Of a DNA stretch of 64,000 nucleotides, positions 1-64,000 are shown piece after piece; the stretch's first letter is position 1, and the number at the start of each line of letters is the position of its first letter. The stretch spans positions 682,001-746,000 of the forward strand of contig NZ_CP091976.1 of the NCBI RefSeq assembly GCF_029016285.1, read 5' to 3'. Position numbers and translations under genes: made by a program. The DNA is from Vibrio sp. DW001. Lineage in GTDB: Bacteria; Pseudomonadota; Gammaproteobacteria; Enterobacterales; Vibrionaceae. The notes beneath the pieces are model-generated. The model was not told the origin of the DNA. It did no database searches and was given only the letters and a program-made list of their open reading frames with translations.

Positions 1-1
1 T

Positions 2-211
2 GAAGACATTTCTGTCATAGGTTTTGATAATCTTGATGTGGGAGCGATATCAGTGCCTCCCCTTACAACGATCAGTACTGATTACAACAAAATTGCTCAG
101 ACAGCGTTACATAAACTCTTAACAACTATTAGTACCCCAAACAAGGCTGCTACGCGCTCCAGTGTTGCGGTTGAATTGATTGAACGAGGTTCGGTCGCTC
201 AGATATTTTGA
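2..211 (+). CDS. LacI-family transcriptional regulator, C-terminal end (partial)
   Basis: The reading frame is open from the window edge to a TGA and encodes the last 69 residues of a protein whose start lies outside the window. It opens with EDISVIGFDNLDVG, followed by PPLTTIS, the classic hallmark of the effector-binding (periplasmic-binding-protein-like) core of LacI/GalR regulators. These are cytoplasmic DNA-binding repressors that release DNA on binding a sugar or nucleoside. The helix-turn-helix part is not in the window, so the target cannot be inferred. The next gene lies on the opposite strand, and the regulator's partners probably lie to the left. Confidence 0.85.
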   Translation, partial: EDISVIGFDNLDVGAISVPPLTTISTDYNKIAQTALHKLLTTISTPNKAATRSSVAVELIERGSVAQIF

Positions 212-344
212 AGGGGAATGGTATCAGCAATTCTTCTACGCTTTACAAATTAACGGTTACATTGTGGTGAATCTAGACGCGAAAGAACAAGCCGGTAGTT
301 CTTAAAAAAGGACAATTAGTAGATTTAATTGCCCTTCATCATTT

Positions 345-560
345 TTACTTTTCTTCAGAATTGTAACTTGAATATGAGCAGTAATAGCAACCATTTGATT
401 GTGGATATATTTCTTTAGCTGCATTCAGTGCTGTACTGCATGCTGTATGGTAGCCAAGTGGATCACAATTTTGCACCCCAGGACCGTGAGTGCATGTTGC
501 TGTGTGAATCTCATGATCGCCATTATTTTGCGCTTTCTTATCAACATAAAACAAACTCAT
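345..560 (-). CDS. Small cysteine-rich conserved protein
   Basis: A 71-residue soluble protein with no signal peptide or membrane segment. It starts MSLFYVDKKAQNNGDHEIH and ends with a GCYYCS motif; six cysteines in all, several as spaced pairs. From memory this resembles a family of short bacterial proteins beginning with YYVNKNAQ-NGDHEVH and ending GCYYC; the function is unknown to me. The cysteine spacing suggests metal binding or a redox role, but this is inference. It stands alone, with a 9-bp palindrome about 50 bp upstream of its start. Confidence 0.65.
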   Translation of the reverse strand: MSLFYVDKKAQNNGDHEIHTATCTHGPGVQNCDPLGYHTACSTALNAAKEIYPQSNGCYYCSYSSYNSEEK

Positions 561-610
561 AATTACCTCTGAAATTTCGTGTTCAACCGGTTATTTGAGA
601 CACCACACTA

Positions 611-630
611 CTCCTATAAAATTATAGGAG
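611..630. repeat. Palindrome CTCCTATAA-AA-TTATAGGAG
   Basis: Two perfect 9-bp arms are separated by 2 bp, about 50 bp upstream of the small Cys-rich gene on the minus strand. There is no T-tract on either side, so an operator is more plausible than a terminator. The rest of the 561-838 gap is AT-rich and holds no gene that I can see. Confidence 0.4.
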
Positions 631-838
631 ATAGGCAAGAATACGAATAGTTAGATGGGCATCACTTACATTCGCTGGTCTTTCACACAATTAATTTGTG
701 GGATCACAGTCATTCATCAATATTTTATGTTGAGGTCATTATATTCGTTAGAACACTTCAGAAAAAAGCCCTTTATCTCCCTATCCACCCGACAATATTA
801 CGTATCATGATTAATTCAGATGACATATTTTACATACG

Positions 839-1360
839 TTAAGAATATTCACTCTTATCTTGGGATTGTATCCTCGGCTTAATCATCAGAAAGCTAAGTC
901 CTAAAAACCTTATGAAATTTTTAATTTTCGATGAAGCAACTAAATTAGGAAATGTATTATCAAGGTATTGTACAACCTCTGTTCGTCCAAACATTAACGC
1001 CCAGTCTCGCACATTCATGTTGGTCTTATTTCTATTCGTGGTTATTGCTCCAAATTGTAATAGAAGCTTTATAATGTCTACATTACCTTTGAAAGCTGAA
1101 GCCATCAGCACTGTATTCTTCATGAAGTCCATCGAGTTTGCATCTGCGCCACTTCTCAAGAGCGCTTCACAGAAATCTCTCTCTCCATTATAAACGGCAA
1201 GCATAAGTGGGGAGTAGCCTCTGTTATTTTTAGCATCTAAGTCTATTTCAGTATGTTGAGATAAAATATTTACAAGCCCTCTAAAGTCACCAACTCTTGC
1301 GAAATCAAAGATATCTGACTCACTGCGATAGGTTGTCTTATAATCATTCCAGTTTCTCAT
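839..1360 (-). CDS. Ankyrin-repeat protein next to catalase (AnkB-like)
   Basis: A 173-residue protein with about three ankyrin repeats between residues 40 and 135. The repeats carry typical signatures such as GYSPLMLAVYNGERDFCEALL and GNVDIIKLLLQFGA, where the helix-turn-helix and GAD/GA turns can be read. There is no signal peptide; the C-terminal 30 residues are basic and hydrophobic. It lies just downstream of the catalase gene on the same strand. Small ankyrin proteins paired with catalase are known in Pseudomonas (ankB with katB), where they support catalase activity, and a similar accessory role is inferred here. An intercistronic hairpin separates the two genes. Confidence 0.75.
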   Translation of the reverse strand: MRNWNDYKTTYRSESDIFDFARVGDFRGLVNILSQHTEIDLDAKNNRGYSPLMLAVYNGERDFCEALLRSGADANSMDFMKNTVLMASAFKGNVDIIKLLLQFGAITTNRNKTNMNVRDWALMFGRTEVVQYLDNTFPNLVASSKIKNFIRFLGLSFLMIKPRIQSQDKSEYS

Positions 1361-1401
1361 ACCATACCCCTTTCAGCATTCGCTGGTTAAGTCAGTGATA
1401 A

Positions 1402-1436
1402 TTAACGGCAGGCCAATAGCTAAGGCCTGCCGTTAA
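1402..1436 (-). terminator. 13-bp hairpin between catalase and ankyrin genes
   Basis: TTAACGGCAGGCC is repeated perfectly in inverted form after a 9-nt loop. On the minus strand, the direction of transcription, the stem is followed only by a weak T-containing stretch. It therefore looks like a leaky terminator or an mRNA-stabilising structure at the catalase 3' end. The plus strand has a better T-run a few bases on, but there is no plus-strand gene to stop. Confidence 0.55.
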
Positions 1437-1448
1437 GAGCGGTTTTTC

Positions 1449-2909
1449 TTATTGTTTACTGTCTTCTAAAGCAATTCCTAACGCTTTAGCGACACCTTTA
1501 CCATAAGCAGGGTCTGCTTTGGAGCAGTTGGAGATATGGCGGTGTTGGACTTCAATCGATGCCCCACCAACACTGCGAGCCGTGTTTTCAAAGAGCGCTT
1601 TCTGTTGACTCGATGTCATTAGGTTGAACAGATCTCTAGGCTGCGTGAAGTAATCACTATCATCCTCACGGAAATCCCAGCTATGCGCATCACCATTAAG
1701 TTGCATTGACGGTTCTTTAGTATCCGGTTGCTCTTGCCATAAACCTAAACTGTTTGGCTCATATGCTTTTGTACTTCCGTAGTTTCCATCTACACGCATT
1801 GCTCCATCTCTGTGGTAGGCATTCACAGGGCAACGGGCCTGATTGACTGGAATATGCGCATGGTTGACACCCAAGCGATAACGCTGTGCGTCTCCATACG
1901 AAAATAATCGTCCTTGCAACATCTTGTCAGGAGAAAATCCAATTCCAGGCACAATATTGGCAGGATTAAATGCGGCTTGCTCTACCTCGGCAAAGTAGTT
2001 CTCTGGATTTCGATTAAGCTCCATGACACCAACATCAATCAGTGGGTAATCCTCATGTGGCCAGACTTTACTGAGATCGAACGGATGAAAGCGGTAATCT
2101 CCAGCTTCGTTCTCGGGCATAATTTGAACTTTCAAATTCCAACGAGGAAATTCACCACTTTCAATTGACTCATACAGGTCTTGTTGATGACTTTCACGGT
2201 TCTTGCCAATCAATTCCTCCGCCTCTTGATCGGTTAAGTTCTCAATACCTTGTTGCGTTTGTAGGTGAAATTTTACCCAGAACCTTTCATTTTGAGAGTT
2301 GATAAAGCTAAAGGTATGGCTCCCAAATCCATGCATATGGCGGTAAGTACGAGGAATACCACGCTCACTCATTAGAACGGTAATTTGGTGAAGCGCCTCA
2401 GGAAGCAATGTCCAGAAATCCCAGTTCGTATTAGCACTGCGCATATTTGTACGAGGGTCTCGTTTAACAGCATGATTTAGATCTGGAAACTTCAAAGGAT
2501 CACGAAGGAAGAATACGGGAGTGTTGTTACCAACTAAGTCCCAATTCCCTTCTTCTGTGTAGAACTTCATTGCAAACCCGCGAATATCACGTTCAGCATC
2601 TGCGGCACCACGCTCACCAGCGACGGTAGAGAAGCGGACAAAAAGATCGGTCTTCTTGCCGACTTCAGAAAATAGCTTGGCTTTAGTATATTTAGAAATG
2701 TCATGCGTTACGGTGAAGGTGCCATAAGCGCCAGATCCTTTGGCGTGCATGCGTCTTTCTGGAATAACTTCTCTGTCGAAATGAGCCAGCTTTTCAAGAA
2801 ACCATACATCTTGCAGAAGCATAGGTCCGCGAGGACCTGCGGTTTGTACATTTTGGTTATCTGCAACAGGGCAGCCATTGGCTGTGGTCAGTTTTTTTTG
2901 TTTCATCAT
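1449..2909 (-). CDS. katA: Monofunctional haem catalase (small-subunit, clade 3 type)
   Basis: A 486-residue haem catalase that converts hydrogen peroxide to water and oxygen, close to the usual length of small-subunit catalases. The distal histidine is H55 in RRMHAKGSG, the distal asparagine is N128 in VGNNTPVFF, and the proximal haem-ligand tyrosine is Y338 in RLFSYGD; their spacing (73 and 283 residues) matches bovine catalase numbering. There is no signal peptide, so it is cytoplasmic. Two start codons stand in tandem (MM). It leads a likely two-gene unit with the ankyrin protein. OxyR-type peroxide control is common for such genes but no site was recognised here. The exact kat letter is uncertain. 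Confidence 0.95.
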
Positions 2910-3069
2910 TTTATTTCCATTTTTTGTAGGGCATTTTTTTGACTGTTACTGCCTGAGGTGAACAGAACAGAAAAATGCAGTGGTTTAGAATCAGTTTAGA
3001 CCTCAGACTAAAACAACAACTTTTTCAACCCGACCTCGAATCGATTACTAATTATTTAATATCATATAA

Positions 3070-3942
3070 TTAAACACAAAAATGGCAGTTTTCTTCGTTC
3101 AACCCATAAGTACCACTTCTAATGGATAGATGCTCTTTCCCGGCAGTTATCCCCATCTGGTAGCCGTCATGCAATGTAGCTTTATTCATTGTTAACCTCT
3201 TTACAGCAAAGTTTTCTGGTGGCGCTATCACTCGAATAATCACCTCTTTGGGTGGGTTTCTGATGAACTCAAGAGATTGATTATAATTATTGGCTCTTAC
3301 CATCATAGATTTCACAATATTTGGGTGTTTAGATAGCAGCCTTTTTATTAACCACGGATATTTATTGGGTTGCATTTGATAGCTAAGGGGATGGGATAGG
3401 ATCACCGTGATATCACGGGCGCCACGTCGATACGCCTCTTTTACTGGAATGGAGTCAGCGACACCTCCATCGATATAACAGCCACCTGAAAAACACGGTA
3501 TTTCACGGTAAGCCACAGGGAGTGCGGTTGTCGCTTCAATAATGTTAGACAGTGAGTCAGGTTTTATCTGATGGTAGTCCGCACGACCCGTATCAATATT
3601 TGTGATCGCGGCATACATAGGGATACTTGAAAATAGCACTTCTGAATCGAGAGGGTAACGTTGGTTGGATTCATTCCAAAGCCATTTCACATCAACGAGA
3701 TGCCCACCTTTAGTAAAACGTATTGGGTTAAAAAAACCTTTGTCTACTGCCAATGTGGTAATGATATTAAAACTGCGTTGAGGTGCATTGGCAAGGTAGC
3801 CTACTAAATTAGTAGCACCGGCAGAAACACCAATAGCAAAATCGTAAGGCAGGAACGCTTTCTCCATAAATGCATCTAACACCCCACTGGCGAATATACC
3901 TCTCATCGCCCCACCTTCAACAATTAGCGCACTTGTTGCCAT
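3070..3942 (-). CDS. Patatin-like phospholipase (YjjU-like)
   Basis: A 290-residue serine hydrolase of the patatin family, which cleaves acyl chains from lipids with a Ser-Asp dyad. The N-terminal glycine-rich oxyanion motif (EGGAMRGIF), the nucleophile elbow GVSAG (Ser40) and the DGG motif with Asp158 are all present. The longer reading frame begins with GTG at 3966, but no ribosome site precedes it; the ATG at 3942 has GAG about 8 nt upstream and begins right before the first conserved strand, so it is preferred. There is no signal peptide. It is closest in layout to E. coli YjjU. It stands alone, and its substrate is unknown. Confidence 0.85.
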   Translation of the reverse strand: MATSALIVEGGAMRGIFASGVLDAFMEKAFLPYDFAIGVSAGATNLVGYLANAPQRSFNIITTLAVDKGFFNPIRFTKGGHLVDVKWLWNESNQRYPLDSEVLFSSIPMYAAITNIDTGRADYHQIKPDSLSNIIEATTALPVAYREIPCFSGGCYIDGGVADSIPVKEAYRRGARDITVILSHPLSYQMQPNKYPWLIKRLLSKHPNIVKSMMVRANNYNQSLEFIRNPPKEVIIRVIAPPENFAVKRLTMNKATLHDGYQMGITAGKEHLSIRSGTYGLNEENCHFCV

Positions 3943-4087
3943 ATCCATTACTCTATCCAAATCCACTCAATAACAACAGAATATATCGATTGAATCGATA
4001 AGTTAAATCGATTAAAACTATAATTTTGATAGCTAAAAACTATTTAAAGACATTTGAAAGAGGGATTTGATTACGAAGGTTCGGTTG

Positions 4088-4116
4088 GATATACATTGGG
4101 AAAACCAATGTATATC
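4088..4116. repeat. Perfect 12-bp palindrome with 5-nt spacer
   Basis: GATATACATTGG, spacer GAAAA, then CCAATGTATATC. The stem is AT-rich and no T-tract follows on either strand, so it is not a standard terminator. It lies in the 3943-4233 gap, downstream of the sugar kinase on the minus strand. It could be an operator or the footprint of a lost mobile element. Confidence 0.45.
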
Positions 4117-4138
4117 TGGGCCTCAGGAATGTAAACAG

Positions 4139-4243
4139 TCACTCCGATAAGCATCCTTGGCTCATATAGGCGCTAGAAGCAGTATCAGCAACCACCATTG
4201 CTTGACGCAGAATACTTCCTGATTGGCTCAAAGCTACGTGAGG
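4139..4243 (-). pseudogene. Possible gene remnant after the sugar kinase
   Basis: Just past the kinase stop, in a different frame, the minus strand has a 34-codon open stretch ending in TGA. The encoded residues include SQSGSILRQAMVVADTASSA, which reads like natural protein sequence rather than chance. There is no start codon or ribosome site of its own, and the frame closes within the kinase gene. It may be the C-terminal stub of a gene lost by deletion. I do not recognise the family and chance cannot be excluded. Confidence 0.25.
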
Positions 4244-5829
4244 CGATTTACGGCTTCTCGTTCTACGGGTAAACAATCTTTATAACGCCTCATAAATTCT
4301 TGCACACCTTCGAATTCTTTTTTCTCTGGGCCGACTATAAACTCGTCGTCTGCTAAGAATACTTTACGCTTTAAAAACGAATCAAGATTAACCTCTTCGT
4401 CTATTAAAAAAGAAGAGAGTAAAGCAATACCCCAAGCCCCACCCTCAGAAGCATTCTCTACTGTCGCCACTTGTACATTTAGAGCGGTAGCCATAAGATG
4501 TTGAACCACACCTTTCGTTTTGAATAGACCACCGTGAGCCAAGATTTTTTCAAGGTTTACACCTTCTTCTTCAACTAAGATGTCTATACCTATCTTCATT
4601 GCACCAAAAGCAGACAGTAAATTTGCTCGCATGAAATTGGCTAATGTAAATTTGCTATCTGATGGGTTTAGAAAGAGCGGACACCCTTTTTCAAAGTGGG
4701 TCAAATGTTCACCAGATAAATAGCCATACACCATAAGACCTCCGCAATCATCATCACCTTTATGGGAGGTTTTAAACAACGTTTCATATAGTTCATCTTG
4801 AGAAACATTACTTCCTAGTCCATGAGCGACTTCCTTGAATAACTGCATCCAAGCATCGAGATTGGATGAGCAGTTATTAGAATGAACCATCGCAACTAGT
4901 TTTCCATCTGGTGTCGTGACCAGATCGAGTTCCGAGTGTACTTTTTTAAGCTTCTCATCAAGTACGACCATAGCGAAAATTGATGTACCTGCTGAAATGT
5001 TACCAGTACCTATTGAAACGGTGTTCGTTGCTATCATACCCGTACCCGCATCACCTTCCGGTGGGCACATCGGGCAACCAGATTGCAACTGACCATTAGG
5101 GTCTAATAACAGAGTTCCGGCTTCTGTTAGGAAACCAGCATTCTGCCCTGCAGTAAGCACTTCAGGAATAATTTGGTCAAATTTCCAAGGCAGGACTTCA
5201 CCTTTAACTAAATGATCAAAGCGCATCATCAGCTCTGAATCAAATGCTGTTTCATCGATATCAATTGGAAACATACCAGACGCATCTCCAATGCCTAGTA
5301 CCTTACATCCTGTTAATTTCCAATGCACATAACCAGATAGTGTTGTCATAAAGTCAATGTTAGGAACATGTTCTTGATTATCCAATATTGATTGATAAAG
5401 ATGGGCGATGCTCCAACGCTGAGGAATAGGGTGTTCAAAGACACACATCAGTTTTTCCGATGCCTCTAACGTATTGTTATTTCTCCATGTTCTAAAAGGC
5501 GCAAGCAACTTATCTGAACGATCAAAAACAAGGTAACCATGCATCATTGCACTGATACCCAGCCCTGCTAACTTCCTTAACTCAACGTTATGTTGTTGGT
5601 AAACGTTCTCGTAAAGATCTTTGTAACAAGCCTGTATTCCGATCCAGACATCATCTAGGTCATAGCTCCAATTATCATCAATAAGTTTATTTTCCCAGAG
5701 ATAACTTCCACTTGAGATGGGCTGTTGGTCCTCACCAATTAATATAGCTTTAATTCGAGTTGAACCTAGTTCAATACCAAGAATCGCTTTCCCTTCAGAG
5801 ATAAATAACTTAGTGCTTATTTTTGCCAT
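4234..5829 (-). CDS. FGGY-family sugar kinase, substrate unresolved
   Basis: A 531-residue ATP-dependent sugar kinase. The N-terminal phosphate-binding loop (ILGIELGSTRIKAILI), the middle GISAMMHGYLVFD segment and the C-terminal GGLFKTKG ... ASEGGAWGIAL FGGY signature are all visible. It begins with about 14 extra residues before the ATPase fold. It resembles the group annotated as xylulokinase-like or as an alternative L-ribulokinase in some bacteria more than it resembles FucK; this is from memory of family features. It ends the fuc gene string, 64 bp after the chemoreceptor gene. FucI also accepts D-arabinose, so a ketopentose substrate would make sense, but that is inference. Confidence 0.8.
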   Translation of the reverse strand: MAKISTKLFISEGKAILGIELGSTRIKAILIGEDQQPISSGSYLWENKLIDDNWSYDLDDVWIGIQACYKDLYENVYQQHNVELRKLAGLGISAMMHGYLVFDRSDKLLAPFRTWRNNNTLEASEKLMCVFEHPIPQRWSIAHLYQSILDNQEHVPNIDFMTTLSGYVHWKLTGCKVLGIGDASGMFPIDIDETAFDSELMMRFDHLVKGEVLPWKFDQIIPEVLTAGQNAGFLTEAGTLLLDPNGQLQSGCPMCPPEGDAGTGMIATNTVSIGTGNISAGTSIFAMVVLDEKLKKVHSELDLVTTPDGKLVAMVHSNNCSSNLDAWMQLFKEVAHGLGSNVSQDELYETLFKTSHKGDDDCGGLMVYGYLSGEHLTHFEKGCPLFLNPSDSKFTLANFMRANLLSAFGAMKIGIDILVEEEGVNLEKILAHGGLFKTKGVVQHLMATALNVQVATVENASEGGAWGIALLSSFLIDEEVNLDSFLKRKVFLADDEFIVGPEKKEFEGVQEFMRRYKDCLPVEREAVNRLT

Positions 5830-5893
5830 AATAACGTTTCCTAATACCCTAAATTGATAACTGGATCTGACGGGATAATAATTTGAATATCCA

Positions 5894-7867
5894 TTAGACT
5901 TTAAATTGTTCGATTAACGTTTGTTGCCGCTGGGCTAACTCAACCAGAACCCCACTGCTATCAGCAGACTGTTTTGCTTCCATACCCGTTTGCTGTGCAC
6001 CTTCCGCAATACCATTGATATACATGGCAACCTCACCACTCACCGAAATCTGCTCTTGTGCTGCGTGGGCGATTTGACTCGACATATCAAATATATCTTT
6101 CATTCTAGACGTGACGACGTCTAGTGACTTTTCTGTGAGTTGAGTCTGATGCGCGCAACTGTTCGTCTGTTGCAAGCTTTTAACCATCACATTGGTTATC
6201 TGTGTAGAGCTCTCTTGAAGGCTCTCAATCATGCGTTGAATCTCTTCTGTTGAATTGTGCGAACGGGTCGCTAAGGCGCGAACTTCATCTGCCACAACGG
6301 CGAAGCCCCTTCCTTGCTCACCGGCCCGAGCAGCCTCAATAGCCGCATTTAACGCAAGTAGGTTCGTCTGCTCCGCAATACTGCGAATAACATCCAATAT
6401 ACTGCCGATGTTTGAGGTTATTTTCCCTAATTGCTCAGAATAGGTGACCGCTTCTTCTATAGAGTTGACTAACGTCATCGTGATTTCTCTGTTTTTTACC
6501 ACCTCTTTCTGACCCATCAATGTTGCTTCATTGGTTTTTTCAACTTCCATTAATGTATTACGCGTATAGTTAGAGACTTCGCCTGAGCTCACTTCTAATT
6601 CAGCTATCGCCGTTGCGACCAGTTCAGTTTTTGTCTTTTGCTGCTCCACCAAATCGAGGGTTCTTTCGCTGATTTCTGCGGTTCGAGAGGCCTCTTTCGC
6701 TAACACCGTCGAGCCTTCTCCTATCTCCTTCAATATCGATGAGGTATTGTCTGCTAATGTGTCTATCGCTCTGGAGATGACACCAAACTCTGTTTTGTCA
6801 ACATAGTTGGTTCTCTGAGTCATGTCGCCTTCTGCCATTTTTATTAATACCGGACTGGTTTTTCCGATTGGTCTCTTGATACTAATTGCAATGGTGTAGC
6901 CAATGATTAAAGCAATGACCCCTGAAACCGCGGCGACTGAGATCGTGGTCATGATCGCTCTATTGGCCACTGTCTCCGCTTCTGAAGTGCTCTCTAATGC
7001 CTTTTCTTGAGCCAGATTGGTTAGCCCTTGAATCTGATTCTGTATCTTGTTTATATCTATTGACGCGCGCTCAAAATACGCCGTACTTTCCTCGTGCAAA
7101 GCACGTTCTTTAATAAGGTTATTAAACAAACCATGGTCCGTCAGCGTGATCGCTCTTAGTTTCTCAATGATGCTAATAAACTGCTCTTTAGTACGAGCTG
7201 ATATTTCCAAACCTTGAGAACGTTGAATAGCAATTTTAGTATCGTTCTCCAATTTTTTCTTTGCGATGGCAATATCGATATTCTTATCGATCCTACGAAT
7301 ATTTTTTAAACCTTGATCAACACTACTAATAATAAATTCTACTTTGTTTTTTATAACACGGCTTGTCGATGACTCATCCGTTATCTGCTCTTTTGCCCAC
7401 GTATACGTATCTTCCAGCTTGATCAGGTCTTTGTTGGTCACCATTAACGCCTCTCTCGTCATGATCAATTTTTCATGTGCGGACATACTTTGCAATACAT
7501 TGATAAAGTACTGGTCGGTCAACACATTAATACCATTAATTTGGTCAATCTCATCCGTGCCCGGATCAAAGCTCTGTAGATGCTCTATCGCCTTTACATA
7601 CTTTACTTTTTGCTCAAGAACCTGATTACGTATTGCAACAAGCTCAGAACTATTTACTTGCGAAATATAGGTAGAAAAATATTGATGACTATTTTGGATT
7701 ATTTTTTGAAGCGGTAATGTGGCAAGTAAAATCGGATTTGACCGACTTGTTATCTGCTCTATTTGGTTGTTCAACTTGATCGTATTTGAATAATTCGTTA
7801 TTGCGATAATGAGCATCAAGGTAAACATTAAAACAAATCCGAACACAGTACGCTGAACGATAGACAT
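5894..7867 (-). CDS. Methyl-accepting chemotaxis protein
   Basis: A 657-residue transmembrane chemoreceptor. An N-terminal membrane helix (about residues 8-25) and a second one (about 304-328) flank a large, mostly helical periplasmic sensor domain of roughly 275 residues. A HAMP domain and a cytoplasmic signalling domain follow, containing the near-invariant hairpin tip with [19 protein letters not shown]. The protein should signal to CheA/CheW. It lies 84 bp downstream of fucO on the same strand, which suggests sensing of fucose or a related sugar, perhaps through the neighbouring binding protein. A hairpin sits in the gap between the two genes, so it may be expressed separately. Confidence 0.93.
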
Positions 7868-7899
7868 AACGACATACCTTTGGTCTTTACTGAGGAAAT

Positions 7900-7933
7900 A
7901 AAGGTAGTGGCAATTGAAATGCCGACTACCTTT
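7900..7933 (-). terminator. Intercistronic hairpin between fucO and the chemoreceptor
   Basis: The arms AAAGGTAGT-GG and CC-G-ACTACCTTT pair over 11 bp with one bulge and an 11-nt loop. On the minus strand ATTTCC follows rather than a T-run, so this is a weak terminator or a processing site. Confidence 0.4.
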
Positions 7934-7950
7934 AGAGAGAAAGAGGTGAA

Positions 7951-9099
7951 CTATAAAGACAACACGTACAACGCTTTGACTTCATCCGGTGTCGGTTGGC
8001 GAGGGTTACCACCTAGACAGACATCCTGCATCGCTTTATCTATCCATTGCCCTAAGTCAGACGCCTTAATTCCAAGTTCCGTAAATCCAGATGGAATACC
8101 GACCTGCTTAGATAGGCGACGAATCAGCTCTACAGCTAACTCGGCAGCTTGGTTATCATTGAGTTGACTCGTATTTCCTCCCATGGCCTCCGCTACTGCA
8201 CGGAAACGCTCTGGTTGAGTTTGAGCATTAAATTCGCAGACTTCAGGAAGTAGAATTGCATTACATACACCATGCGGAAGATTATGTGTTGCGCCTGGTT
8301 GATGGGCCATAGCGTGAACCAAACCTAAGCCTGCACTATTGAACGACATTCCCGCGAGAAATTGTGCGTCCGCCATTTTTGCACGAGCTTCAATATTTTT
8401 GCCATTTTCAACGGCAACGGGTAACCAGAGACTAATCAGTCTTATTGCTTCTAATGCTGTCGGCTGAGTTAAGGTATGCGCACCTGGTGTGACATAAGAT
8501 TCTATGGCATGAGTTAATGCATCCATGCCTGTTGCCGCAGTAACATTTGACGGCAATCCAACCATAAGAGAAGGATCATTGACCGAAACGTCAGGTATCT
8601 GTTTGCTATCAACCAAGACCATCTTAACTGCACGTTCTTCATCGGTGATAACCGAATTAGATGTCATCTCAGCTGACGTGCCTGCGGTTGTATTTATAGC
8701 GATAAAGAAATCGCCACTATTCTTGACCAAACCGACACCATCATAATCACAGATATCTCCCGGATTAGAAGCCATAATACGAATGGCTTTGGCACAATCG
8801 ACAGGGCTCCCTCCACCAACAGCAATAAAGCAATCACATTGATTTTCTAAATAAAATTGATGACCACTTCGAACCAAACTCGCGGTTGGATTTGGTGTTA
8901 CTTTATCGAATACAACATAACTTACTCCTTTCTCATCCAACGATAAAAAAAGCGAATCCAATATACCCAAATCGATTAAATTTTTATCCGTCACAACCAA
9001 CGCTTTATTAACGGGTTGCTGTGTAAGCACGTCAACGGACTCTGCCACCGCGCCAACGCCAGACATCGCTAACCGTGGTAAATTTAGAGAAAATACCAT
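7951..9099 (-). CDS. fucO: Lactaldehyde reductase (1,2-propanediol oxidoreductase)
   Basis: A 382-residue iron-dependent group III alcohol dehydrogenase. It reduces L-lactaldehyde, released by FucA, to L-1,2-propanediol with NADH, chiefly under anaerobic conditions. The nucleotide-binding [12 protein letters not shown] motif lies at about 95-106. The metal ligands correspond to D193, H197, H262 and H276, within [10 protein letters not shown] and HAMAHQPG...LPHG, with spacing close to E. coli FucO (also 382 aa). It is cytoplasmic. It lies in the fuc string downstream of fucA but behind a strong terminator, so its expression relative to fucA is probably reduced or independently set. Confidence 0.93.
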
Positions 9100-9118
9100 T
9101 TCATATACCTCAAGAGTT

Positions 9119-9144
9119 AAAAAAGCCTGCGAAGAGCAGGCTTT
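9119..9144 (-). terminator. Intrinsic terminator between fucA and fucO
   Basis: On the minus strand AAAGCCTGC, a 5-nt loop and GCAGGCTTT form a perfect 9-bp stem, followed by a run of at least six T. This is a textbook Rho-independent terminator lying within what would otherwise be one operon. Confidence 0.8.
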
Positions 9145-9150
9145 GATTTA

Positions 9151-9798
9151 TTATTTTTCTACGCGAAGGCCGTAAGATTGGAATTTATTTAGCACAACAT
9201 CCATTTCAGCGTCGTCCAGAATTGGAATATCTTTTTGAATCGCCATCGTTTTTAAATACAGTTCTGCAAGCACTTCACATTCATGCGCTAACCAAAGTGC
9301 TTTGTCTAAGTTTTGCTCTGCGGTTATAAGACCGTGATGTTGAAGTAAAATCGCCTTACTTTTTGCCATCCCTTCGGCAACATTGTCAGCAAGTTTAGCG
9401 CTACCGAATGTGGCATAAGGAACACAAGGGATCTCGTTAGCACCTGATGCAGCAACCATATAATGAATAGCCGGGATCGGTTTATTAAGAATAGAAACAG
9501 CAGCACAATTAATGGAGTGGTTATGGACCACCGCATCAGCGTCGTCTCGAGTTCTATAGCAAGTAAGGTGGAATAACCACTCGCTTGACGGCAACTTGCC
9601 TTCTTCAAACTCACCTTCGTTGCTTACATAAACAATATGTTCTGGTGTTAATTTTTCATATGGAACACCAGTAGGAGTGATAAGCATACCGTTATCAAAG
9701 CGCACACTGACATTACCAGCCGTTCCTTGATTAAGGCCAAGCCGAGTCATTTCAATACAAGTATCAATAATTTGTTGTGATAATTCGTTACGTGTCAT
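9151..9798 (-). CDS. fucA: L-fuculose-1-phosphate aldolase
   Basis: A 215-residue class II zinc aldolase, exactly the length of E. coli FucA. It cleaves L-fuculose 1-phosphate to dihydroxyacetone phosphate and L-lactaldehyde. The catalytic glutamate E73 (SSEWLFH) and the zinc ligands H92, H94 (VVHNHS) and H155 (LQHHGL) fall at the same residue numbers as in the E. coli enzyme. The N-terminal phosphate-binding segment GTAGNVS is intact. It is cytoplasmic. It lies 9 bp after fucU and is followed by a terminator before fucO. Confidence 0.96.
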   Translation of the reverse strand: MTRNELSQQIIDTCIEMTRLGLNQGTAGNVSVRFDNGMLITPTGVPYEKLTPEHIVYVSNEGEFEEGKLPSSEWLFHLTCYRTRDDADAVVHNHSINCAAVSILNKPIPAIHYMVAASGANEIPCVPYATFGSAKLADNVAEGMAKSKAILLQHHGLITAEQNLDKALWLAHECEVLAELYLKTMAIQKDIPILDDAEMDVVLNKFQSYGLRVEK

Positions 9799-9807
9799 GA
9801 TTAGTCC

Positions 9808-10239
9808 TTAGTAGGTGGTTACACCCTTTTTTAAAATAATGTTGCCGTATTTTGCGGTTTCTCCGCTTAATACAACGGCATAACAATCTTTAACGCGTTC
9901 ATAAAATGCAAAGCGCTCTATTCTTTCTACACTGGGAATTGGATCCAATGATTTGTGTATTGCCGCTCGATATTTCTCTTCAACCAATGGATCGAGGCTA
10001 TCGCCTTCTACCGCTAGCATCATTATTAATGGGGCTTCGCTATATTGGTCTAACTCAAATAAGGGAATGATACCTTCTAGCAAAACGTTGACGCCTACCC
10101 CATCTGCCCTTATTACCCTTCTGCCAAAGGTATGGGCTGGAAAGTGCGCGTCTGCCAGTAATATCTCGTCACCATGCCCCATCTCACTCAGCGCTTTTAG
10201 TAAAGTTGGACTCACCGCCGGATGAATACCTTTAAGCAT
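9808..10239 (-). CDS. fucU: L-fucose mutarotase
   Basis: A 143-residue RbsD/FucU-family protein that interconverts the alpha and beta anomers of L-fucose, feeding the isomerase. The conserved [16 protein letters not shown] segment and the C-terminal [12 protein letters not shown] motif are clear. A longer frame extends to 10281, but the ATG at 10239 is preferred: it aligns with the E. coli start (MLKxI) and has GAGGAG 7 nt upstream. This start overlaps the fucK stop by 8 bp, implying translational coupling. Confidence 0.95.
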
Positions 10240-11689
10240 GACAAAACTCCTCATATAGCTCTTGGTATAAGGCTTCATCACTGCTGGGGTAAATGGTTGT
10301 ATACGATGGTTTCATCGCGAGTTGGGCACCATCTGCACTATCAAAAATGCCTGTACCTGCAAATGCATACATAGCGGCACCTATCACTGTAGATTCTGGC
10401 TGATCAACCACGAGTATTGGCATGTTTAATACATCCGCTCTAATTTGATTCCACAGCGCATTTTTTGAACCACCACCAACGACGACTAAATTTTCCGCTT
10501 TAAAATCACTAACTTCAGATAACCTAATAAGGCTTCGTCGAAGTTGATAAGCCAAAGCTTCCAATGCCGCGCGATAAATTTCACCGCGGGTCGTGTTGAT
10601 CGACAATCCTTTTATGCTGCCGTTTCCGCAACCCTCTTTATTGGGTAAAAAGTGGGGGTTAAAATGGATACCATTACTGCCAACTGGTATCGCATTACCT
10701 TCACTGATCATCAACGCGTACTTATCGCTTTGATCGCTTATATCGTTGAATAAAGTACCGGAAATCCATTCCATAACCGCACTCGATAACCATTGTATTG
10801 CCGGATTATAGAGGTCGGCTTTCGCATCTAACTCTGTGGTGAGCCCGTCCAACAAGTACTCGCTTTTTAACGAGGGGCACAGAGTTCGAGCCATCAGTAT
10901 TTCCCAAGTACCAGAACTTAAGAACGGTTGATTTTCTCCAACACCAGAACCAAACAGAGCAAACTGAGTATCATGACCCGCAGAGATTACTGGTATGTTA
11001 TTCGGTAAACCTAGCTGCTGTGCTATCTCACCTGTTAGCTGACCAATTTCCTCCCCTGCGTTGATTAACGGAGGAAAATGTTTCGATGTTAATCCGAGGT
11101 AATCAAGGGTGCGGGATCGCCAATGGCCACTTTTTAGGTCCGTTAACATCGATGTACCCGCCATAGTACGGTCGGTCGTAAGATTTCCCGTAAGCCGATA
11201 CGCGATCATCGAAGAGATAAACACAAACTTGTCCATTTTTTTATAGACGTCAGGTTCGTGATCTTTAAGCCATTTCAACTTATATAAAGTATTAAAACTG
11301 TAATCACCTATACCGTTCTCTTTATACAACTCTGCTCTATCAATATCTTGCTCAACCGTCATCATGACAGGAAGCGTTCGAGAACATTTCCAAGAGATAA
11401 TTGGATATAGTTGATGTCCGTCCACGTCGAAAGGTGCCCCATCAACACCGAAGGTTGTTACCGATACAGCACAGATATCATCGCTATCTATTTGCGTAGT
11501 GATTTTTTGACAACACTCCGCTAATTTGTTCCATATTCGGTCGAAATCCCACACATGCTTAACTGGTTGGTCGGTACTTTGTACCGTTTCATTACGAAGA
11601 TGATGTGAAGCAACAATATCGCCTTGATTGTTCACGGCGATAGCTCGTACATTGGTAGCACCACAATCAAGTATTACGACAATCGACAT
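10232..11689 (-). CDS. fucK: L-fuculokinase
   Basis: A 485-residue FGGY kinase (E. coli FucK is slightly shorter) that phosphorylates L-fuculose to L-fuculose 1-phosphate using ATP. The N-terminal phosphate loop reads [16 protein letters not shown] and the C-terminal nucleotide motif is [14 protein letters not shown]. The placement between fucI and fucU matches enterobacterial fuc operons and separates it from the second FGGY kinase at 4234-5829. It is cytoplasmic. Its stop overlaps the fucU start. Confidence 0.93.
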
Positions 11690-11736
11690 AATTCTTCCTT
11701 AAAACAGGCACCCGCAACCGCGGATGCCAATACAAG

Positions 11737-13485
11737 TTACTTATAAAGCGGACCAAAATTGGCGCAGGCACGGTAATCTTGCCCTTCAATATCTTGACCA
11801 AATGCAGAGAACGAGTGTGGACGAAAAACGTTTTCTTCACTGACATTATGCATAGAGACGGGAATACGAAGCATAGACGCCATAGTGATCAGGTCAGCAC
11901 CTATATGTCCGTGGGTAATAACACAATGGTTAGCCCCCCAGTTAGCCATGACGGAGTAGACATCTCTAAAAGCGCCACTGTCTGTCAAGCGAGGAACAAA
12001 CCATGTCGTTGGCCATGTTGGATTAGTACGTTCATCTAATGTGCTGTGTACTTCTTCTGGCAAATCAATTGAATACCCTTCCGCAATTTGTAAAACAGGG
12101 CCTAGTCCAGCAACGATGTTAATGCGATGCATGGTAAATGGCATTGCCCCCTTAGTCAGGAAGTTAGAAGAGAAGCCGCCACCTCGAAAGTATTCTTCTA
12201 CCGCTGGTGGCCATACCGTTGCACCAAGACATTTCTTAACGTCTTCTTCATTCATGTCCCAATGTGGTTTAATACAAGGCTTTCCTTGTCCATCGGTGAC
12301 TTCACCACTTCCATCTAATGCGGCAGAACCGGAGTTAACAAGATGAATGAAACCTGTTTCTGGTCGATAGCCACTCACACGCTCAACTGCGTCTTGAGAC
12401 CAATACGTACGAACATCACAAAACACTTGTGCTTCACCGGTCAATAACTTGCCAAATAGCATGTTGACACCATTCAAGCTGTCATTCTCAGTAGCGATGG
12501 CAAACGGTTCTCTAATGCCGTTCCAGTCAAATGAGGAATTTAAAATAGACTCGCTGAAGTCTCCGTTAGGCAGATGATCTGTCCAGTGACGTTGTCCCTG
12601 AAACCCACCAACGATAGCGTTATGACCAAGAGATTCTTCACTGAATCCAAGCTCGGCTAATTTGGGATTTCCTTGCATAAGGTCACGCATAATCATGGTC
12701 ATCTTAATGACGGTTTTCCAATCCTCGGATTTTCGCTCTTCAGTAAATGGAGTACTGTTATAATCCTGACCTTCTGGACAAAATTCTTTCACCCAACTTG
12801 AGGCCAATTCAAACTCTTCTTTGTCATAAACTTCGCGGTCAAGGCGACGTTTAATTTCCGTCATATCGATATATTCGTTGCGCATTCCCAAATATTTTTG
12901 AAAGAATTCAGGGTTAACGACAGAGCCGGCAATACCCATTGAAACCGACCCCATTGAGAGATATGACTTCCCTCTCATTGACGCTACCGACAAACCTGCA
13001 CGGCAGAATCGTAATATTTTTTCTTGGACATCCGATGGAATACTCGTGTCATCAGAGTCTTGAACTTCTTGACCATAAATAGAAAATGCGGGTAGTCCTA
13101 GCTGCGTGTGTCCTGCCATCGCAGCGGCAAGATATACGGCTCCAGGACGTTCAGTTCCATTGAAACCCCATATGGCTTTTGGCAAGTGCGGGTCCATATC
13201 AATGGTTTCTGTGCCGTAACACCAACAAGGTGTCACGGTAAGTGTTAATCCAATATTTTCTGTTTTGAATTTATCTGCGCAGGCTGCAGCTTCTGCAACA
13301 CCACCAATACAAGAATCAGCAATGATGCATTCCACTCTCTCGCCACTTGTATGACGAAGATTTTTCTCAATAAATAATGCAGCTGATTTAGCCATATTCA
13401 TTGTTTGCTCTTCCAATGACTCTCGCACACCCATTTGGCGACCATCAATCGTTGGACGAATACCGATTTTAATTAGATTTGTCAT
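11737..13485 (-). CDS. fucI: L-fucose isomerase
   Basis: A 582-residue manganese-dependent ketol isomerase (E. coli FucI, 591). It converts L-fucose to L-fuculose and, in known family members, D-arabinose to D-ribulose. E333 (ATENDS) and D357 (VFCDVRT) line up with the known metal ligands E337 and D361 of the E. coli enzyme. The third ligand is a histidine in [10 protein letters not shown] (H525 or H527). No signal peptide; the family forms cytoplasmic hexamers. It is preceded by a 220-bp gap that carries inverted repeats separating it from the transporter genes. Confidence 0.96.
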
Positions 13486-13636
13486 ATTTAATTTCTCGTT
13501 TCCAACATCGTTGGATTAAATTTGTTTTCCCGCTTTATCACATTTCCAACGTGATAAATTTATCTCGAGTGGGGTACCAATGCCGTTCAATATAGTGAAG
13601 CCTAGACCGACGGTATTTAATCATTGCCGTTACTGT

Positions 13637-13691
13637 CACGGTAGGAAGGCTGGTATCTGATGAGGCCAATGCCACCCTTTTTACTACCGTG
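13637..13691. repeat. Intercistronic inverted repeat between importer and fucI
   Basis: CACGGTAG at 13637-13644 pairs with CTACCGTG at 13684-13691 around a 39-nt loop, directly downstream of the binding-protein stop on the minus strand. Further on, 13532-13565 carries TTTATCAC ... GTGATAAA and a GATAAATTTATC palindrome. Such structures after a binding-protein gene often protect its mRNA and raise its yield. No strong T-run is present. Confidence 0.4.
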
Positions 13692-13705
13692 GAATTAATG
13701 CGTGC

Positions 13706-14656
13706 TTATTTTCCAAATGGGAACAACAACGTTTGCATTTCTGGACTGTCAATATTGCTAGCAGTAATAACCTTTACCGGAATATCAATGACTGCTGGTA
13801 CTTCTTTGCCTTCAAGTACGCTATAAAGGGTTTTCAAACCTTGGTAGCCAATCTGATACGCATCCTGAACAACAAAGCCTTGAATGGTGCCCGATTTTAG
13901 AAAACTGATGATGCCTTCCGTACTGTCAAAACCCATCACTAAAACCTTTCCAGACAGATTCAAGCTATCGATCGCGTTACCTACTCCTAGAGTCGCACCT
14001 TCGTTGGTGGCATAAACCCCTGCTAAATCCGGATTAGCGCGGTACATATCAATCGTTTTATCCATTGATTTTTGTGGGTCTCCGTCACTATATTGGACAT
14101 CAAGCAATAAGATATCCGGGTAGTACTGCTTCATCGCGTTGATAAAGCCTTCAGAACGTTCAATCGCACTTTGCGTACCAGCCACGTGAGCGACTATTCC
14201 TACCTTACCTTTGCCATCAAGCATTTTGCCTAACGCCATGGCGGCATCGCCTCCCGCTTTTACGTTATTCGTCGCAATAAAGCTTTTCGGTATATCTGAA
14301 TTAACCCCAGAATCAAATGTTGCGATCTTGATATCTCTCGATGTTGCTTCTTCTACAGGAAGCACAAGCGCATTTGCGTCCAGAGCGGCAAGCAATATAG
14401 CGTCAGGTTGACGAGCCATCATGTCTTCCATTAATTGAATCTGTTGGGAGATCTGTGTTTCATCTGCTGGGCCAACAAAGCTAGTTCTTATACCGAGTTC
14501 TTTTGCTGCCGTATCCGAACCCAATTTGACTGTTTGCCAAAACTCGTGCTGATAACCTTTACTGACCACTGGAATATAGATGTCATCTTTCGCTTGAGCA
14601 GAACCAAACCCAATAGCGGCAAGTGTTAATATCAATGGTACTTTTATAAATTTCAT
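13706..14656 (-). CDS. Sugar ABC transporter, periplasmic binding protein
   Basis: A 316-residue protein of the RbsB-like type I periplasmic-binding family. A signal peptide with a hydrophobic core ends at AQA (about residue 22). The mature protein shows the usual marks: a start IPVVSKGYQHEFWQTV, the DAILLAALDANAL hinge region, and VMGFDSTEGIISFLKSG near the end. It should bind a monosaccharide in the periplasm, most simply L-fucose given the linked catabolic genes. It is the last gene of the three-gene importer set. Confidence 0.88.
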   Translation of the reverse strand: MKFIKVPLILTLAAIGFGSAQAKDDIYIPVVSKGYQHEFWQTVKLGSDTAAKELGIRTSFVGPADETQISQQIQLMEDMMARQPDAILLAALDANALVLPVEEATSRDIKIATFDSGVNSDIPKSFIATNNVKAGGDAAMALGKMLDGKGKVGIVAHVAGTQSAIERSEGFINAMKQYYPDILLLDVQYSDGDPQKSMDKTIDMYRANPDLAGVYATNEGATLGVGNAIDSLNLSGKVLVMGFDSTEGIISFLKSGTIQGFVVQDAYQIGYQGLKTLYSVLEGKEVPAVIDIPVKVITASNIDSPEMQTLLFPFGK

Positions 14657-14698
14657 TGGTGTTTCTCCGTGTACGTAGGATAAGAGTTGTTATTTTTG

Positions 14699-15682
14699 TT
14701 ATTTCATTTTCTTTCTTAATGTGTCTAGATATACAGCCGCAACAACCACAATGCCCATTGCAACCATTTGCCAAAACTGCGATACCCCCATTAAATTAAG
14801 TCCATTTTTCAGAATGCCCATAATCAGTGCTCCGATAATGGTTCCACCGATAGTCCCAATTCCGCCCATAAGGCTGGTGCCACCGATGATCACTGCGGCA
14901 ATAGCTTCTAATTCATATCCGACACCCACTGTCGGCTGTCCTGAATTCAATCGTGACGTTAAAATGACACCCGCTACACCGGTTAATAAGCCACAAAATG
15001 AGTACACAAACATTTTTACCTGATTCACTTTAATACCAGATAAATGCGCTGCATCTTCGCTACTACCTACGGCATAGATATACCGGCCAATAACAGTACG
15101 CTTCAAAATGTAAGCAGAAATAAGGGCGATTACGGCAAAATAGATAACAGGGTAAGGGATCAAATCAAATAAGCGGCCCTGTGCGATGACTCGAAAAGTA
15201 GGATAGTCTTGGAAATATAGCGCTCGGCCATCGGTCAACACTAAGTTGATACCACGAACCGACATCATCAATCCCAACGTTGCAATAAAAGGAGGAATCG
15301 CCGCTCGAGTGACTAAGAAACCACTGAGGCAACCACAAAGGAATCCTGCTAATGCACCGGCTAATACGCATAACCAAAGAGGAAGTCCGATAGAGGCAGC
15401 AAGTCCAACAGCGACACCAGAGAAGGCCATTACAGACCCTAGTGACAAGTCGATACCCGCGGTAATTATTACGTAAGTGACACCAATGGCCATGATACCT
15501 ATAACAGCAGTTTGTAATGCCACAGTTAAAAGGTTGGACAGATTAAGGAAATAAGGTGTTCCTATACTAAAAAATATCATCAATAGCACTAAACTAATTA
15601 ATGGTGCTAGTTTCATTAGCAATTCTTTATTTAAAAAGAAATCTTTTTTAGCGGTGAGTTTTGTTGTATTACTAAGCATCAT
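14699..15682 (-). CDS. Sugar ABC transporter, permease (RbsC-like)
   Basis: A 327-residue, very hydrophobic inner-membrane permease with about eight to ten predicted transmembrane segments. It carries the family segments TAGIDLSLGSVMAFSGVAVG and IAAVIIGGTSLMGGIGTIGG, the latter being the region that contacts the ATPase. It forms the membrane channel of the ribose/galactose class of importers. Its start lies next to the ATPase stop, which implies coupled translation. An RbsC-type importer replaces the FucP proton symporter found in E. coli fuc operons. Confidence 0.9.
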   Translation of the reverse strand: MMLSNTTKLTAKKDFFLNKELLMKLAPLISLVLLMIFFSIGTPYFLNLSNLLTVALQTAVIGIMAIGVTYVIITAGIDLSLGSVMAFSGVAVGLAASIGLPLWLCVLAGALAGFLCGCLSGFLVTRAAIPPFIATLGLMMSVRGINLVLTDGRALYFQDYPTFRVIAQGRLFDLIPYPVIYFAVIALISAYILKRTVIGRYIYAVGSSEDAAHLSGIKVNQVKMFVYSFCGLLTGVAGVILTSRLNSGQPTVGVGYELEAIAAVIIGGTSLMGGIGTIGGTIIGALIMGILKNGLNLMGVSQFWQMVAMGIVVVAAVYLDTLRKKMK

Positions 15683-15683
15683 T

Positions 15684-17195
15684 TTACCCTTCTAATGTCG
15701 CGTATTTCATAATATTTTCTTGCGTAGCACGTTCTGACTCTAATTCTCCGGTAATCCTTCCACCTCTCATTACCAGAATTCGGTCACACATGCCCAATAT
15801 TTCTGGCAACTCAGACGATATAACAATAATTGATTTACCTTGCTCAGTTAGTTTATTTATTAATTCATATATCTCTAACTTCGCTCCAACATCAATACCA
15901 CGTGTAGGTTCATCAAATATAAGTATCTCAGTGTTTTTACAAATCCACTTCGCTATGATTATTTTTTGTTGGTTACCACCACTTAAATTCCCTGCCAGTT
16001 GATCTAAATCTGGCGTTTTTATTTTAAGCTTTCCTTTTAAATCATTACTTTTATTGAAACAGGATTGCTCATCAATAATTCCAAATTTATTTGAAAACTG
16101 TTTATAGCTACTGAGCATTGTATTGACGTTGACAGACAGCCCTAATGCTAGACCTTCTTTTTTCCTGTCCTCCGTCAAGTAGCCAATACCCAGTTCAATC
16201 GCTTTGTGAACATTGGTAATAGTAACGGGTTTACCAAAGAGAGAAATCTCACCGCTGTCGATAGCATCGGCACCAAATAATGCTCTAGCGACTTCCGTAC
16301 GACCAGCGCCCATTAGGCCTGAAAAACCGAGTATTTCACCACGCCTCAAGTTGAAGTTGATGTCGTGAAGAACCCCTTTACGATTGAGATTTTTGACATC
16401 TAGTACGATCTCCTTGCTGGGTTTATTGCCTCGCTTAGGGAAAATATCACCTAAGTTTCTTCCAACCATCATCGCAATCAATTCATCAATGGTCGTTGCC
16501 GCGTAATCAACCGTTCCGATAAAACAACCATCCCGCATGACCGTTGCTCGATCGGCTATTTGTACAAGTTCTTCTAATCGGTGGGATATATAAACAATAC
16601 CAACGCCTTGAGACTTCAGCATGTTTGTTACCTTAAACAGGCTTTTAATCTCACTTTCTGTCAATGCAGCGGTAGGTTCGTCCATAATAAGTATCTTGGC
16701 ATTGACTGAAAGTGCTTTAGCAATTTCGACCATTTGCTGTTGAGCAACAGTTAATTTTTCAACTAGTGTATGAGGGCTGATCTTTAAATTGAGTTTATCT
16801 AGAAGCGCCTGAGCGGCATCAGCTTGAGATACATCATCAAGTAACCACTGATTGCTACCACGAAACTCTCTACCAATAAAAATATTTTCTGCCACGCTCA
16901 GTTCAGGAAAAAGGTTAAATTCCTGATGAATAATAGCAATGCCTTTTTCCTGAGCCGAGATAGGCGAGGTAAGTTTAACTTGTTGCCCTTCGAAACTAAT
17001 CTGACCATCATTCGGAATATGGACTCCCGAAAGCACTTTCATCAACGTCGATTTTCCCGCACCATTTTCACCTAAAAGAGCATGCACTTCGCCACGTCTT
17101 AAGTTAAAACTCACATTATCAAGCGCTAACACTCCAGGAAATCGCTTTGTAATGTTATCCATTTTTAAAATTGTAGTGTCCATAAAGTTACCCAT
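15684..17195 (-). CDS. Sugar ABC transporter, duplicated ATPase (RbsA/MglA-like)
   Basis: A 503-residue protein with two fused nucleotide-binding domains. Domain 1 has Walker A GENGAGKST (42-50), a degenerate signature (VAQQQMVEIAKAL) and Walker B ILIMDEPTAAL. Domain 2 has a degenerate Walker A (GLMGAGRTE), a full LSGGNQQK signature and LIFDEPTRGID. This asymmetry is normal for the RbsA family. The protein powers uptake on the cytoplasmic face. The ATG at 17195 has AGGT 5 nt upstream; a second ATG lies 12 bp downstream and is also possible. Confidence 0.92.
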   Translation of the reverse strand: MGNFMDTTILKMDNITKRFPGVLALDNVSFNLRRGEVHALLGENGAGKSTLMKVLSGVHIPNDGQISFEGQQVKLTSPISAQEKGIAIIHQEFNLFPELSVAENIFIGREFRGSNQWLLDDVSQADAAQALLDKLNLKISPHTLVEKLTVAQQQMVEIAKALSVNAKILIMDEPTAALTESEIKSLFKVTNMLKSQGVGIVYISHRLEELVQIADRATVMRDGCFIGTVDYAATTIDELIAMMVGRNLGDIFPKRGNKPSKEIVLDVKNLNRKGVLHDINFNLRRGEILGFSGLMGAGRTEVARALFGADAIDSGEISLFGKPVTITNVHKAIELGIGYLTEDRKKEGLALGLSVNVNTMLSSYKQFSNKFGIIDEQSCFNKSNDLKGKLKIKTPDLDQLAGNLSGGNQQKIIIAKWICKNTEILIFDEPTRGIDVGAKLEIYELINKLTEQGKSIIVISSELPEILGMCDRILVMRGGRITGELESERATQENIMKYATLEG

Positions 17196-17417
17196 TATTG
17201 ACCTGCAAATGTAAACTCTCTACTCTTTGGCTGGGCAAAGATTGAGATTCATAATTTAAATTTACCTTTGAACTTTCTCTAAAAACAAAATAACTTGTTT
17301 CGTATATAAAAAAAGTAATTCCATTATCCATATTAATTCCCTTTCGCCACCTAATTATGTTAGATCGTTTTATATAATCAGATGGACAACTAGTTAAACC
17401 ATATACTTGATATATTT
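17196..17417 (-). promoter_or_regulatory. Promoter region of the fucose importer operon
   Basis: A very AT-rich gap between the DeoR regulator and the importer. Two TTTCG elements, at 17298-17302 and 17342-17346 (plus strand), lie 44 bp apart. DeoR-family regulators often bind repeats containing this core, so they are operator candidates. No convincing -35/-10 pair was identified. Confidence 0.3.
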
Positions 17418-18200
17418 TTATAGGGCACCTAGAATAATCTCGGCATCGACATCATTTCGTGGATTAATTATAATCGACTTACTTTCGAGATTATCACTCT
17501 CATTCTTTGTTATTTCCGCATTAGTTATTAAACAATCTAGGGCATCCAAATCGCAAACCTTTAATAAGCTTCTTTTATTTATTTTAGATTTATCTGCTAT
17601 AAGAATAGTTCTACTTGACACCGATATGAGCGACTGTTTTATTTCATAATTATATTCATTTGAATCCCACACACCACTATTTAAATCGACCCCAACACAG
17701 GATATAAAACATAAATCAAGCGACATTTTACTCAAGGTATTCCTAGCAATTATTCCATAAAATGACTTATATTTTTCTGAATAATTACCACCCAAACTAA
17801 TGATGTTTATATTGTTCTTTTTCTCTAAGGCATTAATGATATTTATAGAGTTAGTCACTACAGTACATTTAATGTTTGGCATTGATTGAGCTAACAACCA
17901 GCTTGATGAACTCGCATCCAGACCGATGACCGACTGCTCTTTTATCAAGCTAATTGCCATCTCAACAAGTTGTTGTTTGTCTTCTACATTACTTTTTGCT
18001 CTATGTGCAAACGAGGTTCCAACGTCACTGGTTTCTTTACTCGTCGCTCCACCATGCACCCGTACCAATAACCCTTTTGTATCAAGCGCCTTTAAATCTC
18101 GCCTAATTGTTTCTACTGACACTGAGAAAGTAGAAGACAGCTCTTCTACAGAGATATGCTTTACATTATTGACCAAATTAACAATTTGTTTTTTCCGCAT
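17418..18200 (-). CDS. DeoR-family regulator of the fucose locus
   Basis: A 260-residue regulator with an N-terminal winged helix (SVEELSSTFSVSVETIRRDLKALDTKGLLVRVHGGA) and a C-terminal DeoR sensor domain (about 75-250) of the kind that binds phosphorylated sugars. The open frame extends upstream to 18296, but the ATG at 18200 fits the family start (MRKKQIVNLV) and has AAGGAG 7 nt upstream. It is transcribed in the same direction as the importer and fuc genes, 222 bp upstream of them. It is probably a repressor relieved by a fucose-pathway phosphate, analogous to FucR, although E. coli FucR is an activator of this family. Confidence 0.88.
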   Translation of the reverse strand: MRKKQIVNLVNNVKHISVEELSSTFSVSVETIRRDLKALDTKGLLVRVHGGATSKETSDVGTSFAHRAKSNVEDKQQLVEMAISLIKEQSVIGLDASSSSWLLAQSMPNIKCTVVTNSINIINALEKKNNINIISLGGNYSEKYKSFYGIIARNTLSKMSLDLCFISCVGVDLNSGVWDSNEYNYEIKQSLISVSSRTILIADKSKINKRSLLKVCDLDALDCLITNAEITKNESDNLESKSIIINPRNDVDAEIILGAL

Positions 18201-18649
18201 ATCCTCGCTCCTTTGTTGAGAACAATATAAATAAGTGAAGCGAGTAAAAATTAGATACAGGTCACGATATGACCGCAAATGACTGCTATCGGCCACTTAG
18301 ATGCCCGTATTTTGATATAAGCATCAAAAGCGGGCAATAACGGGCGAAACATCACGTATTTGGGCAAGAAAAGTATAATCAGGTTGGCTTAAGAACGGTC
18401 AACATCCATGTGCGAATCATGGAGCTAGTTTGAACATGATTAACGACATCATGGCGTGAAGTAGACTGTAATTTGAAGATGAGAAGGCGAATCGATTGAT
18501 TCACCTTGTTGTTTTATCGACTGTATTCACTCGAATACAAGAAACTTATTGAAACCATTGATAAGCCAGATCTCTCTCACTAATGAAGAATGACCATCGT
18601 AAAGTGAGAGGTTTATATTATGCTGGAGGCTCCGTTCACACCTGCTTAG
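18201..18649 (+). other. Gap with terminator-like hairpin; possible small RNA
   Basis: This 449-bp gap has no convincing protein gene. On the plus strand AAGGCGAATC (18484-18493), loop GATT and GATTCACCTT (18498-18507) form a 10-bp stem with one G-U pair, followed by GTTGTTTT. It resembles a Rho-independent terminator although no plus-strand gene lies upstream, which leaves room for a short RNA. A second pair, CTCTCACT (18574-18581) and AGTGAGAG (18603-18610), lies just downstream of the HflX-like gene's end. Confidence 0.3.
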
Positions 18650-20026
18650 TTATAGATTAAGCATTCGCTTTTTTAACCGTGCTAAGTCAATAGCGTTTGA
18701 CCGTACGTTGAACTTAATATGGCTATACTCATACTCTTCCTTAGTGACACTCATGCTAGAACGAATTTCACCTATGATACCTTTAGCGGTGTAAGGAACA
18801 ATAATCTCGTCTTCAATCATGTCATGCTCGGCGGCACCAACGATATATTTATGCAGTTTAGTGATATCAAGAGGATTGCGGGTTGAAGTCATCATAGCAT
18901 CAGGAAACTCTTCCATCAGTGCCTGTTGTTGCTCAGTATTCAGTTGATCTGATTTATTCAGTACCAGTAATTTTTTAATACCTTCAACACCCACTTCTTC
19001 TAATACCTCGTGAACAACATCAAGTTGAGCACGAAAAGTAGAATCTGAGGCATCGACCACATACAACAACAACGAAGCATCATGTGCTTCTGCTAAGGTT
19101 GAATGAAATGAGGCAACTAAATCATGGGGTAGTTTTTTAATAAAACCGACGGTATCTGATACGAGTATTCGAGGTTGAGTCACGGGGTGCAATGCACGTA
19201 CCGTGGTATCAAGTGTTGCGAAAAGTTTGTTTTCTACTAATACCTCACTACCGGTAATCGCTCGCATCATTGATGACTTGCCCGCATTGGTATAACCAAC
19301 CAAAGCAACACAAAATATCTCAGAACGTTGTGTACGCCGGCCTTTCATTTCATCTTGAACACTAGCCAAGTCACGCCTTAATTCAGCTAATTGGTCACGA
19401 ACTTTACGACGATCTAGCTCTAGTGTAGTTTCGCCTGCACCCTTACCCATTTGGCGTTCTTTATTACCAATGGTGGAATCTCTAAGCCTCGGTGCTAAGT
19501 AATTTAGACGAGCGATTTCCACTTGCAAGCGTGCTGTTCGTGTCCGAGCATGGCGACTAAAGATCTCAATTATGATCCCCGTACGGTCAAACACCTCTAC
19601 ACCTAATTGATTTTCCACATTGCGTTGTTGTGATGGACTTAAATCGCAATCAAATACCACCACATCCGCACATGAAAACGGCAGTTCTTCTGTAGGAAGT
19701 TCAGCAAAATCCGTCTCATCAGAAAAATCTTCTTCTTCAAACATACCCTTGTTACCAGTGAGGTGCGCTATCTCAGCCAGTTTACCTGAACCAAGTACAT
19801 TCTGTTTTTGACCCGAACTCTGCATTTGCGACTGCGTTCCAACCACTTTAAACCCTAGTGTAGTCACTAATCGACCAAGTTCTGCAAGTGATTCTGCTGC
19901 CTCATCACCTTTAAACTGCGGTGTGCAAATAGAAATAAGTAACGCGTGATTGAGTGATGCATTTTCTGTTAGTTGCATAATTTTTTCTGTTAGCGCACCA
20001 GAGTGCAAGCCTAGTATTTTATCCAA
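18650..20026 (-). CDS. HflX-family GTPase (probable second paralogue)
   Basis: A 458-residue ribosome-associated GTPase of the HflX family. The N-terminal HflX domain ends with the glycine-rich RQMGKGAGETTLELDRR segment; a coiled coil follows and then the G domain with G1 GYTNAGKS (244-251), G3 DTVG (291-294) and G4 NKSD (357-360). HflX proteins split stalled ribosomes after stress. This copy has an acidic insertion at about 93-117 and stands alone, not in the usual hfq-hflX-hflK-hflC context, so it is probably a paralogue. The start is TTG with AGG upstream; an ATG 16 codons in (19978) is the alternative. Confidence 0.88.
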   Translation of the reverse strand: MDKILGLHSGALTEKIMQLTENASLNHALLISICTPQFKGDEAAESLAELGRLVTTLGFKVVGTQSQMQSSGQKQNVLGSGKLAEIAHLTGNKGMFEEEDFSDETDFAELPTEELPFSCADVVVFDCDLSPSQQRNVENQLGVEVFDRTGIIIEIFSRHARTRTARLQVEIARLNYLAPRLRDSTIGNKERQMGKGAGETTLELDRRKVRDQLAELRRDLASVQDEMKGRRTQRSEIFCVALVGYTNAGKSSMMRAITGSEVLVENKLFATLDTTVRALHPVTQPRILVSDTVGFIKKLPHDLVASFHSTLAEAHDASLLLYVVDASDSTFRAQLDVVHEVLEEVGVEGIKKLLVLNKSDQLNTEQQQALMEEFPDAMMTSTRNPLDITKLHKYIVGAAEHDMIEDEIIVPYTAKGIIGEIRSSMSVTKEEYEYSHIKFNVRSNAIDLARLKKRMLNL

Positions 20027-20452
20027 AGTTACCTGATCCTACGCTGTTATAGCGGAGGTTTATAGAGTAATAGAATACTAAATGCAGATATTCTCTTAGT
20101 TAACGACAAATCACTAACATAAAGCGGGGGTTAGGCCATAAAATAAGTGGTAACGTCCACCTCTTCGCTTTCTCATTTTTCTCCATTTATCACATGAAAT
20201 TATTAAAACGCTACTTTTTGATAATTTTATCCAATCACAAGATACCTACAAAAACAAACAAGGACTAACAACGCAATAGGCGAGATCAATATAACGATGA
20301 ATCATGTTGGATTGTATGGATAAAGCAGCTGTATTTTATCTTAAAGCATTATGTCTACACATTATTGTGGGCAAACCTGAAGTAATAGAGGAGATTCAAA
20401 ATCGAGTTGGAAACTTTAATATTGGAGGTTATCCTAATTATTGAATATTAGA
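20027..20452. other. Intergenic region, mostly featureless
   Basis: A 426-bp AT-rich stretch between the HflX-like gene start and the end of the LuxR-type gene. It contains one small plus-strand open frame (listed separately). No clear promoter, repeat or RNA gene was seen. Confidence 0.4.
20316..20444 (+). CDS. Possible small ORF (42 aa)
   Basis: ATG at 20316 opens a 42-codon frame beginning MDKAAVFYLKALCLHIIVGK and ending GGYPNY. The composition looks protein-like, but there is no clear ribosome site and I do not recognise it. It may be a remnant or chance. It converges with the LuxR-type gene. Confidence 0.2.
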   Translation: MDKAAVFYLKALCLHIIVGKPEVIEEIQNRVGNFNIGGYPNY

Positions 20453-21115
20453 TTAATAAAGGCTATTACAACGATTAACTAATGTAATCGCTTCTTTGCG
20501 ACATTTAATATTAAGTTTTTTATAAATTTTATAGATATGAGTTTTAACTGTGCATTCCGCCACATAAAGTTGATCGGCAATTTGCAAATTGGTTTGTCCT
20601 CGCACCAACATATCTAAAATTTCTTTTTCTCGTTTTGTTAAATCATCAGCATAAGTGGGGGAGGAAATAGACAACATTTTGAACTGAAGCAACATCTTAG
20701 ACATTAGCTGACGAGGTAACCAAAGTTCCCCATCGATTACGTCAACAACACAACGCACCAAATGCTCTATCGGGGCATCTTCATACAGAATACCTCTTAG
20801 ACTGTTCCAAGACATCAACTCTGTTTCATTTTTCAGGTCTGTAGGTACGTCGTATATGACCACACTGAGTCCCGGTGTACTTGATGACATAAACTCACTA
20901 TAAGCACTATCACTGATTGAATGATAGCCGATTAATACAACGTCGATTTTGTTAGAGGTAAACGAATTTACAACTGAGTTATGTGAAAACTGTGTAACTT
21001 GGATATTGGTAGCACTCTCTAATTCTTTCTTGATTAAACTTGACTGAATATTCCTTCGACCAAAAAACAATATATTTTTTTTTGGATGAAGAGCATATGA
21101 GTTTGTTTTGTTCAT
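20453..21115 (-). CDS. VpsT/CsgD-like LuxR-family regulator
   Basis: A 220-residue regulator with an N-terminal receiver-like domain and a C-terminal LuxR helix-turn-helix (TKREKEILDMLVRGQTNLQIADQLYVAECTVKTHIYKIYKKL). The receiver part starts ILFFGRRNIQSS and lacks the usual phospho-acceptor arrangement. In the linker, W132-L133-P134-R135 aligns with the W[FLT][TS]R c-di-GMP-binding motif of Vibrio VpsT (W131 to R134), except that the third residue is proline. VpsT and CsgD switch on biofilm matrix or surface fibres. It is divergent from the pilus locus, which it probably controls. It has no autoinducer-binding domain. Confidence 0.85.
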   Translation of the reverse strand: MNKTNSYALHPKKNILFFGRRNIQSSLIKKELESATNIQVTQFSHNSVVNSFTSNKIDVVLIGYHSISDSAYSEFMSSSTPGLSVVIYDVPTDLKNETELMSWNSLRGILYEDAPIEHLVRCVVDVIDGELWLPRQLMSKMLLQFKMLSISSPTYADDLTKREKEILDMLVRGQTNLQIADQLYVAECTVKTHIYKIYKKLNIKCRKEAITLVNRCNSLY

Positions 21116-21429
21116 ATTATACCTTTAAACCAGCAACATAAGTTTTTCTTTTTCGCGTACTAATAAACTATAAATCCTTCAGGGAAAATATAGCATGCAT
21201 TAGTACTCTCATCTGTTTCTAAAATGATACTTGAAATACAATATTTTTATTTAGATATAAGATATTGAAATTAAATGATATTTTTATCAGCCTACAACTT
21301 TAATTTCATAATTCCTTCATACCTTACTACTACTTTCAAATTTTCATCAAACTAACTTAATACCTTCGGTTTTCTGTTCGCCACTACACTTACTTTCAAA
21401 CAATGAAGCAACTTAGGAGAGAGAAGGTT
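21116..21429. promoter_or_regulatory. Divergent control region of regulator and pilus genes
   Basis: A 314-bp, strongly AT-rich region between the VpsT-like gene and the first pilin gene. Near the pilin side, two related tracts (ACTTTCAAATTTTC around 21330 and TACTTTCAAAC around 21392) may be repeated recognition elements. No -35/-10 pair stands out. It is the natural place for control of both genes. Confidence 0.35.
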
Positions 21430-21915
21430 ATGAAGACAACTTATCTTTCGTTCTTGATGATGTTACCTGTTATGGGTTTCGCAGAATCAGATGGAGACCT
21501 CTCTCTTAGCGTATTCGGACACATAAAAAGTCATTGCGAGATCAATTTTAATCGCGGTGACAAATTGGATTTCTCAAATGACATTCAGAAAAGCGTTTTA
21601 TTTGAAATTCAGTGCAATCAGCCCATGGGTATGTCGCTATATTCACAAAACGGCGGCTTGAGCTTGCAACAGAGTAAAACCCCTGTGGTTGTGCAGTACC
21701 AGTTAAATATTGACGTGGCTTCGATAGGCATTAACAGAACATTGCAAAGTAAAGACCTATCGTCACCAAAGTTAATTGAAAGTTCCAGTGTCATTCCATT
21801 TACAACGGAAGGAGTGATGAGAGTGACACTAGAAGAAAGTCTGCACTATGCAGGGCTTTACGAAGATATTATTGAGATAGATGTATACCCATCTATCCAT
21901 GGTGTTGACCCGTAA
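21430..21915 (+). CDS. Pilin subunit of chaperone-usher locus
   Basis: A 161-residue exported protein with a signal peptide ending GFAES. The mature part starts with alternating hydrophobics (DLSLSVFGHIKSHC), as expected for a donor strand. It has two cysteines (SHC and IQC), typical of the pilin disulphide, and near the end AGLYEDIIEIDV, as in spore-coat-U-type pilins. The frame extends nine codons further upstream, but the ATG at 21430 begins a normal signal peptide and has a purine-rich ribosome site. It is first in the operon and may be a minor or anchoring subunit. Sequence similarity to the next pilin is low. Confidence 0.72.
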   Translation: MKTTYLSFLMMLPVMGFAESDGDLSLSVFGHIKSHCEINFNRGDKLDFSNDIQKSVLFEIQCNQPMGMSLYSQNGGLSLQQSKTPVVVQYQLNIDVASIGINRTLQSKDLSSPKLIESSSVIPFTTEGVMRVTLEESLHYAGLYEDIIEIDVYPSIHGVDP

Positions 21916-22002
21916 TCGACTTGCAACAGGCAGAATATGGAAGACCTCAGACTACAGTCAGTGGTAACAGCTAATCATCAAAAATTGATAAAGGATATTT
22001 CA

Positions 22003-22494
22003 ATGAAAAAACTAACTCTATGTGCAATTTCAGTTTCGGCTCTTTTTGCAGTTAATGCGAACGCGGGTGATGTTCAATTGGTCGGTTTTGTAGCTCCGGT
22101 GTGTGAAGTTACCGGTATGAATTCTCAACTGGTCGACTTCGGTATGGTTGATGCCGGATTCCAAACTATTAATGTTCCTTTGGGGATCCAATGTAATGAT
22201 GCCGATGGTGCAACAGTAACTCTAATCAGTGCTGAAGGTGGATTAGAATCAGATGATCAAGAAGACTTTGCATTAACTTATGACGCCGTATTTACACCTT
22301 CTGGTTTAGCGCCTCTAACGCTTAACGCTCCTGGCGGCCCTGGTTTAAATGATGTGTCTGCAAGTCAATCTTATGGTGGTTCTGGTACTCTTGCCACTGG
22401 TGTTCCTGCAACGTTGCAAGTAGACACGACAGAACTTGCCACCTTCTCAGGCGGTTATTCTGATACGCTGACCATACAAATAACGCAAAACTAG
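22003..22494 (+). CDS. Pilin subunit, probably the major one
   Basis: A 163-residue exported pilin. The signal peptide (MKKLTLCAISVSALFAVNANA) is followed by a donor-strand-like stretch GDVQLVGFVAPVC. The cysteine pair is at VC and IQC, the middle is rich in small residues (LNAPGGPGLNDVSASQ), and the end GGYSDTLTIQITQN is typical of spore-coat-U/CsuA-type subunits. The upstream-extended frame lacks a signal; the ATG at 22003 has AAAGGA about 8 nt before it. A strong hairpin right after the stop suggests that this message is more abundant than the downstream genes, as expected for a major pilin. Confidence 0.8.
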   Translation: MKKLTLCAISVSALFAVNANAGDVQLVGFVAPVCEVTGMNSQLVDFGMVDAGFQTINVPLGIQCNDADGATVTLISAEGGLESDDQEDFALTYDAVFTPSGLAPLTLNAPGGPGLNDVSASQSYGGSGTLATGVPATLQVDTTELATFSGGYSDTLTIQITQN

Positions 22495-22516
22495 TTCTAT
22501 ACTTACCTTACTTTCC

Positions 22517-22539
22517 AATGGGAGGCTATGCCTCCCATT
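22517..22539 (+). terminator. Leaky terminator after the major pilin
   Basis: AATGGGAGGC, a 3-nt loop and GCCTCCCATT form a perfect 10-bp stem followed by TTAATAC. The short T content suggests partial termination or 3' protection, which would lower chaperone and usher expression relative to the pilin. Confidence 0.6.
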
Positions 22540-22560
22540 TAATACAAGGAGTGTATTAGG

Positions 22561-23271
22561 ATGACAATAACAAGGCTGTTTTTGGTTAGTTTTCTATTTC
22601 TAGTGAGTCAATCTGCATTGGCCTATAAGGTTCAACCGATGTTGGCCGAAATCGCGCCAATCGGGAAAGGATCACAGATGACCATGCGAATTGACAATAC
22701 CGGTGAATCCCCCCTAACGATTGAATTAGTCCCGCTCTCATTCACTATGGATGAATATGGCAAAGAAACCACCGAATCTGCCGAGGATGACTTGCTCGTC
22801 ATTCCTTCCAGCGCTATCGTTGCACCGGGACGTTCTCAAGCAGTCATCGTACGATATTTAGGCAATCCATCAATCACGACTTCAAAACCATATCGAATTT
22901 CAGTCCGTCAGGTAAAAGTGTCACGTTCTGGTCAAGAACAAGCCTCTTTGGGCCTTTTGTTGCAATTTGATACCCTGCTCAATGTCAGACCAAAAAATAC
23001 CAACCCAAATCTAAGCGTAAATAGTGTGACAAAAAAAGAAGATAACTGGTTAGTGTCGGTAGAGAATTCAGGCAATAGTTATGGTCGTATCACCCGATCA
23101 AATTGGACCATTTCAGATAAAAGTCATTCATTATTCGTCAAGAATTCTGAGATCGGTGAATTAATTGGTGGATCATTAGTACTGCCTAACTCAAAACGTA
23201 TTTTTACTATGAAAGCGCTTGATGGATTTGATATCAAAACAGTCGATATCAAACTAGAAAATGCGAATTAA
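22561..23271 (+). CDS. Periplasmic pilus chaperone 1 (PapD family)
   Basis: A 236-residue exported chaperone with a signal peptide (about 1-21, ending ALA). The N-terminal immunoglobulin-like domain shows the usual pattern: a first strand YKVQPMLAEIAPIGKGSQMTMRIDNTGESPLTIELVPL, then LLVIPSSAIVAPGRSQAVIVRYLG and the YRISVRQVKV strand that donates to pilins. It folds pilin subunits and hands them to the usher. It starts 21 bp after the pilin terminator and ends 3 bp before a second chaperone gene. Confidence 0.87.
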   Translation: MTITRLFLVSFLFLVSQSALAYKVQPMLAEIAPIGKGSQMTMRIDNTGESPLTIELVPLSFTMDEYGKETTESAEDDLLVIPSSAIVAPGRSQAVIVRYLGNPSITTSKPYRISVRQVKVSRSGQEQASLGLLLQFDTLLNVRPKNTNPNLSVNSVTKKEDNWLVSVENSGNSYGRITRSNWTISDKSHSLFVKNSEIGELIGGSLVLPNSKRIFTMKALDGFDIKTVDIKLENAN

Positions 23272-23274
23272 GCC

Positions 23275-23940
23275 ATGTGGAAGCGCGCTTTCTGGCTGTT
23301 GCTAATATCAACAATTAGTCCGAGTGTAATCGCCATTATTATTACACCCACCGTTCTCGACATGGAAATTCAAAGTGGACGAATGGCACAGGTTGTTGTG
23401 ACGAATAACTCGACGCAGCAGATACCACTTGAAATCAGTGTTAAGAAACTAGAGTTCTTATCAAATGGTGAATTTGTAACCCACGACAACAATGAGGATA
23501 ACCTCGTTATTTTCCCCCCTGCAGCCATGGTGAAACCGGGAAAATCACAGGTTTTTCGTTTGCAGTGGATAGGCAGCAAAGAGTTGCCGCAATCCGAGAG
23601 TTATTTTGTCCGCTTTAGCCAGCCTCCTCTCGCTTCTGCCAACACAGACGCATCAGGCATTTCAGTGCAAATGCACTACAACGCTTTGATACATGTTTTT
23701 TCTCAAAATCAGGCCGCTGAGATTACTTTGGTCGTTGATGAAGACGGTACAGCCGTCATTACAAACTCAGGCGATCGGTTCTCATATTTAAGTCTCATTC
23801 GTTTCGAAGGGCTGCAGAGAAAAAGTGCAGATGCCATTGACCGTGTTTTAGGTGAACGATTCATCGCCCCATCCACTTCCTTTGAGTTTTCATTACAAAC
23901 ACAAGTGAAGCCAGGGGAATATTATGGACAGATGCAGTGA
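23275..23940 (+). CDS. Periplasmic pilus chaperone 2 (PapD family)
   Basis: A 221-residue exported protein. The signal peptide ends around VIA, and an immunoglobulin-like chaperone domain follows (ITPTVLDMEIQSGRMAQVVVTNNS, VIFPPAAMVKPGKSQVFRLQWIG, SYFVRFSQPPL). It is clearly related to the preceding chaperone but diverged, so each may serve different subunits, for instance pilins versus the tip protein. Its stop overlaps the usher start in a GTGA arrangement, so the two are translationally coupled. Confidence 0.85.
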   Translation: MWKRAFWLLLISTISPSVIAIIITPTVLDMEIQSGRMAQVVVTNNSTQQIPLEISVKKLEFLSNGEFVTHDNNEDNLVIFPPAAMVKPGKSQVFRLQWIGSKELPQSESYFVRFSQPPLASANTDASGISVQMHYNALIHVFSQNQAAEITLVVDEDGTAVITNSGDRFSYLSLIRFEGLQRKSADAIDRVLGERFIAPSTSFEFSLQTQVKPGEYYGQMQ

Positions 23941-26408
23941 ATTACCTGTTAACAAGGATCATCTTCGTTTTCTCTGTCGTACTACTTTCTTCGTTCGTTA
24001 GTGCGCAGGAAAACCAAGCAAAACTCAATCCAACAGGAAGAGATATAGAACTTATGTCACTTCTAAGAGTTAGTGATAGCGTCATCGGTGAAGCGCAGCT
24101 CATCATCACCGCTGATGATGAGATATTACTGCCTAAAAACGATACTCTGCTTATATTAAAAGGTCTTATTTCAGAAGAAACCACCAACCAACTATCTGAT
24201 CTAAGCCAAAATGATAAGCTATCTCAAAAAGATTTTAGAAGCGTAGGACTCGACCTAACATTTGATTTTTCAACGCTAGAAAGTGTCATATCTATACCTA
24301 CAGAAATGCTGCAAACACAGCAATTGTCTTTTGAAGGTGCAGGTGACTATGGTAACTATTTGGAACCTTCATTGGCCAGTGGTTATCTCAATGTCACTCT
24401 TTCTGGCTCGCAGGTGGTTCAAAAAGATGATCAGTCGACGAGTGAAACCAGTTTTACAAGTAGTTTTGACTCAGCATTCAATATAGGCAGGGCTAACCTA
24501 GAGTACGAATCAGAATATGTCAGTTCCGATATCGCTGAATCATATTATCTTAGAGAAGGCACCCGATTCAATATGGACTTCCCTTCTCAGGGGACACGTT
24601 TTGTTTTGGGCGATATGTATAATTCTGGCGCGGCTTTTCAGGACGGCGTTGACCTTTTGGGTGTCGGTCTGACAAGAGATTTCACTCTTATTCCAACAAG
24701 AAATGTTCGGCCAAGAGCAACACAGAGCTTCACGTTACAACGTACGTCAAATGTAGACGTAGTGCTTGATGGTATCGTCGTACAGCGGCTGACCTTGAAT
24801 GCCGGGAGCTATAATCTAAATGATATTCCCCTCGCTCAAGGTAACAATGATGTCGAATTAATTATTACTGACTCAAGCGGTCAGGAAGAACGACTTCAGT
24901 TTTCTGTTGCTACCGGTAATGACCTTCTTGATAGCGGCGAATTCGAATACAGCATCGCCTATGGTTTACCCAGTGAGATAAACGGTGACGAAATAGATTA
25001 CTTTACAGACCAACAACTATTTCATGGTTACATAGAAGCAGGCGTGACACCTTGGTTAACTCTGGGTATTAATGGGCAAGCTCGTGAAGATTTATATCAA
25101 TACGGCGGCTCGATTCTGTTTGCTACTGAACTTGGAACCACAGAGCTATGGGCGTCAAGTAGCCATCATTCAGATATTGGAGGAGGGGAAGCTTTTCGCT
25201 TCGCATTCGACGCAAGTTTTGACAGTGATAACGAATATAATCCCGACTTCAGTCTTATTTATGATTATCAGACTGAAAATTTCTCTGGTGTTAGGGACTT
25301 CGATTCGTTGACGACACCATTAAATACTGTTGAACATTATGTCTCTCTTTTCAGCTCGATGGATATCAGCTTCCGGATGCGGGCAGCGTTGTCCCTATCT
25401 TATAGCTCCGGCTCTGAAGAGAGCGACAATTATGCCGTTGTCGGTCCGAGCTTTTCCGGTCCTCTTTTCGCGACACCCGCATCATGGAGCACCCGATTTA
25501 ACTATCAAATGAACGAATATGAAGACGATGAGTTCTACACTACTCTTACGTTGAGTTGGCCACTTAGTAAAGCAACCAGAGTGGTTGCCCGTTACCAGAG
25601 CGATACTGATTATGCGGCTGTGGAAGCAAGTTACCGAGAAGGCATAGGTAATACTGGTGGTATATCTGCATATGCCTCAGTGGGAAGAGAACGAGATACA
25701 GATGCAGATATCGATGCAGGGGTAGATTATACCGCCAATCGAATGTCGGTAAGCGCTAGCCATAACACTCGCTATGACGACACAGATCTTGAGACCCAGA
25801 CGCACAATAGCCAAATAGAATTATCAAGTGCGATCGCCTTTTCTGGTACCTCTGTGGCTATTGGACGTCAAGTCGGTGAGGCCTTTGCTGTTGTGACTAA
25901 ACATCCAAGTTTAGCAGAAAACAATGTCGCAATAGACCCAATAAGAAACACAGAATATGCGAGGGTAATCAGTCGTTCTACCAATAATGTACTTATACCT
26001 GATCTGGTTGCGTATAACCCTCAGTTGATCGGATTTGATGTAGAAGATCTACCGCCAGGCTATGACCTAGGCGACGGTGCGTTCTCTCTATACCCTGGGT
26101 ATAAACGCGGATACAAACTACAAGTCGGTTCAGACTCAGTGTTAACCGTGATGGGTAACGTCATTGAAAAGAAAACAGGTAAGCCGATTTCTCTGATTGT
26201 TGGAGAAGCAATATATCTTGGTAAAACTGACGGTAAAAACGAACCAGTCGAGTTTTTTACCAATAGAAAAGGTCGATTCGCCATTTCCGGATTACGTCCG
26301 GGAAAGTACCGATTGGATCTTTTTCTAAAGGACACGAAGTCGATTGAAATTACTTTACCTAAAGAAAGCGATGTATTGATACGCTTGGGAGACTTATATG
26401 TGGAATAA
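23937..26408 (+). CDS. Outer-membrane usher
   Basis: An 823-residue usher, the outer-membrane pore that assembles and secretes pilins. The start is GTG, overlapping the preceding stop. A signal peptide (about 1-23) is followed by an N-terminal region, a long beta-rich barrel (many alternating aromatic strands from 190 to 620) with a plug-like segment (PRATQSFTLQRTSNVDVVLDGIVVQ), and C-terminal beta-sandwich domains ending near KPISLIVGEAIYLG ... GRFAISGLRPGKYRLDL. It is the expected length. Sequence and gene order fit a non-classical usher, perhaps the archaic or alternate class; the class is not certain. Confidence 0.88.
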   Translation: MNYLLTRIIFVFSVVLLSSFVSAQENQAKLNPTGRDIELMSLLRVSDSVIGEAQLIITADDEILLPKNDTLLILKGLISEETTNQLSDLSQNDKLSQKDFRSVGLDLTFDFSTLESVISIPTEMLQTQQLSFEGAGDYGNYLEPSLASGYLNVTLSGSQVVQKDDQSTSETSFTSSFDSAFNIGRANLEYESEYVSSDIAESYYLREGTRFNMDFPSQGTRFVLGDMYNSGAAFQDGVDLLGVGLTRDFTLIPTRNVRPRATQSFTLQRTSNVDVVLDGIVVQRLTLNAGSYNLNDIPLAQGNNDVELIITDSSGQEERLQFSVATGNDLLDSGEFEYSIAYGLPSEINGDEIDYFTDQQLFHGYIEAGVTPWLTLGINGQAREDLYQYGGSILFATELGTTELWASSSHHSDIGGGEAFRFAFDASFDSDNEYNPDFSLIYDYQTENFSGVRDFDSLTTPLNTVEHYVSLFSSMDISFRMRAALSLSYSSGSEESDNYAVVGPSFSGPLFATPASWSTRFNYQMNEYEDDEFYTTLTLSWPLSKATRVVARYQSDTDYAAVEASYREGIGNTGGISAYASVGRERDTDADIDAGVDYTANRMSVSASHNTRYDDTDLETQTHNSQIELSSAIAFSGTSVAIGRQVGEAFAVVTKHPSLAENNVAIDPIRNTEYARVISRSTNNVLIPDLVAYNPQLIGFDVEDLPPGYDLGDGAFSLYPGYKRGYKLQVGSDSVLTVMGNVIEKKTGKPISLIVGEAIYLGKTDGKNEPVEFFTNRKGRFAISGLRPGKYRLDLFLKDTKSIEITLPKESDVLIRLGDLYVE

Positions 26409-27285
26409 TAATAGCCAACGATGGTTCTTAGCTTTACTGCTATTGACTGTAAATACCTACGCTTACGGAGATTGTAATGCGAGATTAATAAGCATCGAGC
26501 CTCAGTTTTCTCTGTCCAGATATGACGTATTCTCTGTCAGTGATACGCCTTTAGTTCAAAATTATATAGTACGAGCAGATATTGAAGGTCAGGACTGCAC
26601 TGCAATTGTTGAACTCGATATCGGTGGAAATTCTAACCATTTGCAGAGCCCCAACTTTGAGATCTTAAAATTTGAATGGCATGCAGAGCGTGGATTTGAA
26701 AAAAACGGATTATGGTACATCCCGTTAACTGAAAACAATGCCACGGGTAAAATTCAGTTACGATTCCCAGGTAAGCAATGGGTGAGCGCTGGGGTTTATC
26801 AAAACAAGTTAGAAGCTTCGGTCATTGAAAATGGCAGTAACTTACTAAGCTATACTGGCAAAAAATTCTATTTGGATATTAACGCTGAAGTGCTGCCGAC
26901 TTCTAAGGTTCAGTTTTACGGGCTTTCTCAACGACATTATGACCTCGATTTTGGAGAACTAGAGACGGGTAAGAGTATACGCTCCTCCCCAAGACTCTGG
27001 ATTCAGAGTACCGGTGGATATTATATCTCCATTGAATCAGACTATGATGGAAACTTACGTCATGACTCACTTAATCCTAAATGGGATATCGAATATAGAA
27101 TGTCGATAGCGGATAAAAATATTGATATGCATAAGACAGGCCGTCAGTGGCGTAGTGGTGACTCAACGTCTGGTTCGTCTTTACCAATAAACTTCGTGGT
27201 GGGTGAAACCAAAGAAAGAAGAGGCGGAGAATACCGTGACAACATTCATATATCGATTGAACCTGATTTGTCACAGATGCCGTGA
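26398..27285 (+). CDS. Two-domain tip adhesin of the pilus
   Basis: A 295-residue exported protein with a signal peptide ending near YAYG. It appears to have two beta-rich halves: an N-terminal domain (25-165) containing two cysteines (GDC and QDC), and a C-terminal pilin-like domain (about 170-290) with LDFGELETGKSIRSSPRLWIQSTGGYYISIES and the terminal GGEYRDNIHISIEP strand. Position after the usher and two-domain size fit a CsuE- or CFA-type tip adhesin. It overlaps the usher end by 11 bp. The ligand is unknown. Confidence 0.75.
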   Translation: MWNNNSQRWFLALLLLTVNTYAYGDCNARLISIEPQFSLSRYDVFSVSDTPLVQNYIVRADIEGQDCTAIVELDIGGNSNHLQSPNFEILKFEWHAERGFEKNGLWYIPLTENNATGKIQLRFPGKQWVSAGVYQNKLEASVIENGSNLLSYTGKKFYLDINAEVLPTSKVQFYGLSQRHYDLDFGELETGKSIRSSPRLWIQSTGGYYISIESDYDGNLRHDSLNPKWDIEYRMSIADKNIDMHKTGRQWRSGDSTSGSSLPINFVVGETKERRGGEYRDNIHISIEPDLSQMP

Positions 27286-27336
27286 AGTAACATAAACTAT
27301 TTTTCGAGTATAGGCAGCTGATTAAATCGCAATATG

Positions 27337-28200
27337 TTAATCATCATTACTGCCTTTATGATTTTCCATCTCACTAAAAGCAAACTGTATTTGCTCTGAT
27401 GAAAATCCTTTGCGACTCAGCATGGCGTAGGCTTTACCACGCTCTTTGTGGCTACTTAAATCGTCGTATTTTTTTTCTAGCTGTGTTAAGCACAATGAGA
27501 AAAAATCCACATCCTCTGAATTAACCAATCTTTCGAGAATTACATCAAAATCGGTAATATCGATTTTTCGTTGACGTAGCTCCTGTCGAATAACGGTCGC
27601 CCCTTTACCTTTTCGTGCATATTTCAATATTTCTTTTTCAATATCCGCTTTAGACGCTTTGATTTCGAGGTTCGATTTTAGTTGTGAAAATGATGCGTGC
27701 TGACTGATCGCTTCATTAACCTGTGAATAACTAAAGCCTCTCTTTTTTAACGCCCCTTGAAGCCGCTCTTTACTTAGCGTAAATTCATGATAATAGTTGT
27801 TTACATACTCATTAAGCATGGACTGCTCACAGATCTCCCTATCGGCTTTAACTTTTTCAATAGCGTCTCGAATCTGATCATCTAAGATCCCTTTTTTCTT
27901 GAGTTTCTCTTGTATATAACCACTGCCATAGTCACTCATAAAAGACCGTTCCGTGAACTGCTCCGCGAATGCTTTATTGGATTTCAGATAGCCGAATCCA
28001 CGAAGCTTATCGAGAGTCTCAGAGATCCAAACTTCGTTATCGGTCTTGATGCGTAACTTCGTTAGCAACTCGCTTTCTGTCATATCGCGTTGCCCTAAAT
28101 GCCACATAGCCGAATTCATCACGCTTTCAATACGAGTCGCTTTTTTAACTCGTTTCTGGTCAGTGTCCAAATCATCCCTCATCAGTGTTTGGTGCTTCAT
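27337..28200 (-). CDS. RecX-family protein, extended
   Basis: A 287-residue, all-helical, highly charged protein. It contains several repeats of the RecX three-helix type: WHLGQRDMTESELLTKL with FGYLKSNKAFAEQF; GSGYIQEKLKKKGI; and a later ATVIRQELRQRKI. E. coli RecX, which modulates RecA filaments, is only about 166 residues, so this one has roughly one to two additional modules. It is not next to recA. It converges with the pilus operon. The role could be RecA modulation or something different. Confidence 0.75.
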   Translation of the reverse strand: MKHQTLMRDDLDTDQKRVKKATRIESVMNSAMWHLGQRDMTESELLTKLRIKTDNEVWISETLDKLRGFGYLKSNKAFAEQFTERSFMSDYGSGYIQEKLKKKGILDDQIRDAIEKVKADREICEQSMLNEYVNNYYHEFTLSKERLQGALKKRGFSYSQVNEAISQHASFSQLKSNLEIKASKADIEKEILKYARKGKGATVIRQELRQRKIDITDFDVILERLVNSEDVDFFSLCLTQLEKKYDDLSSHKERGKAYAMLSRKGFSSEQIQFAFSEMENHKGSNDD

Positions 28201-28314
28201 TGATACAATAAATCGTGTTATAAATTAGCAAGTATTCACATCATTCTAGATTGGAGACTGCGCTTCATTATATTTTTACAGTCTCTAACTCATCAGTAAA
28301 TGATGACTTATTAA

Positions 28315-29586
28315 TCAACAAGGTTGCAATTCTATTTGTGCTTTATAGGTAGCAGAATCAAAACTATCTGTATAATGCCAACCGTATCTATCAGCCAGTT
28401 TTTTAGTCAATCTCAAGCCTAATCCAAAGCCTAAGTCCGTTGACTCAGCGGCTTTCTGGACGCTGCTATTGACTACAGATATAGAACCTCCTGTTTGAAT
28501 TACGGTAATATTACCCACCATGGTATGCTGAAAAGCATTACGGATCAGATTAGCCAGAACAATTCTACATGGTATTTCCGCAATACAAAGTATGTGATCA
28601 GACGTTGTCACTTTCAGCTCCACGGGCTTATTTTTTAAAAGATAAGTCAGCTCTACAATAAGCTCTTCTATCATGTATTTCAGATTAACCTTGTCACTCT
28701 GAGGTAAATTCAGATCATCTCGGCTTAACCACAGCAGCGTTTCAGTGAGGTTTGTCATGGTTCGGCCTGCACGGTCTATTCTTTCAACGACCGCTAATTG
28801 CTTCGGCGTTCCCTGTTCTTTTTCATACAACTTATTCAACAATTCCGTATTGGTTCTAATCACAGAAATAGGGGTTCTTAATTCGTGGCTGGCATGGGTT
28901 AAAAACTGTCGCTCTCTTTCGAGGCTTTCCTGAACCGAACTAAGACTGGTCTTTATGATATCTGCAAGCGTATTTAGTTCACCGTATTGAAAATCAGGGA
29001 CTGGTTGTTTTAATTTCTCCTCATCAATAGACTTCGCCCAGTTTTTTAACGATTCAACAGGGCTTGCTACCTTACTAATAAGAACAAACAATACCAATGA
29101 AAAAACGATGATAGCGCCTACCGCAACAATAATAACCCAGATAAAATGGGGAAATAACTTTGCCTCACCTACCCTCTTAAACGACTCCCTTAAAAGTAAA
29201 GTCTTTGAGACATAACGAACTTCTCCCTGCTTATTGATTCCTTTCATTATGAGGTTTACTTCTTCTGGTGGTGAGAATATTCCTCCGCCGTAGGTTTGTT
29301 TATCTAATTTAAATGCTTCTGTCGGTGGACGATTTTTAAATGACACCTTCACGTTATCTGGCATATCTTCCCAACGACTTGAGACATGATACCCCCAGAC
29401 ACTAAGAGATCGACCTTCTTCAATACCTTTGGCATGAACAAAATCACGCATCGTTTGTTCTTGTCCTCTATCCAACCCCTGCTCAAAATAACTGAGTGTT
29501 AAAATGGAAAAAAAAATGGCCATTGCCGAAGCAAGTAAAATCATGCTGACAATAAATCGGATCTTAAGGCTTGGTCTTATCTTCAT
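28315..29586 (-). CDS. Sensor histidine kinase of the RND operon
   Basis: A 423-residue membrane kinase. Two transmembrane helices (about 12-33 and 148-171) bracket a periplasmic sensor of about 115 residues. A HAMP-like linker, the H-box HASHELRTP with phospho-acceptor H234, the N-box NLIRNAFQHT and an ATP lid with GFGLGLRLTKKLADRYGW follow. The frame extends upstream through a TTG, but the ATG at 29586 has GAGAG 4 nt upstream and starts just before the first helix. It pairs with the response regulator directly upstream and probably senses a toxic compound or envelope damage. Confidence 0.92.
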   Translation of the reverse strand: MKIRPSLKIRFIVSMILLASAMAIFFSILTLSYFEQGLDRGQEQTMRDFVHAKGIEEGRSLSVWGYHVSSRWEDMPDNVKVSFKNRPPTEAFKLDKQTYGGGIFSPPEEVNLIMKGINKQGEVRYVSKTLLLRESFKRVGEAKLFPHFIWVIIVAVGAIIVFSLVLFVLISKVASPVESLKNWAKSIDEEKLKQPVPDFQYGELNTLADIIKTSLSSVQESLERERQFLTHASHELRTPISVIRTNTELLNKLYEKEQGTPKQLAVVERIDRAGRTMTNLTETLLWLSRDDLNLPQSDKVNLKYMIEELIVELTYLLKNKPVELKVTTSDHILCIAEIPCRIVLANLIRNAFQHTMVGNITVIQTGGSISVVNSSVQKAAESTDLGFGLGLRLTKKLADRYGWHYTDSFDSATYKAQIELQPC

Positions 29587-29639
29587 TTCACTCTCAATAT
29601 TGTCTCGTTTTCTTTCTCTTGCCAATCATCGGTATATCG

Positions 29640-30314
29640 CTATTTTTCAGTCTCTTCGATGGAGAAACCAAATCCCGGAATAGTATGAATTAACGTGTTG
29701 TCTCCAGCAGAGTTCAACTGTTTTCTTAAGTTGAATATATGAACTTTAAGGCTATTACTTTCCGGTTGTTCATCTCCCCAAATTACTTGGGTGATTGTTG
29801 TTCTAGACACCGGATTAGGACTATTTCGTAGCAGCAACTCCAATATTTTTATCGCTGTAGGTGATAGTTTTAATTCGCGCCCTTCTCTGTATACCGTCTT
29901 CTTTTCTACATCAAGCTTAATACCTGCGACGGACAACAGCGTCGCCTGCCCACTGCGTCTTCTCGCCAATGTTCGTGCTCGAACAATGAGCTCCTCCATT
30001 GCAAAAGGTTTAATCAAATAATCATCCGTACCTTTAGCAAACCCAGCTAATTTATCATCTAAGCTATCCATCGCAGTCAGCATCAGAACTGGTGTATCGA
30101 TCCCTTTCGAACGCATTGATTCACATACCGCCAACCCATGCATTAACGGTAGGTTCAAGTCGAGAATAATCGCATGATAATCGTTCCTCTCGATTAAGTT
30201 CAGTCCAATCACGCCATTTGCAGCGTGGTCACACTGAATACCTTCGAGTTCAAGGTAATCAATCACTGCGGTCGCAAGATCAATATCATCTTCGACTAAG
30301 AGTAAATTTAACAC
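29640..30314 (-). CDS. OmpR-family response regulator
   Basis: A 224-residue cytoplasmic regulator. The receiver domain has the acidic pair in VEDD (9-10), phospho-acceptor D52 in IILDLNLP, and the switch lysine in DYLIKPF. The C-terminal winged helix (about 128-220) is of OmpR/PhoB type (SPTAIKILELLLRNSPNPVSRTTI). Its start overlaps the end of the RND pump gene by 7 bp, so pump and regulator are co-expressed. The likely target is the direct repeat in front of the outer-membrane-factor gene at 36082-36100. Confidence 0.93.
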   Translation of the reverse strand: MLNLLLVEDDIDLATAVIDYLELEGIQCDHAANGVIGLNLIERNDYHAIILDLNLPLMHGLAVCESMRSKGIDTPVLMLTAMDSLDDKLAGFAKGTDDYLIKPFAMEELIVRARTLARRRSGQATLLSVAGIKLDVEKKTVYREGRELKLSPTAIKILELLLRNSPNPVSRTTITQVIWGDEQPESNSLKVHIFNLRKQLNSAGDNTLIHTIPGFGFSIEETEK

Positions 30315-33300
30315 TCGCTAATTACCTTCTTAGAATAAAAAATCTTATTTCTTAAATTACCACACACGGTACTTATTTCATGATTAATCAGCAATAGCGA
30401 AGGAATAAGCACCAGAGTAATCAACGTCGCAAAAATAATCCCATAGCCAAGAGCCGCAGCGGCTGGGATCAAGAATTGTGCTTGTACGGATGTTTCACCA
30501 AGTAGCGGGGCTAACCCTGCAAAAGTGGTAAACGAGGTAAGCAACACCGCTCTTAATCGACCAGTACAGGCCTCAAATATCGCCTCTTTTACCGCCATAT
30601 TCTTCTTTCTTACCAAGGTATTAAATCGAGAAACCAATAGAAGACTATCATTCACTACGACACCACTTAGTGCCAGAACACCGTTTAAAGATAGAATACT
30701 AATGGTCAAGTCGTTCACAACATGCCCTAGAATCGCGCCAACAATACCGAAAGGGATAGCCATCATAATAAGAATCGGTTGAACATAAGATCTTAATGGA
30801 ATAGCAAGCAATGCATATATTGCAATTAATGCCATTACAAACACACTACTCATGGAACTAGTCGTCTCTTCCTGATGTTCTGCCTCACCAGAAAAATCAA
30901 TCGTTAGTCCTGAATACTGTGCCAATAAATCAGGCATTACCTCTGTCTTTATTTTCTGCACTAATTCATTAGACGCGATAATATTTTTGTCGACACTTGC
31001 CGTAATGTATACCGCCCTTAGATTATCAATTCGAGTAATCTCTGATTGTTGATATTCAGTGTAAACTTTCGCAACCGTACTTAATGGAACAACGCTACCA
31101 TCACTTGTTCGAATATGCGCTTCCATGATATCAGCCAACGTCTGTCTTTGATCCTCTGGGTAGCGAACCTTTACCTTAACTTCATCGCTGTCCCGCTGGA
31201 ATTTCTGAACGGTTGAACCACCGAACGAACGCAATATTTGCGATGCTAGATCGGATGTTTCTAACCCTAATGAACGCCCCTGCTCTGTAAGCTCAAATCG
31301 ATATTGAGGCTCTCCTGGGCTCATATTGTCATCAATTCCACTCACGCCATCAATGCTTTGAAGTTTCGCCTTTAGCTCCGCTCCTGCGGCAAAAATAGTA
31401 TCGGTATTCCACGATTTAAGTTCAACTTTGAAGTTATCTCCCATCGACTTTTTAGCTTCAATACTAAGCTTTTTCACCCCTTCCGGAATACCGCTTAATC
31501 TTTTCCATTCCTTAAGCAATTCGTTTGACTGATAAACACTATTGCTGTCAATTTCTACGGTAACGGTACCATTGTCGTCACTCTCAGCGATGACTTGTAG
31601 GTTGAGGATCTCACTCTCTTGCTCACCATATTTGGCAACAAGGCTTGCATCTGCTGCTATAACGGCGCTTTCAAGCTGTAATAAACTCGCCTCTGTTTGA
31701 CCAAAGCTCGCATCGTCATACATGGATATCTCGCCGCGCACAGTATCACCAACGATATCTGGGAAGAATGAAACACGGACCTTACCAGTGAGTGGCATAC
31801 CGACGACCAAAACAAAAAGAGACAAGAACAGAACCAATACGGCGTAACGATATTCCAGAGCAACACCAATCGCTCTTCTGTAAATTTTACTACTAAACCA
31901 TTGAAGCCCTGCATCCGCGCCCTGTTGAACTCTTGACCAGATACCTTTACCCGCTGCACGATGTGTATTTAGATGCGCTAGATGTGAAGGTAATATCAGC
32001 TTTGACTCGACCACAGAAAGCAACAAACAAATCATCACAACCGTACCAAATTGGGCATAAATTTCACCCATATGCCCTTCCACATTCGCAATAGCAACGA
32101 ACGCAGCAACGGTCGTTAGGACACCAAAAATGGTCGGTACTGCCACTTTTAACGTTCCTCTAACCGTACTTTCTACGCTATCTCCTTCTTCACACCGGGT
32201 GGTATAAATACTCTCCCCCACCACAACGGCATCGTCGACGACAATGCCTAATGCCATGATGAAGCCGAATGTGGTCATTTCGTTGATAGTTAAACCAGTA
32301 AATCTATCTGTCATAAAATATAGCGTGCCAAAAAATACAAACGGCAAACCTGCCGCCACCCAAAAAGCGACGCTTAGGTTTAAGAAAACGGCCAATATAA
32401 TGAAAACCAGAGCAATACCCGAAAGGGCGTTTTTTACCAACAGGCTAAGACGATCTTTGATAACGGTGCTTGAGTCATACCAAGTAGTCAGTTGCACATC
32501 CTGTGGAAGATAGTTCGACGCATGCCATTTATCGACAACCTGATTGGCCTGATCGACGATCTTAGTAATATCACCATACTCATCCATAACGATCTCTATC
32601 GCCATGCCACTTTGTTGGTTATAGCGAGACAACGTATAGGTATCATCTTCAAACGTTTCTTGAACGTTAGCAATATCGCCTAAATAGACATGGGTTCCGT
32701 CAGATAAGGTAAGTAGACGAATATTGGCAAATTCTTGCTGCTCATAAGCCTGTTCAGATACTTTTAGCCTGACCACTTTTTCGTTATTCCGAAGACTGGT
32801 TGTTATCGCGCTCGAAGACTCTGCGTTAATCGCATCAGATATATCCGATAACGTGAGTCCATACGCCTGTAACTTGGCCTCGTCCAATTCGACCGCAATC
32901 ATGGGATCGGCCGTGGCTTTAATTTCTAGATCACGAATAGCCGGTTGGATTAACAAATCTGATTTTAACTTCTCTGCTAGATCTTGAAATGTGGCTCTAT
33001 CGGCATCACCATAAAGTTGAACCCAAATGGCATGATCCTGCCTAGTGGCTTTTTCAATAACTGGATTATCTGCATCAGATGGGAAATCATTTATCGCATC
33101 TACGTTAGTTTTGATATCTGTGAATAGAGTATCCAATGGGTAATCGTTCATTTTCTCGACGACGACTTGACTACCACTTGCGTCCGACGTTGACGTTATA
33201 ACATCAATACCCGCTACGCTTTCCAACGCTTCCTCAATTTTTATTGCGATTCCTTCCTCAGCCTGATCAGGATTACCACTATCGTAATTAACGGATATTG

Positions 33301-33457
33301 TTACTCGATCTGGGGCTAAGCTAGGAAAGGCTTCCTTCCGAAGCTCACTTAATGACAGTATACCCATCACTATGGTTGCAATAAGAAGTAAATTTGCCGC
33401 TACTGAATTACGGGCGAACCAACCAATAATGCCTTCACTATACGTTGAATTTTGCAT
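30308..33457 (-). CDS. RND efflux pump, inner-membrane transporter
   Basis: A 1049-residue proton-driven exporter of the HAE/AcrB superfamily. It shows the N-terminal helix after GWFARNSVAANLLLI, two large periplasmic loops and about 12 transmembrane helices, including TM4 GFIMALGIVVDDAVVVGESI with the paired aspartates needed for proton coupling. Length and layout are normal. It forms a tripartite pump with the adaptor and outer-membrane factor encoded upstream. It belongs to a branch distinct from AcrB, so the substrate cannot be given. Confidence 0.93.
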   Translation of the reverse strand: MQNSTYSEGIIGWFARNSVAANLLLIATIVMGILSLSELRKEAFPSLAPDRVTISVNYDSGNPDQAEEGIAIKIEEALESVAGIDVITSTSDASGSQVVVEKMNDYPLDTLFTDIKTNVDAINDFPSDADNPVIEKATRQDHAIWVQLYGDADRATFQDLAEKLKSDLLIQPAIRDLEIKATADPMIAVELDEAKLQAYGLTLSDISDAINAESSSAITTSLRNNEKVVRLKVSEQAYEQQEFANIRLLTLSDGTHVYLGDIANVQETFEDDTYTLSRYNQQSGMAIEIVMDEYGDITKIVDQANQVVDKWHASNYLPQDVQLTTWYDSSTVIKDRLSLLVKNALSGIALVFIILAVFLNLSVAFWVAAGLPFVFFGTLYFMTDRFTGLTINEMTTFGFIMALGIVVDDAVVVGESIYTTRCEEGDSVESTVRGTLKVAVPTIFGVLTTVAAFVAIANVEGHMGEIYAQFGTVVMICLLLSVVESKLILPSHLAHLNTHRAAGKGIWSRVQQGADAGLQWFSSKIYRRAIGVALEYRYAVLVLFLSLFVLVVGMPLTGKVRVSFFPDIVGDTVRGEISMYDDASFGQTEASLLQLESAVIAADASLVAKYGEQESEILNLQVIAESDDNGTVTVEIDSNSVYQSNELLKEWKRLSGIPEGVKKLSIEAKKSMGDNFKVELKSWNTDTIFAAGAELKAKLQSIDGVSGIDDNMSPGEPQYRFELTEQGRSLGLETSDLASQILRSFGGSTVQKFQRDSDEVKVKVRYPEDQRQTLADIMEAHIRTSDGSVVPLSTVAKVYTEYQQSEITRIDNLRAVYITASVDKNIIASNELVQKIKTEVMPDLLAQYSGLTIDFSGEAEHQEETTSSMSSVFVMALIAIYALLAIPLRSYVQPILIMMAIPFGIVGAILGHVVNDLTISILSLNGVLALSGVVVNDSLLLVSRFNTLVRKKNMAVKEAIFEACTGRLRAVLLTSFTTFAGLAPLLGETSVQAQFLIPAAAALGYGIIFATLITLVLIPSLLLINHEISTVCGNLRNKIFYSKKVISEC

Positions 33458-33462
33458 TTCGA

Positions 33463-34674
33463 TTATCCTTCAACCTTAGGTGTCACAAGCATGCCGACTA
33501 CGTAATTACTAAGCGGTCTTTTTATGATCTTAACGGCGGTCAGATTTTCTATCGGAGATACATAAACAGAACCAGATTTTTCAAATACCTTATTCGCAGG
33601 TACTTTATTTAGCTGATTATTCTCGGTCAAATACCAGAGGTCACCTTGTTGTGAGATAGCTGATGCCGGTAACTCCCACGTATTATCTAGTACAGCGCCT
33701 TCTATATAAGCCTGTACAAAGGTGCCTGGGAAAAGACCAATATCTTGTTCGAATGGCTTATCAACCGCAATAATTAGTGATCGCTGACGAGAAGTCGCAT
33801 CCACATGCTGCTCTACTCGAGTAACATAACCCTGCCAGCTATTTTCACCATCTGCGCTATACAGAGTAACCAGCCATGGCGGCTGATCTTGATTTGATAG
33901 ATCCTTATTCGTCAGTTTTGGTAGCGTTTGCCACTGCTTCATCGACAATGGGATGTCAATTTCGACCCTATCTGTGCTGTATAACTCAGCAACCGAAGTC
34001 CCTACTTGCGCATAACTTCCCGGCTGAATGTAACGTTCAACTATCAAAGCATTAAATGGGGCTCTTATTATTGTTTTTTCTAGATCTTGCTGAGCTTTTC
34101 TAAGGCTAATTTTGGCATTTTCTACTACCGCTTGTTGCGCTGCTAGCTGAGGTTTTCGCAATACCAAAGGGGAATTAGGTTCTCCTGTCATACCAGAACG
34201 TTTCCACTCTAAACGCGCTTGCTCTCCGGTTCTTTGTTCTTCAAGAAGATCCAATTCAGCTTGTGCCAGGTTAGAATTTGCCGCCGCTACCGCTTGCAAG
34301 TAAGAGGTATTTTCCAATGTCGCCAGGACTTCTCCTTGCTTAACCAACTGACCAGTTGCAAATTTAGGCATCAGACTTTCAACTCTGCCACTCACTTCCG
34401 AACTGTATGTAATTGCATAATGAGCGGAAGCTTCACCATAGCCCTTCACCAACGCTTTATATGTATCTGCCTTAACCTCAAGTACCACAACACTGGGTGC
34501 ATTCGCGGTTAAAAGTTCGGCTTTTACCTTACTAGGTACATGGACAGAAGCTTGTCCATTTTGAGAAGGTTTTTCGTCTTTAGTTGACATTTGAGAACCA
34601 TTATACGCAACAGCACTGGCTAGGCATGCAACGGAAATTAGCGTGACAAGGATTGGTAATGATTTTCGTTTCAT
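33463..34674 (-). CDS. RND efflux periplasmic adaptor (membrane fusion protein)
   Basis: A 403-residue adaptor of the AcrA/HlyD family. An N-terminal membrane anchor or uncleaved signal (7-24) is followed by a beta-barrel/lipoyl part (SSEVSGRVESLMPKFATGQLVKQGEVLATLEN), a coiled-coil hairpin of modest length, and IRAPFNALIVERYIQPGSYAQVG on the return. It bridges the RND pump and the outer-membrane factor. Its start overlaps the end of the outer-membrane-factor gene by 4 bp and its stop is 5 bp from the pump gene. Confidence 0.92.
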   Translation of the reverse strand: MKRKSLPILVTLISVACLASAVAYNGSQMSTKDEKPSQNGQASVHVPSKVKAELLTANAPSVVVLEVKADTYKALVKGYGEASAHYAITYSSEVSGRVESLMPKFATGQLVKQGEVLATLENTSYLQAVAAANSNLAQAELDLLEEQRTGEQARLEWKRSGMTGEPNSPLVLRKPQLAAQQAVVENAKISLRKAQQDLEKTIIRAPFNALIVERYIQPGSYAQVGTSVAELYSTDRVEIDIPLSMKQWQTLPKLTNKDLSNQDQPPWLVTLYSADGENSWQGYVTRVEQHVDATSRQRSLIIAVDKPFEQDIGLFPGTFVQAYIEGAVLDNTWELPASAISQQGDLWYLTENNQLNKVPANKVFEKSGSVYVSPIENLTAVKIIKRPLSNYVVGMLVTPKVEG

Positions 34675-36038
34675 GAGGATACTCCTAAGCCTAACGCTAG
34701 GCCTAAATCAATTCGGTTTACTAAACGGTTATAAATGACTTGTGTCAGCTTTACTTTTACATCGAAGCCATTGGTTTGAACTGAAATCAAATCCGTAATA
34801 TCGACTAAGCCTTCTCTATATTTCTCCTGATAATTAGCAAAGCTGCGCTTTGCACTGTCAAGCGCATCTTCTAAATGTCGCTGTTGCTCGGCTAATGATT
34901 TTTCCTGACCAAGAGCATTCTCTACTTCGTTGACCGCATTCAGTAACGTTTCTTGGTAAGTCCAATACGCGTTCTCGGCTGTCATTTCAGATATCTCTGC
35001 TTGTGATTGCAAATAACCACCATCAAAAATCGGTGCAGACAACTGACCGAGCAGGCTCCATAGCGGGCTTGTTAGAAGGGCCGATGTCGGAGAGGAAGCC
35101 GCATCGGAAAGCGCAACAGATAAGCTAATAGAAGGAAGAAGCGCCTTATAGGCCGCATTGGTTCGAAATTCTTCAGCTTCTAGATCATAAAAAGCACTTT
35201 GAAGATCGGGTCTCCGCGAGAGATCCTGCTCAGGAAATGAGATAAGTGGTGTTATCACGGCGGGAAACTCAGAACTCACATCAAAACCTTGATCTCCACC
35301 CAACTGCCCTAGCAATAAGGAAAGGCTTCTCTGATTTTGAGCAAGCTCTTCTGTGTATTCGACCAGAGTTGAACGTGTTGAAGCACTATCCGTTCTAGCG
35401 GTATCTAAATCTTCCAAATCCCCTAAACCAGATCGATATTTTTCTAAAATGATACTTTCGTTATTTTCCGTTACCCGCAGCCGCTGGATTTCTATATCAA
35501 CCAACTGTTTTTGCAGGCTTATTTGCAGCCATGTTCGCATAATGTTGGCCGCTAATGTGTCAGTCGCACTTTGATAAGTGGCTATACTACTGGCAATATC
35601 TTTATCCGCAGCACTGGTGGTGTTGCCAATCTGATCCCATAAGTCCAATTCCCAACTTACAGTGAGATCGGCACTATATTGAGCATCAGAATCTTCTACT
35701 TTGTTCGCGTCATACCCTGCGGTTAATGAAGGAATTCGTTCACTATTTGTTGCATCACGTTGTGCATAAACAATTTTCAGAGCCATTAAGGTTTGTTGCA
35801 AACTTGGGTTATTTTCCATGGCTTGTTTGATAAGAATGTCGAGCTCTGGAATATTCATTAGTTCGGTAAGTTGAATAACCTCTGTCGCTTCCGGTTGTTC
35901 AGCATTCCATACTAGTTGTTGCTTAAGGGATTGTTTCGCAAGTTCTTGGAAATCTTTGTCTGACGATGAACTACAGCCTACCAAGCCGACAATAATCATA
36001 GCGAGTAAGCTGCAATTCATTTTTCGATAAGACATCAT
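34671..36038 (-). CDS. Outer-membrane efflux lipoprotein (TolC/NodT family)
   Basis: A 455-residue outer-membrane factor. A lipoprotein signal with lipobox LVGC (Cys22) is followed by two similar repeats of long helices and short strands, typical of TolC-type channels, with PSLTAGYDANKVEDSDAQYSADLTVSWELDLWDQIGN in the first half and PSISLSVALSDAASS in the second. It is the first gene of a five-gene operon (factor, adaptor, pump, regulator, kinase). The leader of the mRNA is short and preceded by a probable response-regulator box. Confidence 0.92.
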   Translation of the reverse strand: MMSYRKMNCSLLAMIIVGLVGCSSSSDKDFQELAKQSLKQQLVWNAEQPEATEVIQLTELMNIPELDILIKQAMENNPSLQQTLMALKIVYAQRDATNSERIPSLTAGYDANKVEDSDAQYSADLTVSWELDLWDQIGNTTSAADKDIASSIATYQSATDTLAANIMRTWLQISLQKQLVDIEIQRLRVTENNESIILEKYRSGLGDLEDLDTARTDSASTRSTLVEYTEELAQNQRSLSLLLGQLGGDQGFDVSSEFPAVITPLISFPEQDLSRRPDLQSAFYDLEAEEFRTNAAYKALLPSISLSVALSDAASSPTSALLTSPLWSLLGQLSAPIFDGGYLQSQAEISEMTAENAYWTYQETLLNAVNEVENALGQEKSLAEQQRHLEDALDSAKRSFANYQEKYREGLVDITDLISVQTNGFDVKVKLTQVIYNRLVNRIDLGLALGLGVSS

Positions 36039-36065
36039 CTTCTGTCTCCTATTCTAATTGACGCA

Positions 36066-36100
36066 AGAATAGAAGACTTGTGGTTAAGAGGGGGTTAAGA
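36066..36100 (-). promoter_or_regulatory. Promoter with 11-bp-phased direct repeat (response-regulator box)
   Basis: On the minus strand TCTTAACC occurs twice, exactly 11 bp apart (plus-strand copies GGTTAAGA at 36082-36089 and 36093-36100). A -10-like TATTCT lies 10 bp downstream (36066-36071), and the first ATG of the efflux operon is about 28 bp beyond. Tandem half-sites one helical turn apart, just upstream of the -10, are the normal target layout for OmpR/PhoP-type regulators that activate promoters with a poor -35. Confidence 0.6.
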
Positions 36101-36146
36101 CTCGTGGGCTCAAAACCACAATGATGTGAAGGCGACTCAATTTACG

Positions 36147-37598
36147 CTATTTTAAGCCACCCATGAGTATATACTTCGCCTCTAAATAATCATCCATACC
36201 CATATACGAACCTTCGCGTCCTAGGCCCGATTCTTTCACTCCACCAAATGGGGCAAGCGTAGTCGAAATCAAACCTTCATTTACACCGACAATACCCGTT
36301 TCCAGTTCCTCTGCAGCTTTCCATGCTCGTGCTAAAGACTGAGTATATATATACGAAGCTAAACCAAACTCCGTATCGTTTGCACGTGCCAATACTTCAT
36401 CATCATCACTAAAACTGAACAGCGCGGCCATTGGCCCGAAAGTCTCTTCTGTTGCCACCAACATATCATCTGTCACACCCGTGATAACATGTGGTGTAAC
36501 CAAGCGACTTCCTGGCTCTGGTAATGTACCGTAAAGCACATTTGCTCCTTTATCACAGGCGTCTTGAATGTGTTGAGATACCTTAGCTACAGCCGCATCG
36601 TTGATAAGTGGTCCAATATTTACACCCTCACTAAACCCATCACCTACCTTCAGTTCGGCGGCTTTTTTGGCCAATTTTTTAGCAAATTCGTCATATACAT
36701 TTTCATGAATAAACAGACGGTTCGCACAGACACAAGTTTGACCTGCATTCCTGAATTTAGCGATCATTGCGCCTTCTACAGCGGCATCGATATCGGCGTC
36801 TTCAAAAACGATAAACGGCGCATTCCCACCCAACTCCAATGAGAGTTTCTTAATGGTTGAGGACGACTGTTCCATCAAAATCTTGCCGACATTCGTCGAT
36901 CCAGTAAACGAAATTTTACGAACGATCTTACTCTTAGTTAGTTCACCACCAATCGCAATGGCATCGCCAGTAATAACACTAAACAACCCTTTGGGAATAC
37001 CGGCTCTTTGCGCCAATTCAGCAAGCGCCAACGCGGTAAATGGCGTATCGGGTGCAGGCTTAAGAATAACCGGACAACCAGCGGCAAACGCGGGGCCACA
37101 TTTACGAGTGATCATCGCGGCAGGAAAATTCCAAGGTGTGATCGCGGCAACCACACCAATAGGTTCCTTAGTTACCAGTATGCGGGCATCCTGCTTGTGG
37201 CTTGGTATTATATCCCCGTATGCACGACGCGCTTCTTCTGCAAACCATTCAATAAAGCTTGCTGCGTAGGTCACTTCACCCTTCGCTTCTGCCCATGGCT
37301 TGCCTTGCTCTGTCGTCATTATAGTCGCCAAATCATCGACGTTTTCCATCATGAGTTCATACCAACGACGAAGTACTTTAGAGCGATGTTCAGACGTCTC
37401 TTTTTTCCATAGTTTAAAGGCAACCTGTGCATCTTCAATCGCTTGGGCGGTCTCTTTTGCCCCCATATTTGGCACCGAGCCAATCACTTCATCGGTAGAA
37501 GGATTGGTAATGTCTGTCGTTGTGCCGTCGAACGCATCCGCCCACTCACCTGAAACGTAGGCTTGTTGTATAAACAGGCTGTTATCAATTAATTTCAT
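36147..37598 (-). CDS. gabD: NAD(P)-dependent succinate-semialdehyde dehydrogenase
   Basis: A 483-residue aldehyde dehydrogenase, one residue longer than E. coli GabD. The catalytic cysteine is C289 in NAGQTCVCANR and the general base is E255 in SLELGGNAPF; the second cysteine (C291) also occurs in GabD and can form a regulatory disulphide. It oxidises succinic semialdehyde to succinate. As the last gene of the HPA operon it would remove the succinic semialdehyde released by HpaI, so its role here is probably aromatic breakdown rather than GABA use. Confidence 0.9.
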   Translation of the reverse strand: MKLIDNSLFIQQAYVSGEWADAFDGTTTDITNPSTDEVIGSVPNMGAKETAQAIEDAQVAFKLWKKETSEHRSKVLRRWYELMMENVDDLATIMTTEQGKPWAEAKGEVTYAASFIEWFAEEARRAYGDIIPSHKQDARILVTKEPIGVVAAITPWNFPAAMITRKCGPAFAAGCPVILKPAPDTPFTALALAELAQRAGIPKGLFSVITGDAIAIGGELTKSKIVRKISFTGSTNVGKILMEQSSSTIKKLSLELGGNAPFIVFEDADIDAAVEGAMIAKFRNAGQTCVCANRLFIHENVYDEFAKKLAKKAAELKVGDGFSEGVNIGPLINDAAVAKVSQHIQDACDKGANVLYGTLPEPGSRLVTPHVITGVTDDMLVATEETFGPMAALFSFSDDDEVLARANDTEFGLASYIYTQSLARAWKAAEELETGIVGVNEGLISTTLAPFGGVKESGLGREGSYMGMDDYLEAKYILMGGLK

Positions 37599-37671
37599 CT
37601 TCTACTTCCTTTTAGATAGCTCAACTCTTCTATCTGATTGATAGGGTTAATGTTTGACGGCGTCCGCTTTT

Positions 37672-38868
37672 TTACGTCACCTGAATTCGGGTTATGTCAT
37701 TTTGATGGTAGTGGAAATAGAGTGCCAACGCACATACACCATAGCCAACAAGAAACAGTGGCAGCATTATTGACCCGATCTGTTCGACTAATGCACCAAC
37801 GAGTTGCGCCAACAATGCACCTAATAGTAATTGTATAAAACCGAGCAGTCCCGAAGCCGACGCTCGGTTTTCCTCTACCGACGCGATAGATAATGACTGT
37901 AAATGGGGCTGACTCAATCCACGACCAAAGGTAAACAAGGCCATAGTGAGGAATAAGTTTTCATAACTAATATCAAATAACGTAAAAGATACCAGCATCA
38001 ACAGCCCACCAATGAGTGACAGGCTATGACCAATAATTACTGAGCTAGAATGAGATAGTCGTGTTGATAGTTGCGCACTCGTAAAGCTGCCGACCATAAA
38101 TCCAAAGGCAACAAAAAGAAACCAAAAGCCATATTGGGTTAGGCTCTCACCTAAGGTTGCGCTTACTATAAAAGGAGCGCAGGTAACAAATGAGAAAAAC
38201 CCACAGGCGATAAGCGTACTAGACAAAGTAAGGCTGATATAGGCTTGATTCTGTACCAGTTTTTTGTAGGTACCGATAAAAGAAGTTGTTTTCCCTAAAC
38301 TCATTTCGTCGCTTATTGGTTTCGGATATTGGAAAAACACACCTACCCAAACCGCTGTCGCCATTAACATTGGCAGATAGAATACAGAATGCCAGCCGAT
38401 AAATTCTGACACAACGCCACCGACAGTCGGTGCTATCGCTTGTGAAACAGCGACACCCATGGTGACATAACTCAGTTTCTCAACCGCTTTTTCTGAAGGG
38501 TACATGTCCACTAAGATACTACGTGCGAGCATCATACCAATGCAACCACCAGCGGCTTGCATCACTCGGCTAAGCAATATCAGCTCAACAGAACTAGCAA
38601 ATACCCCTACTAAGCCACCAGCAACGTGAAGCCCGAATCCCCACAACAGTAAATTACGTTTTCCATAACGGTCCGCCAATGGGCCACCAAACAACTGACC
38701 GATAGCAAGCGTGGCTAAATAGGCGGTAAAACTGAGTTGGATTACGCTGTTAGAGGCACCAAATTCTTTTGCCAGAATAGGCATAATTGGGGCAACAATA
38801 TTAAGAGCCACAGGACTAACCATCGCCATCAGTATCAAGAAATAGGTAAGCTGAGTATCCTTATTCAT
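37672..38868 (-). CDS. MFS transporter, Bcr/CflA-type
   Basis: A 398-residue inner-membrane protein with about 12 transmembrane helices. The motif-A loop reads GPLADRYGKRNLLLWG between helices 2 and 3, and helix 5 has the motif-C-like TVGGVVSEFIGWHSVF, which is typical of drug/proton antiporters of the DHA1 family (Bcr/CflA). It sits inside the HPA operon between the GlcG-like and gabD genes. It may export toxic pathway intermediates or serve uptake; the antiporter motif favours export. It is not the HpaX-type symporter. Confidence 0.85.
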   Translation of the reverse strand: MNKDTQLTYFLILMAMVSPVALNIVAPIMPILAKEFGASNSVIQLSFTAYLATLAIGQLFGGPLADRYGKRNLLLWGFGLHVAGGLVGVFASSVELILLSRVMQAAGGCIGMMLARSILVDMYPSEKAVEKLSYVTMGVAVSQAIAPTVGGVVSEFIGWHSVFYLPMLMATAVWVGVFFQYPKPISDEMSLGKTTSFIGTYKKLVQNQAYISLTLSSTLIACGFFSFVTCAPFIVSATLGESLTQYGFWFLFVAFGFMVGSFTSAQLSTRLSHSSSVIIGHSLSLIGGLLMLVSFTLFDISYENLFLTMALFTFGRGLSQPHLQSLSIASVEENRASASGLLGFIQLLLGALLAQLVGALVEQIGSIMLPLFLVGYGVCALALYFHYHQNDITRIQVT

Positions 38869-38873
38869 GTCGG

Positions 38874-39308
38874 TTACTTTGCATGTTCAGAAAGTGTTAG
38901 AAAAGCCTCAATTCCCGCGTTAGCACATTCTACATCTTGGTTTTCACTCGCACCAGAAACACCAATGGCACCCATGGTTTCACCTTGAAACTGCACTGGA
39001 ATACCCCCACCAAACAAGACCATTCTGTCTTGCTGAGAAAGACTACTTAATAGATGGGGATTCCCCTCTAAACGCCGAGTCCAATCTTGTGTGGAAAAAC
39101 CAAAGCTTACCGCCGTAAACGCTTTGTTAACGGAGATATCAATACAGGGAAATGCGGCGTTGTTGATTCTAAGTTGAGCAAGAGGGTAACCATGACGATC
39201 GAGAACCGATACGCATACCTTAAGTTGACGCGCTTCCGCATACTCTATCGCGGCAAGCGCGATCAGATGTGCGGTTCGCCAACTCAGGCTCGTATCAGTC
39301 ACGACCAT
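38874..39308 (-). CDS. GlcG/HbpS-like (DUF336) protein
   Basis: A 144-residue single-domain protein of the GlcG/HbpS family: an N-terminal helix (TAHLIALAAIEYAEARQ), strands VCVSVLDRHGYPLAQLR, and the glycine-rich end GGIPVQFQGETMGAIGVSGAS. No signal peptide is present. Known members bind haem, cobalamin or small molecules and often lie beside oxidases or dioxygenases of small organic acids, although the function is poorly defined. Here it is between hpaD and an MFS gene, 6 bp and 5 bp from each, so it is clearly part of the operon. Confidence 0.75.
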   Translation of the reverse strand: MVVTDTSLSWRTAHLIALAAIEYAEARQLKVCVSVLDRHGYPLAQLRINNAAFPCIDISVNKAFTAVSFGFSTQDWTRRLEGNPHLLSSLSQQDRMVLFGGGIPVQFQGETMGAIGVSGASENQDVECANAGIEAFLTLSEHAK

Positions 39309-39313
39309 ACTTA

Positions 39314-40165
39314 TTACACCTCAAACAGAACGTTGACTTGTCCGGTTCCTGAGCTTGGGAAGTACTCACTCACTAAACGACCTTTGCCTTCGTATTTGTC
39401 CCACCCTAGGGCACCAAACAGCATTGCTGTATCGTGCATACCACCTTCGCCATCGCATTTCGCGGCGTAATCTGGAAGCATTTTCAAGAAGGTTTCAATA
39501 TCGCCGTTCTGCCACATATCCAGTACATGAAGATCCATCTGACGGTTAAATTCGCTAGAGATAGTAAACGTACCGTTGTTGGCAACGTAGTCTTCATTGG
39601 CCCAGATCTTGTGTGAAAGTGAGCCGGAAGCAAGCAGCATAACTTTACTGTCACTAGCTTCAATCGCTTCACGAATAGCTTCACCCAATCGACGAGATGA
39701 TTCAAGACTATGAACCGTGCACATGGCGGCAACAGAAACCACTTTGAACTGCTTATCCTCGTTCATAAAACGCATCGGAACTAAGGTCCCGTACTCTAAC
39801 GCTAACGAATCGACTTGATGAGAAAGAGTAAAGACACCCTTCTCTGTCGCGATGTCTGCAATTAGATCACCCAGTTCAGAGTTGCCTTCGTATTCGTAAG
39901 GCAGGTTTTGAATAAAATGTGGAAATTCATTACTGGTGAATAGTCCTTCAAAATGCGTATTTGAATTAATATGGTATCCCGCATTAACTAACCAGTGCGT
40001 ATCCAGCACAACCACCGTATCGACACCTTTCTCACGCGCGATTCTTGAAATCTCTCTGTGTCCATCAATCGCGTGCTGACGCAAGCCGAAAATTCTGCCA
40101 GGTTGCTCAGACATAATCATTGTCGGAACGTGTGTAATTTTTGCAGCAACAACAAGTTCGCCCAT
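39314..40165 (-). CDS. hpaD: 3,4-dihydroxyphenylacetate 2,3-dioxygenase
   Basis: A 283-residue class III (LigB-type) extradiol dioxygenase, matching E. coli HpaD/HpcB in length. It cleaves homoprotocatechuate with oxygen to 5-carboxymethyl-2-hydroxymuconic semialdehyde using Fe(II). Recognisable parts are the N-terminal KITHVPTMIMSE segment (His12 is a likely metal ligand), DTVVVLDTHWL, and LLASGSLSHKIW with a conserved histidine. It is cytoplasmic and starts 108 bp after hpaF. Confidence 0.92.
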   Translation of the reverse strand: MGELVVAAKITHVPTMIMSEQPGRIFGLRQHAIDGHREISRIAREKGVDTVVVLDTHWLVNAGYHINSNTHFEGLFTSNEFPHFIQNLPYEYEGNSELGDLIADIATEKGVFTLSHQVDSLALEYGTLVPMRFMNEDKQFKVVSVAAMCTVHSLESSRRLGEAIREAIEASDSKVMLLASGSLSHKIWANEDYVANNGTFTISSEFNRQMDLHVLDMWQNGDIETFLKMLPDYAAKCDGEGGMHDTAMLFGALGWDKYEGKGRLVSEYFPSSGTGQVNVLFEV

Positions 40166-40273
40166 CTTGTGTATCTCCTTGCTTTGGGTAACAAAAGCGC
40201 TCCGATTAAAATAGTAGAGTTGGCTTCATTACGTTCTTATTCAGTTTCAGTTTTTAATGCTTACAAGCTCAGC

Positions 40274-40666
40274 TCAACTCGCTAAGTTTTTAAGCTTCTC
40301 GTGTATATTATTTTTTTTATAATTCAGTGTCGGATGCAGCTCGGTCATTTCGAAACCGATGCTTAGATAGCGTTCATCAAATATCGGCTGTAGACATGCA
40401 GTGAAGGCGGTAAAGATAGTGTCTCCGGCTTCTTTCAATGTCTCCATTGATCGTCCACTACCGACCTTCACCGTAAGATGAATAAACCCATTTTCTGGAT
40501 CACCTTCTGCGACTCGAAAGTCATCGGCTTTATATGCCCGGCTACGAATGCCCCCTAACGGAAACACGCCCGTTGATACAGCCGTTTCGTTGAGCACTTT
40601 CAATAGCTCTGGCAGGTCCAACTCCTGTTCAATATTGGCGGAGTATTCCACGACAAAATGGGGCAT
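40274..40666 (-). CDS. hpaF: 5-carboxymethyl-2-hydroxymuconate isomerase
   Basis: A 130-residue tautomerase-superfamily enzyme that isomerises 5-carboxymethyl-2-hydroxymuconate. This family uses the N-terminal proline left after Met removal, and that fixes the start: the ATG at 40666 gives MPHFVVEYS and has AAAGGAAG 6 nt upstream. The upstream-extended frame to 40693 would bury the proline. GIRSRAY and FIHLTVKVGSGRS are typical of the family. It lies between hpaE and hpaD. Confidence 0.93.
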   Translation of the reverse strand: MPHFVVEYSANIEQELDLPELLKVLNETAVSTGVFPLGGIRSRAYKADDFRVAEGDPENGFIHLTVKVGSGRSMETLKEAGDTIFTAFTACLQPIFDERYLSIGFEMTELHPTLNYKKNNIHEKLKNLAS

Positions 40667-40717
40667 AGTTCTTCCTTTGATATTCGCTAACACTGGTGTC
40701 TGTATTATAATGAAAGA

Positions 40718-42241
40718 TTAACGCCCTAATACTGGCACGCTGTGGGTATCAAACGCGATACAGACGTTTTTCGTTTCCATGTAGAAATCGAAACTCCAAT
40801 CACCACCATCACGACCAATACCCGACATTTTCACACCACCAAATGGTGACGGAAGGTTACGGTTATTTTCAGAGTTAATCCAAACCATACCCGATTCAAC
40901 ATTATGGGCCATACGCATTGAACAGCCGGTGTTGCTTGTCCAAATGTACGCAGCCAAGCCATAGTTAGTATCGTTAGCAATGGCGACAGCGTCTGCTTCA
41001 GTTTCGAACTCGATGGTGGTAAGCACGGGCCCGAAGATCTCTTCGCGAGCGATACGCATCGAATTATCCGCATCAGTGAAGAGTGTTGGTGTTAGATAGT
41101 TACCATTGCCAAGCTCAGTAATACGTTTTCCACCTACAGCAACGGTTGCGCCATCTTCAATCGCAGCATCAACATAGCTTAATACTTTTTCATAATGAGA
41201 TGTATGTACCAACGGACCCACTTCTGTCACGGGGTCAAGCGGATGACCAACCTTAAGGTTCGCAACACGCACTTTCAATGCTGTAAGGAATTTGTCCTTA
41301 ATACCTGACTGGATAAGTAGACGACTTGAGCTCGTACAACGCTGACCGTTTAAGCTGTAAATCATAAAGACAACAGCATCAAGCGCTCGATCAAAATCGG
41401 CATCATCAAAGACAATAACGGGATTTTTTCCACCTAATTCAAAGTGTGCACGCTTCAACGTATCTGCCGCTTGTTTCTGGATCATAGAACCTGTAACGGT
41501 TTCTCCGACAAAAGCAATAGCCTTGATATCTGGATGCTGTGTCAGCTCTTTACCCGCCACTTCTCCAAATCCGTTAATCATATTCCATACGCCCGGTGGC
41601 AAGCCGGCTTCGTCTGCACATTCTGCAAGAATCGCGGCTGAAAGCGGGCTAAATTCTGCTGGCTTGTGGACGACCGTACAACCCGAAGCTAGAGCGGGTG
41701 CAATCTTCCAAGTCGACAACATAAATGGCGTATTCCAAGGCGTAATAACACCAACCGGGCCAATAGGCGACTTAACCGTAAAGTTAGTGTGTTCTTCCTG
41801 TTGCAAAGCGAGTCCGTTACGTGCTTCAGGTGCTTTATCAGCAAAGAAACGAAAATTAGCCGCGCCGCGAACGGCCGCTTGACGCATAAAGCGAATTGGC
41901 TGACCACAGTCTGAAGACTCTACTAATGCGATCTCTTCAGCGCGTGCTTCAATTTTGTCGGCTAGTTTATGCAAAATCGCTTTACGTTTTGCTCCACTCA
42001 TTGCTCCCCACTCTTTTTGAGCTGACGCCGCCGCTTTACAAGCTGCATCCACATCGGCAACGCTCGCTTTAACGACCTTACCTAATGATTCACTGTTCAC
42101 TGGTGAACCGTTATCGAACGTCTCACCTTCACTGCCTAGTGTCCATTTCCCATTAATATAATGGCCTAGTGTATTCTCTTTGAAACGCGCGAGGTACGTT
42201 GTGGCTTTGTCTAAATTGTTTTGAAGATCCTGACTCATCAT
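40718..42241 (-). CDS. hpaE: 5-carboxymethyl-2-hydroxymuconate semialdehyde dehydrogenase
   Basis: A 507-residue NAD-dependent aldehyde dehydrogenase. The catalytic cysteine is C302 in NGQRCTSSSR, the base is E268 in FELGGKNPV, and the Rossmann segment FVGETVTGSMI is intact. It oxidises the ring-cleavage product of HpaD to the tricarboxylate precursor. It starts at tandem ATGs overlapping the hpaG2 stop by 4 bp, so the two are coupled. Context separates it from the gabD-like dehydrogenase at the operon's end. Confidence 0.93.
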   Translation of the reverse strand: MMSQDLQNNLDKATTYLARFKENTLGHYINGKWTLGSEGETFDNGSPVNSESLGKVVKASVADVDAACKAAASAQKEWGAMSGAKRKAILHKLADKIEARAEEIALVESSDCGQPIRFMRQAAVRGAANFRFFADKAPEARNGLALQQEEHTNFTVKSPIGPVGVITPWNTPFMLSTWKIAPALASGCTVVHKPAEFSPLSAAILAECADEAGLPPGVWNMINGFGEVAGKELTQHPDIKAIAFVGETVTGSMIQKQAADTLKRAHFELGGKNPVIVFDDADFDRALDAVVFMIYSLNGQRCTSSSRLLIQSGIKDKFLTALKVRVANLKVGHPLDPVTEVGPLVHTSHYEKVLSYVDAAIEDGATVAVGGKRITELGNGNYLTPTLFTDADNSMRIAREEIFGPVLTTIEFETEADAVAIANDTNYGLAAYIWTSNTGCSMRMAHNVESGMVWINSENNRNLPSPFGGVKMSGIGRDGGDWSFDFYMETKNVCIAFDTHSVPVLGR

Positions 42242-43041
42242 TTCGTCCCTTTTGAGTTGTTGTCGCCAGTAATTCGCGATGAATAGAATTCTTGTTCAGA
42301 AACCATATGGGTCTCTAACGAACCTACTTTTTCAATCGAGCAAACGACGACATCGCCCGGCTGCATATCTTTTAGCCCTTTCGGTGTTCCTGTTGCAATC
42401 ATGTCGCCTGGTTGAAGCGTCATAATGGCACTGAGATACTCAATCAAGAACGGCACATCGAAGATCATGTCAGCCGTGCTGCCTTCCTGAGTCAGTTCAC
42501 CATTTACTCGTGTTTCTATCTTCAGGTTGCTGATATCGCCAACATCCTCTTTATCAATTATCCACGGGCCGATAGGGCAAAGTGAATCACGACTCTTCAC
42601 ACGAAGATTGGGGCGATAGTAGTTTTCCAAGTAGTCTCGAATTGCAAAGTCATTACATACGGTGTAACCCTTGACGTAATCCATCGCGTCTTTACGATCG
42701 ATATTTTTGCCTTCTTTACCAATCACCGCGACCAACTCACACTCATAGTGCATAAATTCGATATCATCTGGGCGATACGAGTCTTGCTTGTGGCCCGTTA
42801 ACGTATTGGTTCCTTTAATGAAAACCAATGGCTCGGTAGGGGGAGCGAACGCGAGTTCTGAAGCATGATCCGCATAGTTAAGACCAAGCGCAAAAATGGT
42901 ACCCGGATTTTGAACAGGTGATAGCCATTGAACCTCACTTTCTGGAAGTAATTGTCCCGACTCCGATTGAATCTCGCCCGCTTGATTCACGGTTACATTT
43001 AAAATCTCTTCTTGAAAGAGTATACGTGCTCTTTTCATCAT
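42238..43041 (-). CDS. hpaG2: HpaG C-terminal-type subunit (isomerase/decarboxylase)
   Basis: A 267-residue fumarylacetoacetate-hydrolase-fold protein corresponding to the C-terminal half of the E. coli bifunctional HpaG. The metal-binding motif HYECELVAVIG is intact (both glutamates), with GLNYADHASE before it and FDVPFLIEYLS ... PGDMIATGTPKG after it. Together with HpaG1 it decarboxylates 5-oxopent-3-ene-1,2,5-tricarboxylate and isomerises the product. Tandem ATGs follow a GGGAGAG site; the first overlaps the hpaG1 stop by one base. Confidence 0.9.
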   Translation of the reverse strand: MMKRARILFQEEILNVTVNQAGEIQSESGQLLPESEVQWLSPVQNPGTIFALGLNYADHASELAFAPPTEPLVFIKGTNTLTGHKQDSYRPDDIEFMHYECELVAVIGKEGKNIDRKDAMDYVKGYTVCNDFAIRDYLENYYRPNLRVKSRDSLCPIGPWIIDKEDVGDISNLKIETRVNGELTQEGSTADMIFDVPFLIEYLSAIMTLQPGDMIATGTPKGLKDMQPGDVVVCSIEKVGSLETHMVSEQEFYSSRITGDNNSKGTK

Positions 43042-43688
43042 TACTCTCCCGTCAAAGTATTATTAAGTTGCTGTAATCCGCTCATACTTGAGCTGACTTG
43101 GTCACCCACCTGAACCGCTATACGGTCACCGGGAAATCCGACGGCAATAACGTCGCCAACATTTAACGTCATAATAGTGGAAATGAGATGAATCAACTGT
43201 TCGATACTGCGATGGAAGTGAGAAACGCTCAGCACACTTTTTTCGTCACCGTTAACACTTGTTGTAACGGTTAAATCAGCCAATGAAGCGATATCTGAAA
43301 GTGGCACTGGATTTTGAGCGATTGGCGCCGATCCATCTAAACACTTACCTTTGATATCAGGGCGGTAGTAGCTTTGCTCTGGCAAAGAGAAGTCGTGTGT
43401 AAGGGTTAATCCACTGACATAATCCAGTGCATCGGTTTCACTTACGCGACAACACGTTTTACCTATTACCAACGCAATACTCGCGCCAACAACCATTGAA
43501 TCACCAACATAGCTGACTTTGGCTTCATCCGATGACCATGTATTTCTTGTTTTAAAATAAAGTACCGGCTGAGTCGGTGGCTTTACATAAGGCTTTTCAC
43601 TAAAAGTGCCGTTGAGTTCATTTAACTGCTTGGCATCATTAAGTGCCACGCAGACAAACTTCTCTTTGACTAACTGATTTGAATTCAT
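43041..43688 (-). CDS. hpaG1: HpaG N-terminal-type subunit (isomerase/decarboxylase)
   Basis: A 215-residue protein equivalent to the N-terminal half of E. coli HpaG, here a separate gene as in some other genera. The ATG at 43688 is chosen because GAAGGA lies 6 nt upstream; the longer frame to 43730 would overlap hpaI. The fold is clear (PPTQPVLYFKTRNTW, VVGASIALVIGK, YYRPDIKGKCLDGSAP), but where HpaG2 has ECE for metal binding this subunit reads GAS, so its own metal site seems lost. It likely acts as a partner of HpaG2. Confidence 0.88.
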   Translation of the reverse strand: MNSNQLVKEKFVCVALNDAKQLNELNGTFSEKPYVKPPTQPVLYFKTRNTWSSDEAKVSYVGDSMVVGASIALVIGKTCCRVSETDALDYVSGLTLTHDFSLPEQSYYRPDIKGKCLDGSAPIAQNPVPLSDIASLADLTVTTSVNGDEKSVLSVSHFHRSIEQLIHLISTIMTLNVGDVIAVGFPGDRIAVQVGDQVSSSMSGLQQLNNTLTGE

Positions 43689-43719
43689 CTGAAGTCCTTC
43701 TCTCATTATTTTAAGCAAA

Positions 43720-44550
43720 CTAATAGCCACTAGATGGGTTAGTTTGTTCAGTTTTCTGTTCTGGGTTCTTTACTCTATTCACTAATTGCTCAGCCGATAA
43801 GCGCAGTAATAACGTGTCGACACCAACGCCGACAAATTTAGTTCCACTTGCGGCAAATTGTTGAGCTTTTTCGATGTTGAGGCACAAGATTCCCGATGCT
43901 TTGCCACTGTTGTGGATAACGTCCATTCCCCACTGGATTTTTTCAACCACTTCAGGATGGTCGGGGTTACCTACATAGCCCATTGCACCGGAAAGATCAG
44001 ACGGTCCTATAAAAACACCATCAACACCATCCACCTGCACTATTTCTTCTAGGTTATCCATTGCTTCTAAAGTCTCTACTTGAACAATGAGGCAAATTTC
44101 GTCATTTGCGTTCTGCAAGTATTGAGGAACTTTGTTCCATTTCGCCGCACGAGCTAGTGAGCTTCCCATCCCTCTTATACCAAGAGGAGGATAACGGACA
44201 GCAGAGACCAACTCTTTTGCCTGTTCTGCTGTATTCACCATAGGGATAAGCAAGGTTTGAGCACCTACATCAAGAAGCTTCTTGATTTTGGCTACACTGC
44301 CCTCATCTGGACGTACGATAGGAGAAACATCATAAGGTGCTAATGCCTGTAGATGATGCAATATATCTTTGAGTTCAAAGGGCGCGTGTTCACCGTCTAT
44401 AAGTAGCCAATCAAAACCAGCACCGGCACAGATCTCGGCACAACTTGTATCAGGTAAACCTAACCATAAACCCCACAAGGCTTCTTCCCCTTGCAGAGCG
44501 CGTTTAAATTTGTTTATCGGTAACGCAGACACCGGATTCAATGTAGACAT
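43720..44550 (-). CDS. hpaI: 4-hydroxy-2-oxoheptanedioate aldolase
   Basis: A 276-residue class II aldolase of the HpcH/HpaI family that splits 4-hydroxy-2-oxoheptane-1,7-dioate into pyruvate and succinic semialdehyde. H55 (DGEHAPF), R80 (IVRPDEG), E159 (QVETLEA) and D185 (GPSDLSG) line up with the E. coli catalytic and metal-binding residues H45, R70, E149 and D175, all offset by 10. It carries about ten extra N-terminal residues. It lies 9 bp after hpaH. Confidence 0.95.
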   Translation of the reverse strand: MSTLNPVSALPINKFKRALQGEEALWGLWLGLPDTSCAEICAGAGFDWLLIDGEHAPFELKDILHHLQALAPYDVSPIVRPDEGSVAKIKKLLDVGAQTLLIPMVNTAEQAKELVSAVRYPPLGIRGMGSSLARAAKWNKVPQYLQNANDEICLIVQVETLEAMDNLEEIVQVDGVDGVFIGPSDLSGAMGYVGNPDHPEVVEKIQWGMDVIHNSGKASGILCLNIEKAQQFAASGTKFVGVGVDTLLLRLSAEQLVNRVKNPEQKTEQTNPSSGY

Positions 44551-44559
44551 AATTCGCCT

Positions 44560-45363
44560 CTATACAAACTTAACGGATATACCGCCAAGAGGACCAAAAT
44601 CAGCGTGCACAGTATCACCAGCTTTAACAGGTACCGGTCGAGTAAACGAGCCCGATAGAATCACTTGACCCGGCTCCAAGCCTATATCATGAGGTGCGAA
44701 ACGTTTACATACCCAACAGATACCATTCGCTGGATGACCGAGTACACCTGCAGCTAATCCGGTTTCTTCAATTTGGCCATTTAGATAAAGCATTGCTCCG
44801 GCCCAGCGCATATCAAAGTCCATGGGTTTAATTGGACGGCCACCGACAACAATGCCAGCGTTCGCTGCATTGTCAGCAATCGTGTCGTAAACCTTGCGTG
44901 TATAGCCCGATTCTGGGTCAGTACGATGACAACGTGCAGCAATCAATTCTAAGGAAGGAATAATGTAATCTGTTGCGTTTAGCACATCGAATATAGTGAC
45001 ATCTTCGCCTTTCAAAGGATCTTTTAATACAAACGCCAGTTCTACTTCTATACGAGGGTCAAGAAAGTCATCTGCCTTAATTTGTGCACCGTCAGCAAAA
45101 AACATATCGTCTAGCAATACACCATAATCTGGCTGATCAATGTTTACCGCCATTTGCATAGCTCGTGAGGTTAAACCAATCTTGTAACCTTTAACCTTCG
45201 CCCCCTCGCTTTTCTTGCGTTCTACCCATGCGCTCTGTATCGCATAAGCATCTGCCATCGTCATGTCTGGGTGTTCTAGCGTAAATGCGGGGATCTGATA
45301 GCGCTCTTTTTCTGCTACATAAAGTTTATCGGCTGCCGATTGTACTTGTTCTGGAGTGAGCAT
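44560..45363 (-). CDS. hpaH: 2-oxo-hept-3-ene-1,7-dioate hydratase
   Basis: A 267-residue hydratase of the MhpD/HpaH family, first gene of the HPA ring-cleavage operon. Family segments include KGYKIGLTSRAMQ, DYGVLLDDMFF, PRIEVELAFVLK, DNAANAGIVVGGRPIKP and the end GDTVHADFGPLGGISVKFV, all close to E. coli HpaH. The ATG at 45363 has AAGGAAGG 7 nt upstream and is preferred over the ATG-like extension to 45384. The operator pair at 45426-45458 lies 60-95 bp upstream. Confidence 0.95.
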   Translation of the reverse strand: MLTPEQVQSAADKLYVAEKERYQIPAFTLEHPDMTMADAYAIQSAWVERKKSEGAKVKGYKIGLTSRAMQMAVNIDQPDYGVLLDDMFFADGAQIKADDFLDPRIEVELAFVLKDPLKGEDVTIFDVLNATDYIIPSLELIAARCHRTDPESGYTRKVYDTIADNAANAGIVVGGRPIKPMDFDMRWAGAMLYLNGQIEETGLAAGVLGHPANGICWVCKRFAPHDIGLEPGQVILSGSFTRPVPVKAGDTVHADFGPLGGISVKFV

Positions 45364-45425
45364 GGATTGACCTTCCTTTGCCAAATTATTCTGTCTTTAT
45401 CGATTATCTTAAAAAACGACTTTAA

Positions 45426-45458
45426 TTAACATGTTAAACATAATACTTAACATCTTAA
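45426..45458. promoter_or_regulatory. Putative HpaR operators at hpaH
   Basis: TTAACATGTTAA (45426-45437) is a perfect 12-bp palindrome. TTAACATCTTAA (45447-45458) is a one-mismatch copy whose centre is 21 bp away, two helical turns. The same motif recurs near 57676, 57710, 59128 and 59198, only in front of hpa-related genes. Confidence 0.65.
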
Positions 45459-45476
45459 CTAAATACCAGAAACAAA

Positions 45477-45543
45477 AAGCGCAAAATATAACCAAATGGT
45501 TTGAAAAAAAACTAACCAGTTGATTAATAAGTAATTTGCGCTT
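45477..45543. repeat. Long-range inverted repeat AAGCGCAAA / TTTGCGCTT
   Basis: Perfect 9-bp arms at 45477-45485 and 45535-45543 enclose about 49 bp of AT-rich sequence that holds AACC-AAAT-GGTT. It could be a looped regulator site for HpaA or another protein. The function is not known. Confidence 0.4.
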
Positions 45544-45797
45544 AACTTACTAACAACTTGTTAACGAATATGCGTATTCGATCACATTTTGGTGACATTT
45601 ATCGATTTATGGCAATGTGGTTTTTGTACAATTAAGCAGGACAATTATTTGTTAATGCGTTATTAAACAATCAATTACATAAAATGTACGTTTTTATTAA
45701 CCTATGAAAAGTGCAAGCATCTCCTGTTTTCGTCTATTTCCAATCACCCGTTTCACGTGGAAACTTAACAATATATTAACCAGATGGAATTGAAAAA

Positions 45798-46310
45798 ATG
45801 TCTAATCAACCACTATTTAGAGACGCAATGGCAAACCTAGCAGCAGCTGTTAACATTGTGACCACAGGCGGCGAAGCTGGAACGGTTGGTATTACCGCAA
45901 CCGCCGTTTGTTCTATCACCGATACTCCAGCAACCATTATGGTATGTGTGAATAAAAACAGTGCTTCCAACGATATAATCAAGAGAAATAAGAATCTCTG
46001 TATTAATGTATGTGCAGCGGAACAGCAAAAGATGTCACTCGATTTTGCAGGTATGACAGAGTTAACAATGGAAGAGCGTTTCGCTGACCCAGCATGGTCT
46101 TTAAACGAGGCAAAAGTACCTGTACTCAATGGCTGTCTAACCAGTTTAGAAGGTCATGTTTCAGAAAATTTGGAGATGGGTACACACACAGTTTTCTTTG
46201 TCGAAATTGACAACATTATCGTGAATAAAGACAAAGACGCTTTAGTCTACTTTGCACGTGAATTTAAAACCGTAGAATGCGCGAAAGAAAAAGAAGTTGT
46301 GGCCGCATAA
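45798..46310 (+). CDS. hpaC: HPA 3-monooxygenase, flavin reductase component
   Basis: A 170-residue flavin:NADH reductase of the HpaC family. It supplies reduced flavin to the HPA hydroxylase. It parallels E. coli HpaC throughout: FRDAMANLAAAVNIVTT, GITATAVCSITDTPATIMVCVN, FAGMTELTMEERF and SLEGHVSENLEMGTHTVFFVEI. It has no C-terminal MarR-like domain, unlike the Acinetobacter C1 reductase. It is transcribed away from hpaH and is followed by its own terminator; no oxygenase gene is adjacent. Confidence 0.93.
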   Translation: MSNQPLFRDAMANLAAAVNIVTTGGEAGTVGITATAVCSITDTPATIMVCVNKNSASNDIIKRNKNLCINVCAAEQQKMSLDFAGMTELTMEERFADPAWSLNEAKVPVLNGCLTSLEGHVSENLEMGTHTVFFVEIDNIIVNKDKDALVYFAREFKTVECAKEKEVVAA

Positions 46311-46348
46311 CGCCCCTAAATATATCCCTTAATTCCCAATGCGAGCTT

Positions 46349-46392
46349 GCAAGTTAATCATCTTATTAAACAGAAGGTTAGCTTGCTTTTTT
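46349..46392 (+). terminator. Terminator after hpaC
   Basis: GCAAGTTAATC (46349-46359) pairs with GGTTAGCTTGC (46376-46386), including two G-U pairs, around a 16-nt loop; six T follow directly. Confidence 0.65.
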
Positions 46393-46493
46393 ATAACCCA
46401 AGTTAAATAATACCCGTCGTACTAACTATCCAAACAAACTAGTCTCTGTTCAGCATTTTAAGTACTGATACAACAGGCACGAATATATCTTGA

Positions 46494-46549
46494 TTGACAA
46501 ATAGTTTGACTATCAAATATAATCATATTCAAATACTTTGACAATCAAA
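46494..46549 (+). promoter_or_regulatory. Promoter with two MarR operators for the metal exporter
   Basis: Consensus -35 TTGACA (46494-46499) and -10 TATAAT (46518-46523) are 18 bp apart. The palindrome TTTGACTATCAAA (46505-46517) fills the spacer and TTTGACAATCAAA (46537-46549) covers the leader; their centres are 32 bp apart. An approximate third copy overlaps the -35. The MarR gene that follows the exporter is the obvious candidate to bind here. Confidence 0.75.
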
Positions 46550-46553
46550 CATT

Positions 46554-47477
46554 ATGAATACTCCTGCCATCTTGCCTTTAAAACATTCCCATCAGTTTGG
46601 TTCTCACCACCACTCTAATGGTGAAAAACGAACCTTTTATGTCCTTCTACTCACCATTATCGCGATGTTTGCTGAGATCATCTCCGGTAAGATTTTTGGC
46701 TCTATGGCACTGCTTGCCGACGGCTGGCACATGGGTACGCATGCTGCAGCATTCTGCATCACTCTGTTCACCTATCGTTATGCAAAACGACATGCCCATA
46801 ACAACAGCTTCTCATACGGGACAGGAAAGGTCAGCGTTTTAGGTGGCTTCAGTAGTGCTGTCGCGCTCGGTATTATTGCGTTAATGATGTTTTCCGAATC
46901 CTTGGTTCGTCTTTTTGACCCTCAACAAATTCAGTTTAATGAGGCTATTTTTGTTGCGATCATTGGTTTAATCGTTAATTTTGCCAGTATGATGCTATTG
47001 CATGACGACAACCATCATCATGACCATTCTCACGATCATCATGATGACAACCATCAAGACCATAATCTCAAAGCGGCTTATATGCATGTACTAGCCGATA
47101 CGCTTACGTCGATTTTGGCCATAATCGCACTCATCGTAGGTAAATATGTGGGCTGGAACTGGTTAGATGCCGTTATGGGAATGGTTGGCGCTATCGTGAT
47201 CACCAAGTGGGCAATAGGACTTCTTAAGCAAACCAGTCCAATTTTACTCGATATCGCTATTGACAAAAAATACCGCGATTCTGTCATTGCAGCCATTCAG
47301 CCCCATGCGGATATTATCGACTTACATATTTGGAAAGTGAGTGCCGACCACCATGCTGCCAGTCTCATTTTAAGTTCAAGGAGCAATAAAAATATTGATG
47401 ATTACAGGCAATTACTAAGTAAGTTTGATAAGATTCATCACCTCACTATTGAACTGCATAGCGCTAAACCTGCATGA
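46554..47477 (+). CDS. Cation diffusion facilitator (DmeF/CzcD-like metal exporter)
   Basis: A 307-residue inner-membrane zinc/cobalt/nickel-type CDF exporter with six transmembrane helices. The metal-site motif ALLADGWHMGTHA lies in helix 2 and AYMHVLADTLTS in helix 5; the loop between helices 4 and 5 is a metal-binding tract rich in His and Asp (about 148-172). The N-terminus also has a His cluster (HSHQFGSHHHS). This layout fits DmeF proteins. It has almost no ribosome site, because the operator sits within 5 bp of the ATG, so its leader is short. It overlaps the MarR gene by 4 bp. Confidence 0.87.
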   Translation: MNTPAILPLKHSHQFGSHHHSNGEKRTFYVLLLTIIAMFAEIISGKIFGSMALLADGWHMGTHAAAFCITLFTYRYAKRHAHNNSFSYGTGKVSVLGGFSSAVALGIIALMMFSESLVRLFDPQQIQFNEAIFVAIIGLIVNFASMMLLHDDNHHHDHSHDHHDDNHQDHNLKAAYMHVLADTLTSILAIIALIVGKYVGWNWLDAVMGMVGAIVITKWAIGLLKQTSPILLDIAIDKKYRDSVIAAIQPHADIIDLHIWKVSADHHAASLILSSRSNKNIDDYRQLLSKFDKIHHLTIELHSAKPA

Positions 47478-47890
47478 ATGATCTGACTTCACTCAACCAA
47501 TTACTGACCGAATTCTATGATAAAATGTCGTCTTGGGAGCAATCCGTTGTAAAAGAAACAGGTTATACTTTAGCGCAGGTCCATACTGTTGAAGTGCTTG
47601 GCAATCATGGCGCTTTGCGCATGAAGGAATTGGCAGAAAAGCTTGGCATTACCACCGGAACACTCACGGTTCAGGTTGATAAGTTGGTGACGGCAAACTT
47701 AATAGACCGTTGTCCGCACCCGGAAGACCGGCGATCAATTGTTGTTTGTCTCACGGACGAAGGTAACCAGTTGCATGAACAGCACAATCAACTACATTTG
47801 AATCTGGTGCGAGAGCTCACTCGAAATATCAATTTTTCTGCAGAAAAAGTGTTGATCCAGTGTCTTAAGAAAATGAATAGAGAGTTTTAA
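47474..47890 (+). CDS. MarR-family regulator of the metal exporter
   Basis: A 138-residue winged-helix regulator (LRMKELAEKLGITTGTLTVQVDKLVTANLIDRCPHPEDRRSIVVCLTDEG) with the beta-wing DRR motif. Its start lies within the end of the exporter gene (ATGA overlap), so it is made with it. It most likely represses the exporter through the palindromes at 46505-46549, forming a feedback loop. Two cysteines (C72 region and C92 region) could sense metal or redox, but this is inference. Confidence 0.85.
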   Translation: MNDLTSLNQLLTEFYDKMSSWEQSVVKETGYTLAQVHTVEVLGNHGALRMKELAEKLGITTGTLTVQVDKLVTANLIDRCPHPEDRRSIVVCLTDEGNQLHEQHNQLHLNLVRELTRNINFSAEKVLIQCLKKMNREF

Positions 47891-47913
47891 AAGAGTTGAT
47901 AACATTGAAGAAA

Positions 47914-48303
47914 ATGATAAACCGTCTCACCCTACTACTAACATTGAGTGCATTCATGCTTTCAATGTTTTCGGTGATGCCTGTTCATTCTTCGACAAAA
48001 ACAATGCCTCACAGTCTGAGTAGCTCATCTACTGAGAATGTTACGTATGCAAACACAAACATGGCATCGAGCCACAACTGTCCTGATCATCTCGTCGTCA
48101 GCAACGTCTCTCAAGGTGAGTGTTGTGATGATAATGGTATTATTCACACGTGCTGTGGAACGGCCTGCTCTGGGTTATATTCAACGACAACCAACCATAT
48201 TGCTCATAGCAACTCCGTAAGTCGATCACCTCGAATACATTATATCCCCCAAAGTGCTCCTCCATCTTGGTTTCAGGCGCCCTTCAGACCCCCTATTTCA
48301 TAA
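47914..48303 (+). CDS. Secreted Cys-rich hypothetical protein
   Basis: A 129-residue protein with an N-terminal signal-like hydrophobic segment (RLTLLLTLSAFMLSMFSV). After a Ser/Thr-rich stretch comes a Cys/His cluster between about 65 and 95 (SHNCPDHL, GECCDDN, HTCCGTAC). The end is proline-rich. The frame could start at TTG 47896, but the ATG at 47914 is preferred. I do not recognise the family; the Cys/His cluster, export signal and neighbours suggest periplasmic metal binding, similar in spirit to CopL-like proteins. It lies 23 bp after the MarR gene. Confidence 0.6.
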   Translation: MINRLTLLLTLSAFMLSMFSVMPVHSSTKTMPHSLSSSSTENVTYANTNMASSHNCPDHLVVSNVSQGECCDDNGIIHTCCGTACSGLYSTTTNHIAHSNSVSRSPRIHYIPQSAPPSWFQAPFRPPIS

Positions 48304-48471
48304 CACTATTCAAACCTAAACCGACAGAAATCAAGTGACAGAGTACCTATTGAAAAACCAATACGGTGACGATGTCGATTTACGACACTGAAATTCCGTT
48401 GATTTAGTCTATCGCGACAAATAATGATGACTTAAGGTCCATTTATAAAACGAAACGAGAATAGTAAGCCG

Positions 48472-49071
48472 ATGAACTGGTTACATAAATCAACTATATA
48501 TGCCGCTGCACTAATCAGCTTTTCTACCTTTTCCTCAGGTGAAGACACGTCCGATATACCGACGCCAGACTCGTCTGATTTTGAGAAAGGCCAACACCTT
48601 TTCAGAACCGCTGGTGGTTATGGTTGTTCTACCTGCCACGGACTTTTTGCGCAAGGAGGAGGAAATGCTGGTGGCAATATTCGCGGTAAAGGGCTAGACG
48701 CCTTAAATCTTATTTTAGATAAAGAACCGACAATGAAGTTACTCGGACCAACGCTTACTTCAGAGGATCGACGACGACTTTCCATCTATGTTGGCGAACT
48801 CGGAACACTGAACCTTGTTGAATGGACGATCGAGAAAGAGGCGATTCTCCAGAACGGGGAATTCGCCGCCAATATAGAGAATCAACTGGTTATAGTGAAT
48901 AAGACATTTGAGCCCGTTGAGTTAAATCTACTCGGTGTTATTAGCCGTAATCCCGTATCAATTAACCCGTATGAGACCAAGGCGTTTCAATGGAATCCAG
49001 ACGGTAACTCTCTGGATTTAAAACCATCTAATTATGAACTAAACATTCAAACAATTAACGAACTAAAATAG
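48472..49071 (+). CDS. Exported c-type cytochrome with C-terminal beta domain
   Basis: A 199-residue protein. A signal peptide (about 1-23) is followed by a short cytochrome c domain: the haem motif CSTCH (56-60 region) in GYGCSTCHGLFAQGGG and a later methionine (TMKLLGP) that may be the sixth ligand. From about 115 on there is a beta-rich extension (QLVIVNKTFEPVELNLLG) of unknown role. It is followed 9 bp later by the DUF411 gene, so the two are co-expressed. It might pass electrons in metal oxidation or a respiratory branch; the partner is not evident. Confidence 0.7.
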   Translation: MNWLHKSTIYAAALISFSTFSSGEDTSDIPTPDSSDFEKGQHLFRTAGGYGCSTCHGLFAQGGGNAGGNIRGKGLDALNLILDKEPTMKLLGPTLTSEDRRRLSIYVGELGTLNLVEWTIEKEAILQNGEFAANIENQLVIVNKTFEPVELNLLGVISRNPVSINPYETKAFQWNPDGNSLDLKPSNYELNIQTINELK

Positions 49072-49080
49072 GACACTAAT

Positions 49081-49521
49081 ATGACCAGAATAGTAAAATT
49101 CACCCTCATACTTGTCGCCATGCTGAGCTTTTCGGTATTCGCAAAGCCCACCGTTGAACTATACAAATCACCCACCTGCGGTTGCTGCACTGAATGGGCG
49201 GCTATTATGGAAGAGAAAGGCTACAAGGTTAACGTTCACCACAGCCGTGATTGGACATCGGTTAAGCAAAAATTTGGTATGCCGGGCCAGCTAACCTCGT
49301 GTCATAGCGCCGTCATTGACGGCTATATGATAGAAGGCCATGTACCAGAATCTGACATCGCTAAGCTACTGAGTGAGAGACCGACGGATATCTCGGGGCT
49401 TTCTGCACCGGGTATGCCTCAGCACTCTCCAGGAATGGCTGCGCCGGGCGCTGAGTACAAGGACTTCAATGTTGTCGCTTTTGATAGACAAGGTAAGATG
49501 AAACTTTATAAGAAATATTAA
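49081..49521 (+). CDS. DUF411 periplasmic metal-binding protein
   Basis: A 146-residue exported protein. The signal peptide (1-21) is followed by the signature KSPTCGCCTEW and later LTSCHSAVIDGYMIEGHVP; the end has Met/His-rich PGMPQHSPGMAAPG. DUF411 proteins are often linked to copper or other metal resistance, and the Cys and Met residues suit copper binding; this is established only loosely. It forms a pair with the cytochrome gene. Confidence 0.82.
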   Translation: MTRIVKFTLILVAMLSFSVFAKPTVELYKSPTCGCCTEWAAIMEEKGYKVNVHHSRDWTSVKQKFGMPGQLTSCHSAVIDGYMIEGHVPESDIAKLLSERPTDISGLSAPGMPQHSPGMAAPGAEYKDFNVVAFDRQGKMKLYKKY

Positions 49522-49593
49522 AAAGTCAAGGAGCCTCAAAACAGCTTCTTTAGGGCGTATACAACTCGTCAAGTGTACGCTTGCTTAATACTT

Positions 49594-49678
49594 CGTCATT
49601 TCCGTGCAAACGGGGAATCTTGGTGATATTAGATCCCCATAGTCATGGGGGTAACGTTGGTTTTCGTCGGGATGACAG
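49594..49678. repeat. Dispersed palindromic repeat (MITE-like)
   Basis: An intergenic unit with outer arms CGTCATTTCC... and ...GGGATGACAG, and inner GGGGAATCT versus AGATCCCC, fits the widespread short element whose consensus contains GTCATTCCCGCG ... CGGGAATGAC. It lies between convergent DUF411 and phospholipase genes and may act as a transcript end for both. Copy number elsewhere is unknown. Confidence 0.5.
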
Positions 49679-49738
49679 GTTTAGACAACCTTAACTGAAC
49701 AGCATTCCAAGAAAGTGGGGCCAATGTGTTATACTGAT

Positions 49739-51277
49739 CTAGAGAATGTTTTTAGGCACAATTCGACGAATTTTGACACCCAATTGCTTCGACATGCTAA
49801 CCCTATCATCAGGGTTGAAATCTTGGGTGACTCGCCATGCATTGTCTGGTTCCATCTCCAATAGAATTGAAGACTTCACATCTTTCGTAATCTCAGCGGA
49901 TCGGATTATCGTCATACTTTCTGTATTCAAATTCGCGCTGCGTGGGTCAAAATTGTATGTCCCTATCACGGTAATATCATTATCCACAGTCATTGTTTTC
50001 GCGTGCAAACCAAAGATTGGTTTTGTAGCGAGTGTTTCGTACATGTTCCCCGTCATCACCCTCTGTCGAACCTTTGCATCCGGTCTAAACTCAAAGATTT
50101 CAACGCCAGTATTTAGAAGTGATTGTCGGTCTCGTTGGTACCCACTGAATGCTTCTAGGTTGTCATTTGAAGCGAGGCTATTGGTGAGAATTTTTATTTC
50201 TATGCCTTTATCTACCAAACTTTTCAGATATGTCCTATCTGCCTTTGTGGTCACTAAATACGGCGTCTGCATAATGATCGATTTTTTTGCGTTCTTAGTT
50301 AACTCAATTAATCGATCTCGAGTTAAACCTCCACCACCAAGAAACTGACTACCATCATTTTTACCAGGTATATCTGACACATACTCAACATCATCAAGCC
50401 AGACAAACTTGCCTTCTCTGTTTAGTTGTTCAAACGTATTAGGTACTTGTTCTATTTCTGCTCGGATAGCTGAATGAAAGTTCTTAGGATTACAAGCATA
50501 GGAGTGTAGCCGAGTAAAATCGGGATTTTCTTCAAAAGGATTATCTTTGACGAGATCTTCCACAGGTACGCTTAGATCATACTGCCAATACTGCTCAAAG
50601 GAAGCGTGTAGATCGCTTATCACTTTTCCTGCAAGGAATACATCTCGATCGCGAAAATTATATTGGTGATCGAAACCAAAATACTCATCCGCTATATTCC
50701 GACCTCCGGTAATCGCAACATGCTTATCTACAATAAAAACCTTGTTGTGCATTCGTTGGTTGAACCCATGAAAATCGAACACTAATGTACTGAGTTTATC
50801 GACAATGTTCTTGCCTATATTCGCATTGGGATTGTAGATTTTAATTTCGATATTTTCGTGAGCAGAAAGCATCAATAATTCGTCCCCTCTCGCCTCGATC
50901 ATGATGTCATCAACTAGGACACGAACTTTGACACCTCTCTCAGCAGCCAATACCAAGTAATCGCTCGCAATTAAACCAACATTATCCGTCGAAAAAATGA
51001 AGTATTGAATGTCGATGGTTTCTTGCGCATGTTCCGTTAACCACGCTCGGGACATCATAGCTTCAGCACCTTGTTCTAGTACATAAACGCCTGTTTGACT
51101 TTTCATTCTAGATTCGAAGACTGAACTGTACTTAGTCAGTGGCTCTCGTTCAATCACATCTTGGTTTTCGCAATAATTGATCTCTAAAAGTGGCACGCTA
51201 TCTGGCGTTGAGTCGCATCCAGAAAGTAGAAGGGCCAACATTATCGAGGAGAGCGTAATCAACAGAGTTTTTGTCAT
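49739..51277 (-). CDS. Phospholipase D-family lipoprotein (ClsC-like)
   Basis: A 512-residue lipoprotein: signal with lipobox LLSGC (Cys21). It contains two HKD motifs, HNKVFIVD with GGRN after it (about residues 180-195) and HAKTMTVD with GTYNFDPRS after it (about 430-450), so both half-sites of a phospholipase D/cardiolipin-synthase active site are intact. It probably acts on phospholipids on the periplasmic side or outer membrane. E. coli ClsC is related in type. It stands alone, convergent with the DUF411 gene and divergent from the MATE gene. Confidence 0.85.
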   Translation of the reverse strand: MTKTLLITLSSIMLALLLSGCDSTPDSVPLLEINYCENQDVIEREPLTKYSSVFESRMKSQTGVYVLEQGAEAMMSRAWLTEHAQETIDIQYFIFSTDNVGLIASDYLVLAAERGVKVRVLVDDIMIEARGDELLMLSAHENIEIKIYNPNANIGKNIVDKLSTLVFDFHGFNQRMHNKVFIVDKHVAITGGRNIADEYFGFDHQYNFRDRDVFLAGKVISDLHASFEQYWQYDLSVPVEDLVKDNPFEENPDFTRLHSYACNPKNFHSAIRAEIEQVPNTFEQLNREGKFVWLDDVEYVSDIPGKNDGSQFLGGGGLTRDRLIELTKNAKKSIIMQTPYLVTTKADRTYLKSLVDKGIEIKILTNSLASNDNLEAFSGYQRDRQSLLNTGVEIFEFRPDAKVRQRVMTGNMYETLATKPIFGLHAKTMTVDNDITVIGTYNFDPRSANLNTESMTIIRSAEITKDVKSSILLEMEPDNAWRVTQDFNPDDRVSMSKQLGVKIRRIVPKNIL

Positions 51278-51592
51278 ATATTGAGTTTTTTATTAGATGG
51301 TGGATTTTAATGCCCTAAACTTACACGTAATTGAAAGGAATTACTAAAACTTGTTAACTAATTGTACTCTGCGGTAATTTTGCGAATACGACACAGACAA
51401 TCATTAATTTTGACGGTAAATATATCGATTCCTGCCTTATTAATGCGGCGATCAAGCGCCTATTTTATTCCACGTCATAATTGTGGTAAATAAAGCAACA
51501 GTGAAATGTTCAGACTCATCTATCTCTGTTGGCCTAAAACCCTTAGAATTTAAGCGTGACGGAACCCAAAATACATCAAAAAGAGAACTTAC
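51278..51592. other. Divergent intergenic region, nothing identified
   Basis: 315 bp between the phospholipase D and MATE genes. It is AT-rich and must contain promoters for both, but no consensus boxes, repeats or open frames of note were seen. Confidence 0.4.
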
Positions 51593-52927
51593 ATGCTACG
51601 CAAAATAATTGATAACACTCTGCCCCTAACCTTTGGCGTGCTATCTATCATGTTGGTTCAACTTATAGACAGTATTTTCATCGGAAGATTAGGCATCGAT
51701 GCTCTGACTGCTCAAGGGCTAACGCTACCATTTCATACAGTTATTATAGGGATCCAAGTCGGTCTTGGCGTCGCGAGTACCAGTATCATTTCCCAAGCGG
51801 TTGGATCTAAAAATATTGAAGCGGCAACTAAAACAGCGACCATTGGTGTCATTATCGGTGTACTTGTTCTATCTATGCTCAGCCTGACATTATGGCTAAA
51901 ACGCCCATTTTTCCTTTCTCTGTTTGGTGATTTTGATAATAGTGCATCAGGTCTAGGTGTTATTAACGCGCTGCTTGATGACTATTGGTCTGTTTGGTTA
52001 ATAAGTGCGGTACTCGGTGCCTTGCTCTATTTTATCTCTGGTGTATACCGGGCTAATGGCGAAACCAAAACGCCAGGATACTTCCTAATTCTCGCTAGCA
52101 TGATCAATCTGGTTCTTGACCCGATTTTTATGTTCACTTTTGAGATGGGTATAAAAGGGGCGGCATTGGCGTCTTCGGTCTCATTTGCCATCTGTATTCT
52201 TATCATGGTTATTCGAGTCAAAAAAAAGCAATGGTTCTGCTTTTCCCTATTTGAGCGAAAAACCATAGATTACAGTAGAGCCTTGATGAACATGGCGATA
52301 CCGACGACGGCTAACCAGATATTACCCTCTGTGAGTGCGATGACAGTCACCTTTTTTATCGCTCAATTAGGTACAACGAGTATTGCCTTTTGGACGCTGC
52401 TAACACGATTGGAAATGTTTTCGTTAGTGCTTGCGCTCTCACTTACCATGTCCATTCCACCTATGGTAGGTCGCTATATTGGTGAGAAGAACACCGATAA
52501 GGTCGCCGAACTCGTTTTTACTGCTGCTCGTTTTGTTCTTGTTTATCACATCATTATTGCTATCGCAGCGATGCTTGGTGCTTCCTATATTTCGGAGCTG
52601 CTCACCGAAGATACTACCTTAAGTTCTACATTGACCTATGCACTGGTATTCGTCCCACTGAGTTATGGGCCCCTTGGTTTATGTATGGTGATTGTGTCGG
52701 TATTTAATGCTTTATGTGAACCCAAAAAAGCGCTCATCCTTTCGTCTTTCCGTTTGTTTGTATTCTATATCCCTGCCACCGTGATCGGTGTAACGCTGGG
52801 TAGCATCGAAAGCGTTTTATGGGGGGTCTTTATTGCCAATATACTTGCAGGCACCACGGCATGGTTTATGTTCTCTCAACGCGTTCGCAAGCTGAATATG
52901 GAGTCCGATTACTGCGAAAATGCCTAG
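51593..52927 (+). CDS. MATE-family efflux transporter
   Basis: A 444-residue inner-membrane protein with 12 predicted helices in two homologous halves. The first helix begins with NTLPLTFGVLSIMLVQLIDSIFIGRLGIDALTA, the typical MATE N-terminus, and an equivalent segment (TANQILPSVSAMTVTFFIAQLG) starts the second half. MATE proteins export cationic drugs with Na+ or H+ influx. It is followed by a LysR gene 117 bp downstream, which could regulate it. Substrate unknown. Confidence 0.88.
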   Translation: MLRKIIDNTLPLTFGVLSIMLVQLIDSIFIGRLGIDALTAQGLTLPFHTVIIGIQVGLGVASTSIISQAVGSKNIEAATKTATIGVIIGVLVLSMLSLTLWLKRPFFLSLFGDFDNSASGLGVINALLDDYWSVWLISAVLGALLYFISGVYRANGETKTPGYFLILASMINLVLDPIFMFTFEMGIKGAALASSVSFAICILIMVIRVKKKQWFCFSLFERKTIDYSRALMNMAIPTTANQILPSVSAMTVTFFIAQLGTTSIAFWTLLTRLEMFSLVLALSLTMSIPPMVGRYIGEKNTDKVAELVFTAARFVLVYHIIIAIAAMLGASYISELLTEDTTLSSTLTYALVFVPLSYGPLGLCMVIVSVFNALCEPKKALILSSFRLFVFYIPATVIGVTLGSIESVLWGVFIANILAGTTAWFMFSQRVRKLNMESDYCENA

Positions 52928-53044
52928 CGAACCTGTCACACTAGCCTATAAGTTATCACTACTATGTATAAGAAATTTGATACCTATACCTAAAAAGAAC
53001 GCTATGATATGCATAATTACGTTCTCTATTTCAGGTTCCTTTCT

Positions 53045-53992
53045 ATGGATATGGCAACTCGACTCGATCTTTTTTTAGATGTTGTTCAACATGGCTCATT
53101 TGCTAAAGCGGCTGATTTACGCAACCTTGATCGCTCAGTGTTATCTAAACAGATTAAAACGTTAGAGGAAGATTTGGGCATTCGATTGCTCAATCGGTCC
53201 ACTCGTTCCCTTTCTTTAACTGACGCAGGCACGGAGATTTTAAAACAAGCAGAGTCAATGCGCGAACTGCTCTTAAATACGCAAAGGCTGGCCGAGTCTT
53301 ATCATTCCCAACCAAAAGGCCAAATAAAGATTACTGGACCGACACCATTTGGTTACCTTTATCTTACCAAAGCGATCAATTGCTTTATGAAGAAATACCC
53401 AGACATTCATATTAGTCTGCATTTGGACGATAGGCGATCAGATATAATTGGCGAGCAGTACGACATTGCATTTCGTGTTGGTATGTTGTCAGATTCAAAT
53501 CTCATTGCGAAAAAAATAGCCAGTAACCCAATTGCTATTTTGGCATCTCAATCTTTTATCGAAGAATATGGTGAACCAAAAACACCAGAAGAATTAATAA
53601 AATTACCGGCCATAATTTACACTAATGGTGAAACAACCATTAACAAAATCGATTTTTGCCAATCACCTGGTTGTGATGTAATGCAAACGTACACGATGAA
53701 AGGCAGGTACAAAGTAAACCAAGCCAAAGCTATCCTCTCTGCAGCTCAAGATGGCCTCGGTTACGCTGCGACCCCATTATTTACTTTAGAGAAAAACATT
53801 AAGGAGATGGGACTTGTACCGTTATTAACAGATTACAAAATGCCTAAAACATACGGTGATATACACGCTATTTATCCCCATAGGAATCAAACCCCAATCG
53901 TCAAACTCTTTATTGAAACAGTACAGGAAGTTATTGGAACGCCCCCAATTTGGGAAAGCTATATCGATAACTATTCTTCCATGTACAGCTAG
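53045..53992 (+). CDS. LysR-family transcriptional regulator
   Basis: A 315-residue LysR regulator. The N-terminal helix-turn-helix reads FLDVVQHGSFAKAADLRNLDRSVLSKQIKTLEEDLGIRLLNRSTRSLSLTDAG, and the effector-binding domain follows (GQIKITGPTPFGYLYL, the CrgA-type branch). The frame opens at 53009, but the ATG at 53045 fits the family start; a further ATG at 53051 is possible. Two cysteines in the sensor domain (DFCQSPGC) are unusual. It may control the MATE gene or another neighbour. Confidence 0.87.
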   Translation: MDMATRLDLFLDVVQHGSFAKAADLRNLDRSVLSKQIKTLEEDLGIRLLNRSTRSLSLTDAGTEILKQAESMRELLLNTQRLAESYHSQPKGQIKITGPTPFGYLYLTKAINCFMKKYPDIHISLHLDDRRSDIIGEQYDIAFRVGMLSDSNLIAKKIASNPIAILASQSFIEEYGEPKTPEELIKLPAIIYTNGETTINKIDFCQSPGCDVMQTYTMKGRYKVNQAKAILSAAQDGLGYAATPLFTLEKNIKEMGLVPLLTDYKMPKTYGDIHAIYPHRNQTPIVKLFIETVQEVIGTPPIWESYIDNYSSMYS

Positions 53993-54144
53993 TTATATTG
54001 TGGACAATATGTCCATTGTGAATGGGCATATGAACGTATTGATAAATAGCAGAACACGCCTATAATTCGCGCTGATTTTTTGGTAAGACGGTCAAATTAT
54101 TCTGACATTATTTACGCTATACCAAATCAAACACTGCTATTTCT

Positions 54145-54185
54145 TAAGATAATTATCTTACCTACCCTATTGGGTAGGTTTTTTT
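54145..54185 (+). terminator. Palindrome and strong terminator between LysR and RidA
   Basis: CCTACCC (54161-54167), loop TATT, GGGTAGG (54172-54178) and seven T form a good plus-strand terminator. Directly before it lies a perfect 16-bp palindrome, TAAGATAATTATCTTA (54145-54160). On the minus strand the same stem is followed by this palindrome, so it may serve both converging genes. Confidence 0.8.
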
Positions 54186-54192
54186 ATGCCCA

Positions 54193-54537
54193 TTATACAG
54201 CGGCAACGACTGAAATTTCGACAAGTAGAGCTTCTCTAGCCATCTGCGCTTGGACACAAGCTCGAGCGGGTGCATGGCCTTCGGGAACCCAGTTGTCCCA
54301 TACTTCGTTCATCTGAGCGAAGTCTTCCATCGTTTTAAGGTATATCGTTGCTGATAGCAATTTCTCTCTTGATGAACCGACACTTTCTAACAACTCATCC
54401 ACTTTATCTAACATGGTTTCGGTCTGCTCTTTAATGGTTTTAGTTGAATCTTTTGCAACCTGACCACAAAAGTATACCGTACCGTTATGGATAACAGCGC
54501 GACTCATACGTTGCTTAGTCTCTTTTCTTTCAATCAT
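54193..54537 (-). CDS. RidA-family protein
   Basis: A 114-residue Rid (YjgF/YER057c/UK114) protein. Members hydrolyse reactive enamines/imines such as 2-aminoacrylate. Visible motifs are [52 protein letters not shown] and the end [25 protein letters not shown]; the conserved arginine in PARAC is present, as needed for deaminase activity. The ATG at 54537 is chosen; the longer frame lacks family similarity. It may be a Rid subgroup other than RidA itself. Confidence 0.88.
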
Positions 54538-54676
54538 TTTTATACTCAATTCTAGATACAATGAAGGAGGATAGTGTAAGGAAATTTGCTTCAAAGATCA
54601 GCTTTAAAATGTCTGATCTTATTGTAATCGGTTAGGGCGCATTCTAACCACGGCCCGACGGTTATTCCGCCTTCTA

Positions 54677-54709
54677 AAAAGAAAAGGCTTTGAGCAAATG
54701 CTCAAAGCC
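54677..54709 (-). terminator. Terminator of the TRAP operon
   Basis: GGCTTTGAGC, loop AAAT, GCTCAAAGCC is a perfect 10-bp stem; on the minus strand it is followed by TTTTCTTTTT. It lies 33 bp past the DctM stop. Confidence 0.85.
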
Positions 54710-54741
54710 AAAACAAACGAAACTATCGGATTCGTTGTGAT

Positions 54742-56040
54742 CTAATACATCAAACTGGGCAATAGCAGTGCAATAGATGGGAACAGCACAATAATTGCTA
54801 ATCTCACCATATCCGCAACCCAAAAAGGTAAAATACCTCTAAAGATGGTGCCTGTACTGATGTCTTTTACTAACCCTGAGAGAACAAATACATTCAACCC
54901 AACAGGAGGCGTAATCAGACTGATTTCTGTCACTACCACAACAACGATACCAAACCATATTGGATCAAACCCAAGCTCAACAACAACCGGGAAGAAGATT
55001 GGCACCGTAAGCAGCATCATTGACATACTTTCAAATACACAGCCCAAGATAATATAGATGAGCAGGATAATCCCCATCGCCACTATCGGAGACACATTTC
55101 CGACTTGGATCAACTCGATCAACGCGGTTGGTAAACCAGCACGGTTTACGAAATTAGACAGTATTAATGCACTGATAACGACAGCAAAGAGTGACGCCGA
55201 CGTTTTAGCTGTATCAACTAGAATGTCTCTTAATATGTCGTAACTCAGTTTTCTTCGATAAAGTGCTAAAAAGAAAGCACCTGAAGCACCGATACCTGCC
55301 GCCTCTGTAGGCGTAAATACACCTGCGTAGATACCACCCATAACCAAGACAAAAAGTAATAACGTAGAAAAAATGCCCTTTAATGCCGTCAATCGTTCTT
55401 TCCAGTCTGAACGTTCACCCGGTGGTGCACTTTCTGGTGAGCGATAAACGACCCAACGAACCGTAAGCAGGTAAAGTGAAATACCTAGTAAGCCAGGAAG
55501 AAATCCCGCCGCAAATAATTCACGTATGCTACTTTCGGTCAGAAGCCCATAGATAACCAGCATGACACTTGGTGGTATCAAAATGCCGAGCGTACCGCCA
55601 GCAGCAATTGACGCGGCAGCTAAACTATCTGCATACCCATAGGCTCGCATCGGTGGCATGGCGACTTTAGACATGGTTGCCGATGTGGCTAGGCTAGAAC
55701 CGCAAATGGCTGAAAAGCCGCCGCAAGCAAGTATCGTCGACATGGATAAACCACCGCGACGGTGCCCAACAAACGCATTACAGGCTCTATATAATTCAGC
55801 GGACAAGCCCGCTTTCGTCACAAAGTTCCCCATTAATATAAATAGTGGAATAACCGACAAACCATAATCTTGCCCAGTATCAATGATTCGGCGAGCAGCC
55901 ATAGACATGGCCGCTGTCCAGTTATAGTCATTGATATACCAAAATCCAATAAATCCAACAACCCCCATGGCAAAGGCAAGTGGTAACCTTAAAAACACCA
56001 TGATGATAAGAATGGTAAAACCTACAATGGACTCCATCAT
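54742..56040 (-). CDS. TRAP transporter large permease (DctM)
   Basis: A 432-residue inner-membrane protein of about 12 helices. It has family segments RLPLAFAMGVVGFIG, GGFSAICGSSLATSATMSKVAMPPM, GILIPPSVMLVIYG and EISLITPPVGLNVFV. It performs sodium-driven uptake with DctQ and DctP. Its start overlaps the DctQ stop (ATGA). The TRAP operon lies next to the HPA oxygenase gene and has putative HpaR operators upstream, so uptake of HPA or a related aromatic acid is likely. Confidence 0.92.
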   Translation of the reverse strand: MMESIVGFTILIIMVFLRLPLAFAMGVVGFIGFWYINDYNWTAAMSMAARRIIDTGQDYGLSVIPLFILMGNFVTKAGLSAELYRACNAFVGHRRGGLSMSTILACGGFSAICGSSLATSATMSKVAMPPMRAYGYADSLAAASIAAGGTLGILIPPSVMLVIYGLLTESSIRELFAAGFLPGLLGISLYLLTVRWVVYRSPESAPPGERSDWKERLTALKGIFSTLLLFVLVMGGIYAGVFTPTEAAGIGASGAFFLALYRRKLSYDILRDILVDTAKTSASLFAVVISALILSNFVNRAGLPTALIELIQVGNVSPIVAMGIILLIYIILGCVFESMSMMLLTVPIFFPVVVELGFDPIWFGIVVVVVTEISLITPPVGLNVFVLSGLVKDISTGTIFRGILPFWVADMVRLAIIVLFPSIALLLPSLMY

Positions 56041-56561
56041 TCGCTGCTACTCCTTTCTGATATCGGCGTTCCTGAGCGGAAGAATGGTAATCTGGCCATG
56101 TATACAACGGCATTCATAAAGGTAAGAAAACCACCAGCAAACCCTGTAATTGAGATTAGATAGGTCACGTAACCTAATGGAATTTCTAATATCTCAGATA
56201 CTTCTTCATACTCAAGAGAACGACCCGCTAGTTTCCAATTCATCATCGCGACCAATACCAGCGATACCGCACAAATAAGATTTATTACTGCTTGGCGAAC
56301 GTCAATCCAGCGGTCTGGAAAATAAGCGTCGAGTAGGTCTACGCAAATATTCTCTTCTTTCCAAGACACAAGAGGGAAAGCCATAAAGACCATGACAGCG
56401 AGTAGAACCTCAATCATCTCAGTTGAGCCATCGATCGGTGAGTTTAGAAAATAGCGTCCGAAAACATCGAAAAATGTAATACCCATCATAAGAAACAAGC
56501 TGAGCGCAGCGAGGGTCTCCAACCCTCGCCTTACAGCTATCGAAACATTTTCAGCTATCAT
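56037..56561 (-). CDS. TRAP transporter small permease (DctQ)
   Basis: A 174-residue inner-membrane protein with four hydrophobic helices (TLAALSLFLMMGITFFDVFGRYF first). The motif DVFGRYFLNSPI is typical of DctQ. It joins DctM in the membrane complex. It is 5 bp downstream of dctP and overlaps dctM, so the three genes form one unit. Confidence 0.9.
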   Translation of the reverse strand: MIAENVSIAVRRGLETLAALSLFLMMGITFFDVFGRYFLNSPIDGSTEMIEVLLAVMVFMAFPLVSWKEENICVDLLDAYFPDRWIDVRQAVINLICAVSLVLVAMMNWKLAGRSLEYEEVSEILEIPLGYVTYLISITGFAGGFLTFMNAVVYMARLPFFRSGTPISERSSSE

Positions 56562-56566
56562 AATGA

Positions 56567-57592
56567 TTACAAGCCTTTGTTAATTTGCTCTTGGTAATAA
56601 TCGAATGCTGCAGGGCCATCAACCTTGCGTTTCTTCGCTGTTTTATACCAGTCTTCAATAATAGCGGTTGTCATACCTTTTACTTCTGCTACGAGCTCTG
56701 GCGAAGCATCAGTAAACACATGACCACCTTCTTTAGCTTTGGTATAAGCATTATTATCGTAATCATCCATCATCTTACCGAATAGACGAGAGAGCTTTTC
56801 GCCCGATACGGCTTTAATCGCCTCTTGGTCTTTCTTTGAAACACCTTCTAGTGCATCGCGATTCATGACAATGGCAAAACTTCCGCGGTACAGACCACCT
56901 GGGAACATAAGTGTATTATTGGCAACTTCCGCTAGACGGAAGCTACTTAGAGCTTCTACAGGTAAGTAAGTACCAACAACAACACCTTGAGAAAGCGACT
57001 CATACACCTTAGTGGTAGAGATAAACACTGGCGTGACTTCCATCCCTTTCGCGATGGTAGAAATAACACCACCACCAACTCGGATTTTCTTACCTTTCAG
57101 GTCAGCGAGGGTTTCAACTTTCTCTTTAGTGATAAGCTGACCCGGACCATGCACTCCCATTGCCATAACTTCTACACCACGGTGTTCTTTACCCTGTTTA
57201 AGGTATTTTTCATAGGTGTTCCAATAAGCTTTCGACGCTAACTCAGAGCTCACACCTTCTTTAAAAGTAGGAATTTCCGGAAGCTGTGTTAATTTGAAAC
57301 GTCCAGCTTTATGGCCGTGGAAAATCCACGTTACATCACCAATACCATCCGTAACGACATCAATTTGTGACGGTGGTGGAGCCAAATCATATTCAATTTT
57401 TACGGTTACACGACCTTCTGTCGCTTCTTCAATCCACTTGCCCCACGTTGGCCAAACGACCTTATTTATCCCGTGATTTGGCGAAGCCCAAGAGCTTATT
57501 TTTAGTATTTTCTCTGGTGCGGCATTAGCACCTGTTGAAGCGAGTAACAGTAAACCAGTGCTTACCATAAGGGATATTTTAGATTTGATCAT
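56567..57592 (-). CDS. TRAP transporter solute-binding protein (DctP)
   Basis: A 341-residue periplasmic protein with a signal peptide ending at ANA. The DctP fold shows ILKISSWASPNHGINKVV, a substrate-contact segment LADLKGKKIRVGGG whose R171 corresponds to the arginine that binds the ligand carboxylate in this family, and TKVYESLSQGVVVGTYLPVEAL. Aromatic-rich pocket residues cannot be judged without a model. The ligand is inferred to be 4-hydroxyphenylacetate or a relative from context. Confidence 0.9.
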   Translation of the reverse strand: MIKSKISLMVSTGLLLLASTGANAAPEKILKISSWASPNHGINKVVWPTWGKWIEEATEGRVTVKIEYDLAPPPSQIDVVTDGIGDVTWIFHGHKAGRFKLTQLPEIPTFKEGVSSELASKAYWNTYEKYLKQGKEHRGVEVMAMGVHGPGQLITKEKVETLADLKGKKIRVGGGVISTIAKGMEVTPVFISTTKVYESLSQGVVVGTYLPVEALSSFRLAEVANNTLMFPGGLYRGSFAIVMNRDALEGVSKKDQEAIKAVSGEKLSRLFGKMMDDYDNNAYTKAKEGGHVFTDASPELVAEVKGMTTAIIEDWYKTAKKRKVDGPAAFDYYQEQINKGL

Positions 57593-57669
57593 GACACTTC
57601 CTTGTTTTACTTATCGTCGTTATTTTATTTATATTCGTTATCTAAATATCACTTTTTAGATACAATTCG

Positions 57670-57715
57670 ATAACATGTTAATAATCTACCAAAAGACATT
57701 TAGTTAATATGTTAA
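57670..57715. promoter_or_regulatory. Putative HpaR operators at the TRAP operon
   Basis: ATAACATGTTAA (57670-57681) and TTAATATGTTAA (57704-57715) each differ from the perfect hpaH operator TTAACATGTTAA by one base. Their centres are 34 bp apart, and they lie 78-123 bp upstream of the DctP start. Confidence 0.6.
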
Positions 57716-57800
57716 CAAGATCATGTTTGTAACATTTAGTTTACTTTTAGTAGGTAGACTTTAGTCTATATCCAAGTGGTGGTAACTAATGTAAGGCATT

Positions 57801-57831
57801 AAAAAAGCTCTACTTATTAACGGTAGAGCTT
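57801..57831 (-). terminator. Terminator of the oxygenase gene
   Basis: AAGCTCTAC (57805-57813) and GTAGAGCTT (57823-57831) form a 9-bp stem; on the minus strand six T follow. It ends transcription of the oxygenase gene before the TRAP promoter region. Confidence 0.8.
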
Positions 57832-57865
57832 CGTTTATTGGCGCGAATAAAAATCTCTGTATCGA

Positions 57866-59035
57866 TTACACCATCGTTGGGTCAGGTTCTAATCCCATCA
57901 ACTCTCGCCCTAGAATTTGTGCACAAATATCATAATCAGTGTATGCATGCGCACCTGTCATATGCGAATCACGGAAGAGACGTTGAGCTTCATTGTCGAG
58001 GAACCAACTCATACCACCCATCGCTTCAAACAAACGATCCACAGCTTGAATACACATCTTCACTGCATACGCTTGGTTAGTGCGCCAATAGGTCAATGTC
58101 TCACGAGTTGGATATTCTTTACGCTCACCGTGCTCTTTATGATCTTGCCACGTTTTTTCTAACATGGCGCGAGCCGCAAATATTTGATGAGTCGATTCAG
58201 CAATACGCATGAGAGCTGGTGTCGCTGTCCCTGCATTCGCCCCGGTATAAGCGCGGACACGATTCTTAGTCTTCTCTTTGTAAGCAACCAACATACGCTC
58301 CGCAATGCCTAAGCTTATCGCTGCAAACCCGCAAGCAAAATATGGACGATAAGGGGTGTAGAAAATATCGCTATCTGGGTACAGACCAAAGCCCGCCGAT
58401 TCGCCTTCCATCATGCCTTTCGCTGTCTCGATACGGTGATCAGGAATGAAAACATCTCTCAGTACTAATGTTTTAGTACCGCTCGATTTCATACCAGCGG
58501 CATGCCAGTCATCAGTAATTGTGTATTCATGTCTTGGTACCACACCAAAGCAGTAGACTTTGTTACCATCCGCATCAAGTCGGTGGAATCCGAGGATGGC
58601 CCAGTCAGCATGGTCGCATCCGCTGCTCCAGCGCATGTCTCCGTTAAAGATGACGCCACCTTCTGTGTTTTCTGTTTTACCAAACGGTGCGATACTACTG
58701 CTTGCTGTTGCATCCGGATTCTCTCCCCAAAATTCTTGCTGTGCTTTCTCAGAAAACATCGCCATTTGATGGCTATGCGTGGCAAGTAGGCTTCCGCCCC
58801 ATGCTGTACCACCACATGCACCAGCAATCGCTGCGACACAATCGGTAAACTCAGGTAACGATATTTCAAGGCCACCATATTTTTTAGGTTGAAATGCTCG
58901 GAAAAACTTAATTTCTTTTAAGAGACGGATATTCTCTTCAGGTGGTGTTCGATCCATTTCAGCTTGAGCAGCATTGGCTGCAATCGTAGGTAGGATTTCT
59001 TTGATTTGCTCTAATAATGAGTTTTCACGTTTCAT
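57866..59035 (-). CDS. 4-hydroxyphenylacetate 3-monooxygenase, C2-type oxygenase component
   Basis: A 389-residue flavin-dependent hydroxylase of the acyl-CoA-dehydrogenase fold. It closely follows the Acinetobacter baumannii C2 component: THSHQMAMF, ATASSSIAPFGK, SSGCDHADWAILGF, YTGANAGTATPALMRIAESTHQ and the terminal GRELMGLEPDPTMV. Catalytic residues H120, S146 and H396 of C2 correspond to H87, S113 and H363 here (constant offset 33). It should convert HPA to 3,4-dihydroxyphenylacetate with reduced flavin from HpaC. E. coli instead uses an unrelated-type HpaB. It lacks about 33 N-terminal residues relative to C2. RBS AAGGAAG precedes the ATG. Confidence 0.9.
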   Translation of the reverse strand: MKRENSLLEQIKEILPTIAANAAQAEMDRTPPEENIRLLKEIKFFRAFQPKKYGGLEISLPEFTDCVAAIAGACGGTAWGGSLLATHSHQMAMFSEKAQQEFWGENPDATASSSIAPFGKTENTEGGVIFNGDMRWSSGCDHADWAILGFHRLDADGNKVYCFGVVPRHEYTITDDWHAAGMKSSGTKTLVLRDVFIPDHRIETAKGMMEGESAGFGLYPDSDIFYTPYRPYFACGFAAISLGIAERMLVAYKEKTKNRVRAYTGANAGTATPALMRIAESTHQIFAARAMLEKTWQDHKEHGERKEYPTRETLTYWRTNQAYAVKMCIQAVDRLFEAMGGMSWFLDNEAQRLFRDSHMTGAHAYTDYDICAQILGRELMGLEPDPTMV

Positions 59036-59121
59036 GGTTACTTCCTTTTAATCTTGCAACTTACCCAACAAATTCACCTAGTGGGTCGAAATAAATAATT
59101 TTGGCTTCTGAACATTTGTTA

Positions 59122-59203
59122 TTATCATGTTAAATAAATAGTTATAAAATGGACTAAGCACGACAACAATTGCACTTTTCGCAGAAAGTAATTAACATAT
59201 TAA
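59122..59203. promoter_or_regulatory. Putative HpaR operators between oxygenase and hpaA
   Basis: TTATCATGTTAA (59122-59133) and TTAACATATTAA (59192-59203) are one-mismatch copies of TTAACATGTTAA, centres 70 bp apart, in the divergent gap. One is closer to each gene, so both promoters may be repressed. Confidence 0.6.
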
Positions 59204-59255
59204 CTGTTTTGTACGAAAATGTGATCTGACACGGCAACACGAGTGATTACTAAAC

Positions 59256-60170
59256 GTGAATTGGAGTTACAAGGTGGCTGGAGAAATCCCTAACATTATT
59301 ATTGGGCAAGTTTACGATCAAAAGTACGCAGATGCGGAATTACATTTTGAATACTTGGACAATTTGGCGAGTTTCTTTGGTCGGAATATGCCTGTCCATT
59401 ATCACGACCGATTTTATCAACTGCATATCGTAATGGAAGGAAAAACGCACGTTCATTTGGATGATAAACACTATTCTTTCAAAGGTATTACGTTGTTTTT
59501 CACCCCTCCAGCAGTCCCCCACTCTTTTGTGACCGAAGCGACCTCTACAGGGTATGTCCTCACTATTCAGCAGCAACTGGTTTGGCGACTTTTAGACATG
59601 GAGAGTGGGATAAACAATATTATGGTGGATCAAATGAAGCCATTTTGTACTAGGCTTGAAACAGACAATCCTATATTAGATTTTCTAACTCACCTGAAAA
59701 GAGAAATGGATTCTGGTGCGATGATGAAAGAGCGTGCAACTCAATCTATTTTGCAACTTGTACTTATCGAGGTAATGCGACTTTCTAATAGTTATAAGAG
59801 CGAGACCAGAAACCGCAGTGTGGATGTCACCATTTTTCATAATTTTAACCACCTTGTAGAGAATCAATACCACCAACATTGGGCATTAAGCCAGTACGCA
59901 GACAGTATAGGGATCTCTGTTTCTAGGCTTAATGATATCTGCCGTAGAGTCAGTGGGCTTTCCTCTAAAAAGATCATTATTGATAGGTTGATGCAAGAAG
60001 CAAGACGCCATTTACAGTTCACACCAAAAAGTGTGTCTGAAATAGGTTACGATCTTGGGTTTAGAGATCCAGCCTATTTTGCACGTTTTTTTAGAAAATA
60101 CGCACAGATGACTGCAACGGAGTACCGCAATCATCTTCAAGATTCTGAATTAAAAACAACGTCTACTTAG
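59256..60170 (+). CDS. hpaA: AraC-family activator of HPA degradation
   Basis: A 304-residue activator with an N-terminal cupin-like sensing domain (ASFFGRNMPVHYHDRFYQLHIVMEGKTHVHLDD, TPPAVPHSF) and a C-terminal AraC double helix-turn-helix (SRLNDICRRVSG ... FRDPAYFARFFRKY). The sensor part parallels E. coli HpaA, which activates hpaBC in response to HPA. It is divergent from the oxygenase gene and is followed 34 bp later by the MarR gene. Confidence 0.92.
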   Translation: MNWSYKVAGEIPNIIIGQVYDQKYADAELHFEYLDNLASFFGRNMPVHYHDRFYQLHIVMEGKTHVHLDDKHYSFKGITLFFTPPAVPHSFVTEATSTGYVLTIQQQLVWRLLDMESGINNIMVDQMKPFCTRLETDNPILDFLTHLKREMDSGAMMKERATQSILQLVLIEVMRLSNSYKSETRNRSVDVTIFHNFNHLVENQYHQHWALSQYADSIGISVSRLNDICRRVSGLSSKKIIIDRLMQEARRHLQFTPKSVSEIGYDLGFRDPAYFARFFRKYAQMTATEYRNHLQDSELKTTST

Positions 60171-60204
60171 AATTACGATCTATAAAAGACTAGAAAGGTA
60201 AAAC

Positions 60205-60630
60205 ATGACAAAATTTAAAGACTCTTTGCCACTGCAGTTGATAAAAGCGAGGGACGTAACCCTTGATTACTTTCGTCCTGTACTGTCAGCAAACGACTTA
60301 ACAGTCCAACAATGGCGTGTGATGAGAATCATCTTTGCTTACGGCGAAATAGATTTTACGACTCTCGCGAGTGACTCTTGTATATTAAGCCCCAGTCTAA
60401 CAGGCGTGATCAATCGATTAGAAAAACAAGACTATGTTTGCAAAATAAAATCGGAAGTTGATCAACGACGTGTCAATATTCGTCTCACCGACAAAGCAGA
60501 AAAGTTAGTGAAAAGAGTTCGTATCGATGTCGACAAGCAATATGTGTTATTAAAAGAAAAACTTGGTGACGAGAAATACAATCAGCTTACTGAATTACTT
60601 GAAGAATTAATTGATATCAGAGACAACTAA
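60205..60630 (+). CDS. hpaR: MarR-family repressor HpaR
   Basis: A 141-residue winged-helix repressor. It parallels E. coli HpaR along its length: DYFRPVL, DLTVQQWRVMRII, SCILSPSLTGVINRLEKQ and DQRRVNIRLTDKA. E. coli HpaR represses the meta-cleavage operon and is relieved by HPA and pathway aromatics. It is the best candidate to bind the TTAACATGTTAA set. It is the last gene before deoD on this strand. Confidence 0.92.
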   Translation: MTKFKDSLPLQLIKARDVTLDYFRPVLSANDLTVQQWRVMRIIFAYGEIDFTTLASDSCILSPSLTGVINRLEKQDYVCKIKSEVDQRRVNIRLTDKAEKLVKRVRIDVDKQYVLLKEKLGDEKYNQLTELLEELIDIRDN

Positions 60631-60787
60631 TCGGTGACGACAGCAATAAATGGGCAGTGTGCTACCTTCCATTTTAAGGCCGTAACGCTGCTTTAGTTGG
60701 CCTAAAAACAAAAGCAAATCGATTGCTCTCTCTCATTCAACAGATTTAGTTATCAAATGGTCCAGCATATTAAATTCTCACAAATAA

Positions 60788-60803
60788 TGTGATCTGGATC
60801 TCA
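60788..60803 (+). promoter_or_regulatory. CRP-like site upstream of deoD
   Basis: TGTGA-TCTGGA-TCTCA has a perfect left half and one mismatch in the right half of the CRP consensus. CRP/CytR control is usual for nucleoside genes. It lies about 115 bp upstream of the deoD ATG. Confidence 0.55.
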
Positions 60804-60918
60804 TGTGGATGGTTTTATTGCCGCTAATATTCAATTAAGCGAACAAATAATTTCAACATAATTAGTAATTGATAAATAAGTTACTAATTTTATCCCCATT
60901 TTAATCGGAGAAATCGAC

Positions 60919-61629
60919 ATGGCAACCCCACATATTAACGCTCAACTAGGTGACTTTGCAGAGACAGTTTTGATGCCTGGTGACCCACTACGTGCTAAGT
61001 ATATTGCAGAAACATTTTTAGATGATGTGAAGCAAGTGTGTGATGTCCGTAATATGTTCGGTTATACCGGTACATACAAAGGTAAGAAAGTGTCTGTAAT
61101 GGGCCACGGTATGGGTATCCCGTCGTGTTGCATTTACGTACACGAATTGATTGCAGAATTCGGTGTGAAAAACGTTATCCGTGTTGGTAGCTGTGGCGCG
61201 GTTCGTGACGACGTTAAATTAATGGACGTTGTTATTGGTATGGGTGCATCAACTGACTCCAAGGTAAACCGTATCCGATTTAACAACCATGACTTTGCGG
61301 CTATCGCCGATTTTGGTCTGCTTGAAGAAGCGGTAAAACAAGCTCGTATTCAAGACGTTCCAGTAAAAGTAGGTAACGTCTTCTCTGCCGATCTTTTCTA
61401 CACACCTGAGGCCGATATTTTCGGAAAAATGGAAAAACTGGGTATCCTCGGTGTGGATATGGAAGCCGCAGGTATCTACGGTGTGGCAGCCGATCTAAAT
61501 GCTAAAGCGTTAACGATTCTTACCGTATCAGACCACATTATTCGTGGCGAAAAGCTAAGCTCTGAAGATCGTCAAAAATCATTTAACGATATGATGATAG
61601 TTGCATTAGAAACTGCAATCAACATCTAA
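60919..61629 (+). CDS. deoD: Purine-nucleoside phosphorylase
   Basis: A 236-residue hexameric-type phosphorylase, close to E. coli DeoD (239). It splits purine (deoxy)nucleosides with phosphate. Typical segments are MATPHINA (histidine near the N-terminus), [41 protein letters not shown] and [10 protein letters not shown] with the catalytic aspartate. It stands apart from the usual deoCAB genes, so it may be a second deoD copy. RBS is CGGAG 8 nt upstream. Confidence 0.95.
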
Positions 61630-61636
61630 TTTAATC

Positions 61637-61658
61637 GCTGTCAGTGTTTTCTGACAGC
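61637..61658 (+). terminator. Hairpin after deoD
   Basis: GCTGTCAG, 6-nt loop, CTGACAGC; 8-bp stem with no T-run. It lies between deoD and the next gene, perhaps a partial terminator or processing site. Confidence 0.4.
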
Positions 61659-61683
61659 TCCAGTATTTCCTGAGGGGGCGATC

Positions 61684-63153
61684 GTGTCAAACGGCAAACT
61701 ACCCAAGGATGCAGATGGTTTACAACTCAACTTTTGTAAAACATTGGCGTGTGATAACTTTGGTTTGAGTGATGCAGAACGATACGTTCTACAACACGTA
61801 AATCCTAAGCGTCCAACGATGGTTTGTCGGGAATGTGGTGCTTTCCCCCCCTTACTTAATAATCAAGAAGTCCTAAATGAACTGACGCGTCTACGCCAAG
61901 TTCATAGTGATGGACTTCCTGCTTGTCGCAACAAAGAGTGTTATAACTTTGGTCTTTCCGTTCATACCCATAAAAGCCTCTATCATGCTTTTGGATATAG
62001 CGGTGACAGGCAACGTTATCGCTGCAAAGAGTGCCAATCGACTTTTGTAGACAAGTGGTCCGGCGCGAACAACAAGCTTCAGCTTCAAGAAAATCTGCTC
62101 GGCCTTCTGTTTATGAGCTTTTCAGTCCGAGAAGTGTGCCGTAAATTACAGATTAACCCTAAAACCTTTTATGACCATGTAGACCATATTGCAAGTCGAT
62201 GTCGCCGAAAGTTAGCGATGTTTGATGCTCGCTGGGTAAACCACGAAGAACATTATCACCTCGCTTCGCACTTTATGCCGTTACAACCAAAAAGCAATAA
62301 TGGCGTGCTATGGTTTGCAACAGGCGAGGCCCAATCTGGGTATATTCTTTCCCAGCATATCAACTATTCAACAAATGAAGAGCCTACCGGCTCAGTAGAT
62401 CATGACCCATATAGCTCTGCAGCTCGTTATGTGTCTCGAAGCTATCTATCCGAAGCGAATATAGACATTAAGGTTAAGTCCCACGATCTGCGCGAACGTA
62501 TTGATGAAAAATATCAGGTGATTCTTGCTAGAGGAAATGTGGAAGATCCTATGGGTAACATGACACGTTTTGATTATCCGTCAAAAGGAGCGCTTATTCG
62601 CGCACCCTATACCTCATATGCGCACTTTTTGCATATCCTCGAGATGTGTAATGACGACAAACGTATCTCCATATACCTCCCTCAAGACCCTGTGTTACGC
62701 TCAGCAGCTGTGACTCTATGTTTGAAAAGAATTCAGCGTCAAAATGTTGACCTTATGTACGTCGAAGAGGATGAAAGCTGGGATAACAGTAAAGCTCTTG
62801 AAAAAATTGATATTATTCATATGGGTTGGTGGAAAGATCGTTGGGCCATGTCATTTCAAGAAAACGCAAGTAAGGGAATATGTTACTTAGCAGGTGACAA
62901 CCCTTCGCCCGACCATTGGTTTCACAAGGCCAGCATACGAAACACCAAGTTTTATCAAGATCGTTTCCAAACCTTATTTGGGAGTTTTATTAACGAACCA
63001 CGCAGAAAACTCAGACCCGGTGGCATTCTGCCAATGTTGGACATATTTAGAGCATGGCATAATTTATGCTACCAAGATAAGGATGGGAATACACCAGCTC
63101 AAAGACTTGGATTAACCGATCATCCACTGACTTTAAAGCAGTTGCTTTCCTAA
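61684..63153 (+). CDS. Transposase-derived protein with tandem zinc ribbons
   Basis: A 489-residue protein of unknown function. The first 125 residues hold two similar zinc-ribbon units, each C-x4-C-x-NFG followed later by CxxC (FCKTLACDNFG with VCRECG; ACRNKECYNFG with RCKECQ), related to IS1-type InsA ribbons. A helix-turn-helix follows (SVREVCRKLQINPKTFYDHVD). The rest resembles a transposase core by layout, ending NTPAQRLGLTDHPLTLKQLL. Where the first catalytic Asp is expected I read HLASH and ATGEAQSG, so the acidic triad may be lost. The start is GTG with GAGGGG upstream. No terminal repeats were seen, so a domesticated gene is likely. Confidence 0.65.
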   Translation: MSNGKLPKDADGLQLNFCKTLACDNFGLSDAERYVLQHVNPKRPTMVCRECGAFPPLLNNQEVLNELTRLRQVHSDGLPACRNKECYNFGLSVHTHKSLYHAFGYSGDRQRYRCKECQSTFVDKWSGANNKLQLQENLLGLLFMSFSVREVCRKLQINPKTFYDHVDHIASRCRRKLAMFDARWVNHEEHYHLASHFMPLQPKSNNGVLWFATGEAQSGYILSQHINYSTNEEPTGSVDHDPYSSAARYVSRSYLSEANIDIKVKSHDLRERIDEKYQVILARGNVEDPMGNMTRFDYPSKGALIRAPYTSYAHFLHILEMCNDDKRISIYLPQDPVLRSAAVTLCLKRIQRQNVDLMYVEEDESWDNSKALEKIDIIHMGWWKDRWAMSFQENASKGICYLAGDNPSPDHWFHKASIRNTKFYQDRFQTLFGSFINEPRRKLRPGGILPMLDIFRAWHNLCYQDKDGNTPAQRLGLTDHPLTLKQLLS

Positions 63154-63300
63154 TGAGATCTCTGTTTACTATATAATCGCTTTGCTAGATTGTGAGTCTG
63201 CGCTAACTTTTATAGAAATGCGAATCGATTATTGTGTTTTAATTAGTGATTCCTGCCAAAGTATTCATATAATGAGTACGTTGTTTATGTAATTAACATC

Positions 63301-64000
63301 ATGGACTTAGCCTTGGATAAAGCCCACGCCGTTCTAGAAAACGAAATCGAACAGCTCGCCTCACGAATTGAAGCCGAGCCTGAGACTGTATTGCAGCTAG
63401 CAAAACAGTCCTTAGTTAGAGCCGATCAAGTTTTGTACCCTGAAGGGGGTATCAAGACTGCGATCCTGATTTCTCGATGTTATTGGTACCTGATGGATTA
63501 CACTCAGGGTCTCAAAGCGATTAAAGATGCCCACGCGAGGCTGAACCGACTCGATACTGATCTATTCCTTCCTGAAATTTTACATGTGCACGCCTTACAG
63601 TTCTGGGGCCAAGCAAAATATTACTCTGCTCAACAATTTTGGATAAACGCGCTAGAACAAGCCGCACTAGTTGGTGAGACTGTCATTGAGATTGAGAGCC
63701 TTATCGGCCTCGGAAACGTATGGCGGGTAACCAATGAGCATAAATTGGCCATGTCTACCCACTCATTAGCGGTCAATGTGGCAAACAATGCCCGCATAAA
63801 TTGGCTAGAAGGCAAAGCAAGGATTTTACTCGCAAGAGACTATTATCTGCTCAACAACTATATCGCGATGCTTTCTGTATTAGATACGGCTGAAGAGGTA
63901 CTACAGCACAATAGCAATGCCACTTGGAAAGCGGAAATATGGGAATACCGAGGGTTAGCGCTGCTCGGATTAGAAAGGGTTAAAAACGCAGAAGAGGCAA
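63301..64000 (+). CDS. TPR-like repeat protein, N-terminal part (partial)
   Basis: An ATG at 63301 opens a frame running to the window end (at least 233 residues). The sequence is helical with repeated pairs typical of TPR-like units (AILISRCYWYLMDYTQGLKAIKDAHARL, VIEIESLIGLGNVWRVTNEHKLAMSTHSLAV, WEYRGLALLGLERVKNAEEA). In vibrios such N-termini often lead into a GGDEF or a kinase domain, but that part is not in the window, so the function is open. No signal peptide was found; the ribosome site is weak. Confidence 0.7.
   Translation, partial: MDLALDKAHAVLENEIEQLASRIEAEPETVLQLAKQSLVRADQVLYPEGGIKTAILISRCYWYLMDYTQGLKAIKDAHARLNRLDTDLFLPEILHVHALQFWGQAKYYSAQQFWINALEQAALVGETVIEIESLIGLGNVWRVTNEHKLAMSTHSLAVNVANNARINWLEGKARILLARDYYLLNNYIAMLSVLDTAEEVLQHNSNATWKAEIWEYRGLALLGLERVKNAEEA

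Follow-up and report, generated by a model that had tools for sequence, protein, structure and literature searches.

A C2-type oxygenase and an HpaC-family reductase as a probable mixed two-component HPA 3-hydroxylase in Vibrionaceae

HPA 3-hydroxylases usually pair the oxygenase C2 with the reductase C1, or the oxygenase HpaB with the reductase HpaC. Here we describe a departure from this rule in Vibrio sp. DW001, which encodes a C2-type oxygenase and an HpaC-type reductase that, with a probability we put at roughly four in five, form one two-component HPA 3-hydroxylase assembled from two known systems. The genome is complete (5.46 Mb, two contigs), and our analysis began from a 64-kb window at 682001-746000, meaning the whole stretch of DNA analysed, to whose first base all coordinates below refer. 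An earlier note on this DNA had interpreted the two proteins as a mixed C2/HpaC system, and this interpretation gains support from the co-occurrence of the two genes across Vibrionaceae and from a promoter element specific to both. Judged from sequence comparison, the pairing and the shared promoter box suggest that enzyme partners were exchanged in nature.

The oxygenase, the reductase and their genomic setting

The oxygenase gene (57866-59035, minus strand) encodes a 389-aa protein that scores 735.3 bits against the NCBIfam equivalog profile NF045920 (cut-off 650) and whose residues 6-389 align without gaps to the A. baumannii C2 structure 2jbr (638 bits). In this alignment H87, S113 and H363 stand opposite H120, S146 and H396 of the A. 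baumannii protein, and W79, S138, R230 and F233 opposite W112, S171, R263 and F266, so that all seven of the substrate- or flavin-site positions compared are identical. These results bear out the earlier assignment of the protein to the A. baumannii C2 type, H87, S113 and H363 included. We take the A. baumannii equivalents of W79, S138, R230, F233 and H363 to be active-site positions; His120 and Ser146 are named as active-site residues in PMC10816480. Once near-identical entries are set aside, Vibrio algarum provides the best named protein matches (95% for C2 and 88% for HpaC), and NCBI protein names for C2 and for HpaC are already present separately in Vibrio. In two draft genomes, those of Vibrio maritimus CAIM 1455 (L031) and Vibrio mimicus CAIM 602 (L014), the ORFs of C2 and of one further hpa gene are interrupted or truncated, reflecting either sequencing errors or decay.

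The reductase gene (45798-46310, plus strand) encodes a 170-aa flavin reductase that exceeds the cut-off of the HpaC equivalog profile TIGR02296 (228.5 bits versus 205.95) and falls far below that of the C1 model NF045919 (about 60.4-62.1 bits versus 340). It is 54% identical to E. coli HpaC over 153 residues and, in a phylogenetic tree, is placed among HpaC proteins and outside C1. The earlier description of a short E. coli or enterobacterial HpaC-type reductase holds for the family, while an enterobacterial origin is unsupported: the protein does not reach the cut-off of PRK15486, a narrower model of E. coli-type HpaC (198.2 versus 315), and 11 Vibrionaceae HpaCs form one branch of their own beside the enterobacterial and Pseudomonas HpaCs, in a tree that carries a long-branch warning. 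The label "enterobacterial" is too narrow for this protein, and the same separate branch, with the same warning, led us to reject a recent capture of HpaC from enterobacteria. A megablast search returned no plasmid match to the hpaC region. HpaC-like reductases of Proteus mirabilis (L184) and Caballeronia (L188) have no hpaB within 3.5 kb on either side.

Both genes lie among others for HPA catabolism. A meta-cleavage stretch (36147-45384, minus strand) holds hpaH, hpaI, hpaG1, hpaG2, hpaE, hpaF, hpaD and ssadh, with hpaG present as two separate genes; its members were identified over the cut-offs of TIGR02312, TIGR02311, TIGR02305, TIGR02303, TIGR02299, TIGR02298 and TIGR01780, and hpaF by PF02962. 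The TRAP transporter genes dctP, dctQ and dctM (54742-57592, minus strand; PF03480, PF04290 and PF06808) are candidates for HPA uptake. Divergent from C2 is hpaA, encoding an AraC-family activator (59256-60170, plus strand; TIGR02297, 380.2 bits, cut-off 274.65), and hpaR, encoding a MarR-family regulator, lies at 60205-60630 (plus strand; TIGR02337, 164.3 bits, cut-off 121.2). The hpaC and C2 genes stand on opposite strands with 11.6 kb between them, so linkage alone is no proof of their partnership.

Several other features of the window were recorded. The succinate-semialdehyde dehydrogenase gene (36147-37598) sits beside hpa genes here and at most of the Vibrionaceae loci read; PMC12718150 describes the TH operon of A. 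baumannii as the sole version reported to contain this gene. A 12/12 sigma-70 consensus promoter with an 18-base spacer (46494-46523) stands ahead of a cation-efflux-family gene at 46554, and a 489-aa protein with weak similarity to the zinc finger of IS1/IS1595 transposases (61684-63153) comes after a phosphorylase-superfamily gene.

We searched for the standard partners with profiles. The HpaB profile PF03241 found no match in the whole Vibrio genome and none in 150/150 Vibrionaceae genomes, with a positive control that matched in 4/14 genomes; this absence applies to the Vibrio sp. DW001 genome and those 150, not to all named C2 relatives. Likewise, no protein passed the NF045919 cut-off for C1 in the Vibrio genome, where the sole match to the model was HpaC itself, below the cut-off, nor in any of the 150 Vibrionaceae genomes (0/150). 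Within the window, tblastn with E. coli HpaB gave chance matches only (best E 2.3), which dismisses an HpaB remnant and, with the C1 result, agrees with the earlier statement that the window contains no hpaB-like or C1-like gene. An HpaB or a C1 elsewhere in the genome had been named as evidence that would speak against the pairing, and the genome-wide hunt was negative for both; the PF03241, NF045919 and PF01613 searches together exclude a hidden copy of either. PF01613 (Flavin_Reduct) finds two proteins in the genome, HpaC and a 203-aa protein whose gene adjoins a DBI_PRT (cobT-type) gene of the cobalamin pathway; the reductase search covered PF01613 and NF045919, with Fre-type reductases outside its scope. 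The protein closest to C1 among the 150 Vibrionaceae genomes is a full-length one in another Vibrio genome (G058; 230.7 bits versus the cut-off of 340), which also holds a C2-like oxygenase (211 bits versus 650) about 38 kb away on the same contig (L089, L076), and the two are perhaps a further group D system.

Co-occurrence across genomes and comparison with known systems

Among the 150 Vibrionaceae genomes, C2 is over cut-off in six and HpaC in exactly those six. In all five of the C2-positive genomes other than Vibrio sp. DW001, hpaC, hpaR, the TRAP genes and the meta-cleavage genes occur together; C2 falls inside the stretch read in three of them, and in the other two it sits in another part of that record. 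The same pattern emerges from genomes of named C2 relatives: HpaC passes its cut-off in 12/12 Vibrionaceae versus 1/11 non-Vibrionaceae genomes, and C1 in 0/12 versus 10/11. A weaker match of some kind to the HpaC model is present in all 23, and the eleventh non-Vibrionaceae genome, that of Pseudomonas sp. BCA17 (L021), has a locus that matches C1 residues 9-162 only. These whole-genome tests for HpaC, C1 and the promoter box described below covered 23 of the 29 loci fetched with C2 (L008, L016, L018, L024, L025 and L032 were left out).

Gene order separates the clades as well. The 29 loci comprise 15 from Pseudomonas, Chromobacterium, Acinetobacter and Oceanobacter, 13 from Vibrionaceae and one from a Chloroflexi MAG. 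A flavin reductase ORF lies directly behind C2 in 15/15 of the first group, with a length of at least 305 aa in 14 of them and 179 aa in Pseudomonas sp. BCA17, and in 0/13 of the Vibrionaceae loci within the stretch read; nor was one found in the stretch read of the distant Chloroflexi MAG (35% identity). Because the loci were retrieved with a single-protein query, distant C2 clades are under-sampled, and a class-wide survey of 369 genomes, in which the Vibrio sp. DW001 genome alone passed the C2 cut-off, is uninformative on other clades. Together, these data identify the C2-HpaC pairing as a clade trait of Vibrionaceae, including some marine Vibrio and Photobacterium genomes, with the proviso that the co-occurrence of genes residing in one cluster is partly co-inheritance.

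The Vibrio system resembles each of the known hydroxylases in part. It shares with C1-C2 of A. baumannii the oxygenase type, down to the gapless alignment and the identical substrate-site residues, and Acinetobacter and Pseudomonas C2 genes are preceded by a related promoter box; in place of C1, however, which in such systems is normally encoded right behind C2, Vibrio possesses a 170-aa HpaC, no reductase over the NF045919 cut-off anywhere in its genome, and oxygenase and reductase genes in separate transcription units. C1 of A. baumannii, a reductase of 35 kDa, is described as carrying a regulatory domain that binds the substrate (PMC6165268). With HpaB-HpaC of E. coli W, the Vibrio cluster has in common an HpaC-family reductase, hpaA and hpaR, and a related box (before hpaB in hpaBC operons), yet the oxygenase is C2 rather than HpaB, and the reductase sits on its separate Vibrionaceae branch outside the PRK15486 model. 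The group D monooxygenases HsaA-HsaB and XiaF-XiaP likewise join a C2-like oxygenase to a short reductase, HsaB being the short reductase with which HsaA works, but act on other substrates, and Vibrio C2 and HpaC score well below the HsaA (297 versus 450) and HsaB (64 versus 230) cut-offs.

Pseudosulfitobacter pseudonitzschiae (reductase at L181:9233-9751) and Pseudomonas sp. BCA17 (L021:11228-11767) also encode, behind a C2-family oxygenase, a short reductase that lacks the regulatory domain of C1. Unlike Vibrio HpaC, both reductases match the C1 N-terminal domain, and that of Pseudosulfitobacter groups with C1 in the tree; as they match this domain only, the C1 regulatory domain seems to be absent elsewhere too.

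A promoter box before both hydroxylase genes

The C2 and hpaC promoters have two 11-mers in common that are absent from the rest of the 64 kb. One belongs to a direct-repeat box that starts 92 bp before the hpaC ATG (45706-45737, plus strand) and 145 bp before the C2 ATG (59149-59180, minus strand). Counting the window, 14/14 Vibrionaceae loci have its first half, GAAAAGTRCAA, 112-145 bp before C2; ahead of hpaC it stands at 92-133 bp, in the window as in 5/5 relatives. A second half-site follows 21 bp beyond, and we read the two as a likely direct-repeat site of an AraC-family regulator. The other 11-mer, the CRP-like GATCACATTTT (45580-45590, plus strand; 59216-59226, minus strand), was set aside as it is not conserved in the relatives examined.

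The combined box pattern has exactly two matches in the whole Vibrio genome, in the C2 and hpaC promoters, and none in a reversed control. In each of 12/12 further Vibrionaceae genomes it again has two matches and no more, one ahead of C2 and one ahead of hpaC, both oriented with the gene, bringing the total to 13/13 Vibrionaceae C2 genomes (in the draft L005 the two boxes fall on separate contigs). By contrast, it is absent from 11/11 non-Vibrionaceae C2 genomes, and the reversed control gave 0 matches in all 23. Some of the promoters that were matched had been used to define the pattern, and 8/12 hpaC sites were unseen when it was written; for the C2 sites and the remaining hpaC sites, which helped to build it, the informative part is the absence of extra matches. 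The first half alone is not unique, having one more copy in L065, and its one-mismatch matches are at chance level in the window.

A related box extends beyond Vibrionaceae. A relaxed first half, GAAAAGTRCMA, matched at 10-11 of 11 positions no more than 300 bases before hpaB in 7/7 hpaBC operons, compared with 4/380 other stretches of the same loci; L184 and L188 yielded no hpaB, L180, in which hpaB is unannotated, was not scored, and in Klebsiella (L179) the best strict match (9/11) and the best relaxed match (10/11) are at different places. Applied in the same way before C2, it matched in 16/17 C2-C1 operons, the remaining one at 9/11, compared with 20/2024 other stretches. We considered whether the second half of each Vibrio box reveals an ancestry in hpaBC promoters or in C2-C1 promoters and dropped the idea, the differences in mean identity (0.49 versus 0.44 for hpaC boxes, 0.56 versus 0.51 for C2 boxes) being too small to support a claim.

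Because related boxes precede both enterobacterial hpaBC and C2-C1 operons, the shared box is probably the HpaA operator. HpaA is encoded nearby and the box stands before both hydroxylase genes, the arrangement anticipated for an HpaA regulon; moreover, in E. coli W, HpaA is known to activate hpaBC in an HPA-dependent manner (PMC4468947), which, with the position of hpaA divergent from C2, makes it the likely binder. We think it unlikely that a different regulator occupies the box, although the box is also found at Acinetobacter and Pseudomonas C2 loci, where the stretches read contain no HpaA homologue. In the window the box lies between C2 and the divergent hpaA, and a related box precedes hpaBC, the known target of HpaA in E. 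coli W (PMC4468947); both observations favour HpaA.

The box also bears on the source of reduced flavin. C2 might be fed mainly by a housekeeping flavin reductase, of the Fre type or another, leaving HpaC as a leftover or with some other role. XiaF has functioned with the unrelated Fre of E. coli (PMC5481743), LuxAB accepts other reductases (PMC10696468), and Fre-type enzymes, which lie outside the searched profiles, could also supply C2. Nonetheless, HpaC is kept, and C1 absent, in all 12 named Vibrionaceae C2 genomes, and HpaC and C2 have in common a promoter box found nowhere else, which makes this proposal distinctly improbable. Less plausible still, to the point that we give it very little weight, is that C2, assigned to HPA by homology alone, acts on a different phenol. 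The protein that suggests it is encoded on an alphaproteobacterial plasmid of Pseudosulfitobacter (L181:7986-9158) and scores 688 against the C2 cut-off of 650, and its cluster has no annotated hpa genes; another phenol may be its substrate, and NF045920 may therefore cover other substrates. Vibrio C2, however, sits amid the complete set of homoprotocatechuate meta-cleavage genes, with hpaA and hpaR in the same cluster, and its substrate-site residues are those of A. baumannii C2.

Proposed mechanism and significance

We propose that C2 and HpaC, predicted to be encoded as two transcription units of one HPA catabolic cluster, operate as a single hydroxylase. HPA, perhaps entering through the adjacent TRAP transporter, would bind HpaA, which would activate both genes through the same direct-repeat operator. 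HpaC would then reduce free FAD, FMN or riboflavin with NADH, and the reduced flavin would diffuse to C2 to form the C4a-hydroperoxyflavin with which C2 would hydroxylate HPA to homoprotocatechuate, the substrate for HpaD; these last reactions are known for the respective families. Reduced flavin is described as reaching the oxygenase by free diffusion (PMC10816480), C2 as promiscuous for flavin and HpaC as not discriminating between flavins (PMC6165268), and XiaF, a related oxygenase, as working with both E. coli Fre and its own XiaP (PMC5481743). HpaC, unlike C1, is reported to be without allosteric regulation by HPA (PMC6165268). As C1 is missing along with its HPA-sensing regulatory domain, C2 and HpaC are probably coordinated through joint induction and stoichiometry, not through a gated reductase. 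We lean towards a broader reading in which, across Vibrionaceae, an ungated HpaC replaced the gated C1 and control moved from allostery to a two-gene, two-promoter HpaA regulon, a clade-wide swap that free diffusion of reduced flavin would have made possible.

Two-component oxygenases are well known to accept one another's flavin reductases in vitro, and E. coli HpaC has reportedly been used to drive Dsz monooxygenases. In literature titles and the opening lines of abstracts, with most subscription journals and some full texts outside the scope, we found no published C2-HpaC pair. The parts are known; the natural pairing of C2 with HpaC and the promoter element that ties the two together are new. 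The present case looks like a natural and conserved exchange, and its mark in the genomes, joint occurrence together with a promoter element at two sites, allows each oxygenase to be matched with its reductase. The compact marine pair is also a candidate for biocatalysis. Vibrionaceae C2-HpaC breaks the rule by which C2 goes with C1 and HpaB with HpaC, and, as one lineage does without the HPA-gated domain of C1, the purpose of that domain becomes a testable question.
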